60,696 nt of DNA from Gammaproteobacteria bacterium (GCA_002705795.1 PAHG01000006.1:3534-64229); one strand, 5' to 3'. Shown: positions 1 to 60,696, counted from the first letter of the stretch. Numbers and translations are program-made. The notes: generated from the letters alone by a model not told the origin.

Positions 1-221
1 AGAGTCATGCTGCGTTTGTTTCTTTGCAGGTTCTGAAAGTCTGCAGTATTACGTCCAGCACCCAGTGTTCCGTCTGGCTCCACAGACTCGGGGGGTTCAA
101 TTTTAATTACGTCGGCACCCCAATCTGCGAATTGTCGGGCGGCTGTTGGGCCGGATCGTACGCGAGACAGATCAATGACGCGAATCCCGTTGAGGGCTGT
201 TGATGCGAAAGTATGTGTCAT
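1..221 (-). CDS. CaiB/BaiF (family III) CoA-transferase, N-terminal part only (runs off the left edge)
   Basis: Reverse-strand translation from CAT at 219-221: MTHTFASTALNGIRVIDLSRVRSGPTAARQFADWGADVIKIEPPESVEPDGTLGAGRNTADFQNLQRNKRSM, typical family III CoA-transferase N-terminus; ATGA overlap with the next gene. Confidence 0.85.
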   Translation of the reverse strand, partial: MTHTFASTALNGIRVIDLSRVRSGPTAARQFADWGADVIKIEPPESVEPDGTLGAGRNTADFQNLQRNKRSMT

Positions 222-1600
222 GGTTTTTCTCCGATATTTGCGAGTGCCCTTACACACTCTCGGATGTTATTTTTTGGGTTAAACAGATGATTGATGCGCT
301 CCTGAGCGGACACGATATCTGTGGTCTCGAGACCGGCAAACATTAGATTATTCTTAAATTTATCTTCAAGCTCTGGGTCTGTCATAGGCTCTTGCTTGCC
401 GCCTCTCAAACATGCTTGTTTGATGGTGTGGGTTTTTCCTTCAAGATCGACAAAATCGAGCCAGCCCACATACTCCCCTGGATAGGGGTCTTCGGGGTTA
501 ATCGAGTAGTTAGTTTTTGATGTGATTGATTGGATGTCGTCTCTTAAAAGCTGGTCTTCGGTAAATTCATTTAACCCAGCTTTTCCGTCAAGGAAGCCGA
601 TTGCGATGCAGTAAGGAACAGAAAACTTCGCCCCATAGGGTGTCGAAGGATTTCTTTTTTCGTCGAGTGGTTCCCATAATCGATGCACGGTACCTTCACC
701 AACGTGAGCGTGTATTTCTCTAATGTCCCCAGTGCTGAGGATTTTTGAGGCTTGGATTGCACAATCTACAAATGGTTGGGTCATGGTACCGCAGGCATAG
801 GGTTTGAATGCGAGGCCAGCGGAAATCCACTCTTCCCCGAACGACTCAAGGTGACCGAAATCTGGAGCGATAGAGTCATGAGCAAAGCCCTTGAATAATC
901 CATGCGTTCCCTCGAATATAGTCCGAGGGCCAGTAAATCCGGCTTTAGCCATGACGGCAGACTTGATCCCAGCGGCGGCGGCCCAGCCTGGATGCATTCT
1001 CTTGGTCCACGTTCCTTCCGCGAGATATTCGATGATACCTGAGGCCATGGAGCCGACGATTCCGAGCGCTGACGCGGCCTGCTGCGCGCTAAGTCCGTAC
1101 GCGATCGATGCTGTCAGACTTGCGCCAAATGCCCCTAAGATCGCGGTTGGATGAAATCCTTGCCGATGAATCGCTGTCGGGGCAACCAGAGCGAGCCTAC
1201 AGATGAGCTCGGAACCGAGCGCCATCGCCCTGATAAACTTATCTGGAGGAAGATCCTCTCGTTCGGCGATCGCCAAGATAGTCGGAATGATCACAGATGA
1301 TACATGGACAGGAGTGCCCTCGAAAGTGTCGTCGAAATCCTCTCCGTGTACCGCTGTTCCATTTATCAGGACTGCGTCTTGCATCGTAAATCTTGATCCA
1401 TGTCCAAAAGCTGTCGTACCCCCGTGATCGACGCATGATGACTGGATTGCCTGAATGTAGTCGGTGTTGCGGGCGGAGAGCATAAGGCCATACGCGTCGA
1501 GAGTGACTCGCTGCAACATCTTGCGAACTGATGCTGGAATCTTTACAGTCTGGCCGGCGGAAATGACGGCGATATGTTCTGCAAGAACAACAGAGCTCAT
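218..1600 (-). CDS. MmgE/PrpD family protein
   Basis: 460 aa ORF; MmgE/PrpD-like features (NGTAVHGEDFDDTFEGTPVHVSSVIIPTILA, MHPGWAAAAGIKSAVMAKAGFTGP). Confidence 0.88.
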   Translation of the reverse strand: MSSVVLAEHIAVISAGQTVKIPASVRKMLQRVTLDAYGLMLSARNTDYIQAIQSSCVDHGGTTAFGHGSRFTMQDAVLINGTAVHGEDFDDTFEGTPVHVSSVIIPTILAIAEREDLPPDKFIRAMALGSELICRLALVAPTAIHRQGFHPTAILGAFGASLTASIAYGLSAQQAASALGIVGSMASGIIEYLAEGTWTKRMHPGWAAAAGIKSAVMAKAGFTGPRTIFEGTHGLFKGFAHDSIAPDFGHLESFGEEWISAGLAFKPYACGTMTQPFVDCAIQASKILSTGDIREIHAHVGEGTVHRLWEPLDEKRNPSTPYGAKFSVPYCIAIGFLDGKAGLNEFTEDQLLRDDIQSITSKTNYSINPEDPYPGEYVGWLDFVDLEGKTHTIKQACLRGGKQEPMTDPELEDKFKNNLMFAGLETTDIVSAQERINHLFNPKNNIRECVRALANIGEKP

Positions 1601-2337
1601 GGTAGAAAAGCTCCTCCGTTCACGTGAATTGTCTGGCCGTTGATGAATCCGCTGTCGGGTCCGACTAACATTCCAATAACGGCCGCGATATCTGAAGGCT
1701 GCCCGTAGGCAACATTTTTTCCATCAAAACTGGGATGCTTCAGCCGGGCCCCCGTTTCGGCGGTTCGGTGTGTATCGATGTGGCCTGGAACAACGCAATT
1801 GAAAGTTACCCCAGAATCCGCAAACTCTACAGCCAGCGCTCGCACCAGGCCGGGTACACTCGACTTAGAGCTGACTACGGCGGCTCTTTCTTGCGCGCCT
1901 GTGTGAGCTGATAAACCTCCCAGACAGATGACCCGGCCCCATCGGGAATCGAGCATATCGGGTAAGAATTGTTGGGTACACATAAATTGGGCGTCGCCGT
2001 TAATACGGAAAACTTGCCGCCACTCTTCAATAGTCATTTCGAGAAAAGGTTTAGTTTTCCGAACCGAGGCATTATTCACCAGCACCTGACAGTGACCGAT
2101 AGCTTTGCAAGATTGGTCCAGAGCGATAAACGTGTTTGGGTCATCCAAGGATCCAATCACCGTCTCACATTGAACTCCGGTTTGCCTCACAAGATCTGCG
2201 GTCTGTTCGAGGTTCTCAGCATCGTTATTCGTATGCACAACCAGGTGGAAGCCAAGCTCTCCCAGTCTTATCGCCGTCGCTCTGCCGATGTTCCGGGCCG
2301 AGCCGGTCACTATCGCGACGGATTTGTTTTTTGTCAC
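1597..2337 (-). CDS. SDR family oxidoreductase, atypical active site
   Basis: Rossmann start VAIVTGSARNIGRA, NNAS motif, C-terminal GGAFLP; YxxxK Tyr position reads Val. Confidence 0.85.
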   Translation of the reverse strand: MTKNKSVAIVTGSARNIGRATAIRLGELGFHLVVHTNNDAENLEQTADLVRQTGVQCETVIGSLDDPNTFIALDQSCKAIGHCQVLVNNASVRKTKPFLEMTIEEWRQVFRINGDAQFMCTQQFLPDMLDSRWGRVICLGGLSAHTGAQERAAVVSSKSSVPGLVRALAVEFADSGVTFNCVVPGHIDTHRTAETGARLKHPSFDGKNVAYGQPSDIAAVIGMLVGPDSGFINGQTIHVNGGAFLP

Positions 2338-3818
2338 GCGTTAGCTACCTTTCTCTTCTTGAACCCTGTCCAGAACGGTGTCGAGAGGTTTACGGCGGTT
2401 AGGGCAAAGAAGAAAAGAACGATTGGGCTCTCCATTAGGGCGAGGAAGTTGTTGTCGTAAATAATCATGGACTGACTGAAGGCTTCCTCGACCATTTTTC
2501 CTAGAATTAATCCCATCACAAGAGGTGCGGCACCGAAACCGTGGCGGTTCATGAAGTAACCGATTAGGCCGGCGACTAGCATCACGTACACGTCCACAAA
2601 AGAGGAGCTAGATGAGTAGGCTCCGATGACCGCAAAGATAAAGACCGCGGGCCATAATAATTGCTTCGGTATGAACGTGACTAGCGAGAAAAATTTAGCG
2701 CCAGCGAGGCCGATTGCCAGGAATGCAACGTTTGCGAACAACATTGCACCGAAGATGGCATATAAAAACTCGGGCGTCTCATTCAGGAGGTACGGGCCGG
2801 GTCTAAATCCGTGCATAATCAGGGCTGCCAAGATAAGGGCTGTCGACCCTGAGCCTGGAATACCGAGCGCAAGTGTCGGAACCATGGCACCCCCGGCGGC
2901 TGAGTTATTTGCTGCCTCTGGTCCCACAATCCCTTCTGGTGTGCCGGTCCCGAACTCATCTTTCTTTTTACTGAAGCGCTTGGCTTCGTTGTATCCAATG
3001 ATCGCCGCTACGGTTGAACCCTCGGCAGGCAAGATACCTATAAATGTGCCTATCCCTGACGAACGTAAGATACAGTTTTTCAATTCTTTGAGTTCTTCCC
3101 ATGTCGGCAATTTCATGGCTTTTGCCTCAATCCGCTCGACGGTTTTATTCAGTGTGCTGGATTGGCTCAGAAGCTCCCCCATAGCAAACAATCCGATCAG
3201 CACAGGAACAAAATGGATTCCTTCATCGAGATCTGGGATATCAAACGTGAACCGTTCGACGCCGGTTGTCAGGTGGATTCCGACTGTCGCCAGTAGGACC
3301 CCTACCCCACCGGAAATTAGATTTCGAAGCGAGCTCTTGCCTGTCATCGAAGCTAGCATCGATAGAGCAAATACTGCTAAAGCGAAATATTCTGGGGGAC
3401 GGAACTCGAGAGCGACGGCGGCTAAGGTCGGAGCAGCAACGATGAAAACGATCAGACTGATAATTCCACCCGAGACCGAGGAGACCGTTGCGAGGCCTAA
3501 AGCGCGCCCAGGCTCGCCGCGTTTTGCCATAGGGTAGCCGTCCAAGGCCGTGGCAACCGCGGGGGGTGCGCCAGGTGCATTAATCAAAATCGCTGTGATG
3601 GACCCACCAAACGTGCCCGCGCAATACAACGCGGCCATCATGGCGATAGCGGGGATCGGTTCTAACTGAATCGTAAATGGAGTTAACAGTGCGATAGCCA
3701 TCGGTGAACTGAGGCCCGGGAGTGCTCCGACGAGAACTCCAATCAAAACGCCCAGTGTGATTAAGATGATATTTTCGATCTCTAAGAGGAGCGAGAAACC
3801 TTCAATGATTGCGTCCAT
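2334..3818 (-). CDS. tctA: tripartite tricarboxylate transporter permease, TctA family
   Basis: LPGLSSPMAIALLTPFT, YCAGTFGGSITAILINAPGAPPAVATALDGYPMAKRGEPGRALG, GIPGSGSTALILAAL: TctA hallmarks. Confidence 0.93.
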   Translation of the reverse strand: MDAIIEGFSLLLEIENIILITLGVLIGVLVGALPGLSSPMAIALLTPFTIQLEPIPAIAMMAALYCAGTFGGSITAILINAPGAPPAVATALDGYPMAKRGEPGRALGLATVSSVSGGIISLIVFIVAAPTLAAVALEFRPPEYFALAVFALSMLASMTGKSSLRNLISGGVGVLLATVGIHLTTGVERFTFDIPDLDEGIHFVPVLIGLFAMGELLSQSSTLNKTVERIEAKAMKLPTWEELKELKNCILRSSGIGTFIGILPAEGSTVAAIIGYNEAKRFSKKKDEFGTGTPEGIVGPEAANNSAAGGAMVPTLALGIPGSGSTALILAALIMHGFRPGPYLLNETPEFLYAIFGAMLFANVAFLAIGLAGAKFFSLVTFIPKQLLWPAVFIFAVIGAYSSSSSFVDVYVMLVAGLIGYFMNRHGFGAAPLVMGLILGKMVEEAFSQSMIIYDNNFLALMESPIVLFFFALTAVNLSTPFWTGFKKRKVANA

Positions 3819-3840
3819 CAGAATTGAACCTTTTTAATTT

Positions 3841-4374
3841 TTATAAAGCGATGCCAAAAATCCCGGAATCGAAATAGACGCTCAGGACTTTTGAGAAAAC
3901 CAGAGACACCACGACGGGGAACATTCCTGCAAAAAGTAAAATTGTAATAAAATTCTTGTAGCCCCAAAGCCGCGGCATCACTAAACAGATAGTGATCATT
4001 GTTAGTAGCATTCCGAGGTAAGGGGCCGCAAGCACGACCACAATAAGGAATGCGATAGTTATTTTCGTGAGTGGGTGAACCGGTTCGCTGCGGTCTTTGT
4101 CGATACTTTTTCCCTTCTTGGCCAAGAGAATATGCTCGAAGGGCAGGAAGCAGGCGAGGGCACCAATTATCCATAACAACAACTGTGGGTACATCGCCGG
4201 TTGAATGTTCTGGGCGAAGAGCGGAGATACCTCGTCAAACTGGGTTGTTAGGTAAAAGAGATAGCCGACGCCGGCTAAAATGATCGCGGTTACAGCCAGA
4301 TCAACTGGATGCACGAGCCCCGCGGCCCGCGCATCATCAGTTGTTGGAGCTGATGAGTTTTGATTATCCATCAA
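3841..4374 (-). CDS. tctB: tripartite tricarboxylate transporter TctB family protein
   Basis: Small four-helix membrane protein between tctA and tctC; FPxx-type QLLLWIIGALACFLPFE. Confidence 0.82.
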   Translation of the reverse strand: MMDNQNSSAPTTDDARAAGLVHPVDLAVTAIILAGVGYLFYLTTQFDEVSPLFAQNIQPAMYPQLLLWIIGALACFLPFEHILLAKKGKSIDKDRSEPVHPLTKITIAFLIVVVLAAPYLGMLLTMITICLVMPRLWGYKNFITILLFAGMFPVVVSLVFSKVLSVYFDSGIFGIAL

Positions 4375-4389
4375 CGTGCTCCTAGGGTA

Positions 4390-5382
4390 TTACTTAACAA
4401 TACCAAGTTCTTTGAGGGCCTGAGCGGCCTTCGCGTACTCTTCTTTAAGGCCCTTGTCCCAAACATCTGTACCAGCAACGCTTGACTCGACTTTTAATCC
4501 AGCGGTCGCTAGGTAGTTAGCGAATACCTCGTGAGACATCGCCTTGACGAGACCCTTAGAGATTTTTTCTACCTTATCTCTCGGAGTCTTCGCCAGAACC
4601 GCATATCCACGGGTTGTCGAGGTCTTTACGTTGTAGCCCATTTCGTAGGAAGTACGGACATCCGCGTAGTCTGGTAGGCGTTCTTCTGCCAGCAGTACGA
4701 GAGGTATAGCAGACCCGTCGGCGATTAATGTCGCTGCCTCACTCACGTTCGGTAAAGTCGCATCGATCGCACCAGACAATAGAGCCTGGAGCATTTCACC
4801 GCCCGAGCCAAACGGAACCACCTTGAATTTGATGCCGGCCGCTTTTGACAGCTGCGCGAGACCGATGTGTTCGGTACCACCGACCTGGGCTACGCCGAAA
4901 TTCAGGGTCCGTTTCTTTGACGCTGCGACTAGTTCCTCGAACGTTTTTGTTTTACTTTTTTTGCCAACGACCAAGAACGTGGGATCGTCCATCGCACGCG
5001 CTACGCCAACAATATCATCTATTTTCATGTCCGACTTACCCTGCACCATCGTGTAAAGGTGGGACTGGGTCAGCGCCATGATTGTACATCCGTCGGCAGG
5101 CTTGGACAGAACATAGTTCTGGGCCTTCGCCCCGGATCCGCCACGTTTACTGATCACGAACATGTCCTGTGAAAGCGTGCGACGTGACCGAATCATCATC
5201 ATCCGCGCGGTAACATCAGTCCCTCCGCCATACGACGAGTGGATTACCACTTCGATAGGCTTATCACACACCGGAGGGTCTTTCTTTTTATCGCCATGTG
5301 AGGCGGCAAACGCTGTTGACGACAACGCGAAGGTTGCGCAAACGGCGAGGGTAGTCTTTTTGAGAGTCTTCATAGGAATCAT
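4390..5382 (-). CDS. tctC: tripartite tricarboxylate transporter substrate-binding protein (TctC/Bug family)
   Basis: Signal peptide; VVIHSSYGGGTDVTARMM, NFGVAQVGGTEHIGLAQL; next to TctAB. Confidence 0.88.
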   Translation of the reverse strand: MIPMKTLKKTTLAVCATFALSSTAFAASHGDKKKDPPVCDKPIEVVIHSSYGGGTDVTARMMMIRSRRTLSQDMFVISKRGGSGAKAQNYVLSKPADGCTIMALTQSHLYTMVQGKSDMKIDDIVGVARAMDDPTFLVVGKKSKTKTFEELVAASKKRTLNFGVAQVGGTEHIGLAQLSKAAGIKFKVVPFGSGGEMLQALLSGAIDATLPNVSEAATLIADGSAIPLVLLAEERLPDYADVRTSYEMGYNVKTSTTRGYAVLAKTPRDKVEKISKGLVKAMSHEVFANYLATAGLKVESSVAGTDVWDKGLKEEYAKAAQALKELGIVK

Positions 5383-5407
5383 CTTGTTGCCCTTTATTAT
5401 TGATTTA

Positions 5408-5435
5408 AGTTCGAACTAAAGGTATCCGAGATACC
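5408..5435. promoter_or_regulatory. Palindrome pair in tctC/lyase divergent promoter: AGTTCGAACT (5408-5417) and GGTATC-CGA-GATACC (5421-5435)
   Basis: Perfect inverted repeats read directly; outer CTAAA (5416-5420)/TTTAG (5440-5444) extends the second. Confidence 0.55.
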
Positions 5436-5463
5436 TAGCTTTAGGGTCACGAAACCGGTGTAT

Positions 5464-5477
5464 ATTGTCAACACAAT
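5464..5477. promoter_or_regulatory. Candidate GntR-type operator ATTGTCAACACAAT
   Basis: Arms ATTGT/ACAAT; core TTGTCAACAC matches the motif at 5540, 11328, 11425 and 19269. Confidence 0.5.
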
Positions 5478-5539
5478 CTGTGAGCTTAATTCGATAAACC
5501 CGATAGAATTTTTGTACATAGGGAAGATCGGTAAAATTT

Positions 5540-5549
5540 TTGTCAACAA
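5540..5549. promoter_or_regulatory. Candidate GntR-type operator TTGTCAACAA
   Basis: Inverted repeat TTGT-CA-ACAA, 13 nt before the ATG at 5563. Confidence 0.5.
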
Positions 5550-5562
5550 TCAGGTATTTAAA

Positions 5563-6381
5563 ATGAACCACCAGCACACGCTTACGATCTTGCCCGGTGT
5601 CTACGATGGGTTGGGCGCGTCGATCGCGAGACACGTGGGTGCCAAGGCGGTCTACGCCAGTGGGGGCGCTATAGCGCGGAGTTTTGGGCTGCCAGACCTG
5701 GGGTTGGTCTCTATGACGGAAATGGCCTCGAGACTCGAGTCGATAGTTTGTGCCTTTGACGGGACGGTCTTTGCGGACGGGGACACGGGCTACGGTGATA
5801 CCCAGCACGTTCGGCGGATGGTCCAAATGTTTGAGGCCGCTGGTATCAAAGGGGTACATATTGAAGACCAGAGCTTCCCAAAACGTTGCGGACACCTCGA
5901 AGGCAAGTCGCTAATTTCGAAAGATTCGATGTGCCGTAAAATCGAGTCCGCAGTGAAAGCTCGGCGAGCCGATGATTTCTTAATCATCGGGAGAAATGAC
6001 GCGATCGCGATTGAAGGATTCGCTATGGCAATTTCGCGCGCACAATCAATGGTTGAGTCAGGCGCAGATATTGTTTTCATTGAGGCCCCGGAGACGGCGG
6101 AACAAGTCGAGTCGATACCCGGCTTTTTCGAGGTACCGGTCTTGATCAACATGTTTCCCGGCGGCAAAACGCCGTACACCAGCCCAGACTCGTTAGAAGG
6201 GTTTGGGTACCGGTATATGATTGTACCGTCTGATGTACAGCGGGCCTGCATTCAGGCTACCGAGTCAGTCCTGAGATCAATCGTCGAGAAAGGTAACTCC
6301 GAGTCTGTATCCGATTTATTGAGCCCCTTAGGGGACCGTGATCGCTTCGTTGATCAGGACCGCTGGCTGGAGGAGTCTTGA
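5563..6381 (+). CDS. isocitrate lyase/PEP mutase superfamily lyase (PrpB-like)
   Basis: FADGDTGYGD and PKRCGH motifs of 2-methylisocitrate lyase-type enzymes; start taken at MNHQHTLTILPGVYDGLGASIA. Confidence 0.88.
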   Translation: MNHQHTLTILPGVYDGLGASIARHVGAKAVYASGGAIARSFGLPDLGLVSMTEMASRLESIVCAFDGTVFADGDTGYGDTQHVRRMVQMFEAAGIKGVHIEDQSFPKRCGHLEGKSLISKDSMCRKIESAVKARRADDFLIIGRNDAIAIEGFAMAISRAQSMVESGADIVFIEAPETAEQVESIPGFFEVPVLINMFPGGKTPYTSPDSLEGFGYRYMIVPSDVQRACIQATESVLRSIVEKGNSESVSDLLSPLGDRDRFVDQDRWLEES

Positions 6382-6382
6382 T

Positions 6383-7354
6383 GTGGGTGAGTTGAGGATC
6401 TTATCAGAGCAAACCGTGAAGCGTTGCCTGGACGAAGAAATCGATGCCTGCTTTGAGGTATGCGCGGAAGCTTACCGTTACTACGGTCGAGTCGGCTCGG
6501 TGTTATCAGAGCCGAGCTCGCTATATCTCCAGTTACCATCTGACCGGCCAAAAAAATGCCGTTTAAAGGGAGCGCACTTTACTGATACCGGAGTCGCAGG
6601 CTTCCGTCTCGCGAGCCCAGGGGCTTACTATACTTGGGTGGTCGACTCGCAGACCGGTCAACCGGAGGGATTGGTTGCCGAGAATTGGCTACACCGGCGA
6701 CGCACGGCGGTCACTGGTGCTCTAACACTCCGTTGGTTGCGTCCTAATCTCGGGGTGGTCGCCTTGGTCGGTGCCGGTAAGATTGGGTTTGAGTGCGCCG
6801 TCGCGTTGGGGCACGCGTTCCCGGACGCGAGTATTATCTTGGGGTGCCGCGACGAGGGACGGGCTGAGCTCTTCAGGGACAGACTGCCAAACTCTGTGTC
6901 CTCGCGAATGAGCATCCAGGCGATAGAACCAGCGATACGAAGCGCGGAGGCGGTGCTGACGATCACTAAGGCAAGTGCTGCATTTATTCAGGGCGATTGG
7001 CTACGGGACGGATCAGTCGCCCTGTCCATGGGTGGTGTTCCCGAGTTTCAATTCTCCACCTGGCAACGGAGCCAGCATTTTGTCCTTGACGATTTGGGTT
7101 ACGCGCTGAAGCAGGGTGATCTCCACCATTGGGTGAAATCTGATGGGTTAAGTGTAGAGGAGATTCGGACTCGAACGACGGCCTTGATTGGTGATGTGGC
7201 GCTGGACCCAGAAAAATATCAATCCATTTGTAGTGGATTGACGCTGGCTGTGATTCAAGGCATGGCCGTCTGCGACGTCGCTATGGCTGGACTGGTACTG
7301 GAAAGAGCCAGCGCCTTGAACGCGGGCAGGGTTGTTGATCTCGATTCTTGCTAG
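6383..7354 (+). CDS. ornithine cyclodeaminase/mu-crystallin family protein
   Basis: VALVGAGKIGFECAVALGHAFPDASIILGCR plus LDDLGYALKQGDL; likely GTG start at 6383 (ORF extends to 6338). Confidence 0.82.
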   Translation: MGELRILSEQTVKRCLDEEIDACFEVCAEAYRYYGRVGSVLSEPSSLYLQLPSDRPKKCRLKGAHFTDTGVAGFRLASPGAYYTWVVDSQTGQPEGLVAENWLHRRRTAVTGALTLRWLRPNLGVVALVGAGKIGFECAVALGHAFPDASIILGCRDEGRAELFRDRLPNSVSSRMSIQAIEPAIRSAEAVLTITKASAAFIQGDWLRDGSVALSMGGVPEFQFSTWQRSQHFVLDDLGYALKQGDLHHWVKSDGLSVEEIRTRTTALIGDVALDPEKYQSICSGLTLAVIQGMAVCDVAMAGLVLERASALNAGRVVDLDSC

Positions 7355-8193
7355 GCGGCGAATGTTTTCAGCTGCGTGCGGTGCATGATACGCCGAGTAT
7401 TTCCGTCGAACGCGTCTCGTCTGTGCATCACGAGATGGTTTTGCCACATCACAACGTCACCAACTTCCCACTCGTTGTGCCAGGTCCACTCTGGGTCAGT
7501 GGCGTGTGACCAGACTTCATCGAGCAGCCGATTACTCTCGTCTACCGTTAAACCCACAATACAGGCATGCGGTCGGCGGCCGAGAAACAGGGCTCTATTG
7601 CCCTTGGTATCTGTCCAGACCATTGGGTGTCTCGCTCCCGGAGTTTCTGAAGGGTCCGTAGTCTCGCTGTACCCTTTTCTCAGCATTCCGGCGCTGTTGT
7701 GAGCCGCGTCATGGATCAATGTTTTTCCTTCGATTTCTCTTTTGAGGGAGTCTGGCAGCGCCTCGTATGCGCGAATCATACTAGAGAAATACGTGTTGCC
7801 TTGTCCCACCGGCACCTCCAGCGAGTACAGGATCCCAGCGACAGGGGGTTGCTCGATATAAGTCATATCCGCGTGCCAGACGGCTTCTCCGTCACCGAGA
7901 TTCCCTATCGGTGTCCCGTCTGGCGTCTTGACGTTTGAAATCACATTAATCTCGGGGTATTCCGGTAGGAATGTAATCCCGTATGGATTTGGGCCTGGCG
8001 GATCAAGTTCCCCAAAATATTTACTGAATCGGAGGAGGTCATCATCTCTGATTGACTGGTTTCTAAATCGTACGACGAGGTGCTCGTCCCACGCAGCCTT
8101 TATATTTTCAATAACGCCAGAGCTAAGGGGTTTCGAAAGATCTATACCAGTGATATTGGCTCCGATGTTGGGGGATAGCCGCACAATCTCCAT
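7351..8193 (-). CDS. TauD/TfdA family 2-oxoglutarate-dependent dioxygenase
   Basis: HxD facial triad in EAVWHADMTYIEQPP and distal His/Arg in VMHRRDAFDGNTRRIMHRTQL. Confidence 0.9.
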   Translation of the reverse strand: MEIVRLSPNIGANITGIDLSKPLSSGVIENIKAAWDEHLVVRFRNQSIRDDDLLRFSKYFGELDPPGPNPYGITFLPEYPEINVISNVKTPDGTPIGNLGDGEAVWHADMTYIEQPPVAGILYSLEVPVGQGNTYFSSMIRAYEALPDSLKREIEGKTLIHDAAHNSAGMLRKGYSETTDPSETPGARHPMVWTDTKGNRALFLGRRPHACIVGLTVDESNRLLDEVWSHATDPEWTWHNEWEVGDVVMWQNHLVMHRRDAFDGNTRRIMHRTQLKTFAA

Positions 8194-8194
8194 G

Positions 8195-9286
8195 CTAATT
8201 CTCCGTCTCTCCGTATATCGCCACTCTTACTGTCTGGGCATCGATGACTCGCCGATTTAGGTTCAGTGAGTCTGCTTTTTTAAGTACCATGTGTCCACCG
8301 TCAAATTTGAGGGGTGGCTCCAAGATCCGTGAATCGTCTTGGATCTTGAAGCACCCATTGAACTCACCGGCACGGTCTAGGTACCGCTCAGATACCAGTG
8401 CTTCTAGATAGCAATTAATGTCCGAACCCAGGCCATCGCCAAGCACGACTTGAATGCCGAGTTCATGAGCTTTTTCGATAGCGTTACACAGGTTACCTAG
8501 CGAGCCAAACCGCTTCAGTTTGACCTTACAAAAGCCGACCCCGGGCATCATAGATGCGCGCTCAATATCTTCGATGCTGCAGATTGGTTCATCCAGCATT
8601 AGGGGAACAGGAGATGCTTTAGCGACCCGCCCATTACCATCCCAATCGTCGGTATCGCAAGGCTGTTCAAATAATTCGCAAACGCCGGGATCGAGTACTT
8701 GACTGAGCTCGATGGCGTCGTTTACTGAATATGCACGGTTGGCATCCACACGAATCATTCCTCGATTTTTGAGTGTGTCTTGTATGATCTGAACTCGCTC
8801 TCTATCAGCTTTGACATCTTTCCCGACCTTGATCTTAAAAGTTCTAAACCCTAGCTCAATTTTTTCATTAACCTCGATCGGTATCTGCTCTCGCGTTGTT
8901 GCTGAAAATGCAGTTAAAACTGGAATGCGGAGATCATTTTCTGGGGTCCATCGCCCCGGTTCTTTGAGCTGGTCGAGAGCGTTCAGTATGGCCGAGGCGG
9001 CAACAGGGCTTTGAGTTCGTTCACTACTCAATCGATCAAAGACCGCGTTGATATCTGAGCCAACTATCGCTTCTGCAGACGAGGTTAGGAACGACCAGCC
9101 ACCCTCGCGTGTTTCAGAGCTGGACCCGGGGGAGATATGTTGCTCACCAAACGCTGTCTCACCGTCACTGGTAGTTATCGTTACAAGATAGGGTTCGAAT
9201 GACTCGAATGTCCTGTAGCTAAGCGCGTAGGGCTTAATAAGCGGTAGGTCAAGGTGCCGGACTTCGATACCCTGAATCGCTGTCAT
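8195..9286 (-). CDS. enolase superfamily protein, muconate cycloisomerase subgroup
   Basis: FKIKVG (KxK), VDANRAYS, LFEQP, LDEP, KVKLK ordered metal and acid/base residues. Confidence 0.85.
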   Translation of the reverse strand: MTAIQGIEVRHLDLPLIKPYALSYRTFESFEPYLVTITTSDGETAFGEQHISPGSSSETREGGWSFLTSSAEAIVGSDINAVFDRLSSERTQSPVAASAILNALDQLKEPGRWTPENDLRIPVLTAFSATTREQIPIEVNEKIELGFRTFKIKVGKDVKADRERVQIIQDTLKNRGMIRVDANRAYSVNDAIELSQVLDPGVCELFEQPCDTDDWDGNGRVAKASPVPLMLDEPICSIEDIERASMMPGVGFCKVKLKRFGSLGNLCNAIEKAHELGIQVVLGDGLGSDINCYLEALVSERYLDRAGEFNGCFKIQDDSRILEPPLKFDGGHMVLKKADSLNLNRRVIDAQTVRVAIYGETEN

Positions 9287-9894
9287 AACATAGTCCAGGG
9301 GAACGTTTTTCGATGGTTATCTTCGAATGCTGTGATTGCATCGTTGAATTCCAGCGACAGATCGATTTCGTTTAAGCCATTCATAAGGCAGCGCTTTTGA
9401 AACGGATCTAGGTCGAAGTCAACCACTTCCCCGGATGGTAGTGTGATGCTCTCTTGATCAACGTTGACCGATACTTGCGGCGGTTGTGCGTGGTCGAGCC
9501 CCTCTTGAATCGATAGTATGGTCTCTTGCTCTAACCGGGCGGTTAGGACACCGTTTTTGAGACAGTTTGCTGCAAATATCTCTCCGAAGCTTGGCGCGAA
9601 AACAGCTCGAAATCCGGAGTCATAGAGTGCGTAAACAGCCCCCTCTCTTGAGCTTCCAGACCCAAAGTTTGCGCCAGCAAACAGAATTTTGGCGGTCTCG
9701 AATTTCCGCTGATTTAGCGAGAAGTCCGTATTGATGTTTCCGGCATCTGTGCGTCGGATGTCGTGAAACAAATACTGTGCATAGCCCACCGCTCGCGGCT
9801 TTTTGATGAATCGTGCAGGAAATAATTGGTCTGTGTTGACGTTTGCCAGGCGCAGTGGTGCGGCGATCGCGTTGAGTTGAATTAAAGGCTCCAT
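9283..9894 (-). CDS. leuD: 3-isopropylmalate dehydratase small subunit-like (LeuD family)
   Basis: NVNTDQLFPARF, GANFGSGSSREGAVYAL swivel-domain motif. Confidence 0.87.
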   Translation of the reverse strand: MEPLIQLNAIAAPLRLANVNTDQLFPARFIKKPRAVGYAQYLFHDIRRTDAGNINTDFSLNQRKFETAKILFAGANFGSGSSREGAVYALYDSGFRAVFAPSFGEIFAANCLKNGVLTARLEQETILSIQEGLDHAQPPQVSVNVDQESITLPSGEVVDFDLDPFQKRCLMNGLNEIDLSLEFNDAITAFEDNHRKTFPWTML

Positions 9895-11300
9895 GAGCGT
9901 GCCTCCTCGTAGGAGCTGATATTCTCGAATCGGCCCGTGATCGAGGCCGCGGCCGCCATAGCTGGGCTGACGAGGTGGGTACGACCTCCCTGTCCCTGTC
10001 TGCCCTCGAAATTTCGATTAGAGGTTGACGCGGCGCGTTCACCGCTTTCTAGCATGTCGCCATTGATGCCCACACACATGGAGCATCCCGGAGCCAGCCA
10101 TTCGGCGCCGGCGAGTCGGAAAATCTCATCTAGGCCCTCGGATTCAGCAGTTCGTTTGACTTGCTCGGAGCCGGGGACAATCATCGTCGGGATCCTACAA
10201 GTCTGTCCTTTCATCACCTGCGCGGCGACCCTCAGGTCCTCGATACGACTGTTTGTGCAAGAGCCGATGAATACACGATCAAGTTGGATCGATTGGATCA
10301 ACTGATTTGCATTCAGGCCCATGTATTCCAGAGCTCTCATCATCCGGCCCTTTCGTTCTGGATCCTGCTCCATGTCCGGGTCAGGTATGCACCCGGTGAC
10401 GTCAGTCACCATCTCCGGATTCGTACCCCAGGTCACCTGTGGAACAATCTCTTTTGCTTCTATCCGCACCTCGCGGTCAAAGACCGATCCCGGTTCTGTC
10501 TTAAGTGTCCGCCAGTAGGAAAGAGCCTGATCCCAAAGTGGTCCATTGGGTGCTATTGGTCTGCCTTGCATATAGTCGAATGCTTTTTTATCGGGCGCGA
10601 CAAGGCCTGCCCTCGCGCCTGCTTCTATTGACATATTACAGACCGTCATTCTAGCTTCTACCGATAGTTCGTCGATTGTGTCGCCATAATATTCAATGGC
10701 GTAGCCGACGGCTCCACCGCTACCGATTGTTTTGATTAGAAATAGGATCAGGTCCTTACTTGACACTCCCGCCTTTCTCTGACCTGAGATTGTCACTCGT
10801 AGTGTTTTTGGCTTTGACCTCCAGAGTGTCTGCGTGGCGAGGACGTGTGCGACCTCGGAAGAACCAATGCCGAACGCGTAGGCGCCGAGGGCTCCGTGTG
10901 TAGACGTGTGAGAGTCCGCTCCGGCAATCACAAGACCTGGCTGAGTGATTCCAAACTCGGGCCCGACGACGTGTAAGATGCCTTGGTAATCATGACCTAG
11001 GCCGAATAGTTCGATGCCATAGGTTGCGGTATCTGATGTGATCAGCTGGACCATGTTCCGTATCTCTGGGTCCTGGATGCCTTCGACTCCGAGCTCTCTG
11101 TTTCGTGTTGGTACGTAGTGATCTGAGAATCCAAACGCCTGCTTGGGGTTACGAATAGTCCGGCCCTCGCGTCGTATTTTGTCGAATGCGTGAAAGGAGT
11201 TTTCCTGTAGAAGGACCCGGTCCACATACAGGAGCGATTCGTTTCCTCTGTCGGTAACGACGTGTGTAGACCAAATCTTGTCAAAAAGGGTAGAGGGCAT
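9882..11300 (-). CDS. leuC: 3-isopropylmalate dehydratase large subunit-like (LeuC/aconitase family)
   Basis: GADSHTSTHGALGAYAFGIGSSEV; Fe-S cysteines in FIGSCTNSRIEDL and PGCSMCVG; start MPSTLFDKIWSTHVV at 11300. Confidence 0.9.
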   Translation of the reverse strand: MPSTLFDKIWSTHVVTDRGNESLLYVDRVLLQENSFHAFDKIRREGRTIRNPKQAFGFSDHYVPTRNRELGVEGIQDPEIRNMVQLITSDTATYGIELFGLGHDYQGILHVVGPEFGITQPGLVIAGADSHTSTHGALGAYAFGIGSSEVAHVLATQTLWRSKPKTLRVTISGQRKAGVSSKDLILFLIKTIGSGGAVGYAIEYYGDTIDELSVEARMTVCNMSIEAGARAGLVAPDKKAFDYMQGRPIAPNGPLWDQALSYWRTLKTEPGSVFDREVRIEAKEIVPQVTWGTNPEMVTDVTGCIPDPDMEQDPERKGRMMRALEYMGLNANQLIQSIQLDRVFIGSCTNSRIEDLRVAAQVMKGQTCRIPTMIVPGSEQVKRTAESEGLDEIFRLAGAEWLAPGCSMCVGINGDMLESGERAASTSNRNFEGRQGQGGRTHLVSPAMAAAASITGRFENISSYEEARSWSL

Positions 11301-11327
11301 GAGTTTCTCTCGATTTTTATTAATATT

Positions 11328-11337
11328 CTGTTGACAA
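11328..11337. promoter_or_regulatory. Candidate operator; minus strand reads TTGTCAACAG
   Basis: Shares TATTGTCAACA with the 5464 site; upstream of leuC-like gene. Confidence 0.45.
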
Positions 11338-11423
11338 TACCGGCTCGAATATCGCACTGTTCGTGCCGTGAATCAACGTCTTCACTTGATAGCGCGTCTT
11401 TGTACTATCCGCAACAAACAAAA

Positions 11424-11435
11424 ATTGTAGACAAT
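11424..11435. promoter_or_regulatory. Candidate operator ATTGTAGACAAT adjacent to TSUP start
   Basis: Inverted repeat ATTGT-AG-ACAAT ending 1 nt before the GTG at 11437. Confidence 0.5.
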
Positions 11436-11436
11436 A

Positions 11437-12186
11437 GTGGGTGATATCGACTTCCTGTTCATTTTTCTGGTAGCCGCCGCGGCATTTAGCTCTGCTGTTT
11501 TTCATTCGTTTTCTGGCTTCGCAGGGGGGCTTGTGCTCGCGGTCATGCTGGCGCCACTTCTTGGGATTAAAGAAACGGTTCCAGTGGTCGCGACGGCTTT
11601 GATCATTAGTAACATCGCTAGAATTTGGGCGTTTCGGAAATCGGTCGCTATTAAGGAATACCTGGCGGTATTCCTAACAGGGCTCCCGTTTATTGTACTC
11701 AGCGCCTATGTTTATGTGTCTCTGCCGGTCAGCGTCGTCGCATTGGTATTGGGTCTGTTCTTATTGGTCTCGATCCCCCTCAATAGAATCCTCAAGAAGA
11801 AAGAGGTCAAGGTCGGGCTGCAAGGCCTGGCGCTTGCCGGTATCCCTTATGGAATTGTGTCAGGTAGCACGTTTGGTGCGGCCGTGATGTTGGCGCCTTT
11901 CCTTATAGGTGCGGGTCTGGCTGGTGAGATGATGATCGGGACCGTTGCGATGCTAGGGTTTAGCTTGAATGTCACCAAAACAATCGTGTTCGGGATGTCT
12001 CCGCTTTTAACCAACGAGCTAATGGTTACGGGTATATTGGTCGGTCTTTGTACAATGCCCGGCGCCTACGTCGGGCGCTGGTTGGTGCGAAATACGTCCG
12101 TCCGAGTACATGCACAATTCATGGAGGTCTTTATCGCGTCTGGCGGAATATTATTTCTCTACGAGGCCTATCAAAACTGGGTTTAA
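11437..12186 (+). CDS. TSUP (TauE/SafE) family sulfite exporter-like permease
   Basis: Hydrophobic 249 aa, VFHSFSGFAGGLVLAVMLAPLLGIKETVPV; second repeat GIPYGIVSGSTFGAAVMLAPFLIGAGL. Confidence 0.87.
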   Translation: MGDIDFLFIFLVAAAAFSSAVFHSFSGFAGGLVLAVMLAPLLGIKETVPVVATALIISNIARIWAFRKSVAIKEYLAVFLTGLPFIVLSAYVYVSLPVSVVALVLGLFLLVSIPLNRILKKKEVKVGLQGLALAGIPYGIVSGSTFGAAVMLAPFLIGAGLAGEMMIGTVAMLGFSLNVTKTIVFGMSPLLTNELMVTGILVGLCTMPGAYVGRWLVRNTSVRVHAQFMEVFIASGGILFLYEAYQNWV

Positions 12187-12189
12187 TCC

Positions 12190-13035
12190 ATGACAGTGCT
12201 TCCAACTCCGCCCCAAGAATATACTCACATGCTAGCCCGTGCTTCGGTTACAAAGGTCGATGTGGATGGGTTGGGTGTGCAGCTTTATCGGTGGGGTAGC
12301 GGATCGAACTGTTTTGTGTTGTTGCACGGCGGCTATGGTTCATGGGCCCACTGGATCAAAGTCATCCCCCAGCTCGAATCGCATGCTACTGTGATTGCGC
12401 CTGATATGCCGGGCTTTGGTCTGTCAGATACCCCCGTTGAACCGCACACGGCCGAGTCAGTTGCCGGGCCGCTCGCCTCGGCACTTTTTGAACTCATTGG
12501 TCAGAAAAAAATCATACTCGCGGGATTTTCTTTTGGTGGTGCTATCGCGGGGCATGTTGCATCCTTAATATCGAATCAGATTAAACATTTGGTGCTGCTC
12601 GGCCCCGGGGGGACCGGTGCGCCGCGTGGTGAGATGCCTGATTTAATTCGGCGTACCAAACAGATGTGTCGCGCAGAGATTCGTGAGGCCCATCGCAGAA
12701 ATCTTGAAATTCTGATGGTCAAAGATCCTTCTTGTATCAACGATCTCGCGCTGTACATTCAGGAAACGAACACGGGAATGCATCGTCTGAAGAGTCGTCC
12801 GATATCGGCTACTGATACACTGGTGCAAGCGTTGGAAGGTGCGCGTTATCCCGTCACGGTGTTATTTGGCGAGTTCGACGCATCGGTCGGTAGCTACCGT
12901 CTTGAGCGTGAAAAAATTCTGAGGCAGACCGTTCCTCATGTATCGATTGAAGTGACTCGGGACGCGGGTCATTGGCTTATGTGGGAGTCTGATACATTAG
13001 TCGCTGATCGGCTGTTGGCCCTGCTTTCCAAATAA
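12190..13035 (+). CDS. alpha/beta hydrolase
   Basis: LLHGGYGSWAHW, APDMPGFGLSD, GFSFGG nucleophile elbow, DAGHWLMWE. Confidence 0.9.
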   Translation: MTVLPTPPQEYTHMLARASVTKVDVDGLGVQLYRWGSGSNCFVLLHGGYGSWAHWIKVIPQLESHATVIAPDMPGFGLSDTPVEPHTAESVAGPLASALFELIGQKKIILAGFSFGGAIAGHVASLISNQIKHLVLLGPGGTGAPRGEMPDLIRRTKQMCRAEIREAHRRNLEILMVKDPSCINDLALYIQETNTGMHRLKSRPISATDTLVQALEGARYPVTVLFGEFDASVGSYRLEREKILRQTVPHVSIEVTRDAGHWLMWESDTLVADRLLALLSK

Positions 13036-13842
13036 ACCCAGCCTCTCACACGTGTCTCGAAAATCTGGGCGCTCGAGGACTGCTGTTTGCCGCGCGACAT
13101 TATCTGACCACGTGCCTACTTCCGGTTCTCCAAATTTCTCTGGGTACCTTGACTTAGGTGGGCCGAAAACACGGTTGAGTGTCTCGTCGTATTGATCGAT
13201 CTCTTTGAGATCGAGCGGTTGGTAGGTGTCGCGATGAATGACAACCGACTGAGGTAGTCGGGGCAAGATCTTTTGCTCCTGGTTTTTTGGGTAACCAAGT
13301 GCGCATGCGCATATTGGGAACGCGCCCTTGGGTAGCTCGAGCAGGCTAGCAACAGAGTCGGTTGATTCTCGAACCTTGGATATTGGGCACGTGCCGATGC
13401 CAAGACCCTCCGCGGCAGCAATCATAAATGCAAGTGCGAGGGACGCATCGACGGTCGTGTTGAGGAAAGCATCGGTTTGTTCCCAGCGGTATTCGTGTTT
13501 TCTGGCCAGGTTTATCTGTTGGGTTCGGTGCGTGTCTCCGATGACAAAAACCAGCATCGGTGCATCAAATGCCCAGTGAGTAGATGGAAACATCTGAACG
13601 AGTTTGGCTCGGATTAGAGGGCTAACTACATCGACAAAACTATACTGTTGGAGGTTTGATTTGCTGGGTGCGGATTGTGCCGCCGCAAATAAGAGCTGCT
13701 TAATCTCTTCGTTTATTGGTTGATCGGAGAATGTCCTGCAGGACTGATGAGACAGGATAGTGTCTATAGTCCGACGGCTTTCGTTCTTTGGGACAGGGTT
13801 GAGGGATCCGTATCGCAGATGCTCGGTGAGTGGCTTATTCAT
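12997..13842 (-). CDS. nitroreductase family protein
   Basis: HQSCRTFSDQPINEEIKQLLFAAAQSAPSKSNLQQYSFVDV; GLGIGTCPISKVRE. Confidence 0.87.
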   Translation of the reverse strand: MNKPLTEHLRYGSLNPVPKNESRRTIDTILSHQSCRTFSDQPINEEIKQLLFAAAQSAPSKSNLQQYSFVDVVSPLIRAKLVQMFPSTHWAFDAPMLVFVIGDTHRTQQINLARKHEYRWEQTDAFLNTTVDASLALAFMIAAAEGLGIGTCPISKVRESTDSVASLLELPKGAFPICACALGYPKNQEQKILPRLPQSVVIHRDTYQPLDLKEIDQYDETLNRVFGPPKSRYPEKFGEPEVGTWSDNVARQTAVLERPDFRDTCERLGLFGKQGQQPISD

Positions 13843-15383
13843 ATTTTGACCTTTTGGTAAAATGTAGTCAGATGTGATCTCGGATGATCCAGCGCATCAT
13901 TTATTGGCTCCCAGGGGATACCGCCATGACCCAAAAGCGCTGGCAGAAGACTGTGTTCCCAGTCTAGGTAACCTTGAGCATCCTTAAGGTCGCCCAGGTG
14001 CCTGTTCGGGAAAAACCGGGCCTGATCTACAGGTTGTGTCTCGAGATCGATATCTGATGTGTCTATTAAGTACGTGGGTATAGAGTTCCAGTCGATGCAG
14101 ACCGGCTCTGATAGGCCGAGCTGCTTGACTAACTCCGTTGTATGCGTGATCTGTGAGTAATCGCACACAAATAGGCATCGATCAAATTTTGAGATTGCAG
14201 TGAATTTTGATCTGGGTAGCCATTTCGAATTATTGAGTCGGCTCTTCTTAAATGCCTTGCTGGAGCGGATATCGAAAATGCAGTCGACATCGAGCCAGTT
14301 TTCATCCCAGTGGACGCTTATCGTGGTGTCGTGTCTAGAAGGCACTGGTTCTGGAATATATTTTTCTCTTAGCTGTGCATCCCATCCCATGCGGCGAAGC
14401 CATAAGACTGATACCACGCAATCCAACTGATTGGGCCCTTGAACGACTATGGGCAAGTTGTGCGTGCCCAGGTACTGATCTGTGCTCTGGATCAGTGTGG
14501 TTGGGGATATGTCATTGTCAGCTATTTGATCTTCGCTGACGGTGATGAGTCGATAATGGGTTCCGGTCTTTGACCATTGTTTCTCGCAATCTTTTGTTAC
14601 CACGGGTAAGTTGAATTTCTCGATCAGGTGGTGAGCTTTCCTTGCCATGGATTCATTAGACAAAAGATCTGCAGCAGATCGTTGATTGTTGAATGAACGG
14701 TCTCCACCTGCGAGCTCCCAACCTTGTGTGCCGCCGATTATAAAGTGGATGGGCGCCTCAAAATCCTGGTCGGCCATGGTCTGTGCTGCGATGATGCCCC
14801 GTGTACGACCCGCGCAGTGCACGTAGATTGAACTATTCGAAATTGAAAGTGCTCCGAGCCGTCCGGTGGGGCAGTGGATTGAATCCGGTAGGCTGAATTT
14901 TTGGTACTCTGAGAAAGGTCTTACATCAAATTGATACTGAGGTGGCGCTTCCATGGCTGCTTTAGCGGCGATGGTCCTAATGTTGCCGGTGTCTTCTACC
15001 CATTCACCGAATGCTTTTGATGGAGTGTACTCTCCGCCCCATGTCGGGAGGCCGCTGTTTTTCCAGCTACTGAATCCTCCATCGATTAATCGAGGCTGGA
15101 GATTTGTGATTTGAGTAATCACCGTCGCCGCCCAGAGCGAGAGGGTCTTTTCTTGTCCGATAATCAGGGCGACCCCTGTTTCGTTTCCGAACAATTGGTT
15201 GAGTTTCTCCTCAAGGCTGTCAATGGGTGCATTGATGGAAAACACGGGGTGATCATCGACATATGTTTTGCGGTCACGTACATCGATTAGAGCGATACGC
15301 TCGGTCCGACGAAGTAGGTCAAGAGCTTCACTGACCCGTATGACCTGAATTTTATTCCGCGCTGCATTATCAAGCGTCATCAT
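13839..15383 (-). CDS. multi-domain rhodanese-like protein (four apparent rhodanese modules)
   Basis: ALIDVRDRKTY, FDVRPFSEYQ, FDIRSSKAF repeats; HCAGRTRG active loop; GGFSSWKNSGLP and GGTQGWELAGG domain ends. Confidence 0.82.
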   Translation of the reverse strand: MMTLDNAARNKIQVIRVSEALDLLRRTERIALIDVRDRKTYVDDHPVFSINAPIDSLEEKLNQLFGNETGVALIIGQEKTLSLWAATVITQITNLQPRLIDGGFSSWKNSGLPTWGGEYTPSKAFGEWVEDTGNIRTIAAKAAMEAPPQYQFDVRPFSEYQKFSLPDSIHCPTGRLGALSISNSSIYVHCAGRTRGIIAAQTMADQDFEAPIHFIIGGTQGWELAGGDRSFNNQRSAADLLSNESMARKAHHLIEKFNLPVVTKDCEKQWSKTGTHYRLITVSEDQIADNDISPTTLIQSTDQYLGTHNLPIVVQGPNQLDCVVSVLWLRRMGWDAQLREKYIPEPVPSRHDTTISVHWDENWLDVDCIFDIRSSKAFKKSRLNNSKWLPRSKFTAISKFDRCLFVCDYSQITHTTELVKQLGLSEPVCIDWNSIPTYLIDTSDIDLETQPVDQARFFPNRHLGDLKDAQGYLDWEHSLLPALLGHGGIPWEPINDALDHPRSHLTTFYQKVKI

Positions 15384-15654
15384 AACACTCGCTTCGTTAT
15401 CACGTTTTGATAGGAAACTTTTAAAATATTGTCAGTATCTGTGACCCACACAACCTCAATCTCAGCAAATCCTCGCCGAAGCATCATTCAGCCGGTTTTT
15501 CCACCTGCTTGAAGTTTCCGTTGTTCCTTATACATCTTAACCGGATTGACTGGCGAGGAAGATCAGGTTTGCCGCCCGACTACCCAGGTTGACGTATCCC
15601 TTGCTACTCGAGCTGTCTGATCTCCGGCAGCTACTGATTGTCAAACCCGACCGC

Positions 15655-15669
15655 TTGATAGATTATCAA
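15655..15669. promoter_or_regulatory. Inverted repeat TTGATA-GAT-TATCAA upstream of D-tartrate dehydratase
   Basis: Perfect 6-bp arms with 3-nt spacer in a 359-bp divergent intergenic region. Confidence 0.45.
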
Positions 15670-15742
15670 CGCGTTATCATCTTTGGGTTTTAGATTTCAT
15701 TCACACCGTGCACACAATTTACTTTCTAATCTTGGTGACCAG

Positions 15743-16915
15743 ATGCGTATAACAGCAATCCACGAATCAGTTGAATCAATTGCCTCAGATATTCAGAACG
15801 CCTATATCAATTTTTCGAAGATGACTTGTTCGGTCGTCGCCGTCGTGACCGATCAACTAATAGACGGCAAACCAGTCGTTGGGTATGGCTTTAATTCAAA
15901 TGGCCGATATAACGCGTCTGGTATTTTAAAGGACCGTCTGATTCCACGATTGCTTGAGGCAGATCCAGGTCGATTAATCGATGGCGATGGATATCTCGAC
16001 CCCCATCGGGCGTGGGACATTATGATGACTAATGAAAAGCCTGGTGGGCATGGTGAGCGGTCAGTGGCCGTCGGTGTTCTTGATATGGCGCTCTGGGACG
16101 CACTCGCAAAGACGCAAGGGATCCCGCTTTACCAACTTCTCGCGGAGAGGGCCGGGAGGCAGGCCGATTCTAGGGTTTGGGTTTATGCAGCTGGGGGCTA
16201 CTACTACCCGGGCAAAGATATCGTCGGCCTGCAAGACGAGTTCCGACAATATCAGGACTTGGGCTACACCGTCTGTAAAATGAAAATTGGGGCGGCTGAT
16301 CTCTCTCATGATTGTGATCGTATCGAGGCAGCATTGAAGGTCGTCGGTGAAGGAAATCTATGCGTCGATGCCAACGGGCGATTCGATTTAAAAACCGCGC
16401 TCGCATATGCAGAGGCGTTGAAACAGTATCGACTATTCTGGTACGAGGAAGCGGGTGACCCATTAGACTTCAAAATACAGACAGCGCTCAGTGAGGCGTA
16501 TGACCTGCCAACTGCGACGGGTGAAAATCTATTTTCGCATCAAGATGCTCGTAACCTGCTCCGTTATGGCGGTATGCGTCCGGAGCTAGATTATCTTCAG
16601 TTCGATTGCGCCCTATCCTATGGTCTGGTCGAGTATTACCGAACACTCAGTGTCTTGTCAGAGTATGGTTGGTCGTCACGGCGGGTCGTCCCGCACGGGG
16701 GGCATCAGATGTCGTTGCATATCGCGGCTGGTTTGGGGCTGGGTGGCAATGAATCCTACCCTGGTGTTTTCCAGCCCTTCGGAGGCTTCTCCGACGAGTT
16801 AACGGTCATAGATAGTTATGTGGGGCTGCCTACATCGCCAGGACTCGGGCTCGAGAACAAGGCAAATTTCAGGACCATGCTGGTCAGTGCGTTTGGTGAT
16901 CAGTTGAGGATTTAA
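15743..16915 (+). CDS. tarD: D(-)-tartrate dehydratase (mandelate racemase/enolase superfamily)
   Basis: NEKPGGHGERSVAVG, YAAGGYYYPGK, CKMKIG, VDANGRFDL, WYEEAGDPLD, TGENLFSHQDARNLLRYGGMRP, PHGGHQMSLHIAAGLGLGGNESYP. Confidence 0.87.
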   Translation: MRITAIHESVESIASDIQNAYINFSKMTCSVVAVVTDQLIDGKPVVGYGFNSNGRYNASGILKDRLIPRLLEADPGRLIDGDGYLDPHRAWDIMMTNEKPGGHGERSVAVGVLDMALWDALAKTQGIPLYQLLAERAGRQADSRVWVYAAGGYYYPGKDIVGLQDEFRQYQDLGYTVCKMKIGAADLSHDCDRIEAALKVVGEGNLCVDANGRFDLKTALAYAEALKQYRLFWYEEAGDPLDFKIQTALSEAYDLPTATGENLFSHQDARNLLRYGGMRPELDYLQFDCALSYGLVEYYRTLSVLSEYGWSSRRVVPHGGHQMSLHIAAGLGLGGNESYPGVFQPFGGFSDELTVIDSYVGLPTSPGLGLENKANFRTMLVSAFGDQLRI

Positions 16916-17898
16916 ATGATCCAGTGGATTCCAGCAATTACCCACGCTGCTAGAAGAGTCGTTTCAACGATGATTAGTGCGACTGACCGAATCCCATAAC
17001 GCGCGATATCCTGGAGTGAGGTCTTCACTCCTAGTGCTGCGATCGCGGTTACTAAAAATGTGCTCGATATAACGTTCGTTGTTTGAATGAGCGTTTGGGG
17101 AATGGCGCCGAGGGAGTTTACGGCCACGAAAAAACAAAAAGCGACTAAAAAATACGGGAAGGAAACATTACCAGTCGGGGTATCGGACCGCCCTGTGATG
17201 GTTAGCGCGATGATCAGCACAACTGGGACTAATAGGGCGACCCGAAACAACTTAACTATAGTCGCAGTATCGCCGGTATTAGTATTCATGCCGTAGCCGG
17301 CTCCTACTACTTGTGCAACGTCATGGATCGTCCCACCCAGAAACAACCCAGATTGAAAGTCGTCAAATCCGAGCTGATCGGCAACGAGCGGATAAAGAAT
17401 CATTGCAATCGTCGACAGTGTTGTAACCGTGACAACAGTGACGATTGTAGCGTTTTCATTTTCTCGGTTGTTGGGCAGGACACTTGAGATAGCGAGCGCC
17501 GCTGAGGCGCCGCAAATTCCTACGGAGCCTCCGCTAATGATTCCGAACGCCCGGCTGCTTCTGAATAATTTCGCGAGAAATACCCCAATAATTAGAGACA
17601 GCAGAATACCTCCTGCGATCCATCCCAGGATGTCAAAACTGAAGTTAGCGATATCGTCGAACGTGATCCTTAGTCCAAGGAGAGCGACTCCAATTCTCAA
17701 GATATTTCGGGAGCTAAATTCAATTCCTTGCCGGTAGGTTGGTGACTTATCCAAGAATCCAAGACCCATCCCTAGGAGTAATGCAAACAACATTTGGGGC
17801 GCACCATATTGCTTCCCGAGGAAGGCCGCGACGAGCCCTATAAAGAAGCAAAGGAGAGCGCCCGGAGTAAGTTCTCTTAGTCTAACGTAAATCATCAA
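16912..17898 (-). CDS. YeiH/PSE (putative sulfate exporter) family protein
   Basis: RIGVALLGLRITFDDI, GGSVGICGASAALAISSVLP, GGTIHDVAQVVGAGYG. Confidence 0.88.
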   Translation of the reverse strand: MMIYVRLRELTPGALLCFFIGLVAAFLGKQYGAPQMLFALLLGMGLGFLDKSPTYRQGIEFSSRNILRIGVALLGLRITFDDIANFSFDILGWIAGGILLSLIIGVFLAKLFRSSRAFGIISGGSVGICGASAALAISSVLPNNRENENATIVTVVTVTTLSTIAMILYPLVADQLGFDDFQSGLFLGGTIHDVAQVVGAGYGMNTNTGDTATIVKLFRVALLVPVVLIIALTITGRSDTPTGNVSFPYFLVAFCFFVAVNSLGAIPQTLIQTTNVISSTFLVTAIAALGVKTSLQDIARYGIRSVALIIVETTLLAAWVIAGIHWII

Positions 17899-18592
17899 GA
17901 GCTTCGTTTAGGTCGGAAATGGATTCTGCCACGATTTCCCAGTTATCTGAGGGCTCGAGGTCGAAGGGTTGGTCCGGGCCGTACTCCGTTGGGCGCCTGA
18001 CAAAAGCAGTCTGAAGCCCCTGGGCCCTGGCTGCCGTTAGGTCTGAGTTATGTGCCGCAACCATCATGCATTCCGCAGGCTCCAAACAGAGTGCCTTACA
18101 TGCTCGGGTGTATGCCTCGGGCGCTGGCTTATATGTGCGAACAATTTCGGAGCCGAGGATTATGTCCCAAGAGAACTGGTTGTACTTTGCTAGATTCACA
18201 GTGAGAGCAAGGTGGCCGTTTGATTGTGATGCGCAGATAAACCGATTCTTCAGTCGTTCAATTCCAGCCACACTATCAGACCAACAAGGTAGGCGATGCC
18301 AGGCCATTATCAGCCATCTTTGGTGCTCCTCTACACCGAGATCGAATCCTAGTTCCTCAGCGACCGTCATTAGATTTTCCGAGTGGAGTACGTCAAGGTC
18401 AACATAGTCTCTGCTTCCATCACGTATAGGTTCCATCGATGGCTCGTATCGCGCGCGCCATGCATCCGCAACAATTTCAGGCTCGTGCTTAGAGGGGTAG
18501 GTTTGGAAGTGGACTCTCAGATCCCGAATGATGCCTGATCGCCAGTCAACAACTGTTCCGAACACATCGAATAGTAACGCCTTGGGTATCAT
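17882..18592 (-). CDS. haloacid dehalogenase type II (HAD superfamily)
   Basis: LLFDVFGTVVDWRSG, SQSNGH, YKPAPEAYTRAC, VAAHNSDLTAARAQGLQTAFVRRPTEYGP. Confidence 0.88.
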   Translation of the reverse strand: MIPKALLFDVFGTVVDWRSGIIRDLRVHFQTYPSKHEPEIVADAWRARYEPSMEPIRDGSRDYVDLDVLHSENLMTVAEELGFDLGVEEHQRWLIMAWHRLPCWSDSVAGIERLKNRFICASQSNGHLALTVNLAKYNQFSWDIILGSEIVRTYKPAPEAYTRACKALCLEPAECMMVAAHNSDLTAARAQGLQTAFVRRPTEYGPDQPFDLEPSDNWEIVAESISDLNEALDDLR

Positions 18593-19242
18593 TGTGATTG
18601 TTCAATATGCACGAGCAGGTCGTTAAAACGCTCGCCTTGAATCATGACGTGCTGTCGAGCGGCGAGATCGGCTTTGTCCGCGTTACCTCGTTTCACCGCT
18701 TCGATGATTTCACAATGTTCTTTAAGTGACTGCGACATGCGCCCCCGAACACGGAGCTGCAGGCGCCTGAAGGACTGGAGTCTTCTGCGTAGAGAGCGCG
18801 TCTCGTGTGCCAGGAACTCGTTTCCGCATGCGTTATATATGCACTCATGGAACTCTACGTTTCGGCGATAGTAGAGGTCGCTGTCGTTTGCCTCGATAGC
18901 ATCTTCGCATCCGCCGTTTGCCTGTTCCAACGCGCTAAGTTGTGTATCGCTAATGCGGCGGGCTGCCAGGCGTGCGCACATACCCTCGAGCTCGCTCATC
19001 ACCTCAAACATTTCGATCATTTGACGGAGTGATGGGGACTTTACAAAGCAACCACGCTTCGGGATTTGCGTTGCTAGCCCTGTCCCTACGAGTTGGAGAA
19101 GTGCCTCGCGCACAGGGGTGCGGGATACTTGGAATCGTTCGGCTAGCGAGGCTTCGTCAAGCCTTTCGCCATCTTTTAGTTGCCCCGTCGCTATCTGCTC
19201 TTCGACCCCTTGAAAGACTCGGGTAGCGGCTCGATTACTCAT
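18589..19242 (-). CDS. GntR family (FCD-type) regulator, probable MatR-like malonate regulator
   Basis: wHTH LDEASLAERFQVSRTPVREALLQLVGTGL, FCD-type C-terminal domain; divergent from TRAP/malonate genes; start taken at MSNRAATRVF. Confidence 0.85.
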   Translation of the reverse strand: MSNRAATRVFQGVEEQIATGQLKDGERLDEASLAERFQVSRTPVREALLQLVGTGLATQIPKRGCFVKSPSLRQMIEMFEVMSELEGMCARLAARRISDTQLSALEQANGGCEDAIEANDSDLYYRRNVEFHECIYNACGNEFLAHETRSLRRRLQSFRRLQLRVRGRMSQSLKEHCEIIEAVKRGNADKADLAARQHVMIQGERFNDLLVHIEQSQ

Positions 19243-19268
19243 GTTAGGAATCTCGTTGCATGTTATTT

Positions 19269-19307
19269 TTGTATACGATAGTTTCTGTGCTGCATACACA
19301 GTATGCA
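19269..19307. promoter_or_regulatory. Candidate regulator sites: TTGTATACGA (19269-19278) and TGCATAC-ACA-GTATGCA (19291-19307)
   Basis: Palindromes read directly in the regulator/dctP divergent promoter. Confidence 0.6.
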
Positions 19308-19344
19308 AGCCGATATAACTCATAACAACCGGCAGGAGCCTGTA

Positions 19345-20328
19345 ATGAAATTAAAAGCCCTTGTAGTCGCTGCAATCGGTGCAGCATTTATTAGTTCAAC
19401 TGCTAACGCGGCAGAGCTTCGTCTCTCGCACCAGTGGTCAACAAAAGACGTTCGTCACAAGGTGGCAGAGATTGTTGCTAATCACGTGAAAGACGCAAAC
19501 GTAGATCTGGACATCAAGATCTTCCCATCGAAGTCTCTCTTTAAACCCAAAGAGCAGTACAAACCGCTATCGCGGGGACAGTTGGACATGGTCGTGTTGC
19601 CGCTGTCTTACGCCGGTGGTCAGCAGCCCTCATACAACCTCACGCTAATGCCAGGGCTCGTGAAAAATCATGATCACGCGGCGCGGTTGAACTATTCCCC
19701 GTTCATGGACGCGATACAGGAAAAGATGGCGGAAGATGATGTCATGGTTCTGGTTCACGGGTATCTAGCAGGCGGTTTTGTCGGGAAAAACAAATGCGTC
19801 TCGCATCCAGATGACGTTAAAGGCCTACAGATGCGTGCCGCAGGTAAGTCATTTAACCAGCTGTTAGCAGGCGCTGGTGCATCGATTGCTTCGATGGCCT
19901 CTTCGGAAATCTACAACGCGATGCAGACCGGCGTTCTTGATGGTGCAAATACATCGTCGTCATCATTTGTCTCGTACCGTATCTACGAACAGGTCAAGTG
20001 CTATACACCAGCCGGCGCACAAGCCCTCTGGTTTATGTACCAGCCGCTGTTGATGAATAAGTCGACTTTCGAGGGTTTAACCGGTGCACAGAAGAAAGCC
20101 TTGTTGGATGGAGCAAAGAAGGCCGAGGCTTACTACTTAGACGAAGCAAAGAAGCAGGACGCTAATTCGGTGAAAGTTTACAAGGAGGCCGGTGTTCAAA
20201 TCAAGGAGATGACGGCATCAGAGTTCCAGGCATGGCAAAATTTGGCAAAGGAAACCTCTTATAAACAGTTTGTTGCTGACTATCCTGAGGGACAGCGTTT
20301 CTTAGATCTCGCTTTGGCGGTCGACTAA
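19345..20328 (+). CDS. dctP: TRAP transporter substrate-binding subunit DctP
   Basis: Signal peptide MKLKALVVAAIGAAFISSTANA; ELRLSHQWSTKDVRHKVAE; GLQMRAAGKSFNQLLAGAGASIASMASSEIYNAMQTGVLDG. Confidence 0.92.
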   Translation: MKLKALVVAAIGAAFISSTANAAELRLSHQWSTKDVRHKVAEIVANHVKDANVDLDIKIFPSKSLFKPKEQYKPLSRGQLDMVVLPLSYAGGQQPSYNLTLMPGLVKNHDHAARLNYSPFMDAIQEKMAEDDVMVLVHGYLAGGFVGKNKCVSHPDDVKGLQMRAAGKSFNQLLAGAGASIASMASSEIYNAMQTGVLDGANTSSSSFVSYRIYEQVKCYTPAGAQALWFMYQPLLMNKSTFEGLTGAQKKALLDGAKKAEAYYLDEAKKQDANSVKVYKEAGVQIKEMTASEFQAWQNLAKETSYKQFVADYPEGQRFLDLALAVD

Positions 20329-20338
20329 AGCTCATCGT

Positions 20339-20371
20339 GACCCGGCCAAATGGTCGGGTCTTTCTATTTTT
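20339..20371 (+). terminator. Intrinsic terminator/attenuator between dctP and dctQ
   Basis: GACCCGGCC-AAAT-GGTCGGGTC stem (one G-U) followed by TTTCTATTTTT. Confidence 0.75.
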
Positions 20372-20379
20372 AAGGATGA

Positions 20380-20898
20380 ATGATGAGGAATTACATCAAC
20401 CTCATTAACCTCGTTTCGCAGACGGTAGGGATACTGGCGGCCTCGATGGTTGTTGTAGCGGTGGTGATAACCTGCCAAATGATTTTTATTCGATATTTTC
20501 TGAATGGATCCACATACTGGCACACGGAGGCCGTCGTATACCTGATTCTAGCCGCGACACTCTTGGGACTCCCTTACGTTCAGAAGTTAAAGGGTCATGT
20601 AAATGTTGAGTTGGTCCCGATGTTACTGCCTCCAGCTGGCCGAAAGGTGCTTATGATTGTTAGTTTTTCCGCGGCCATATTGGTTCTTGCCATCATGACG
20701 TATTATTCAGCAGATTTAGTCTACGTTTCGTTTACTAAAGGATGGACCTCTGAGACGGTATGGGGTCCACCACTATGGATTCCATACCTCACCATGCCGG
20801 TAGGGTTTGGTTTATTTGCCTTGCAATTAATTGCAGATCTGTTTGAAGTTTTGCTGACGCCCGCAGAGAAAATAATCTTGGAAGGGAGTACGCACTGA
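20380..20898 (+). CDS. dctQ: TRAP transporter small permease DctQ
   Basis: Four TM segments; FIRYFLNGSTYWHTEAVVYLILAATLLGLPYVQKLKGHVNVEL. Confidence 0.9.
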   Translation: MMRNYINLINLVSQTVGILAASMVVVAVVITCQMIFIRYFLNGSTYWHTEAVVYLILAATLLGLPYVQKLKGHVNVELVPMLLPPAGRKVLMIVSFSAAILVLAIMTYYSADLVYVSFTKGWTSETVWGPPLWIPYLTMPVGFGLFALQLIADLFEVLLTPAEKIILEGSTH

Positions 20899-22217
20899 TG
20901 GATCCTTTGGTACTTGGACTATTGGTTGCGGCCACCACGATTTTTATATTATTTTCTGGAATTTCCGTAGCGAACGGACTTCTGGTCGTCTCGGCAATCT
21001 TTTTGCTGGTCTTTGACGGCTTCCGATCATTGGAATTAATTCCTGAGGTATTGTTTGGGAAGCTTGATAACTTCGCTCTTCTGTCGATCCCTATGTTCAT
21101 CTTAATGGGCGCGGCTATCGCTTCGACTCGAGCTGGTGCCGATCTTTATGAGGCGCTAGATCGTTGGTTGACCCGGGTTCCTGGAGGCTTAGTTGTCTCG
21201 AATCTTGGGGCTTGTGCCCTATTCGCAGCGATGTCGGGTTCCTCTCCCGCGACTTGCGCGGCTATTGGTAAGATGGGTATCCCCGAGATGCGGAAGCGTA
21301 ATTTCCCCGATGGAGTCGCGGCTGGATCGATCGCTGCAGGTGGGACGCTTGGTATCTTGATCCCGCCGTCAATCACCATGATCGTTTACGGAATCGCCAC
21401 AGAGACCTCAATTGGACGTCTTTTTATAGCAGGTGTTTTGCCTGGACTTTTGCTTGTGAGCCTATTCATGGCTTGGTCTATTTTTGCTACGTGGAGACAG
21501 GGGGGCATAGATGCTCTAGCTGGTCGGACCTTCAGTTGGAAAGAGAAGTTTGAGGTCTTACCTCGGGTGGTCCCGTTTCTTCTTGTGATCGTGGGGGTTT
21601 TGTACGCGCTTTATGGTGGTGTTGCCACTCCCTCAGAAACGGCAGCTGTTGGAGCCCTCTTATGTCTTGGGTTGGCCATCATAATTTATAAGATGACCGA
21701 CCTTGGAACTATCTGGGTCATGCTCCGAGACTCGACAAAAGAGTCGGTGATGATCCTGTTTATCATAGCCGCGGCCGGGGTTTTCTCTTACATGCTGTCC
21801 AGCTTATTTATCACCCAATCGATAGCGACCTGGATCGGGACGTTGGAGGTCAACCGTTGGGTTTTGATGCTGTATATCAATATATTTCTACTCGTAGCTG
21901 GCTTTTTTTTGCCGCCGGTCGCAGTGATCTTAATGGCGGCCCCGATATTGATGCCGATTATTTTAGGCGCGGGCTTTGACCCATATTGGTTTGCCGTAGT
22001 CCTCACCATCAATATGGAAATCGGTCTTATCTCGCCGCCCGTGGGTTTGAACTTATATGTGATTAACGGTATTGCACCAGAGATCCCGCTTAAGACGATC
22101 CTTACCGGTTCGCTGCCCTACGTTGCGTGCATGGTTATCGCGATCATCATCCTGTGTGTGTTCCCGGGCATCGCCACTTGGTTACCTGATCTGCTGATGG
22201 GTCAGGCCGTGACATGA
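20898..22217 (+). CDS. dctM: TRAP transporter large permease DctM
   Basis: SIPMFILMGAAIASTRAGADLYEALDRWL, GSSPATCAAIGKMGIPEM, GTLGILIPPSITMIVYG. Confidence 0.93.
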   Translation: MDPLVLGLLVAATTIFILFSGISVANGLLVVSAIFLLVFDGFRSLELIPEVLFGKLDNFALLSIPMFILMGAAIASTRAGADLYEALDRWLTRVPGGLVVSNLGACALFAAMSGSSPATCAAIGKMGIPEMRKRNFPDGVAAGSIAAGGTLGILIPPSITMIVYGIATETSIGRLFIAGVLPGLLLVSLFMAWSIFATWRQGGIDALAGRTFSWKEKFEVLPRVVPFLLVIVGVLYALYGGVATPSETAAVGALLCLGLAIIIYKMTDLGTIWVMLRDSTKESVMILFIIAAAGVFSYMLSSLFITQSIATWIGTLEVNRWVLMLYINIFLLVAGFFLPPVAVILMAAPILMPIILGAGFDPYWFAVVLTINMEIGLISPPVGLNLYVINGIAPEIPLKTILTGSLPYVACMVIAIIILCVFPGIATWLPDLLMGQAVT

Positions 22218-22957
22218 GCCGGGCATACCGTATTGGTCAAATTGTTCCCAGCTCGAATGTGACGATGGAGACTGAAATTCCTGCGGTATTCAGAGAGCGG
22301 GAACTGCACTATGACGACCGGTTTACCTTTCATTCGAGTCGGATGCGGATGAAGCGAGTCACTAAAGAGGAGCTGGCGGCAATGGATAATGACAGTGACC
22401 GGTGTGCGCTCGAGCTGTCGGATGCTCACGTTGATGTGATGGGATATGCCTGTTTGGTCGCCATCATGTCGATGGGGCTTGGTTACCATCGAGAAAGCCA
22501 GTCGAGACTGCATCAAGTCACGGCAGATAATGGGTACCCGTGCCCGGTGGTCAGCTCGGCAGGTGCTCTTGTCGAAGGTTTGTCGGTTCTTGGTGCAAAG
22601 AAGATCGCGTTGATTACCCCATATCGTAAACCACTAACCGAGCTTGTGTGCCAATACCTTGAATCTGAGAGCTTTCAGGTAATCGATGCGATCAGTCTAG
22701 AGATCCCTGATAACCTAGAGGTTGCTCGACAAGATCCTATGGCGCCGGTTGAGCTGGTCGACCGTCTTGCCCTTGCTAATGTTGATGCCCTGGTCGCATC
22801 CGCTTGCGTCCAGATGCCATCGCTCCCGGCTGTGGCGAGTATCCAGGCTAAGACAGGAGTTCCTACTTTGTCTGCAGCTGTTGCGACCGCGTATAGCATG
22901 ATGAAAGAGCTAGGACTAGATCCTCGTATCCCTGGGTATGGCAAACTGTTTGGGTAG
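22214..22957 (+). CDS. maleate cis-trans isomerase-like protein (Asp/Glu racemase superfamily)
   Basis: IVPSSNVTMETEIPA, FTFHSSRMRMKRVTKEELAAMD; Cys80 and Cys198 (118 residues apart) consistent with the two-Cys maleate isomerase pattern. Confidence 0.82.
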   Translation: MSRAYRIGQIVPSSNVTMETEIPAVFRERELHYDDRFTFHSSRMRMKRVTKEELAAMDNDSDRCALELSDAHVDVMGYACLVAIMSMGLGYHRESQSRLHQVTADNGYPCPVVSSAGALVEGLSVLGAKKIALITPYRKPLTELVCQYLESESFQVIDAISLEIPDNLEVARQDPMAPVELVDRLALANVDALVASACVQMPSLPAVASIQAKTGVPTLSAAVATAYSMMKELGLDPRIPGYGKLFG

Positions 22958-22966
22958 GCTATCAGC

Positions 22967-24244
22967 ATGCCGACAGGGATAAAGCAGTGGATCCAGCAGG
23001 TTACAGATAGAGCCCTTGAGATTCTGGATTTAAAATCGGACGGGATCCCCCTGGACGATCTGATTGCTCTCTGTCATGCGGTGTTATCCAGGAGAGGTGA
23101 GGCTACTGGGCTGGCCCTAGCGGGTTCGGTGGTATCTGCCTGGCACGGATTGAAGCAGTCTGATCACTTGGGATTCTTCCAGAGCTTGATTGACGAGTTT
23201 GGTCCCGACCAAACTCGTCTAAGTCAGGCGATCGCTCACTACCAAGAAGCGCTCGATGATGCGTCGGCCATGAGTCTGCACCAGTCTGCGGAGTCGCAAA
23301 GACAGGAGCTGTTCAGGCGTATGAATGCGGCTCCCGACGGGCTGGAGACATTAATATTAATGCGCGAGGCGTTACGGAAGTTACTTCGTGACCACCCAGA
23401 GCTAAGGCCAATTGATCAAGATCTGGTGCATTTGTTCACTTCATGGTTCAACAAGGGATTTTTGAAGCTCGAGCGCATTAACTGGCAGACACCAGCCGCG
23501 GTTCTTGAGAAGCTAATCCAGTACGAGTCTGTTCATGAGATTCAGGGTTGGGATGACCTCAGACGCCGACTGGCTGAGGATCGTTTGTGCTTTGCGTACT
23601 TCCATCCGGTGATCCCAGATGAGCCGTTAATTTTTGTTGAAGTCGCGTTGGTTCAAGGGATGGCCGACGCGATAGGACCATTGCTTGACACACCTCCTGC
23701 GCCTCCCGTGTCAGCTGATACAGCTGTGTTTTACTCGATCAATAACTGTCAGCCGGGGCTTGCTGGCGTGAGTTTCGGGAACTTGTTGATCAAGCAGGTT
23801 GTCTCTGTCCTGCAGGCAGAGCATCCAAAGCTGAAGAGTTTCGCCACACTGTCGCCAATTCCCGGACTACGCCGCTGGCTTGATACCGAAGGGCTGGAGT
23901 TCTTGCCTCTATTTGAGGCATCTATTCATCATGATGAGTTGAAGCCACTCGTTGCCAAGTATTTGATGTCTGGTCAGGGAGCGAAACTCAAAGATCCCGT
24001 TGCTCGATTCCACCTAGGTAACGGCGCGACTCTTGAGCGGATTAATGCGAATGCCGATTTGAGTTTTCGTGGGCAGAAGGAAAGCTTCGGTTTCATGGTG
24101 AACTATCTTTACGAGCTCGATGACATTGTGAGCAATCACGAGCGGCTAATGGAAACGGGACAGATCGCTACCTCCAAAGAAATACAACAGTTATTGAAGA
24201 AAAATATTAAGCATAAAGTGAAGGAACTTTCTTATGACGCATAA
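22967..24244 (+). CDS. malonyl-CoA decarboxylase (MatA/MCD family)
   Basis: VARFHLGNGATLERINANADLSFRGQKESFGFMVNYLY; FATLSPIPGLRRWL; CFAYFHPVIPDEPLIFVEVAL. Confidence 0.93.
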   Translation: MPTGIKQWIQQVTDRALEILDLKSDGIPLDDLIALCHAVLSRRGEATGLALAGSVVSAWHGLKQSDHLGFFQSLIDEFGPDQTRLSQAIAHYQEALDDASAMSLHQSAESQRQELFRRMNAAPDGLETLILMREALRKLLRDHPELRPIDQDLVHLFTSWFNKGFLKLERINWQTPAAVLEKLIQYESVHEIQGWDDLRRRLAEDRLCFAYFHPVIPDEPLIFVEVALVQGMADAIGPLLDTPPAPPVSADTAVFYSINNCQPGLAGVSFGNLLIKQVVSVLQAEHPKLKSFATLSPIPGLRRWLDTEGLEFLPLFEASIHHDELKPLVAKYLMSGQGAKLKDPVARFHLGNGATLERINANADLSFRGQKESFGFMVNYLYELDDIVSNHERLMETGQIATSKEIQQLLKKNIKHKVKELSYDA

Positions 24245-25748
24245 TGTTTTTGCGGCAATTCAATTAAACCTGAAACGCAATACTGAAAGGACACTACTCT
24301 CGATCCCGGGGGGTCGGAGGTTGACCGGGTCAGACCTGGATTCTGAGTCAGCGAAATTGGCGTCCGTTCTTATCGATCTCGGATTGGCGCCAGGTGATCG
24401 TGTCTCTGTTCAGATTGAAAAAGGCTGGATGAATGTTATTTTATATCTTGCAGTCTTGCGCTGTGGTGCGGTTTATCTACCCTTGAATTCAGCGTACACA
24501 AACAGTGAGATCGAATATTTTTTGACGGACGCAGAGTCAAAGCTTCATGTATGCGGGGCCGACAGACTTGATCATGTTGAATCTCTGAAAAGTTCAATTC
24601 CAAAGTTACAGACCCTAACTCTTGATGGCGAGGGCGGGACTCTGGTAGACGCATTTGAGGCCGCGAAAGCTGTGAGTAAGACTTTCACGGATATTGTGGG
24701 TCGAGACTCTGATGATCTGGCGTCGATCATTTATACGTCAGGCACTACGGGGAAACCGAAAGGTGCCATGATCACGCACAGCAACCTTGTCGCGAATGCT
24801 GAGATGCTAACCGAGGCTTGGAATTACAGGTCCGATGATGTTCTTCTGCATGCGTTACCACTATTTCACGTGCACGGACTCTTTGTGGCACTGAATTTGG
24901 CACTAATGAATGGTGGATCGGTCATTATGCTTCCTAAGTTCGACCCAGATACGGTCCTAGACGCGATACCGGATTCAACGGTGATGATGGGTGTTCCGAC
25001 CTATTACACACGGTTACTCGCCGACCAGCGGTTTAATCGGGACGTAAGCGGTCACATGCGCCTCTTCATATCAGGATCGGCACCCTTACTTGTTGAGACC
25101 TCTGATGAGTTCTTCGAGCGGACGGGGCAGCGCATCCTTGAACGGTATGGGATGACTGAGACTGGTATGAGCTGCTCAAATCCGCTGAATGGTGATCGCC
25201 GTGCCGGCTCCGTTGGACCACCGCTCCCCGGGGTTGAGGTCCGTATAGTCGACGAAGATGGGGCTGAACTACCTCGTGGAGAGATCGGTTCACTTGAAGT
25301 CAGGGGTGAGCACGTCTTCAAGGGTTATTGGAAGCTCGCAGAAAAGACAGCTGCCGAATTTAAAGGTGACTGGTTCATCACAGGTGACATGGCGACTTTG
25401 TCAGACGATGGCTACGTGTCTATCGTGGGTCGTGGCAAAGATCTCATCATTTCTGGTGGGCTCAATATCTATCCGAAAGAAATTGAAGATGTTTTGAATG
25501 ATCAAGACGGTGTTGTTGAGAGTGCCGTCGTTGGCGTGCCTCACCCGGATTTTGGAGAAGGGATTGTCGCTGTGTTGGTTGGTGAGCAAGAGCTTGGTAT
25601 GGAAGCACTCCAAGCCGCTTGTCGTGAGAAGTTGGCAGGATTTAAGGTGCCTAGACGGTGGATCCAGCTTGATTCGCTGCCACGAAATACGATGGGCAAG
25701 GTGCAGAAAAATCTGTTGAGGGACGACTACATAGAAAGCTTCAAATGA
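24234..25748 (+). CDS. matB: malonyl-CoA synthetase (acyl-CoA synthetase family, MatB)
   Basis: IIYTSGTTGKPKGAMITH, YGMTETGM, GLNIYPKEIEDVL, PRNTMGKVQKNLLRD; follows MCD. Confidence 0.9.
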   Translation: MTHNVFAAIQLNLKRNTERTLLSIPGGRRLTGSDLDSESAKLASVLIDLGLAPGDRVSVQIEKGWMNVILYLAVLRCGAVYLPLNSAYTNSEIEYFLTDAESKLHVCGADRLDHVESLKSSIPKLQTLTLDGEGGTLVDAFEAAKAVSKTFTDIVGRDSDDLASIIYTSGTTGKPKGAMITHSNLVANAEMLTEAWNYRSDDVLLHALPLFHVHGLFVALNLALMNGGSVIMLPKFDPDTVLDAIPDSTVMMGVPTYYTRLLADQRFNRDVSGHMRLFISGSAPLLVETSDEFFERTGQRILERYGMTETGMSCSNPLNGDRRAGSVGPPLPGVEVRIVDEDGAELPRGEIGSLEVRGEHVFKGYWKLAEKTAAEFKGDWFITGDMATLSDDGYVSIVGRGKDLIISGGLNIYPKEIEDVLNDQDGVVESAVVGVPHPDFGEGIVAVLVGEQELGMEALQAACREKLAGFKVPRRWIQLDSLPRNTMGKVQKNLLRDDYIESFK

Positions 25749-25757
25749 TGGTTTGAA

Positions 25758-25781
25758 ATGAGCCGGAGCCACCCGGCTCAT
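25758..25781. terminator. Bidirectional terminator hairpin between matB and DsrE gene
   Basis: ATGAGCCGG-AGCCAC-CCGGCTCAT perfect 9-bp stem between convergent genes. Confidence 0.75.
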
Positions 25782-25786
25782 CTTCA

Positions 25787-26227
25787 TTAGGGTCTCAGGT
25801 AGACGAAGCCTTCTTGCTGAAGTTTACCTATCTCGGCGACCCCTGACGGAACGATGTCCACCTGCTCAGCAAAATGAAGATCCTCTAACGCGATCTTCCG
25901 ACCTTTCAGTGTGTTTGCGCAGATATTGAACTTAACGCCTTGGCTTCTCAGGGAGTCGACCCGATTCGCGGCATCCGGGCTTTCTTGGGCCACTTTTCGC
26001 AGAAGCTCTACCCCGTTTCCGTGGAGTACGAACCGAATCTCATGGTTACCTTGCCCGAGCGCATTGATATGGTTCTGGGCGTTTCGCATCGCCCCAATTG
26101 ACCGTTTTACGTCGAAATAATTGACGTGGTAGACGACCTTTTGCTTGGCATAGCTCGCGCTTGCGAAGACCCAGCCGGATAATATCAGCGATAATGCCGC
26201 GATGGATGTTAGGAGAAATTTTTTCAT
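25787..26227 (-). CDS. periplasmic DsrE family protein
   Basis: Signal peptide; KVVYHVNYFDVKRSIGAMRNAQNHINALG, IRFVLHGNGVELL, GVKFNICANTLKG. Confidence 0.75.
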   Translation of the reverse strand: MKKFLLTSIAALSLILSGWVFASASYAKQKVVYHVNYFDVKRSIGAMRNAQNHINALGQGNHEIRFVLHGNGVELLRKVAQESPDAANRVDSLRSQGVKFNICANTLKGRKIALEDLHFAEQVDIVPSGVAEIGKLQQEGFVYLRP

Positions 26228-26355
26228 GCCCTGTCCTCTCTCGCATTTGATTCAAGCGTCATTAAAAGTCAGGGTTTGTTGCCTTTCAACTTCGAATTTC
26301 TTACTAATAAACAACCTTTCCGAATATGACAGAAAATCTCACGGTTTCAGCCAAC

Positions 26356-28233
26356 TTACTCGTCTAAGAAAGAGCGTAGATGATCTGAGCGGCTCGGATG
26401 TCTCAATTTCCGAAGCGCCTTTGCTTCGATCTGCCGTATCCGCTCACGCGTGACATCAAACTGTTTGCCGACTTCCTCTAGGGTGTGATCCGTGTTCATA
26501 TCGATGCCAAAACGCATCCTTAGGACCTTTGCTTCTCTCGCGGTGAGACTAGCGAGTACTTGACGTGTCGACTCGGTTAATCCCTCAACGGTCGCAGAAT
26601 CAACGGGCGATGATATCGTGATATCTTCAATAAAGTCACCGAGTGAGCTGTCTTCGTCGTCACCAATCGGTGTCTCCATCGATATTGGCTCTTTAGCGAT
26701 CTTTAATACCTTCCGTACCTTGTCTTCAGGCATTTCCATACGCTCGCCCAGCTCTTCTGGAGTCGGCTCGCGACCCATCTCTTGCAGCATTTGTCGGCTG
26801 ATACGATTCAGCTTATTGATCGTCTCAATCATGTGCACGGGGATGCGGATAGTCCTCGCTTGGTCGGCGATTGAGCGAGTGATTGCCTGACGGATCCACC
26901 AGGTCGCGTAGGTCGAGAATTTATAACCTCGGCGATACTCGAACTTATCGACAGCCTTCATGAGACCAATGTTACCCTCTTGGATCAGGTCCAAGAACTG
27001 AAGACCCCGGTTGGTATACTTCTTCGCGATGGAAATAACAAGGCGTAGGTTTGCTTCGACCATATCCTTCTTTGCACGACGCGCTTTCGCTTCACCCATC
27101 GAAAGACGGCGATTTACGTCGCGCAGTTCTGGTATTGTTACTCCAACACCTTCGGCGATAGACTGAAGGCGCGCTTGACAACGCTGCACGTCCGGAACAA
27201 CTGCTTCCAGTTTTTCTGACTTTTTCTTCTTGGCGACATTAGGAATCCATTCAAAATTGGTTTCGTTTCCATGCCATTCTTTAATAAAGATCTTGCGATC
27301 AAGCTTTCCTTTTTTCGTGCATAGACGAAGGATTTCCCGTTCTTGATCGCGGATCGAATCGAGTACCGTCCTGAATTCGACACAAAGTTCGTCAAACAAT
27401 CTTGGAGTTAGTTTGAGTGACGAGAAGACTTCCCCAATTGCATTGAGTGCGTCTTTGCCTTCCTTCGAATCACGGCCTTTTTTCCCGATAACCTTTTGAG
27501 CTTTCGCTAGGTTGGCGCGGAGTGCTTCAAACCGTGTTCTGACTTCTTCAGGATCAGGGCCTGTGTCGCCCTCTTCTGCATCATCTTCATTTGAATCGTT
27601 GTCGCCGTTAGATGAGTCCGAATCATCGAAGTTTTGATCGCTCACCTCTTTTGTTGAGGCTGCTTCAATCGGGGTTTCATCTTCCGGATCGAGATCTAAA
27701 AATCCAGCGAGAAGGTCGGACATGCGGCCTTCTTCTGTTTGGATTCGATCGTAGACAGCTAGGACTGTATTGACAATCCCTGGGTAGTAGGCCATCGCCT
27801 GCATCACTTCACGGATACCTTCTTCGATCCGTTTAGCAATGACAATCTCACCCTCTCGAGTCAGTAGCTCGACGGTCCCCATCTCGCGCATATACATCCG
27901 CACTGGGTCGGTGGTTCGACCAACATCGTTTTCTACTGCGGCGAGGGCAGCGGCAGCTTCCTCAGCAGCTGAATCGTCAGTTGCAGCAGAATTTTCACCA
28001 AGGATCAGTTGATCATCGTCAGGCGCTTCTTCTCCAACGGCGATTCCCATGTCCCCGATCATACGGATGATATCTTCTACTTGGTCGGGGTCCGCAATTT
28101 CTTCAGGAAGGTGGTCGTTAACCTCGGCGTAGGTGAGGTATCCTTGCTCCTTCCCCTTGGCGATCAGTTCTTTCAAACGTGATTGGCGCTGTTCTGTTTG
28201 CGTAAGTTCCTGATCTAACTGTTTTTCTGCCAT
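26356..28233 (-). CDS. rpoD: RNA polymerase sigma factor RpoD
   Basis: [59 protein letters not shown]; region 4 [31 protein letters not shown]. Confidence 0.98.
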
Positions 28234-28299
28234 GAACCGACCTAAAAGATGTGTTTTACAAAGGCAGAGAATTATACACGGATTGACCTGTAGGTTTCA

Positions 28300-30192
28300 T
28301 TACTTTTTATGTGCTGCCAGCGCTTGATGCAAGTCTTCGGCTGAAATTTTCCCGCGCTTCGCATCCTCTGCTAGGAGCCTCATCGACTCTGTGGCCAATT
28401 GTTTTTTCAGTTGGTTGAGGCCGTCTTGGAATTCCACTTGGTACGAGTGCTCGCTGAAAAGCGCCTCGCGACTCAGCAGTCTAGACAATAATCGACCAAG
28501 TTCTGTTCCGCTGAAGTGCCCCATCAGACCCACTGTGGTCGGATTATCTGAAGTTGTGAGCCAATCGAAAACTTGGGCAAGTGCACGGATATTGATCAAT
28601 CGACTGCGTTCGGGAATAGTGAAAGGATCTGTCATTAACTTGGGGTTTTGGAGTAGAAGCCACAATAATCGATTTGCGAGTGGCTCAGGTTTATCTGGAT
28701 TTGGAAATTGAAGACCAGATGGTGCTTCTGGGATGTCTTCGATTTTTAGTGGGGGTTCTACGTTCTCTGAAAAATCAATGAATTGATCATCTCTGACAGG
28801 TCTCAATGAATCATACCTCGCCATGTCAGTATCAACTTCTTGTGCTTGGCCTTGTCCAGGTGTGTTGGCTGGTTTTTCCTCACCACCGATCGGCTCGATC
28901 TGCAGGTCTTGTAGGCGTGCATCTAGATCTGTCCGACGAGTGCCTGAGAGTTCACTCAATGAGTCGAGCATCAAAGAGCGATATATGCTTACCGGAATCT
29001 TCGCGATTTTTGGAAGTGCCAGCGCCGTTAACCGAGCGCGTCCATCGATCTTCGTGAGATCCACGTCATCCGAAAGCAGATGGATAAGGGCCTCTGATAT
29101 AGGGAGTGCATCATTCAATCGGCTCAAAAACGCATCGGTTCCCTCGCCACGTACAAGCGAGTCGGGATCATGCCCATCAGGTAAAAATAAGAATCGAATG
29201 CTGAACTCATCACTTAAAAACGGGAGCATCGTATTGAGAGCGCGTTTTGCCGCAGTACGTCCAGCTTTATCGCCATCAAAACAGACGATCACCTGGGTAG
29301 TTTGTCGACTCAGTCGGTCTAGATGCTGACTTGTGAGTGAAGTTCCAAGGGTTGCTACAGCAAAATCGATTCCAAACTGCGAAAGGGCAACCACGTCCAT
29401 GTACCCTTCAACAACCAAAACACGATCTAAAGATCGACACACTTGGCGCGCTTCATACAGGCCATAGAGGGTATCACTCTTGCGGAATAGTTTGGTTTCA
29501 GGGCTATTCAAATATTTGGGTTTACTGTCATCTAGGACCCGTCCACCGAATGCGATGGTGCGGCCTCGTATATCTCGGATCGGAAACATGACACGCTCTC
29601 TAAAACGATCGTATTCACGCCCCTGTGAGCTGACCACTGTTAATCCAGCGTCGAGCAGTTTTTTTTTGATTAGCGTGTCGGCACTGAATTGATCGTAGAG
29701 AAAACGCCATCCATCTGGTGCATATCCGAGACCAAACCGATGCGCGATGGTTCCCGTGAGACCGCGACCCTTGAGATAACTCACCGCACGCTCTCGGCTG
29801 GGGTTCGATTTGAGAGCTTTTCGGAACGCCTGATCTGCCATCTCAAGGATTTCATACAGCACTTTTCGCTTACCGGCCTCGGGGTCCGTTGCCTCGCTGG
29901 GTACCTGAAGGCCAGCCAGCGAGGCCAGGCTTTCGACCGCGCTGACAAAATCCATATTGTCATATTCCATGATAAAGCTAATTAGTCCACCTGATGCGCC
30001 GCAACCAAAACAGTGGTAGACCTGTTTGTCTGGATTGACAGAAAACGAGGGGGATGAATCGTCATGGAAAGGACAACGACCATGGTACTCCCGACCAGAT
30101 TTTTTGAGTGAAACGCGTGTGCCAATCACATCGACGATATTCATGCGATCATTCAGCGTTTCAATGAAAGAATCAGGGATTCGACCAGCCAC
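28300..30192 (-). CDS. dnaG: DNA primase
   Basis: YHGRCPFHDDSSPSFSVNPDKQVYHCFGCGASG; VVEGYMDVVAL. Confidence 0.98.
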   Translation of the reverse strand: MAGRIPDSFIETLNDRMNIVDVIGTRVSLKKSGREYHGRCPFHDDSSPSFSVNPDKQVYHCFGCGASGGLISFIMEYDNMDFVSAVESLASLAGLQVPSEATDPEAGKRKVLYEILEMADQAFRKALKSNPSRERAVSYLKGRGLTGTIAHRFGLGYAPDGWRFLYDQFSADTLIKKKLLDAGLTVVSSQGREYDRFRERVMFPIRDIRGRTIAFGGRVLDDSKPKYLNSPETKLFRKSDTLYGLYEARQVCRSLDRVLVVEGYMDVVALSQFGIDFAVATLGTSLTSQHLDRLSRQTTQVIVCFDGDKAGRTAAKRALNTMLPFLSDEFSIRFLFLPDGHDPDSLVRGEGTDAFLSRLNDALPISEALIHLLSDDVDLTKIDGRARLTALALPKIAKIPVSIYRSLMLDSLSELSGTRRTDLDARLQDLQIEPIGGEEKPANTPGQGQAQEVDTDMARYDSLRPVRDDQFIDFSENVEPPLKIEDIPEAPSGLQFPNPDKPEPLANRLLWLLLQNPKLMTDPFTIPERSRLINIRALAQVFDWLTTSDNPTTVGLMGHFSGTELGRLLSRLLSREALFSEHSYQVEFQDGLNQLKKQLATESMRLLAEDAKRGKISAEDLHQALAAHKK

Positions 30193-30250
30193 TTGATGTC
30201 CGAGGATTTAATTTAGTAGTCAGAGTGTATCTGAAAATCAGAGTTGGGAT

Positions 30251-30697
30251 TTAACCGAGCCGGTCTCTTACCAGTCTGCTGACAACTTGCATATCAGCGC
30301 GCCCTTGAACCTGAGGTTTAAGTTGTCCCATGACCTGCCCCATACCTTGGGGACCTGACGCGCCTGTGGTATCGATTACTTTATCAATGAGCGCTAACAT
30401 TTCATCGTCACTCAGTTGGGCTGGAAGAAAATCCCTAAGGATTTCGACCTCAGCCAGTTCGGTGTCGGCGAGGTCTTGGCGTCCGCCGTCGATGAACTGG
30501 CTCGCAGCATCTCTGCGTTGCTTGGACATTTTGTCGATTATGGCAAGACAACGAGCATCATCTATGTCAATACGCTCGTCCACCTCAACACGTTTGATCT
30601 CAGCGAGCGCCATCCGAATGACGCCGAGACGAAACTTCTCTTTAGCCCGCATTGCGTCTTTCATGGCTTCGGTGAGAGTGTGTTTCAGCGAACTCAC
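30251..30697 (-). CDS. GatB/YqeY domain-containing protein
   Basis: MSSLKHTLTEAMKDAMRAKEKFRLGVIRMALAEIK; GMGQVMGQLKPQVQGRADM. Confidence 0.93.
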   Translation of the reverse strand: MSSLKHTLTEAMKDAMRAKEKFRLGVIRMALAEIKRVEVDERIDIDDARCLAIIDKMSKQRRDAASQFIDGGRQDLADTELAEVEILRDFLPAQLSDDEMLALIDKVIDTTGASGPQGMGQVMGQLKPQVQGRADMQVVSRLVRDRLG

Positions 30698-30713
30698 GCG
30701 AGCGACTCGTTGC

Positions 30714-30929
30714 TTAGTAGAGACGTTCGAATTTTTTTGTTTCGCGAGACACCTTCTTCAGATGACGCTTGACCGCAGCGGCCGCTGCACGCTTTCGCAA
30801 GGTTGTTGGTTTCTCGTAACACTCACGACGGCGAACCTCCGAGAGTACGCCAGCTTTCTCGCAAGCACGCTTGAACCGACGAAGTGCGACGTCAAAAGGT
30901 TCATTATCTTTAATTTTTACCGCAGGCAT
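30714..30929 (-). CDS. rpsU: 30S ribosomal protein S21
   Basis: [47 protein letters not shown]. Confidence 0.98.
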
Positions 30930-31025
30930 TAAAATGCACCTATCCTTGATTTAATTTAAGTTTTCATGTGGTATCACCACCTGGGGCGCGAGAGAATACC
31001 AGTGTCTAAAGAAAAAGGGAACCAA

Positions 31026-32054
31026 ATGCGTGTCTTAGGTATCGAAACTTCCTGTGATGAGACTGGAATTGCCATTTATAGTAACCTAGATGGACTCATT
31101 GCACACCGGGTGCATAGCCAAATTGATGTTCATGCACATTATGGTGGCGTCGTTCCGGAACTCGCTTCACGGGATCACGTTCGCTATCTCCGCCCACTGG
31201 TTGATGAGACTTTTGCCGCTTCAGGTTTGACGTTGGCTGATATTGATGCTGTTGCTTATACAACCGGGCCTGGTCTTTTGGGTGCATTGTTGGTTGGAGC
31301 GACTTTCGCCAAATCATTGGCTTTTTCGTTAGATCGACCGGCGCTTGGAATTCATCATATGGAGGGACATCTGTTGGCACCTTTGATGGAAACTCCGGAT
31401 CTTCCGATACCCTTTGTTGCACTGCTGGTGAGCGGAGGGCATTCGCAGCTTATCTTAGTTCGAGCGATTGGTGACTATGAATTGCTGGGAACCACGCTTG
31501 ATGACGCCGCGGGTGAAGCCTTCGATAAAACAGCAAAACTTCTTGAATTGGGCTATCCGGGTGGGCCTAAGATTGCGGCTTTGGCTGACAGTGGTGATGC
31601 TACCCGGTTTCGTTTTGCGCGGCCTATGACTGATCGGCCTGGGTGTGATTTCAGTTTCTCGGGATTAAAAACTCAAGTACTGACGGAAGCGCGTCGGTTG
31701 GTTAAGTCAGGCCCTTTGGATGAGCAAACAAAAGCAGATTTAGCTGCGAGTTTTCAGCAGGCAGTTGTTGATACCCTGGTAATCAAATGTAAGCGAGCCA
31801 TTATAGAAACGGGTACCCGGGCTATTGTGATGTCAGGTGGCGTGAGTGCGAATCGATTGCTTCGACAATCGCTGAAATCTCTTGAGACAAATGGGATTGC
31901 AGTGGCTTACCCGGCGCCAGAATTTTGCACAGACAACGGCGCTATGATTGCCTTTGCAGGCCTGATGCGGTTAAGTCATGGACAGAGAGATTCTTCGCTT
32001 GCGATGACGATTCGTCCGCGTTGGCCACTAAGTGAACTACCTAAGGTGTCGTAA
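31026..32054 (+). CDS. tsaD: tRNA N6-adenosine threonylcarbamoyltransferase
   Basis: [29 protein letters not shown]; start chosen at 31026. Confidence 0.97.
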
Positions 32055-32404
32055 TGGATACGATTTATGTTTCAAGACTCCCGCTTCTCTCGTTGGTTGG
32101 GGTTTACTCGTACGAAAAAGAAAATCCTCAACCGTTGTATTTAGATTTGACTATCAATATTTCTCTTTCGGACGCGGCAGCATCCGATGATCTTGGGGAT
32201 ACGCTCGATTATGCAGCCCTATGCCACGATATTCAGGCAGCAGCCAGGGAGCACTGTAATCTCATCGAGAAACGCTTAACTGATCTTTTGCAAATCGTCT
32301 TGAGGGATGACCGAATCGTTGAAGTGACCGGCAGGCTTTATAAGCCTGGTGCGGTGCCGGGCGCGGAGATCTCTGTAGAGAGAACAGTCAAGCGCTCGTT
32401 ATAA
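32054..32404 (+). CDS. folB: dihydroneopterin aldolase
   Basis: [44 protein letters not shown]. Confidence 0.9.
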   Translation: MDTIYVSRLPLLSLVGVYSYEKENPQPLYLDLTINISLSDAAASDDLGDTLDYAALCHDIQAAAREHCNLIEKRLTDLLQIVLRDDRIVEVTGRLYKPGAVPGAEISVERTVKRSL

Positions 32405-33477
32405 ATCGCATCACTAAGCGCTTTGCCGCTAAGCCCCTCTTCAATCAAGTGCTCCACAGAGACTCCTCTGAGCTGTTCGCGGATCTCTAGCCAGTGTCTG
32501 ACCGGGATTGTCATTGGTCTCGAGTCATCCAACTCAATAAGTAGACGGTCAAGGTCTCTATCGGGTGGATTCCCCCTCAACCAGCCGATTTGAGCAAAAA
32601 CATCAAGGCACACCCTTGCATCCTCAAAAGTAAGATCTTTAAGTCGAGTGGCTGCTTTCAAAAACAGAACCCGCTTATTGGTTAGTCGAAACTCTTTTCC
32701 ATAGTGCTCGATGCATTCGATTGTTGGCCGATTTAAAAGTAGCCATTCTGCGAGACGGACGTCGATCGATTGGCCAATAAACTGAACTGGTATACTGTTC
32801 AGAGCGGGGGCTAGAGCATCGGTAATGCCGAGATGATTTAGATATCTAAGCCCCAATTGGGGATGATTTGACGCGAGCATTTTATCGAGTTCAACAATGA
32901 TGCGCTCCACCGAGAGTTCTCGAAGTGATTGCGACATTGCCTGCATTAACAAGACTGTATCTTGAGCAATATGAAATTCGAACCTACCAAGCTGAGTTAG
33001 GAAGCGAACACCTCGGAGTATACGCAGAGGATCTTCTTTAAATGCTCCAGAGACATGGCGTAGTTGTCGCGACTTGAGGTCGTCCTCACCGCCATAGGGG
33101 TCAACAAGATCCCCTGTTCGTGATAAAGCCATCGCATTGATTGTAAAATCGCGGCGGAGAAGGTCGGTTTCTAGCGCCACTGAGGGATCTGCGTGGACCA
33201 CAAAACCCTTATGTCCTTTTTTTGTCTTTCTTTCTGTCCGCGCGAGAGCAATCTCAGCCTGGTTTTCTGGATGTAAAAACACGGGGAAATCCTGTCCTAC
33301 CTGCCGGAAGCCGAGTTCTAGGAATGTTTCTGGGGTGGTACCGACCGCCACAAAATCTATATCTTTTGGGGTAAGTCCGAGTAAGGAGTCACGAACTGCT
33401 CCGCCGACAACGTAGATTTCTAAACCCTCAAGGCTCGCGCCTTCGAGTGGAGCGAAGAGGCGCTTTAAATCAAACAC
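32338..33477 (-). CDS. cca: CCA tRNA nucleotidyltransferase
   Basis: VVGGAVRDSLLGLTPKDIDFVAVG, LLRRDFTINAMAL, DPLRILRGVRF. Confidence 0.92.
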   Translation of the reverse strand: MFDLKRLFAPLEGASLEGLEIYVVGGAVRDSLLGLTPKDIDFVAVGTTPETFLELGFRQVGQDFPVFLHPENQAEIALARTERKTKKGHKGFVVHADPSVALETDLLRRDFTINAMALSRTGDLVDPYGGEDDLKSRQLRHVSGAFKEDPLRILRGVRFLTQLGRFEFHIAQDTVLLMQAMSQSLRELSVERIIVELDKMLASNHPQLGLRYLNHLGITDALAPALNSIPVQFIGQSIDVRLAEWLLLNRPTIECIEHYGKEFRLTNKRVLFLKAATRLKDLTFEDARVCLDVFAQIGWLRGNPPDRDLDRLLIELDDSRPMTIPVRHWLEIREQLRGVSVEHLIEEGLSGKALSDAIYNERLTVLSTEISAPGTAPGL

Positions 33478-34285
33478 AGGAGGCTACCTGTATCAATCGC
33501 CGGTCCTCGAGTCGAATCGCTGAAAGATACCCACCCCAAACACAGCCAGTATCCAGAGCGACGATATCATTATTGTTTACACGACCATTGAGGGACGCCC
33601 AGTGACCAAATAAAATTTGACGGTCGATGTTGAGTCTGTTTGGCGCGTTCATCCAGGCACATAAATTCTGCGGAGCAAGTTCGGGAACGTCTTTAAAATT
33701 GAAATCAAGCGTAAGCGACTTCTGATCCACGAACCGCATTCGCGTGCAGGCATTGATCAAAAAGCGTGCCTTCTCATCATCTGTTTTCGCTTTATCGAAA
33801 TGCGCAGGCTCATTGCCATACATCAATCGAACTGACTCGGACCAGTCATCCGCAAGCAGTCGTTGATGGACAAGCTGGATTTCCTTGAGAAGAGTGATTC
33901 GGTCAAATTCTGGCCAGACCCCGGCATGGACTACCAACGCATTATGTTCTGGAAGATCTTTCGCCAAAGAGCAGCGACGGTACCAATTAATTACGTCTTT
34001 ACAGATTGGCGAATCGAGCAGCGGTTGTGTTTTATCCTTTGGGTTTGCTTCTCTAATACCTGACGCAACAGCTAAGAAATTGAGATCATGATTTCCAAGA
34101 ACTGCTGAGCATGCACTCTGATGGTCGAGCACCCACTGCATAACGGTTGTTGAGTCCTCGCCACGTGCAATCAGGTCTCCGGAGAAAATCATATGATCCT
34201 TTCGCGGGTTGAACGCTAGGGCCGAAAGCAATCGCTGAAATGCTCCCCAACAACCTTGAACATCACCAACTACGTAGCTGGCCAT
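33470..34285 (-). CDS. apaH: symmetrical bis(5'-nucleosyl)-tetraphosphatase
   Basis: VVGDVQGCWGAFQRLL, FSGDLIARGEDS, LGNHDLNFLA. Confidence 0.95.
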   Translation of the reverse strand: MASYVVGDVQGCWGAFQRLLSALAFNPRKDHMIFSGDLIARGEDSTTVMQWVLDHQSACSAVLGNHDLNFLAVASGIREANPKDKTQPLLDSPICKDVINWYRRCSLAKDLPEHNALVVHAGVWPEFDRITLLKEIQLVHQRLLADDWSESVRLMYGNEPAHFDKAKTDDEKARFLINACTRMRFVDQKSLTLDFNFKDVPELAPQNLCAWMNAPNRLNIDRQILFGHWASLNGRVNNNDIVALDTGCVWGGYLSAIRLEDRRLIQVASCV

Positions 34286-34665
34286 CAGTGCAGTGCTCCA
34301 GGATTCAATAAAGTGAATATCGGAATCTTGGCTTTAAATAGCTCGCCATCTGCGGCGACCATTTCAAAATAGCCTTCCATTGTCGCGATTGCGGTCTCAA
34401 GAATTGCTCCAGAGGTATAGGTGAACTCGTCTCCTGGAACGATCGTTGGTTGCTCTCCAACGACTCCGTCGCCGTGAACCTCACGAATTCCACCTTCACC
34501 ATCCGTGATCTTCCAATAGCGATGTAACAGCTGTGCGGGCATTGTGCCATTGTTTGCGATTGTAACCGTATAGGTGAAGACAAAACGGCTATCGGAGGGA
34601 TTGGATTGGGACTCGATGTAGGTTGCCTGTGCATTGACATCGACTTGGTATCGTAAATCCCGCAC
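34285..34665 (-). CDS. apaG: ApaG (Co2+/Mg2+ efflux-associated) protein
   Basis: FVFTYTVTIANNGTMPAQLLHRYWKITDGEGGIREVHGDGVVGEQP; between apaH and rsmA. Confidence 0.96.
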   Translation of the reverse strand: MRDLRYQVDVNAQATYIESQSNPSDSRFVFTYTVTIANNGTMPAQLLHRYWKITDGEGGIREVHGDGVVGEQPTIVPGDEFTYTSGAILETAIATMEGYFEMVAADGELFKAKIPIFTLLNPGALH

Positions 34666-35480
34666 TATATATTCCTCTCCTTACGATCCAGGTAGTTACA
34701 CAATTCAACATAGGTTTGCACAGACAACCGCTCAGGTCGATCCTGTGGATTGATGCCGAGCACCTCGAACTCCTCCGAGGTCAGGATGTCCTTCAGGTTA
34801 TTTCTGAGGGTTTTACGGCGCTGACTAAATGCTTGACGAACCACGTGAGTCAATGTTTGCATCGACGCAATTAATGAGCGTTTTCTTGCACAGGGGATAA
34901 TTCGAATCACTCCAGAATCGACTTTAGGTGGCGGCGCGAAGCTTTCGGGTGGCACTTCAATCAGGGGCTCTACAGACGCGGTCGCTTGTATCATGACACC
35001 TAATCGTCCATAAGCCGATTCGCCTGGTACTGCCGCAATCCGGTTGACCACCTCTTTTTGAAGCATCACGTGAATATCTTGGATCTGATCACCTAGCTCT
35101 AGAAGCTTAAATAGTAAAGGCGTTGAGATGTTATAAGGCAGATTACCTACAATACGTAGAGGACTGCTGAACTGACCAAAGTCGACTTTTAGTACATCTT
35201 CGTTAAGCAGCCGGCAGCGGCCTGGAGTCTTGCTTACAAAACTCGCTAAAAGTCCGGGCACAAGGTTACGATCCAGTTCGATCAAGGTGAGGTCACACTG
35301 GGAAGCGTATAGTCCTTCAGTGATTGCGCCGTGACCTGGTCCGATTTCAACGATGGCATCGGCGGCAGATGCCCTAATCGACGCTAAAATCGCTTCAATG
35401 ACGCGATCATCCACCAGAAAGTTCTGACCGAATCTTTTTCGTGCTGAACGAGTGAGTTGTTTGGACACGTTCGTTCCCAA
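34665..35480 (-). CDS. rsmA: 16S rRNA dimethyladenosine transferase
   Basis: RKRFGQNFLVDD, IVEIGPGHGAITEGL, IVGNLPYNISTPLLFKLL. Confidence 0.97.
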   Translation of the reverse strand: MGTNVSKQLTRSARKRFGQNFLVDDRVIEAILASIRASAADAIVEIGPGHGAITEGLYASQCDLTLIELDRNLVPGLLASFVSKTPGRCRLLNEDVLKVDFGQFSSPLRIVGNLPYNISTPLLFKLLELGDQIQDIHVMLQKEVVNRIAAVPGESAYGRLGVMIQATASVEPLIEVPPESFAPPPKVDSGVIRIIPCARKRSLIASMQTLTHVVRQAFSQRRKTLRNNLKDILTSEEFEVLGINPQDRPERLSVQTYVELCNYLDRKERNI

Positions 35481-35512
35481 AAAGGGATTAGTTTACCTGA
35501 CTCAGCAGTTCT

Positions 35513-36496
35513 TTAGGCGAACGATGTTGTTAAGCGATTCGCTTCTTGGATCGCGGCGACGAGGCCTTTGGTACTTGCCAATCCTTTGCCAGCCAAATTA
35601 AGAGCCGTGCCGTGATCAACACTGGTTCGAACGATTGGAAGCCCAAGCGTAATGTTGACTGAATCCCCGAATCCTTTGTACTTCACAACTGGAAGCGCTT
35701 GATCATGGTACATCGCGATATGACAGTCAGCCTGTGCGCGGAGCTCGGGCGTAAATGCAGTATCAGCAGGCAGTGGTCCCTCAATATGGACGTCGGGATT
35801 TTGGGCTCTCAGCGCTTCAAGTGCAGGCTGGATGATATCGAGTTCCTCTCGACCCAGATGTCCGTCTTCTCCGGCATGCGGATTTAACCCAAGCACATGA
35901 ATTCGAGGCTGCGGAATTTGAAATACATCACTGATGGCTTTGATTACTATGCCGGTGACTGTTTCAATACGTTTTAGGGTAATGGTCTTGGGGACCTCGG
36001 CGAGCGGTAGGTGAGTTGTTACTAGAGCGACACGGCAATCTGTGGACGCTAGCATCATGACAACCTCCGGCAGACCGAAAAAATCTCTCAAGAATTCTGT
36101 ATGTCCTGTGAAGGACTCGAATCCGCCACCGCGAATCGTAGCTTTATTAACCGGCCCGGTCACAAGCGCTCGGAAATTCCCTTCTTTGATTCCTTGAAGC
36201 GCATGCTCAAGTGATTGGAGGCAGTATCCGGCGTTAGTTGGATCCGAGACTCCTGGCATATTCGTGGGATCGGCTGCAGCCACTGGTTCAACGTAAACGA
36301 TTCCCTGAGTACGCTCAGGGTTGTAGTGATCAGCGTCCATGATTTGGACTGACAGGCCAAGACTATCGGCTCGGCGTTTGATGATCTCAGGATCCGCAAC
36401 CACAATACCACCGAGCTCACCATCAGCAGCTGCTTGGATGCAGAGATCGGGACCTATGCCACCAGGATCACCTGGTGTGATGGCAAGAGGTGTCAT
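35513..36496 (-). CDS. pdxA: 4-hydroxythreonine-4-phosphate dehydrogenase
   Basis: ITPGDPGGIGPDLCIQ, VTGPVNKATI, MYHDQALPVVKYKGFGDSVNITLGLPIVRTSVDHGTALNLAG. Confidence 0.96.
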   Translation of the reverse strand: MTPLAITPGDPGGIGPDLCIQAAADGELGGIVVADPEIIKRRADSLGLSVQIMDADHYNPERTQGIVYVEPVAAADPTNMPGVSDPTNAGYCLQSLEHALQGIKEGNFRALVTGPVNKATIRGGGFESFTGHTEFLRDFFGLPEVVMMLASTDCRVALVTTHLPLAEVPKTITLKRIETVTGIVIKAISDVFQIPQPRIHVLGLNPHAGEDGHLGREELDIIQPALEALRAQNPDVHIEGPLPADTAFTPELRAQADCHIAMYHDQALPVVKYKGFGDSVNITLGLPIVRTSVDHGTALNLAGKGLASTKGLVAAIQEANRLTTSFA

Positions 36497-37782
36497 GACT
36501 TCAGTTCAACAAATGCGTCTGCGCGGACTTGGCGGAGCCAAGAGTCGAGCTCTTGTAAGAACTTTCGCTCAGTCAGGATGCGACGGGCCCTATTTTTCAT
36601 TTGCTCCTCAGAGATATCAGATTCACGGGTCTCTGACACTTCAATCAGATGAAAGCCGAAACGGCTCCGAGTCAATTCGCTCAGTGTGTTAAGAGGAAGC
36701 CTGGTCATGACATTAACGAAACCCGGTACCAACTGATCTGCTCGTACCCAGCCTAAATCACCACCTTTGGCCGCACTTAATGGATCCTCAGAAAATCGAC
36801 GAGCAAGGTCGGCGAAGTCAGCGCCGCTGGTTATTTCACGGCGAATATTTTGTGCGAGCTCCTTGGCTTTTTCAAGAGAGAGAACAGCATCAGGCTTGAT
36901 CAGGATGTGGCGTGTTTTGTATTCAGTCACTACGACAGATTGATCACCACGTCGATCGCGTACCGCTATTAAATGGAAGCCACCCGGTGATTGAATCGGA
37001 CCAATTAACGTATTTTTCTTTGCCTCATTTAGAGCATCGGCGAAGACCGGGTTAAGTTCTAGAATATTTCTCCATCCGAGATCACCACCCTGGCCAGCTT
37101 CTGGGGCATCCGAGTAGCGGGCAGCCATCTGCCCAAACGGTGCGCCTTGTAGTAGCGCACTCCGGATCTGAATAGCTTTCTTTTCCGCTTGTTGCACAGC
37201 TTCTGGGCTTGGGCGGTTTGGTAATCCAACAACAATTTGGCTCAGTAACAATTCAGGAGCGGTACTGATTTGGCCGGCTGGTGTGTCCATAAAGCGCTCG
37301 AGCTCTGCGTCGCTTATACGAATCTGGCTCCGTACTTCACGATCGCGAATGGCGCTAATTATTAACTCACGACGAATCTGCTCGCGGAAAATGGTGAAGT
37401 TCTTACCTTCAGATTCGATTAAGTTTTTTAGTCCTGGTAAATCGGTTTCGCGATTCTTAGCGATTTGCTGTAACGTCTCGTTTACACGGGCGTCGTCGAT
37501 TTGGAGCCCACCGCGTTTTGCGACCTCTAGTTGCGCCTGTTCGAGGATCAGTCGCTCAACCACCTGTTGACGTAACTCATCATTGACTTCTATTTCATTG
37601 CCACGTGACTCGGCTTGCATCGTTAGATCGTTCAATCGCGTTTTAACGTCACTCGATAAAATAACGCCGGAGTCGACCACTGCGATGATCTTGTCAATTA
37701 TCTGTGCCTCGACAGTCGCGAGTAGGCTGCTGAAAATAAAAGCGGAAAAAACAAACTTAATCCTGAGATTCAAAAAGTTCAT
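36493..37782 (-). CDS. surA: peptidylprolyl isomerase SurA
   Basis: DKIIAVVDSGVILSSDV; two parvulin domains. Confidence 0.95.
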   Translation of the reverse strand: MNFLNLRIKFVFSAFIFSSLLATVEAQIIDKIIAVVDSGVILSSDVKTRLNDLTMQAESRGNEIEVNDELRQQVVERLILEQAQLEVAKRGGLQIDDARVNETLQQIAKNRETDLPGLKNLIESEGKNFTIFREQIRRELIISAIRDREVRSQIRISDAELERFMDTPAGQISTAPELLLSQIVVGLPNRPSPEAVQQAEKKAIQIRSALLQGAPFGQMAARYSDAPEAGQGGDLGWRNILELNPVFADALNEAKKNTLIGPIQSPGGFHLIAVRDRRGDQSVVVTEYKTRHILIKPDAVLSLEKAKELAQNIRREITSGADFADLARRFSEDPLSAAKGGDLGWVRADQLVPGFVNVMTRLPLNTLSELTRSRFGFHLIEVSETRESDISEEQMKNRARRILTERKFLQELDSWLRQVRADAFVELKS

Positions 37783-40006
37783 AACCTTCCCTTAAACGTT
37801 CCAAAATAGACGAAGTTCCGCGACCTAGGGCACCTAGGCCCTTCAGTTCAACTTGTAGTTTCATGGAGTGCCCACCGTTTGCCTCTGTCACCTCGTCGCG
37901 TACATAGGCATGAATCATCGCCGCCCGCCAACAACAGCCCTCATATTCAATACCAACGACTTGGTTGACTCGTTCTTGGATATCAGGTTCCCACTGTAAC
38001 CCTGCAAGAAAACGCCAATTTGGATTGACTTGGCTCGAGATATAGTGATCAGTTCTAGTCGCTGAATCATTATCCCAAACAATTCTTTGTGTCACGTAAT
38101 CTGTATCGGATGTTTGATATTTGAATTCGTTGGTGGCTGTATCCATGGTTTCGCCGTCAGTCACAGACCTAAAGCGAGTGTTCCAAGTGAAAGATTTACC
38201 AAGCTGCGCTGCTGATTCGATGACCAGTGGTCCTCGGTCGGCATTCTCTGAATTACCTGATAAAGTCACTCCGCGGTCTTGAAGGTAGACGGTCTGTCCG
38301 GCGCTTACACGATACGTCTCTACACCATTTGCGTTAATACCGCGAGCGGTCAGCGATAGCGCAACATCTCGCGTGTCGCCTACAAAGTCCCCGCCAGAAA
38401 CTGGATTATCTAGGAAGATTTGGCTCACTTTATCTATATCGTTCGCGGTGTCGGGCGTATCGAATTTAACAATAGCTGGATTCTTGTTTAGCTCGCGAAT
38501 CGAAAGCTTCGCACGCGGGATAATCTCGTGTAATGAACCATTGGACTGGGAATTCTCAAAATAGAGCTTTCCATCGATTGATACGCCATAGGCGAGATAC
38601 TCATCCTCTTGCGTTGTCGTGCCTCTAGTTGCCTGTGACCAACGGGTGAAACCCAAAGCCGCTGGTGTCACGGAACCGAAGCCACGCCGTATCGGATATT
38701 CAGCCTTGAAATCTGACGATATACGGCGTCCCTCAGCTGGATCTGAACTCGTTAAGCCAGTCGTTGTTCGTGTAAATTCAGTCGCATCACCCGAAGCGAA
38801 CAGGTTCCAATTCTCACCATATTTAGCCCAAGACAAGGTGAGCTGAGGCTGACGGGAAAACTTGACCGCTGCGCCGGTTACAGATGGATCGACAACATCA
38901 ATACGGTCTACAAGCCACCCAGCGTTCCAATCGTCGCCACGGACAGCCACGCCAATCGAAGAGGTCAGTTGTTCTTTTTCTGAGAGGTCGGCGAAGTTAT
39001 CTAGGTCATCCTGATAGGTGCCATCCGACGCATCTTCGTAAGTCATATTCCAGGTCATCGCTTTCTGGACATCGCTTGTCAGCGTCAGTCTGGAAATATG
39101 ACGATCTGTGCCGCTAATTTTGTCGCCAGGTAACTGTTCGGTCTTTGCTTCTAACAGGCTTAAATCCTCAAAGAGGTACCGACCATGCAGGCCGACCGCA
39201 GCTCCCCGTGCGGTCATGAACCGAGGTCGGATCAGCAAATCGTAATGTGGTGCCAGGTTCCAATAAAATGGGGTCACAATTTCCGTCCCAGACGTTGAGC
39301 CCAGTGAGTAACTTGGAAAGAAAAAACCGGTGAGTCGTCTGTCGTCCATAGGGAACCCCACTACGGGTGCATAGAATATAGGGACCTCTTTTACACGTAT
39401 TACGACATCGTTCGCCCAGCCCCGTCCCGACGATTGATTGAGATAAATTTGGTTGGCCTGAAAATCCCATGAATTAATTCCTGGAGCGCAGAACGTAATA
39501 GTTCCATTGAAGACGCGGATGTCACCGTTCGGGGCGCCAATCGCGAAGTCAGAATCCCCCCGTAGACGATTTTTGTGATTAACAAAAGAGGAATTTTTGA
39601 GATCAAACGCATTAGTCCGCACATTAACCGATGCGGTGTCACCGATCAGCAGGCTATTCGGACGCCTGATTTTCACGTTACCGGCGGCGTCACCGTCGCC
39701 AGTGGAATTCAAAAATGATACGCGGTCTGCTTCAATCTGGAAATCGTTGCGGGTAATCAACGCGCCGCCTGTCAAAATAACACGATCTCTACCATCGTAA
39801 TCGGTGTTTTCCGCTTCAGCGCTCAATTGCTCACCAGGAGATCTTTCCACCATTGGGGGGCTGTAATATCCCCGGCAGAGGTAGGCTCCGGAGGTATCAC
39901 CTATCCAGTCAGTGGTAGCAGCTATCTGAACTTCGCCATGGGCGGCCCCTGGGCTAGCTGCTAGCAAAATGAGCGCGATTGATCGGATTGACATTCGTTT
40001 GATCAT
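37757..40006 (-). CDS. lptD: LPS-assembly protein LptD
   Basis: Signal peptide, OstA-like GGALITRNDFQIEADRVSF, VKEVPIFYAPVVGFPMDDRRLTGFFFPS; Cys residues at LCRGYY, FCAPG and EGCCWR. Confidence 0.95.
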   Translation of the reverse strand: MIKRMSIRSIALILLAASPGAAHGEVQIAATTDWIGDTSGAYLCRGYYSPPMVERSPGEQLSAEAENTDYDGRDRVILTGGALITRNDFQIEADRVSFLNSTGDGDAAGNVKIRRPNSLLIGDTASVNVRTNAFDLKNSSFVNHKNRLRGDSDFAIGAPNGDIRVFNGTITFCAPGINSWDFQANQIYLNQSSGRGWANDVVIRVKEVPIFYAPVVGFPMDDRRLTGFFFPSYSLGSTSGTEIVTPFYWNLAPHYDLLIRPRFMTARGAAVGLHGRYLFEDLSLLEAKTEQLPGDKISGTDRHISRLTLTSDVQKAMTWNMTYEDASDGTYQDDLDNFADLSEKEQLTSSIGVAVRGDDWNAGWLVDRIDVVDPSVTGAAVKFSRQPQLTLSWAKYGENWNLFASGDATEFTRTTTGLTSSDPAEGRRISSDFKAEYPIRRGFGSVTPAALGFTRWSQATRGTTTQEDEYLAYGVSIDGKLYFENSQSNGSLHEIIPRAKLSIRELNKNPAIVKFDTPDTANDIDKVSQIFLDNPVSGGDFVGDTRDVALSLTARGINANGVETYRVSAGQTVYLQDRGVTLSGNSENADRGPLVIESAAQLGKSFTWNTRFRSVTDGETMDTATNEFKYQTSDTDYVTQRIVWDNDSATRTDHYISSQVNPNWRFLAGLQWEPDIQERVNQVVGIEYEGCCWRAAMIHAYVRDEVTEANGGHSMKLQVELKGLGALGRGTSSILERLREGYELFESQD

Positions 40007-40132
40007 AGATTCACTTTAGTATTTGAAATAAGATCATAGTTGAGTCTGATGCGAGTTGCCTAGGCCTTAAGGTGCTTGGTCGCTTAAACAATGATATGTT
40101 TTCGCACTTTTATATCGCTGGGATCATTGCGT

Positions 40133-40798
40133 ATGCAGGCTTATCTTTTCGATTTTGACGGCACTATCGTCGATAGTGCGCCGGATCTGACGCGCGCTCT
40201 TGATCTCGCATTGAACAAAGCTGGGCTTCCTGGTGTAGGCCTTGAGCTTGGGAAGCAAATGGTTGGTCATGGTGCAGGCAAACTGATTGAGCGGGCTGTG
40301 CGGCACGTTACTCAAGATGAGCACATCACTATGGAATCCCCGCTGTGTCGCCTCTTGTTGTCTGTATTCTTTGAAGAATATGAACCGATTTGCGCTGAGA
40401 CGTCGGTGTTGTATCCGGGAGCAAAAGAGGTAATACAAACACTCAAGGATCAGAGAAAACAAGTGGGCCTGGTTACCAATAAGCCGAGACGGTTTGTTGA
40501 GTTGATGTTGCCAGCTTTCGACCTCCATACCGCATTTGACACTATCGTTGCTGGCGATGATTTACCGACGAAAAAGCCGGAGCCTGATATGGTGCACCAT
40601 GCGTTGTCTGACCTAGATCGAGCACCCAATGAGGCATGCCTCATCGGTGATAGCAGGGCGGATTTAGGTGCCGCTAAAGCAGCGGGCGTTTGTTCAATTA
40701 TGGTCAGCTTTGGATACGCTGGGGACTTAAACTTACACGAGTGCGGTGCAGACCGTGTCATATCGGATTTGATGGAATTGCTTGTTAATGACGCCTGA
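40133..40798 (+). CDS. gph: phosphoglycolate phosphatase-like HAD hydrolase
   Basis: MQAYLFDFDGTIVDSAPDL, LVTNKPRRFVELML, IGDSRADLGAAKAAGV; precedes trpE. Confidence 0.9.
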   Translation: MQAYLFDFDGTIVDSAPDLTRALDLALNKAGLPGVGLELGKQMVGHGAGKLIERAVRHVTQDEHITMESPLCRLLLSVFFEEYEPICAETSVLYPGAKEVIQTLKDQRKQVGLVTNKPRRFVELMLPAFDLHTAFDTIVAGDDLPTKKPEPDMVHHALSDLDRAPNEACLIGDSRADLGAAKAAGVCSIMVSFGYAGDLNLHECGADRVISDLMELLVNDA

Positions 40799-42311
40799 AC
40801 AATTTGATAGGTATCGGAAACTGGGTTTAACGCGGGTTCCCGTCGCGGTTAAGCGACTGGCGGATATGGAAACACCATTATCCTGCTATCTGAAACTTGC
40901 AGATCGGCCTTGGTCTTACTTACTGGAATCCGTGACCGGGGGTGAGACTTGGGGACGTTATTCTTGTATTGGTCTTCCGTCACATGAACGCATTGAAGTG
41001 AGTGGTTATAGAATTACTCGTTTTGAGCGCGATGAAGTCGCAGAAATCGTCGAGTCAGATGATCCATTGATGTGGATTTCTCAATATCAGGTGCGCTTGG
41101 GGGAAACTCCTTCTTGGGTCGTCGATGAATTGAATCTACCAAAATTCACGGGCGGTCTTGTTGGGTATTTCGGGTATGACACCATTCGGTTCTTTGAGTC
41201 ACGCGTTGCCGAAACTATTCCCGAATATGACCCGATTGGTTCTCCCGATATCATATTGATGCGGTCTGATGATGTGGTCGTATTCGATAATCTCTCGGGG
41301 ATGCTCACCTTGATTACACACGCAAACCCGCAGGAGGCTGGTGCATATGAGGTTGCGTGTGAGTGCTTAGATAACATGTTGGATGATTTAGCATATGCCA
41401 TGGATCCATCAGCATTTTATCCAGCAGAACACGATCCAATAGCCGAGGCTGACTATCAATACAGTCTTGAAAGCGATGTGTTTAAAGGCGCAGTCAAGGA
41501 AATCAAAGACTATATTCAAGCCGGCGACGTGATGCAGGTCGTCCTCAGTCAACGAATTTCGGTTCCCTATACGGAAAGTCCGTTATCACTTTATCGCGCA
41601 TTACGCGTCTTAAATCCTTCTCCTTATATGTACTTTTTTAATTTGGATGACACACATATTGTCGGGTCTTCTCCTGAAATTCTGGCGCGTCTCGAAGATG
41701 GTCATGTGTCGGTGCGTCCTATTGCCGGTACGCGACCACGCGGCAAAACCCAAGAAGAAGATATTAGACTTGAGAATGAGTTGTTGGCGGATCCAAAAGA
41801 AATCAGTGAGCACCTGATGTTGATAGATTTGGGTCGGAACGATGTCGGACGAGTCGCTGAAATCGGTTCTGTTGAACTGACTGATAAGATGGTAGTCGAA
41901 CGCTATTCCCATGTGATGCACATCGTAAGTCATGTTGAAGGAAAAGTACGTGCTGACGTGGATGCATTAGATGTCTTGAAGGCTTGCTTGCCAGCGGGGA
42001 CTTTATCGGGCGCGCCAAAAGTGCGCGCGATGGAACTGATCAATCAGTACGAACCGGTTCGTCGGGGAATTTATGGTGGCGCGGTTGGGTATCTTGGTTG
42101 GTCAGGCAATATGGATACAGCGATCGCAATCCGGACCGCTGTTATAAAGGATGGAACGATGCACATCCAGGCAGGCGCTGGTTTAGTTGCGGACTCAGTC
42201 CCACAGTCCGAGTGGTTGGAAACGTTGAACAAGGGGCAAGCGGTGATTCGGGCTGCGAATGCTGCATTGACAGGATTCAAAGACCTCAAGGGCCCGATGG
42301 TGCGGAGCTGA
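40788..42311 (+). CDS. trpE: anthranilate synthase component I
   Basis: [44 protein letters not shown]. Confidence 0.97.
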
Positions 42312-42313
42312 CG

Positions 42314-42907
42314 ATGTTACTGATGATCGATAATTACGATAGCTTCACTTATAACCTAGTGCAGTACTTTGGAGAGCTTGGTGAGGCAGTGACTACTATT
42401 CGCAACGATCAGATGACTCTGGATGAATTAGCCGCGCTTCAACCTGACCGTGTTGTCGTCAGTCCTGGCCCGTGTGATCCGGATCGTGCCGGAATGAGTC
42501 TCCAAGCTGTTGAATATTTTTCGGGAAAAGTGCCGCTTCTTGGAGTGTGCTTGGGCCATCAGACTATCGGACAGGTATTTGGTGGGCGAATCATTCGTGC
42601 TTCAAAGGTCATGCATGGAAAAACCAGCTTTATTCATCATGACGGAAAGGGAGTATTTTTGGGGCTGTATCAGCCTTTGGTTCAAACTCGTTATCATTCG
42701 TTGGTGATTGATCCTGCGACTGTTCCTGCTTGCCTTGAGGTCACTGCCTGGAGTCATGATGAGTTAGGTAAGTCTGAAGCAGTAATGGGTGTTCGTCACA
42801 AAACGTTGACGGTTGAGGGTGTTCAGTTCCACCCGGAATCCATTGCAAGCCAACAAGGTCATGAGTTACTTCGGAACTTCTTGGCTGTTAGAGGGGGAGA
42901 GTGGTAA
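42314..42907 (+). CDS. trpG: anthranilate synthase component II (glutamine amidotransferase)
   Basis: [43 protein letters not shown]; start at 42314 rather than the long ORF start. Confidence 0.97.
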
Positions 42908-43932
42908 TGACTATCCAGGAAGCGATTATAGATGTCTGCGCAAAACGCGATTTGAACGCCGAGGAAATGATTGCAGTAATGCGATTAATCATGACCGGTG
43001 AGGCAACTGATGCACAAATTGGGGCGGTATTGATGGGTCTGCGTATGAAAGGTGAGACTATTGATGAGATCGTCGGTGCCGCTAGTGTTATGCGTGAGCT
43101 GTCGCAAAAAGTAGACGTCCCGAAAGATTTCTTGGTGGATACCTGCGGAACGGGCGGAGATGGCGCAAACATCTTTAACGTATCTACAGCCTCGGCATTC
43201 GTTGTTGCAGCGGCGGGTGGTCGGGTTGCGAAGCACGGTAACCGTTCGGTTTCCTCAAAGTCAGGATCTGCGGATGTACTCGAAGTGGCAGGCGTACGGA
43301 TAGATCTGGACGCTACCCAAGTCAAGTCCTGTATTGAAACCCTAGGAGTTGGATTTATGTTTGCGCCTGCCCACCATTCAGCGATGCGGCATGCGATTGG
43401 TCCGCGTAAAGAGCTTGGGATGCGAACAATTTTCAATGTGCTTGGGCCGCTAACTAACCCAGCAAGCGCGCCCAACCAGGTCCTTGGGGTATTTGATGAG
43501 TCTCTCCTAACGCCACTTGCCGAGGTCCTTCGCCGTCTCGGTTCTCGGCATGTATTGATCGTCTGTTCAGAAGATGGACTCGATGAATTGAGTGTGTCAG
43601 CAGCCAGCCGTGTTGCTGAGTTAAAGGATGGGCGTATCCGCGAATATCGGATTAAACCGCAGGACTTTGATCTGGATTTAAGTGATCGTGATGAGCTTAT
43701 TGTAGAAACTGCCGAAGAGTCACTAGAGATGATTGCGATGGCGTTAACCGCAGATGATCATCCGGCTTCAGATATTGTTGCACTGAACGCAGGCGCGGCC
43801 ATTTATGGAGCTGGTTGCGCGCACTCGCTCGAGGATGGTGTTGAAGCAGCTTGGGAGGTCATGGAGTCCGGTGAGGCTATGAAAAAACTCGAGGCACTTG
43901 CGCGTCTTACTCAAGAGCTAAAGGATAATTAA
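42907..43932 (+). CDS. trpD: anthranilate phosphoribosyltransferase
   Basis: DTCGTGGDGANIFNVSTASAFVVAAAGGRVAKHGNRSVSSKSGSADVLE. Confidence 0.98.
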   Translation: MTIQEAIIDVCAKRDLNAEEMIAVMRLIMTGEATDAQIGAVLMGLRMKGETIDEIVGAASVMRELSQKVDVPKDFLVDTCGTGGDGANIFNVSTASAFVVAAAGGRVAKHGNRSVSSKSGSADVLEVAGVRIDLDATQVKSCIETLGVGFMFAPAHHSAMRHAIGPRKELGMRTIFNVLGPLTNPASAPNQVLGVFDESLLTPLAEVLRRLGSRHVLIVCSEDGLDELSVSAASRVAELKDGRIREYRIKPQDFDLDLSDRDELIVETAEESLEMIAMALTADDHPASDIVALNAGAAIYGAGCAHSLEDGVEAAWEVMESGEAMKKLEALARLTQELKDN

Positions 43933-43935
43933 TTG

Positions 43936-44742
43936 ATGAGTTGTTCAACAACTATTTTAGATCGGATTGTTGCGAGGAAGCGCCGGGAGGTTGCTTTTCG
44001 AAGCGCGCAACGAGCGCTTGAAGAACTGTATGAAGTGTTGACTGATCAAGCTGCGGTTCGCGGATTTAGCCGTCGACTCGTCGCTCAAGTGGAGGCTCAA
44101 AAACCCGCAGTAATTGCTGAGATTAAGCGCGCCTCGCCATCAAAGGGTTTACTGAGAGCTGATTTTCAGCCCGCTCTTCATGCCCAACAATATGAAAGCG
44201 CTGGTGCATCTTGTTTGTCTGTTTTGACTGATCAGGATTTCTTCCAGGGGTCCGATGATGATTTACAATTGGCACGTTCAGCATGCGGTCTTCCCGTGAT
44301 CCGAAAAGATTTTATGGTTGACCCTTATCAGATTATTGAATCCCGGGCGCTGGGCGCCGACTGTATCCTATTGATCGTCGCAGCGCTCAATGACTCAGAT
44401 TTACGTCTCCTGCATGAGACAGCGCTGTCTGTTGGGCTCGATGTGTTGATCGAGGTGCATGACGAGACAGAACTTCATCGTGCACTAAAACTAGATAGCC
44501 GCTTGATTGGAATTAATAATCGGAATCTCCATACGTTTGAGACAAAGCTTGAGGTGACGCTAAATCTGCTGGAGCAAATCCCAGACGACAGATTACTAAT
44601 TACAGAATCTGGGATTTTAAAGGCTAGAGACGTGGATCTGATGCAAGAGCACGGTGTCTATGGATTCCTAGTGGGTGAGGCGTTCATGCGGCAGCCTGAT
44701 CCAGGTGTCGCCTTGAAAGAGCTGTTTCAGAGTCTTAGCTAA
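43936..44742 (+). CDS. trpC: indole-3-glycerol-phosphate synthase
   Basis: [56 protein letters not shown]. Confidence 0.97.
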
Positions 44743-45164
44743 TGCCGTGGCTTATTGCTCTAGGGGTTACTGTGGTCTTGGGCCTTGGATGGTACGCATG
44801 GTCATTGACCCGCCAGGTCAAAACTCTTGAACGAAAGAGGGCGCGCGCGAGACAAGATGCTTTATCGGGAATTCAAATTTTGATCGATTCTTATTTCGAT
44901 GAGCAGGTGGATCGTTCAGAGTGTTTGTTAAGAATTCGGGTACTGCTTGATGCGCACCATGATTGTTGGTTATCTGAGCTTAAATTAGACCGGTTTGATG
45001 AAGTGAGTGGGACCATTCTCGCGATGCCGTTTGGCGAGGTGCGCCAGCAGATCGATGCAGCAACCCGGCATGAGCATGATGCGGCGCGCCGACAGTTACT
45101 ACAAATTCATGAGGCTGAGCTCGACGGCGAGCTGCAGCGGTTAAAGGAATGGGCCAATCAATGA
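44742..45164 (+). CDS. DUF2489-like membrane-anchored protein
   Basis: N-terminal TM then helical region GIQILIDSYFDEQVDRSECLLRIRVLLD; start overlaps trpC stop. Confidence 0.6.
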   Translation: MPWLIALGVTVVLGLGWYAWSLTRQVKTLERKRARARQDALSGIQILIDSYFDEQVDRSECLLRIRVLLDAHHDCWLSELKLDRFDEVSGTILAMPFGEVRQQIDAATRHEHDAARRQLLQIHEAELDGELQRLKEWANQ

Positions 45165-45577
45165 AAGCACATGTCTCTTGGCATCATGGGGTGTCCTTCG
45201 TAGCAGAGAGTGGGTCTGGGCACGCGACGATAGTTGACGGGGCTCCTGAACACGGCGGTCGCAATATTGGGCCTCGACCAATGGAACTGATCTTGATGGG
45301 GCTCGGTAGTTGCGCGAGTTTTGATGTGATTACGATTTTGAAAAAGCAGCGGCAAGACGTGGTTTCATGCGATTGCATTCTTGAAGCTGAGCGTGCTGAC
45401 GCAGTGCCCGCCGTTTTTACAAAAATCACAATGGACTTTCAGGTGTCAGGTAATAACTTGGATCAGACTAAAGTCAAACGAGCGGTAGCACTGTCTGCGG
45501 AAAAATATTGTTCGGCATCTAAAATGCTCGAGGACGCGGGAGTTGAGCTCATCCATCGAGTGACATTTCGAAACTAG
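45161..45577 (+). CDS. OsmC family protein
   Basis: GGRNIGPRPMELILMGLGSCASFDVITILKKQRQDV. Confidence 0.93.
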   Translation: MKAHVSWHHGVSFVAESGSGHATIVDGAPEHGGRNIGPRPMELILMGLGSCASFDVITILKKQRQDVVSCDCILEAERADAVPAVFTKITMDFQVSGNNLDQTKVKRAVALSAEKYCSASKMLEDAGVELIHRVTFRN

Positions 45578-45887
45578 TGGTCAAAGTGGGAACATTCCTC
45601 TGGATCAGGAATAGCTGATCGTCTTTAAATTATCTTTCGTGGACTGAGATTTTGAACCTCCGCGAAGAGCCCGTTGTGGATTTACATAATATCTGATTTC
45701 CCAATGGTTACTATGAGGATCGATTTGAAACTTGCAGTCTGTGGTCGTCACAAACCTGGCTTGAGACGTTATATTGCGGATACTTTACGGAAGTTATTGA
45801 TAAGGAAGGTGCCGGTGAAAGGAACTGGTTGTGATCTTGGGAACCGCGATCAGTCAATATATGGCATCATTGAACCAGCTATACTGG

Positions 45888-46520
45888 CTAAATATGCTTC
45901 GCCGTTATCGTCATGAGTCTAGCGCTTTCCCACATTAGTCGACGAATCGGCTGGGGAAGTTCCTCTCCGCCGTTTTCAAGCGCTATCTGTCCGTGATGTA
46001 TCTCATCAGCAAGCATTTGATTTAGAATCTGGCGTGAAGCGTGGTCGTTATCTGGAAGCCTCTTAAGATGTTCCCTCAAATGGCGTTCTACGTTTTCCTC
46101 TGTCGCGTGAACAAACCCGAGCGATACTTTGTCAGAGATTAGTGCTGCTCCGGCTCCCAGAGCGAATGACGCCGTGTACCATAGTGGATCGAGAATACTG
46201 GGCTTGGCTCCAAGCTCATCCAGTCTTTCACGACACCAGGCCAGGTGATCAAGTTCTTCTTGTGCGGCTTTTGCTAACGCTTGCTCAGTTACCTCATTTG
46301 ATGCGAATAATGCTTGACCCTTATAGAGCCCTTGTGCGCAGACCTCACCTGCGTGATTAACGCGCATCAATCCACTCGAGAGCTTGATTTCATCCTCCGT
46401 CAGTGTGCAATTGAGAGCAGACTTCGTGGGTGTTGGGCTTCTTGCTTCGTATTTTACTCGTGCGACGGTCCTTAAGAAGCCATCAAATCCATGGATCAAG
46501 CGATCAAGGGTATTCAACAC
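45888..46520 (-). CDS. coq7: demethoxyubiquinone hydroxylase Coq7
   Basis: MRVNHAGEVCAQGLYKGQALF, AAQEELDHLAWCRERLDELG; diiron EExxH motifs. Confidence 0.95.
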   Translation of the reverse strand: MLNTLDRLIHGFDGFLRTVARVKYEARSPTPTKSALNCTLTEDEIKLSSGLMRVNHAGEVCAQGLYKGQALFASNEVTEQALAKAAQEELDHLAWCRERLDELGAKPSILDPLWYTASFALGAGAALISDKVSLGFVHATEENVERHLREHLKRLPDNDHASRQILNQMLADEIHHGQIALENGGEELPQPIRRLMWESARLMTITAKHI

Positions 46521-47968
46521 TGAACCCCCAGATGCATTCCAAAAGACTGCCCAAGATCACGCACTTCGCGAATCATGCGGTCTGAATCATCAAGCCTTAA
46601 TACGTGTGTTGAGGCCAGCTCTTCCTCGCCAAGCTGAGCTTGGTTGGCGCTCTCTCTGTCAGTCAATATTCCAAACAGAAGGCCATGTGATTCCGCAAGC
46701 CGCCTAAAACGTTCGCGGTCATCTGGATTTTCGAAACTGCTTGATATAACGATGGGGAACCCTGCCCTAAGTGATAATTCAGCTAACTCAACCAGGTGTC
46801 GATAAGTCTTTGGAGATGTATTTTCCTGCCCCGAATATAAGCGTTGTTGCTCCAGATCTGAGCGCAATCGGATCATTCCAAAATCATCAATCAGTTGGTG
46901 CGTGAGTGATTGACGGATATCGATATCGAGGCCCAGCGTAATCAGAAGAACACGCGGCCGAATCATGGTTGCATGTTCTGCCATCACGGCATAACGACGA
47001 TAACGTGCGAGTGGAGACGTGTCGGTTTCTGTTGGGAGAATAGGGGCATTTAATCCTAAGAGGCATTCCTTTGCTCGAACCATTGCCCGGTAGGCTTGAT
47101 ACCCTTGATAAATCCACAGGGCGTGGTAATCGCCGCTCAATTCGAGATAACGGTTTAGTAAATGCCAGGCGGATGCGTAATCATCACGGGCTTCCAAATC
47201 AACCGTCAAAAATGCAATTTCACTGATGACATCGATCCAACGAAATTCAGCCCGGTACTCAATACAGTCGAAGAGGCGAATCCCGTGCGCCTCTGTTTCC
47301 ACCACGTTGCCTAGGTGCAGATCACCGTGGCACTCACGGATCATTCCTAGATCCTTACGTTCCGCAAAACGAGGCCATAAACGCCTCAGATATTCGTGAG
47401 CCCACGCCTCCAGCTGTAACAACTGAGAGAGATCTTTGGCATCACTGAGGTTTGGTCTGACCTGGTCAAAATTTAACTGAGCAGGGACATAGAGTGAGTT
47501 TGGTTCGCCGAAAGGCATTTCGATGCTAGAAACTGGCGCTTTTGAATGAAGCTCAAAAACTGCTTGGGACAGGTTTTCTAGTCGATCGTGATTAAATCCC
47601 TCGCGGTCATGGATCTGGTTCAGGGTCTGAGCTGGATCAAACTGGTACATTTTGACTGCATATTCGATCGGCTCGCCGTCGCCAACGCCAACCATCATGC
47701 CTGTCTCAGATTGATAGATGCCAACGACACCAAGGTACAGATCCTTAAAGCTTCGTTGGTTCAGATTGAATTCACTTTGGCACAACGTATGCCTTGCCTC
47801 GAGCGTGCTGGCATCTAAGAAATATAAGTCGACCGGTTTTTTGATCTTGTATGCGAATTCACCGGTCAACACGACCCACGAGAGATCGGACTCGATTACT
47901 TCGATAGATGTTACCTCATGCGGGTAGCATGATTTTTGTCGTAATGCATCGATGAGCCTCTCGCCCAC
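46514..47968 (-). CDS. aminoglycoside phosphotransferase-like / P-loop kinase-like two-domain protein; P-loop degenerate
   Basis: N-half ECHGDLHLGNVV and LFDCIEYRAEFRWIDVISEIAFL; C-half LLITLGLDIDIRQSLTHQLIDDFGMIRLRSDLEQQRL. Confidence 0.8.
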   Translation of the reverse strand: MGERLIDALRQKSCYPHEVTSIEVIESDLSWVVLTGEFAYKIKKPVDLYFLDASTLEARHTLCQSEFNLNQRSFKDLYLGVVGIYQSETGMMVGVGDGEPIEYAVKMYQFDPAQTLNQIHDREGFNHDRLENLSQAVFELHSKAPVSSIEMPFGEPNSLYVPAQLNFDQVRPNLSDAKDLSQLLQLEAWAHEYLRRLWPRFAERKDLGMIRECHGDLHLGNVVETEAHGIRLFDCIEYRAEFRWIDVISEIAFLTVDLEARDDYASAWHLLNRYLELSGDYHALWIYQGYQAYRAMVRAKECLLGLNAPILPTETDTSPLARYRRYAVMAEHATMIRPRVLLITLGLDIDIRQSLTHQLIDDFGMIRLRSDLEQQRLYSGQENTSPKTYRHLVELAELSLRAGFPIVISSSFENPDDRERFRRLAESHGLLFGILTDRESANQAQLGEEELASTHVLRLDDSDRMIREVRDLGQSFGMHLGVQC

Positions 47969-47994
47969 TTCGTCCTCCCGGTATACTGGTACCC

Positions 47995-50256
47995 ATGGAT
48001 AGATGGTGGCACCTGTTTGTGAAAATTTCTCTCACCCTACTGGTAGCAGTGGGGTTGGGTCTAGTCTATCTCAATGCGAATTTGTCGAGGCAATTTGAAT
48101 CACATTCATGGGCGGTCGGTGCAAAAATATATGCCCGTCCCCTCGAACTGTTCCTGGATGCACCGTTTACGGTTGATCAAGTGAGTTTTGAACTCGATCT
48201 GCTGAATTACCAGGTTGTGGCTAAGCGTCCGGGTAGAGGTCAATATCAAAACGATGGCCAGTCACTGTGGGTCGGATTGCGTGGTCATGAATATCCGGAT
48301 GGTATCGAGCCAGATCACTTGATACGTATTGATTTTCAAAATGGTCAAGTAAGCGGGCTAATGGATCAATACCTAAATCCGGCGGATATTGTTCGTCTTG
48401 AGCCTCTGGTTCTGGCACAGTTATCCGGTGCAAATGCTGATCGTGAGATTATTCGCGTGAGTGACCTGCCTTTAGGGTTCGTAGATATGCTCATCGCGGT
48501 CGAAGATCGTACATTTTATAATCACGCTGGGATCTCGTTGACAGGCATCATGCGTGCGCTGGTAAATAACCTGCTAGCTGGTCGATTTGCGCAGGGCGGA
48601 AGTACACTGACCCAGCAGCTTGTCAAGAACTTGTACCTTACGCGGGAGCGCACGCTCACGCGAAAAGGTCTGGAAGCAATCTACGCTATGTTGCTTGATG
48701 CAACGTTCTCAAAGGAACGCATTCTAGAAGCTTATGTCAATGAAGTATTTTTGGGTCAGTGGGGTAATCGTGCGATACATGGGTTTGGAACGGCAGCACA
48801 GTTTTATTTCGGCCGTCCAATTAGTGAATTATCGATTGCACAGCAGGCGCTATTGATTGGGTTGGTCAAGGGCCCGAGTGCATTCAATCCCAGACAGTCT
48901 CCAGAGCGAGCGCTCGAGCGTAGAAATCTGGTTCTGTCGCTTTCATCTTCTCAGGGCGTGATTGCCAAGACTACAGCCGAAGCAGAGGCCAGAAGCCCGC
49001 TATCGGTTCCGGATCGGCCGGCAGATCGGATCGGCCGTTTCCCCGGCTATGTGTCGGATGTTCGTCGAGAGTTAAAGAAAGACTACACAAGCAAGCAGCT
49101 GACTGCCGCCGGGCTCAAAATCTACACGGCTTTCGATCCTCAGGTACAGCGTGGGTTGACCGAGGGGCGGAAAAATATACTGGCCCGCCTCAAGGACATT
49201 GGCTTGGATCCGTCCGGTGAAGTGCAGACAGGTGCACTGGTGGTGGATATCCCAACTGGCGAGATTCAGGCAGTTTTGGCTAGTCGTGATGATAGAGAGG
49301 GGTTCCATCGTGTACTTGACGCGAGGCGGCAAATCGGATCTCTCGTGAAACCATTCGTCGTTGCGGCCGCCATTGAAGAGGATCCAAGGCTCCATGCGGG
49401 TACCTTAGTCCGCGATGAGGCCGTCGCCATCCGTGATGCAAATGGCAATGTCTGGGCTCCGAAAAATTATGACAAGACGGAGCAGGGTGTTGTCCGTCTC
49501 GAGACCGTGATTGCGAGCAGTATCAACCAAGCGACCGTGCATCTGGGTCTAGGGTTGGGTCTTGATTCGATTCTTGATCGTTTAAATGAGTACGGTATTC
49601 CTGTGGGTCCGACCAAGCCACCCGCAACTATTTTGGGCGTCTCAGAAATGTCTCCATATCAGGTCGCGACTCGTTATCAGGGTCTATTGAACCGAGGCTA
49701 CCTCACACCACTTAAGGCTGTTCGGGCAGTGGTGGATGATGCAGGGCGTACTTTAACGAGGCGGCCATTTCAGTCCGCACGCTTGATAGGGGCACGTGCT
49801 ACCGTTCAGGTAGATCACATGATGCGGGTTGGTGCGAAGGTCGGTACAGGGCGCGTATTTGGTCAGCGATACCGTGAAGTGATGGCATCCAAAACTGGGA
49901 CCACGGATGATGGTCGTGATGCTTGGTTTGTGGGAGCTGATGGGCGTCGTTTAGGTGTCGCATGGGTCGGTTTTGATGACAACAGAAAGGCCGGACTGAC
50001 TGGTTCAATCGCTGCTCTTCCTTTGATGTCAGATGCGTTTCAGCACGTCCAAAGAACGCATCGTTCGGACACATTGCCCGAGGGATTAAGATACCGTTGG
50101 ATTAATCAATCAGGACAGATTGTCGATCAATCATGTGAGGGTGCGGAAAAACGACCATTACCGATAGAATATCCGCAATCAAAGCCCGGTGATTGCGGCG
50201 GCGGTGGTATTGGTTCGCCCGAAGAATCTTGGTTCAATAATTGGTTTGGAGGATAG
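47995..50256 (+). CDS. mrcB: penicillin-binding protein 1B
   Basis: AVEDRTFYNHAGISLTGIMRAL, GGSTLTQQLVKNLYLTRERTLTRKGLEAIYAMLLD, GSLVKPFVVAAA, SKTGTTDDGRDAWFVG. Confidence 0.95.
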   Translation: MDRWWHLFVKISLTLLVAVGLGLVYLNANLSRQFESHSWAVGAKIYARPLELFLDAPFTVDQVSFELDLLNYQVVAKRPGRGQYQNDGQSLWVGLRGHEYPDGIEPDHLIRIDFQNGQVSGLMDQYLNPADIVRLEPLVLAQLSGANADREIIRVSDLPLGFVDMLIAVEDRTFYNHAGISLTGIMRALVNNLLAGRFAQGGSTLTQQLVKNLYLTRERTLTRKGLEAIYAMLLDATFSKERILEAYVNEVFLGQWGNRAIHGFGTAAQFYFGRPISELSIAQQALLIGLVKGPSAFNPRQSPERALERRNLVLSLSSSQGVIAKTTAEAEARSPLSVPDRPADRIGRFPGYVSDVRRELKKDYTSKQLTAAGLKIYTAFDPQVQRGLTEGRKNILARLKDIGLDPSGEVQTGALVVDIPTGEIQAVLASRDDREGFHRVLDARRQIGSLVKPFVVAAAIEEDPRLHAGTLVRDEAVAIRDANGNVWAPKNYDKTEQGVVRLETVIASSINQATVHLGLGLGLDSILDRLNEYGIPVGPTKPPATILGVSEMSPYQVATRYQGLLNRGYLTPLKAVRAVVDDAGRTLTRRPFQSARLIGARATVQVDHMMRVGAKVGTGRVFGQRYREVMASKTGTTDDGRDAWFVGADGRRLGVAWVGFDDNRKAGLTGSIAALPLMSDAFQHVQRTHRSDTLPEGLRYRWINQSGQIVDQSCEGAEKRPLPIEYPQSKPGDCGGGGIGSPEESWFNNWFGG

Positions 50257-50257
50257 T

Positions 50258-50833
50258 ATGCGGCTCGGTTTGACCTTATTGTGTTTGGCAGTCTTGAGTG
50301 GATGCGCGCAGGCGCCCGTGTCACGCCCGCCCGTGGTTGATGCTTCTTGGCGTGCTAACGAAGATGATCGCGTCACATCATCAACCCGGACCAATCCGGA
50401 TTCAACGCTCGACATACAGAGTGAAAAGGGTGAACGTAACCAAGTGACCCCCATCGATCCTGTCGCGAGAATTGAGCCGATTGATCAACCCGAGCAGAGA
50501 ACAGAAATCTCTCCCGCGGTGTTATCTCTCCTGGAGCAAGCTGATCAGTTGAGAACGGCAGGCGACCTGGCTGGCGCGTCGGCGCGCCTTGAGCGCGCCC
50601 AACGTATTGCGCCAACCGAGCCAGAGGTCTACTTTCAGTTATCGAGTTTGAGGCTAGAGCAGGGAGGTCTTGAGGAAGCCGTGAGAATCGCTACTCAGGG
50701 TGTCGATTTCGCAGGCACCGACCAAGCGATGAAGCGTGATCTGTATACCGTCATCGCGCGGTCGAAAGACGCTCTCGGTGATACCGCGGGTGCGGTAGAG
50801 GCGCGGCAGCTGGCGCGTGCCTCTGGATCTTAG
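50258..50833 (+). CDS. TPR-containing lipoprotein
   Basis: Lipobox [19 protein letters not shown]-like [42 protein letters not shown]. Confidence 0.8.
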
Positions 50834-52107
50834 AGCGCGCCAAACGCTTCTTTCGCCGCTGTGAGCGTAGCGCTTATCACTGACTCGCTATGTTTTGACG
50901 ATACAAAACCCGCTTCGTACATGGATGGTGCGAGGTAGATGCCGCGGTCGAGCATGAGGTGGAAAAAGCGTTTGAATACCTCTTCGTCACAGGCTGTTAC
51001 TTCAGCGAATGAGTTCACTGGTTGATCCGCGAAAAATAATCCAAACATCCCTCCACGACTCACGCCCTGTATGGAGACTCCAGCACCAGACGCTGCAGAG
51101 ATCATCCCGGACACAAACCGCTCGGTGGCGGCATTCAGGGCGTCATAAAACCCCGGTTGGGACAATTCAGAAAGCGTCGCGATACCTGCTGCCATCGCTA
51201 CAGGATTTCCGGAAAGTGTGCCAGCTTGATAGACAGGTCCAAGCGGAGCAAGCATATCCATTATATCTTGACGTCCTCCAAACGCCCCAACCGGCATTCC
51301 GCCTCCAATAATTTTGCCAAGACTGGTGAGGTCCGGGCGGATGCCTGTGAGTGCTTGTGCGCCACCCATCGCTACGCGGAAACCCGTCATGACCTCATCA
51401 AAAATTAGCACGACACCATACTGGTCGCAGAGTGCGCGAAGGCCTTCAAGGTAACCGGGCTGCGGGAGAATCATGTTCATATTACCGGTGATCGGCTCGA
51501 TGATGACGCAGGCGATTGAGTCACCTTGTTTTTCAAAAAATTTGGTCGCCGCGGCGAGATCATTGAACGGGAGATTCATCGTATGTTTAGCCAGATCAGC
51601 GGGGACGCCTGGTGAGCTTGGGACGCCAAATGTGAGGGCACCAGATCCTGCCTTGACCAACAAACTATCAGAATGACCGTGGTAGCAGCCTTCGAATTTC
51701 ACAATAGTGTCACGCCCTGTGAAACCCCGTGCGAGACGTATCGCGCTCATGGTCGCTTCAGTACCACTTGAACAAAATCGGAGCCTCTCCATCGATGGGA
51801 AGAATGATTTCACGAGCTCTGCCATCTCAGTTTCAATTGCGGTGGGCGCTCCAAAGGATAGGCCGTTCTCGATAGCATCACGCACGGCTTGTAACACGCG
51901 AGGGTTCGCGTGCCCAGCGATCATTGGTCCCCAACTGCCGATATAGTCAATGTATTGCTTGCCATCGGCGTCGTACAAATAGGGGCCTTCAGCCCTACTA
52001 AAGAACACGGGTGTTCCACCAACTGCACGGAAAGCTCGTACAGGAGAGTTTACGCCGCCCGCGATTGATTGGCTCGCTCGCTTGAAAAGTTGTTCTGATC
52101 TAGACAT
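50830..52107 (-). CDS. hemL: glutamate-1-semialdehyde 2,1-aminomutase
   Basis: [59 protein letters not shown]. Confidence 0.97.
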
Positions 52108-52117
52108 ACGGTGTCCC

Positions 52118-52726
52118 CTAAAATAAATTTTTGAGTCGACGTGCTGCGTCGCCAATATCCTTCGCTCGAAAAACAGAGCCGGACACAGCGAGCATAGAGA
52201 CTCCAGTGTCTAAAACTTGTCTGCCATTATCGGCTGTGATGCCCCCGATTGCGGCGACCGGGATCGGGCATTGATCAATCAGGTTCCGAAGCTGCTTGAG
52301 AGATAGTCCGCTTGCGCCAGGTTTTGTCTGGGACTCAAACAGTCGACCGAAGGCGCAGTATGTTGCTCCATCGCGGACCGCCTCTCGCATCAGGCTTCTC
52401 GAGTCATGACAGGTTCTACCGAGAATCGCTCCTGGACCAAGGTTTACGCGGGCTTCGCTAAGTGATCCATCTGTCTGGCCGAGATGGGCTCCGTCCGCCC
52501 CAAGCGTCTGTGCGATGAGCGCATTATCATTAATCAAACAGGGCCCCCCGTGTTGTCGACAAGACACGAGCACTGCCTCAGCGAGAGCATGGTAGAGGCC
52601 CTTATCTTCTGTTTTATGACGAAACTGAACGATACTTGCTCCGCCATCAATTGCCTCGCCGACCTGTCGATAAAGAAGATCGGGGTCGGTAACCGATGTA
52701 TCAGTGATGACATAGAGTCCGCGCAT
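52118..52726 (-). CDS. thiE: thiamine-phosphate synthase
   Basis: [55 protein letters not shown]. Confidence 0.95.
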
Positions 52727-53154
52727 TAAAATGGTTTGACTACTACGAGGATAGCAATAGCGACAAGTCCAACTACAGGCGCCTCGTTAAACCAGCGATA
52801 CCAGACATGGCCACGGGTGTTGGTGTCGTTCTTGAATGCTTTTACGATTCTGATACACCAATGATGATATCCAATTAGTAAAACGACACAGGCGAGTTTG
52901 GCGTGCATCCAACCCTGCGACATATAGTCAGGCACAAGCATCATCATCCAGATGCCGAGCGCAACCGCTAAAATCATCGATGGGGTCATGATACCGTTAA
53001 GTAGCTTTCTTTCCATGGTTTTGAAGCGCTCATTTCCGGCCGTATCCGTCGCGTCGGTCATCGCGTGGTAAACGAAGAGCCGAGGGAGATAGAATAGCGC
53101 GGCGAACCACGTGACGACCGAGATTAGATGAAATGCTTTGACCCACAGGAACAT
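52726..53154 (-). CDS. hemJ: CopD/HemJ family protein, probable protoporphyrinogen oxidase HemJ
   Basis: MFLWVKAFHLISVVTWFAALFYLPRLFVYHA; RKLLNGIMTPSMILAVALG; WYRWFNEAPVVGLVAIAILVVVKPF. Confidence 0.87.
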   Translation of the reverse strand: MFLWVKAFHLISVVTWFAALFYLPRLFVYHAMTDATDTAGNERFKTMERKLLNGIMTPSMILAVALGIWMMMLVPDYMSQGWMHAKLACVVLLIGYHHWCIRIVKAFKNDTNTRGHVWYRWFNEAPVVGLVAIAILVVVKPF

Positions 53155-53209
53155 GCTGCCTCCTAGTTTTGAGGCTGGAGTAGATCAATTATCTCGTTGA
53201 AACACAAGA

Positions 53210-54907
53210 CTATCCCCGTTCTTCGTTCCGAACCTTGCTTTGGACTTCGATGACGGCGGTAAATAAATCCCCTTCAGTAATCGCTCCCAAGAACTCACGG
53301 TCCTCTCCAACAATTGGTATTGATTCGCCAACAAAGTCACTTACAACATACATCGCATGCTGTAAGGAGTCGTCTGATCTAAGGATCAGAGGATCCTCAT
53401 CGCAGTGTTGCTCCGCCAGTTGATCGCCAGCCTCGATGGCTTGGTGTATGGACAATTTACCCATCAGCTTGCCCAAATCCGAGATTACGTAGGCCTCGGT
53501 TTGTTCTCTGGTTCGCATTTCGGTTAGGGCCTCTTGTCCGGTGCTACTGCCTGTTAGCACGACGCAGTCATCTCCTATGTGATCCTCCAGGGTGTGCTGG
53601 GTTAAAGCTATACCTTCCCTGCCGAGAGCAAGGTCGACACCACGATCGATTAATTGGCGGTCGAAAAACGAATGACCAAATAACCGGTGCGTCAATAGCA
53701 TCGAGGTCATCACGGCCATCAACGCAGCGACCGCGTAGGCATAGGATTGTGTGAGTTCGAGAACAATAAGAATAGCTGTAATTGGTGCTCCTATAACAGT
53801 CGCGGCAACGGAGGCCATCGCAGCGATACTTATAGCCTCCGTTAGACTTGGCCCACCCGCAGCGACCGATATTTGTGCAACCAGTCCTCCGACTGCAACA
53901 CCAATAAAAAGCGCTGGGGAGAACACTCCTCCGAATAAACCAAACCCGATGCAGATCGCTGTCATGGATATTTTCAGCACGAGCAAGAGGAGAAGCATAG
54001 GAATCTGGTACTGACCACCGAGCATCTCGTTAACAGTGCCAAGGCCGACTCCTAGGATCTCGGGTACCCAGATACCTACCGCTCCACAAACAGTGGCAGC
54101 GGTAATGATAAGGCGCTCGGCCGACCAACCTGACTCCCGAGCAAACCGCGCCGAGTACCTCAGTCCTTGCATAAACGTAATTGCGGTCACAGCAACAACA
54201 GGGGCCGCGATAATCAAAATTGGGATTAGAGCCGCTAAATCCGGAGATTGCGCTGAAATCGCATAGGGAGTTGTATTTTTAAAGAAGGCTTGACTAAATG
54301 CAGCCGCGGTTACGGAGGCGATTGATATTGGTGCCATTGCTCTGACCGATAGATGCCTCAGAACCGCCTCATGAGCAAACACGATTCCAGCAATAGGTGC
54401 GCCGAACCCTGCCGAAATCGCCGCAGCGACACCACACCCGAGATATATCTCGTTTGAGAGTCGTGATTTGAAGAATCGCTTGAAAATGACACCGATCGTG
54501 GCGCCGAAATGTACTAGAGGCCCATACTGTCCTACCGATCCCCCGCCCGCGGCACTTGTAAAGGCGGCCAGAGTTGAGACTAGCCCATGTTTTTCATCAA
54601 GTGGTTCTTTTGACTGGTGAGCGTGATAGATTGAGTCGGCAGGGCCATGCCAGCGGGTTATCTTGAAAATCCGGCGCATCAAAATGAGCAGACCGGCCGC
54701 AGACCACAGGAAGACTAAACTCGTAAGTTCGATTCGTGTTCCAAAAATGGCTATTTCTATCAGGGTCTGATTCTCTCTGAGGGCCGTAAAGAAACTTACT
54801 CCCGAAACAAACGCCTTTGACGCGGTCGCCACGATCACCCCGACAAGCCCGCCTATGACAAAATCTACAACTAGTTCTGCACCAGTGTCTTTGACTTGAC
54901 TCTGCAT
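53210..54907 (-). CDS. CLC-type voltage-gated chloride channel with C-terminal CBS domains; atypical selectivity-filter motifs
   Basis: GQYGPLVHFGATIG, GGVFSPALFIGVAVGGL; CBS pair at C-terminus (SDFVGESIPIVGEDREFLGAITEGDLFTAV). Confidence 0.88.
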   Translation of the reverse strand: MQSQVKDTGAELVVDFVIGGLVGVIVATASKAFVSGVSFFTALRENQTLIEIAIFGTRIELTSLVFLWSAAGLLILMRRIFKITRWHGPADSIYHAHQSKEPLDEKHGLVSTLAAFTSAAGGGSVGQYGPLVHFGATIGVIFKRFFKSRLSNEIYLGCGVAAAISAGFGAPIAGIVFAHEAVLRHLSVRAMAPISIASVTAAAFSQAFFKNTTPYAISAQSPDLAALIPILIIAAPVVAVTAITFMQGLRYSARFARESGWSAERLIITAATVCGAVGIWVPEILGVGLGTVNEMLGGQYQIPMLLLLLVLKISMTAICIGFGLFGGVFSPALFIGVAVGGLVAQISVAAGGPSLTEAISIAAMASVAATVIGAPITAILIVLELTQSYAYAVAALMAVMTSMLLTHRLFGHSFFDRQLIDRGVDLALGREGIALTQHTLEDHIGDDCVVLTGSSTGQEALTEMRTREQTEAYVISDLGKLMGKLSIHQAIEAGDQLAEQHCDEDPLILRSDDSLQHAMYVVSDFVGESIPIVGEDREFLGAITEGDLFTAVIEVQSKVRNEERG

Positions 54908-54964
54908 CGGATTCCCCGTTTAGGTGCGTTTTGGCATTTGTTTGACGTATTATGCGCTCAATTT

Positions 54965-56011
54965 ATGAATGGATGGAAATCGCGATTGAAACGGGTCGGA
55001 ATTGTTGGTGGGACTGGATATACCGGTATTGAGCTGTTACGGATGTTAGCTTCGCATCGAGGGGTAGAGGTCAGTTGTCTAACGTCTAGGTCAGAAGCCG
55101 GGAAATCGGTAGCGTCGTTGTATCCGTGGCTGTCGTATTATGGAAGTTTGCATTTCGAAGAACATTCGATCGATGCGCTGTCTGCGTGTGATCTTGTGTT
55201 TTACGCGACACCCAACAAAATCGCTATGAATGAGGCGAGCTCGTTTCTTGATCGCAACGTGCGCGTCATTGATTTGGCCGCTGATTTTAGGTTTAGTGAA
55301 CGGAGCCTGTGGGAGTCAGTGTATGGTGGACCTCACGGAGCACCTCAGCTGACCAAAGAGGCGGTTTACGGGTTGCCGGAGAAATATCGAACAGAGATTG
55401 CCGGGGCTCGCTTGGTCGGAAACCCCGGTTGTTATCCAACAGCCACAGCGCTCGCATTAATGCCACTAGTTGAGGCACGTGTCTTGTCAAGTTCGCATGT
55501 GATCGTTGATGGGAAAAGTGGTGCATCTGGGGCTGGCCGCTCTGCGCGTGCCGACCTTATTTTGGCTGAGGCCTCAGACAATTTCCACGCATATACGGCA
55601 GGTGGACACCGGCATGCTCCAGAAATGGCGCATCAAATCTCTAAGATGGGCCAAGAAGTCAGTGTGACCTTTGTGCCGCATTTACTCCCGACAATCCGGG
55701 GGATTGAAGTCACCGCGTATGTCTCCACATCATTATCGGGATCTGAGGCGCGCGATTTGTTTTTGTCCAGGTATCAAGATGAGCCTATGGTGTCTGTGGT
55801 ATCTGACGGTGAGCATCCCGAAACCCGCTGGGTTCGTGGATCAAACCAGTGCATGATTGGAGTATATCAGCAGCAGCCGGGACATTTGATTATCTCGAGT
55901 GTGATCGATAACCTAGTTAAAGGGGCGGCCGGGCAGGCAATCCAAAACATGAATCTGATGCTTGGTCTGAACGAATTTGAAGCGCTTCCTATGTGTGCAT
56001 TGAGTCCTTGA
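54965..56011 (+). CDS. argC: N-acetyl-gamma-glutamyl-phosphate reductase
   Basis: VGIVGGTGYTGIELLRMLASH, GNPGCYPTATALALMPL, DGKSGASGAGR. Confidence 0.97.
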   Translation: MNGWKSRLKRVGIVGGTGYTGIELLRMLASHRGVEVSCLTSRSEAGKSVASLYPWLSYYGSLHFEEHSIDALSACDLVFYATPNKIAMNEASSFLDRNVRVIDLAADFRFSERSLWESVYGGPHGAPQLTKEAVYGLPEKYRTEIAGARLVGNPGCYPTATALALMPLVEARVLSSSHVIVDGKSGASGAGRSARADLILAEASDNFHAYTAGGHRHAPEMAHQISKMGQEVSVTFVPHLLPTIRGIEVTAYVSTSLSGSEARDLFLSRYQDEPMVSVVSDGEHPETRWVRGSNQCMIGVYQQQPGHLIISSVIDNLVKGAAGQAIQNMNLMLGLNEFEALPMCALSP

Positions 56012-56017
56012 GGGGTT

Positions 56018-56365
56018 ATGACAGAAGTATTTGTGCCGACTTCGATCAACTTGACTGATCGTGCTGTTTCCAAAGCGAAGGAATTGATCGATGGAGAGGG
56101 GAATCCAGACCTTCATTTACGAGTTTATGTAACAGGTGGAGGTTGTTCAGGGTTTCAGTACGGCTTCAGTTTCGATGACGAGCATCAAGAGGACGATACT
56201 GAGGTGCTGAAAGATGGTGTGAGGGTCGTCGTTGATGGGATGTCGTATCAGTATCTGGTTGGCTCAACCGTCGATTACTCAGAGTCACTGACGGGATCTC
56301 AGTTCGTCGTCGAAAACCCTAATGCTTCAAGCACATGTGGGTGCGGAGCGAGCTTCAGCCTATAG
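56018..56365 (+). CDS. erpA: iron-sulfur cluster insertion protein ErpA
   Basis: [22 protein letters not shown]-terminal STCGCGASF. Confidence 0.97.
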
Positions 56366-57482
56366 TTGGATTCACGACCGAACCCAGCACCCCCGCTATT
56401 GTTGATCCTGTGATTTTGTGCGTCTCGAGCGCCCTGTTATCTTTGCAATGAAGCCCGAGCCAACCAAAGCAGGCCGCTTCCACATAGTCAGGATCGATGG
56501 CGAATTTGTCAGAGGTTATCAGGAGGGGATCGACCGCGTCGTCGATCATGTTCATCAAGTGAGTATTATGAACACCACCCCCGCACACAACTAAAATATC
56601 AATTTCCTCCGGCAGCGCTTTCTGCACTTGCTCGGCCGTCAGTTGGTTGAGTGTCGCCTGGACGTCTGCTGGATCGAGTGGGGGCAGTTGCCTGAGGGTT
56701 TGTTCGAGCCACGCACAAGAAAAATACTCACGTCCCGTGCTTTTTGGTGGCTCTTTCGCGAAGTACGGATCGTCTAGCAACAAATCGAGCAACTCGTGAT
56801 TAACCAGTCCTGATGATGCGAAAGCTCCATCTCGATCAAAAGGTTTCTTTTTATGTTTCTGGTACCAGATGTCGGCGAGTGTGTTCGCCGGGCCGGTGTC
56901 CCACCCTCTCGCTGGCTTTCCAGGTATTAGGAGCGAGATGTTTGCAATACCACCGAGGTTGAGAACGGCTACATTTTCGGTATCTCGGCGGAAGTGTGCC
57001 TCGTGGAACAACGTCGCGAGCGGAGCGCCCTGTCCTCCGCGCGCCATATCACCGCGTCGGAATTGGTGTGCGACCGGCACCCCTATCTCTTCTGCAAGAC
57101 GCTCAGCGAAACCAATTTGCAAGGTTGACCCAAGATTTGGATCATGCCACAGCGTTTGGCCATGGAAGCCAATTATACTCACCGGATCTAAACTCGTTTT
57201 CATCAATCGGTGACATTGTTCGATCACGACATCAGTATATGCATTTTCGACACGCAGCAGATCATGGAGGCTCGTTTGACCCGTCTCAATGATTTTTTTG
57301 AGGTCTTGCTGAACCTCCTCAGGGAACGACGTTTCGAGTGTTTGGATCACTTCGATGCGCGAGCCATCGGAGGTTTCTCGTACAAGGCAGGCATCGAGCC
57401 CATCGAGGCTCGTGCCACTCATCAGCCCGATCGCAGACCGAGACGCTTTAGGGCTTGGTAATGCTTTGGAAAGCCAGTTCAT
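56355..57482 (-). CDS. anmK: anhydro-N-acetylmuramic acid kinase
   Basis: [49 protein letters not shown]. Confidence 0.96.
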
Positions 57483-58770
57483 TGTGGCTTCTTTGCGCGT
57501 CAAGTGACGCGATGAATGTTCCTGCCACGCGCTTGTAGCGTGCAATTTCGGATTTTGGTAGCGACTTTGCTTTTGGAAGTTTATTTAGGATAGTCCGTGG
57601 ATTTCGGTGAACACCATTGACTATGAATTCGTAATGCAGGTGAGGGCCTGTGGCCATTCCACTCATTCCCACATAACCAATCACCTTTCCTTGCCTCACT
57701 TTTTGGCCGGATCTAAATTTGCCATAGCGGGATAAGTGAGCATAACGGGTTTCAATGTTGCTACCGTGTTTCATCACGATCAGACGTCCATATCCCCCTT
57801 TTCTACCGCGGAATATGACTTTGCCATCGCCTGCTGCATAAATTGGGGTGCCAGTAGACGCCGCGTAGTCTGTACCCTTATGTGCCCTCATAGTACCCAG
57901 AACTGGATGCTTGCGGTTCAAGTTAAAGTTTGAACTGATTCGGCGGAAATTGAGGGGCGCTCGTAAAAAAGCCTTCCTGAGACTGACACCATTTTGATCG
58001 TAATAGCCGATGTCGCCCTTTTCGTCCTTGAAGCGAACTGCGATGAAGGACTCTCCAGAGTTAATAAATTCTGCAGCCAAGATATTCCCGTATTCAATAA
58101 ATTCTCCATCAAGGTATCGCTTCTCAAATGTGACTACGAATCGGTCACCTTTGCGGATCTCGTACACGAAATCGATCACGTGCCCGTATATATTCGCTAA
58201 CTCCATAATTAAATTATCGGGAAGACCAGCACGTGCCCCTGCCAGGAAGAGCGAGCTGCTTATTGTGGCTTGAGCCTGCTCGATGTAAATCTCTGGCTCG
58301 CGGTGACGTTGCTCAACGGCCCATGTATTGTCCCTATAAACGGCGACGGTTTGATGGAATGGCGATTGGACAACTGCAAGTTCAGCGAGCGCACTATCGG
58401 CGGCATACCGAAATTCAACAGTCCGACCGACTTTTAGCCGAGATACGCGGTCGTCACCTTTCTCGGATTGGATTAGGGCCCGCAATAACTGAGGACTCAG
58501 ATTTTGACGGCTGAACAGTCGAGACAGTGAGTCGCCTTCCCGGACACGTTCGGTGCGTACATCAAACCCTTTGGTAGGAGCCGCGCGCTCTGTTATCGCC
58601 CATGAAAGCTCTGGGATAGGTGTCATCTTATCTGGTCGGACGTCTGTTTCACCGACAGCTGGCAAGATGATTAAAGAACCGATAAGAAGAAGAGAGCCGA
58701 CTACTCCGAGAACATGAGTTCCCGGAAACGGATGACATATCGCGTCTAAGCGATTGATAAGATTGTGCAT
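57448..58770 (-). CDS. M23 family metallopeptidase (murein endopeptidase)
   Basis: LGTMRAHKGTDYAASTGTPIYAAGDGKVIFRGRKGGYGRLIVMKHGSNIETRYAHLS, GMATGPHLHYEF. Confidence 0.95.
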   Translation of the reverse strand: MHNLINRLDAICHPFPGTHVLGVVGSLLLIGSLIILPAVGETDVRPDKMTPIPELSWAITERAAPTKGFDVRTERVREGDSLSRLFSRQNLSPQLLRALIQSEKGDDRVSRLKVGRTVEFRYAADSALAELAVVQSPFHQTVAVYRDNTWAVEQRHREPEIYIEQAQATISSSLFLAGARAGLPDNLIMELANIYGHVIDFVYEIRKGDRFVVTFEKRYLDGEFIEYGNILAAEFINSGESFIAVRFKDEKGDIGYYDQNGVSLRKAFLRAPLNFRRISSNFNLNRKHPVLGTMRAHKGTDYAASTGTPIYAAGDGKVIFRGRKGGYGRLIVMKHGSNIETRYAHLSRYGKFRSGQKVRQGKVIGYVGMSGMATGPHLHYEFIVNGVHRNPRTILNKLPKAKSLPKSEIARYKRVAGTFIASLDAQRSHNELAFQSITKP

Positions 58771-58886
58771 TCATATTCCAAGTTTCGGTTTAAGCGAGTG
58801 TACACAAATCATTTGCGTGTTGCATGTAAAAAAAGAAACAAGGTTATGTACACTATGGCGCTTTCATTAGTGGACTGAAAATACCT

Positions 58887-60116
58887 ATGGCAACGGTGGA
58901 TGGGCGTAGTCTTCAAGACGCGATAGACCTGATCTCGCGCGGCACAGACGAGATTCTTCCTTTGGATGAATTGAGGGAAAAGCTGGACAGTGGCAGGCCG
59001 TTGAAGATAAAAGCCGGATTTGATCCGACGGCGCCGGATCTTCATTTGGGTCATACGGTACTCATAAATAAGTTGCGTCAGTTTCAGGACCTTGGGCACG
59101 AAGTAATCTTTCTGATTGGTGATTTCACGGGACTGATTGGTGATCCAACGGGCAAAAACCAGACTAGGCAGCCACTAACAGAAGAACAGTTGATGCGGAA
59201 CGCTGAGACCTATGCCTCTCAAGTATTCAAGATTCTGGATAGAGAGAAGACACGGGTTGAATACAACAGTCGTTGGATGAACGCCTTGAAGCCTCAGGAC
59301 TTCGTCCGGTTAGCTGCCAAGTTGACAGTCGCGAGAATGCTCGACCGTGATGACTTTAGTAAGAGATTTAAGTCCGAGCAGCCCATTTCGATTCATGAGT
59401 TTCTGTATCCTTTGATGCAGGGATATGACTCTGTAGCTCTTCAGGCTGATGTCGAGCTTGGGGGTACCGATCAGCGATTCAATTTGTTGATGGGGCGAGA
59501 ATTGCAGCGAGATGCGGGACAAAACCCGCAGACGATTTTAATGATGCCGATCCTCGAGGGCTTGGACGGAGAAAAGAAAATGTCGAAATCGCTGGGCAAT
59601 TATGTCGGTCTCAATGATGAGCCTGGAGATATGTATGGCAAGCTCATGAATATTTCCGATGAACTAATGTGGCGCTATTACGATTTACTGAGCTTTAATT
59701 CTAATGCTGATTTGGCCGCGTTAAGGGCATCCGTTGAGTCTGGGTCAATGTCACCGAAAGATGCAAAAGCACATCTAGCGAGGGAATTGATTGCTCGTTT
59801 TCATGATGAGGATTCAGCGGCGCGCGCTTCTAGAAGTGCGGGTAATAAGTTTAGAGCAGGCGAGATTCCCGATGAAATGCCAGAAATGGAGCTAGTAGCC
59901 GATAAGGATGGGGGAATGCCGTTGGCCGTGTTGTTACGTGAGACTGGTTTGGCGAAGAGTTCCTCCGAAGCTAGAAGCTTTATAACCCAGGGCGCAGTTC
60001 GGATAGATGGTGAGCTTGAAATAGATCCGCAGTACCGCGTAAATTCTGGTGAGACCCATGTGTTCCAGTGCGGCAAGAGGCGATTCGTGAGGGCGACTTT
60101 GAGAGCTGAAAGATGA
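58887..60116 (+). CDS. tyrS: tyrosine-tRNA ligase
   Basis: [66 protein letters not shown]4 domain at C-terminus. Confidence 0.97.
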
Positions 60117-60223
60117 ATTCATTCGAACCAGTAGCCGCCGTTGGTTTAGGTCCTACGCCTGCCGGCGAGCCTGAGATCTGGGATATAGCAAAACGGGTAC
60201 GAGAGAATAACTTCAAAAACTTC

Positions 60224-60251
60224 TTGCAAGGCGGCAAAAAGATTGTAGTAT
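60224..60251 (+). promoter_or_regulatory. rrn promoter P1: TTGCAA-N16-TAGTAT, discriminator GCGCGC
   Basis: Same architecture as P2 and P3 upstream of 16S. Confidence 0.65.
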
Positions 60252-60312
60252 GCGCGCACCTTGTGTGAGAGCCATCCCTAGGAGCGGATCTTCCCCAAGC
60301 AAGAATTAGCTT

Positions 60313-60340
60313 TTGCAATCTGAAACAAACTCACTAGAGT
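60313..60340 (+). promoter_or_regulatory. rrn promoter P2: TTGCAA-N16-TAGAGT, discriminator GCGCCG
   Basis: Same -35 hexamer, 16-nt spacer and GC-rich discriminator, 89 bp after P1. Confidence 0.6.
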
Positions 60341-60400
60341 GCGCCGACTTATGCTAAAGCCCTGGCTTTAAGAGCAACGAGAAAAGTTTGTAACAAATGT

Positions 60401-60428
60401 TTGCAAAAGGCGCTAATTTCGATAGAAT
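60401..60428 (+). promoter_or_regulatory. rrn promoter P3: TTGCAA-N16-TAGAAT, discriminator GCGCGT
   Basis: Same architecture, 88 bp after P2, nearest to leader and 16S. Confidence 0.7.
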
Positions 60429-60438
60429 GCGCGTCCAC

Positions 60439-60501
60439 TTCAGAGAGGTCCTCTGAATTGTTTTTTAAAAAATTGATCAAGCAATGCGTGTGGGTGCTTG
60501 A
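60439..60501 (+). promoter_or_regulatory. rrn leader nut-like antitermination region: boxB-like hairpin, boxA-like TGTTTTTTAA, boxC-like GTGTGGG
   Basis: TTCAGAG-AGGTC-CTCTGAA (60439-60457), TGTTTTTTAA (60459-60468), GTGTGGG (60488-60494) inside TCAAGCA...TGCTTGA (60477-60501). Confidence 0.65.
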
Positions 60502-60606
60502 GCTGGAAGTTGACTAAATTTTCAGACAAGCATACCTGTATAAATTTATTTAGCAGTTTTGCGATTGTCTGAGCACAAAATATCGCCTGGTTTATCTAGG
60601 TACTCT

Positions 60607-60696
60607 TAACTGAAGAGTTTGATCATGGCTCAGATTGAACGCTGGCGGCAGGCCTAAGACATGCAAGTCGAACGGTAACGACACTAGCTTGCTAGT
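60607..60696 (+). rRNA. rrs: 16S ribosomal RNA, 5' end (truncated by window)
   Basis: TGAAGAGTTTGATCATGGCTCAGATTGAACGCTGGCGGCAGGCCTAAGACATGCAAGTCGAACGG. Confidence 0.98.

Follow-up and report, generated by a model that had tools for sequence, protein, structure and literature searches.

PmiR of Pseudomonas aeruginosa (PDB 7xp0) senses 2-methylisocitrate and is presumably the product of the same gene as PrpR of this organism. PrpR, a GntR-family regulator, represses prpB and prpC; its predicted operator is ATTGTCGACAAT, and the purified protein binds upstream of prpR, where this sequence lies (PMC9765439). Atu1419 is an FCD repressor of the VanR subfamily, the tetramer of which loops DNA carrying palindromes 190 and 109 bp apart; its solved operator, ATGTATACAT, has an AT centre (PMC7797058). 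Operators of the type GT-2 nt-AC are used in both of the families to which the regulators analyzed here belong, and the residue at helix position 39 is correlated with the bases of the operator centre, A/T being favoured by Thr and Asn (Suvorova et al., PMC4494728).

These systems were compared with a gene cluster from a gammaproteobacterium, located in a window of 60,696 nucleotides (the whole stretch of DNA that was analyzed; GCA_002705795.1, PAHG01000006.1:3534-64229). The first five of the following genes are predicted targets of an FCD regulator encoded outside the window, herein referred to as GntR2:

4390-5382, minus strand: tctC receptor gene, first of tctCBA-sdr-mmgE-caiB-ech (Pfam TctC; synteny)
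5563-6381, plus strand: gene for a lyase of the PrpB/isocitrate lyase superfamily with the catalytic motif KRCGH
9283-9894: leuD, grouped with the leuC paralog
9882-11300, minus strand: leuC paralog
11437-12186, plus strand: TSUP/TauE-family permease gene (Pfam TauE)
18589-19242, minus strand: matR-like FCD GntR gene, the in-window regulator (Pfam GntR and FCD; recognition helix SRTPVREA)

The cluster resembles a methylcitrate-type route, presumably fed by an imported acid, in that it encodes a Tct importer, LeuCD, an MmgE/PrpD protein and a PrpB-like lyase carrying KRCGH. No citrate synthase-like gene (prpC) was found among the identified genes. The LeuC of this island is a paralog. A second leuC elsewhere in the genome looks biosynthetic and outscores the island gene for biosynthetic LeuC (742 vs. 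610 bits), and the sole full-length leuC of a cluster-free genome is the biosynthetic-looking one. The idea of a replaced leuC was dropped; the island gene (start at 11300) is 74-91% identical to those of the relatives.

Comparison with the described regulators

The motif of the boxes analyzed here reads as equal to the known operator of PrpR/PmiR (PA0797, consensus ATTGTCGACAAT). GntR2 shares with this regulator the 12-nt palindrome, Gly at helix position 39, the pairing of the boxes, and a PrpB-like lyase among its predicted targets. The differences concern the protein and its surroundings. The identity of GntR2 to PrpR proteins is only 26-33%, the PrpR level being approximately 45-69% identity to the PrpR of genome G031, and gntR2 is not located beside prpB-prpC-acnD. 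Its predicted target set is a Tct/LeuCD/lyase/TSUP cluster, in which the genes identified do not include prpC. GntR2 was therefore not assigned to PrpR on grounds of identity and linkage, though it is probably PrpR-like in its working. Relief by 2-methyl(iso)citrate is a trait of PrpR/PmiR, derived from the P. aeruginosa data.

Atu1419 shares the FCD fold with GntR2 (sequence match with an E-value of 5e-18) and sets the precedent of a tetramer that bridges two palindromes. It differs in its AT-centre operator, in Thr at the specificity position, and in longer spacings; for GntR2, only the spacing of the boxes bears on looping.

Operator boxes and their conservation

Five boxes matching TTGTNNACRN had been described earlier as one operator family recurring in three divergent promoters. 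Direct checking of the window located all five at the coordinates and strands claimed, and alignment with relatives added a decayed site:

5465-5474, plus strand: TTGTCAACAC, predicted GntR2-type operator, weak and asymmetric (ATTGTCAACA followed by C), 83 bp upstream of tctC
5540-5549, plus strand: TTGTCAACAA, predicted GntR2-type operator, a strong palindrome lying 14 bp ahead of the ATG of the lyase gene
11328-11337, minus strand: TTGTCAACAG, predicted GntR2-type operator, weak and asymmetric (ATTGTCAACA followed by G), 28 bp upstream of leuC
11425-11434, plus strand: TTGTAGACAA, predicted GntR2-type operator, a strong palindrome (ATTGTAGACAAT) with 2 bp between its end and the TSUP start codon
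15663-15672, plus strand: decayed GntR2-type operator, TTATCAACGC in this genome, in the rhodanese/enolase-2 divergent promoter
19269-19278, plus strand: TTGTATACGA, predicted MatR-type operator (TTTTGTATACGATA) of a separate family, in the matR/dctP divergent promoter

The wording of one family, five sites and three promoters thus fits the window, but the boxes divide into two families, with four boxes in two promoters and a single box of another kind. Their reading as FCD-GntR operators agrees with the sequence as predicted binding, and the pair of boxes reported at each of two divergent promoters was confirmed, both pairs being conserved in relatives.

The relatives compared were 7-9 genomes of the same genus, belonging to the OM252/Litoricola clade, which includes the cultured isolate LSUCC0096 (G001; PMC8269220). 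All four boxes of the two pairs (5465, 5540, 11328, and 11425) have been retained in these 7-9 genomes, and the DNA between them is saturated. In the tctC/lyase promoter, ATTGTCAACA of the 5465 box is unchanged in 9 of 9 aligned genomes, the base after ACA being C, G, or T and in no case A, and the 5540 box reads TTGTNNACAAT in all nine. The distance between these two boxes is exactly 75 bp in 9 of 9 genomes, whereas the outer flanks of the pair vary in length (80-90 bp and 23-33 bp). In a comparison of the four genomes that diverge most, the 62 bp between the boxes are 23-42% identical, and the boxes are 82-100% identical, with 100% for the 5465 box.

In the leuC/TSUP promoter, the 11328 box is present as ATTGTCAACA(G/T) and the 11425 box as ATTGTAGACAAT, each in 9 of 9 genomes (G002 and G021 included); a variant of the 11425 box in G014 has an altered centre and one end mismatch. 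The distance is 97 bp here and 96-98 bp across the relatives, and the TSUP start codon is conserved, 12 bp from the start of the 11425 operator. In each promoter, a strong palindrome is combined with an asymmetric box, the last base of which is never A in any genome, and this arrangement suggests tuned strength. Sigma-70 scans found no promoter: the TTGACA matches belong to the palindrome and carry no information, with the exception of a promoter-like pair, TTGATT-17-GATATT, directed at leuC and conserved in 7 of 7 correctly anchored genomes. This pair would put the 11328 box just past its start site.

A positional weight matrix was trained only on the gntR2- and enolase-2-promoter sites of the relatives, which are non-orthologous to the window boxes. 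Among 64,218 positions, this matrix ranked the 11425 box second and the 5540 box third; the 11328 and 5465 boxes, ranked 8 and 9, are individually weak and near background, and the 19269 box was ranked 56. The rhodanese/enolase-2 intergenic operator is intact as CAGRTTGTNNACAATCTG in seven relatives and lost in this genome and in G019. Exact ATTGTNNACAAT sites lie inside the GntR2 cluster in 2 of 2 cases in this genome, 4 of 4 in G001, and 3 of 3 in G002, as do most of those in the other cluster-bearing genomes. One of the four sites of G001 (at 422060) is located inside dctM and, being intragenic, was rejected as a regulatory site. The sites examined in the cluster-free genomes G003, G005, G008, and G016 are all inside ORFs. 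The Tct/LeuCD box types were found only where the GntR2 cluster is, and their centre is never AT.

The preliminary description had also called for comparing motif frequency with the background. The loose pattern TTGTNNACRN shows no excess in the window, with 14 matches found for 13.95 expected and 50 of 100 shuffles reaching as many, while the strict palindrome TTGTNNACAA shows a mild one (3 vs. 0.84 expected; 5 of 100 shuffles). One of these three matches, at 52553, falls within an ORF. Genome-wide (1.79 Mb, 31 contigs), TTGTNNACAA has 28 matches vs. 18 for the reversed control pattern, and at least 9 of the 11 off-contig sites checked fall within ORFs. Count statistics by themselves would not support the boxes. 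Because the loose pattern is not enriched in the window, the case for the boxes rests on conservation, with the ranks from the weight matrix as further evidence against chance.

GntR2 and the MatR-like regulator

Six FCD proteins are encoded in this genome. One of them, GntR2, is encoded on the same contig as the window by ORF C2:1060-1761, the most likely start being the ATG at 1084 (G000:C2:1084-1761), approximately 1.8 kb before window base 1 (C2:3534). It has a GntR wHTH and an FCD domain, the latter scoring 92.4 bits against a cut-off of 24.3. Its closest PDB chains are FCD regulators, with PmiR as the best match; the AlphaFold model, a monomer of moderate confidence (mean pLDDT of 69.6), supports the wHTH and FCD domains only. 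A phosphonate role was dropped, the match to TIGR03338 being below its cut-off.

The gntR2 gene adjoins ech and caiB; the genes separating it from tctC are ech, caiB, mmgE, sdr, tctA, and tctB, and the lyase gene is 7.3 kb off. Together with the tct genes, the lyase gene, leuCD, the TSUP gene, and their neighbours, gntR2 is syntenic in the genus relatives. The cluster is likewise syntenic in G006, where gntR2 is fragmentary, and in G021, where the gntR2 region was not found. A perfect palindrome, ATTGTTAACAAT, lies at the promoter of gntR2 itself, the palindrome just upstream of the gene being AAATTGTTAACAATTT, and the GT-N(2-3)-AC form of a predicted operator occurs as ATTGTNNACAAT both here and at the target promoters. 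The gntR2-promoter palindrome is missing or broken in G014 and G010, so autoregulation would not be universal.

The recognition helices provide a link between regulators and boxes. Across the order, Gly at position 39 goes with a non-AT centre in 72 of 73 aligned loci, a count that ignores shared ancestry; among the same loci, Ala is found with mixed centres, and Thr with AT in the single case having a site. The helix of GntR2, SRGPIREA, has Gly at this position, the MatR-like protein has Thr, and the remaining FCD proteins of this genome have Thr, Thr, Gln, and Pro. Of the six FCD proteins, GntR2 alone has the residue that tracks non-AT centres. In line with the published correlation (PMC4494728), this correspondence points to GntR2 for the Tct/LeuCD boxes.

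The matR-like gene is flanked by genes for malonyl-CoA decarboxylase and an acyl-CoA synthetase. The genes downstream at matR/dctP encode a TRAP transporter, an arylmalonate-decarboxylase family protein, malonyl-CoA decarboxylase, and acyl-CoA synthetase. As in MatR/MdcY-type systems, an FCD GntR gene here adjoins or diverges from genes for malonate uptake and activation, and the site has the operator core TTGTATAC. The 19269 box, which was compared with the MatR operator of Rhizobium leguminosarum, is read as the predicted site of the MatR-like protein and not of GntR2. An exact match to its sequence, TTTTGTATACGATA, is found once in each genome, with an invariant AT centre, and in the cases checked it lies at matR/dctP. 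It is also present in at least seven genomes having no GntR2 cluster (G003, G005, G009, G011, G012, G013, and G017), following matR rather than GntR2. In all probability it is an operator of a malonate module apart from the Tct-LeuCD cluster.

The regulator had been proposed to be either the in-window FCD protein or a paralog outside the window, joining the Tct/lyase/LeuCD/TSUP and malonate genes in one regulon. The paralog is retained, as GntR2; the in-window protein, with its AT-centre site persisting in the absence of the cluster, is not, and the malonate link fails with it, since 19269 is a separate operator kept in genomes lacking GntR2 and the cluster. The in-window protein (18589-19242) is, to be sure, an FCD GntR 36% identical to GntR2, both families use GT-2 nt-AC operators (PMC4494728), and the two modules adjoin each other. 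That it binds all five boxes is nevertheless very improbable: its own site has another flank besides the AT centre, ranks 56th, and outlives the cluster, and its Thr39 fits AT centres, as does that of Atu1419 with ATGTATACAT. Cross-talk, with one protein weakly binding the boxes of the other and a partial joint response, could be imagined for paralogs in one neighbourhood whose operator cores differ at few positions. It is very improbable, given that in none of the genomes compared did matR/dctP have a GntR2-type box or the GntR2 promoters a MatR-type one. That the boxes match a short, A/T-rich pattern by mere chance would fit the counts given above for TTGTNNACRN and, genome-wide, for TTGTNNACAA, but this can be virtually discounted in view of boxes conserved in 7-9 genomes despite saturated divergence, fixed spacing, and exact sites concentrated in the cluster.

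Spacing of operator pairs and the proposed mechanism

Spacings were compared, by hand transcription from the matches listed, for TTGTNNACAA pairs 40-101 bp apart in 392 genomes of the order. Among these matches, paired PrpR-type boxes cluster at 52-53, 62-64, and 72-75 bp. With duplicates per genus removed, the 10.5-bp period has R = 0.55 (n = 73), a value reached in 0 of 20,000 uniform draws. Pairs located beside a PrpR-type gene have R = 0.84 (n = 31 among the matches listed), and one pair per family, which removes kinship only partly, still gives R = 0.80 for 14 families. Pairs away from such a gene show no clear phasing among the matches listed (R = 0.33, p = 0.13). The 75 bp of the island is within the 72-75 class; 96-98 bp is outside the PrpR classes and near nine turns. 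At 10.5 bp per turn, the island spacings of 75 and 97 are 1.5-2.5 bp from the mean PrpR phase. Such quantised spacings suggest same-face cooperation or looping. We tentatively propose, while holding the contrary at least as credible, that in PrpR-type FCD pairs, the island included, spacing evolves in whole turns only, the dimers touching or forming a short loop on one face.

From the sites, their conservation and spacing, the position of the regulator, and the helix-operator correspondence, we infer binding, repression, cooperation, and an inducer, as follows. A single FCD-GntR, GntR2, is likely to have its operators at 5465, 5540, 11328, and 11425; dimers on a pair would cooperate to repress both promoters until a carboxylate releases them. 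A GntR2 dimer would bind ATTGTNNACAAT, with the strong palindrome at the lyase or TSUP start and the weaker asymmetric box near tctC or leuC. The two dimers of a pair, on approximately the same helix face, would cooperate, through a short loop or by direct contact of the dimers, so that both divergent promoters are blocked. An acid related to the substrate of the lyase, a branched di- or tricarboxylate, may then release GntR2, switching on uptake (Tct), the LeuCD isomerase, and the lyase. The MatR-like regulator would work the malonate genes from the 19269 box as a separate module.

The pairing step alone has a competitor, in which each box of a pair serves one operon on its own and the spacing reflects promoter placement. 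An operon-specific class of double sites has been described (Suvorova et al., PMC4494728), the boxes near the leuC, TSUP, and lyase starts fit single-promoter occlusion, and the leuC/TSUP spacing drifts by 1-2 bp. We consider independent action possible but somewhat doubtful, since between tctC and the lyase gene the sequence separating the boxes is saturated while its length is fixed in 9 of 9 genomes and the outer flanks vary, and since the PrpR-adjacent pairs shift in helical steps across 14 families among the matches listed. Cooperating GntR2 pairs remain the preferred reading.

With GntR2, an uncharacterised carboxylate-catabolism cluster gains a predicted regulator, operator, and target set, in a marine clade that is cosmopolitan and has a cultured isolate, and the proposed link to malonate metabolism is corrected. 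The helical quantisation found across the order bears on the question of whether paired action, by cooperation or looping, is general among FCD repressors; if the whole-turn proposal is true, same-face cooperation would be the rule for PrpR-type FCD repressors, beyond the single known case of Atu1419.

Conserved elements in the island promoters

The tctC leader contains AGTTCGAACT (window 5408-5417), with the start codon 26 bp downstream. Its AGTTCGAAC is kept in all of the genomes with aligned island promoters (9/9), and this conservation is not explained by GntR2, the FCD-GntR regulator predicted to read the tctC/lyase and leuC/TSUP boxes. An inverted repeat, GGTATC-CGA-GATACC, is located in the same leader (5421-5435), and several close relatives retain a similar version of it; the repeat is possibly an RNA hairpin or another operator.

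Between both boxes of the leuC/TSUP promoter sits the strongly conserved AATATCGCACTGT (11348-11360), which on the minus strand is part of a promoter-like pair for leuC, TTGATT-17-GATATT. In the matR/dctP promoter, a second dyad, GCATAC..TATGC (19295-19310), is placed between the MatR box and dctP and was found conserved in all genomes compared.

Boxes and gntR2 in other genomes

One promoter of the PrpR-type FCD repressors (locus L185, G030:C14) carries four boxes, at 1501, 1563, 1583, and 1646, forming pairs spaced 62 and 63 bp. In the same-genus relative G006, gntR2 (L133, G006:C113, 7780-8377) was found only as a fragment match (45% over residues 70-194), which may reflect assembly error or decay. 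The palindrome of its promoter is intact despite this fragmentary match.

Proteins of the island

No Pfam family matches the presumed tctB (3818-4174, 118 aa), whose identity to its counterparts in close relatives is only ~50%, compared with 94-99% for the neighboring tctA and tctC. Two LeuC proteins were found in the genome, encoded at 9882-11300 in the island and at G000:C16:26694-28094. The island copy has the lower biosynthetic-LeuC score and is probably catabolic.
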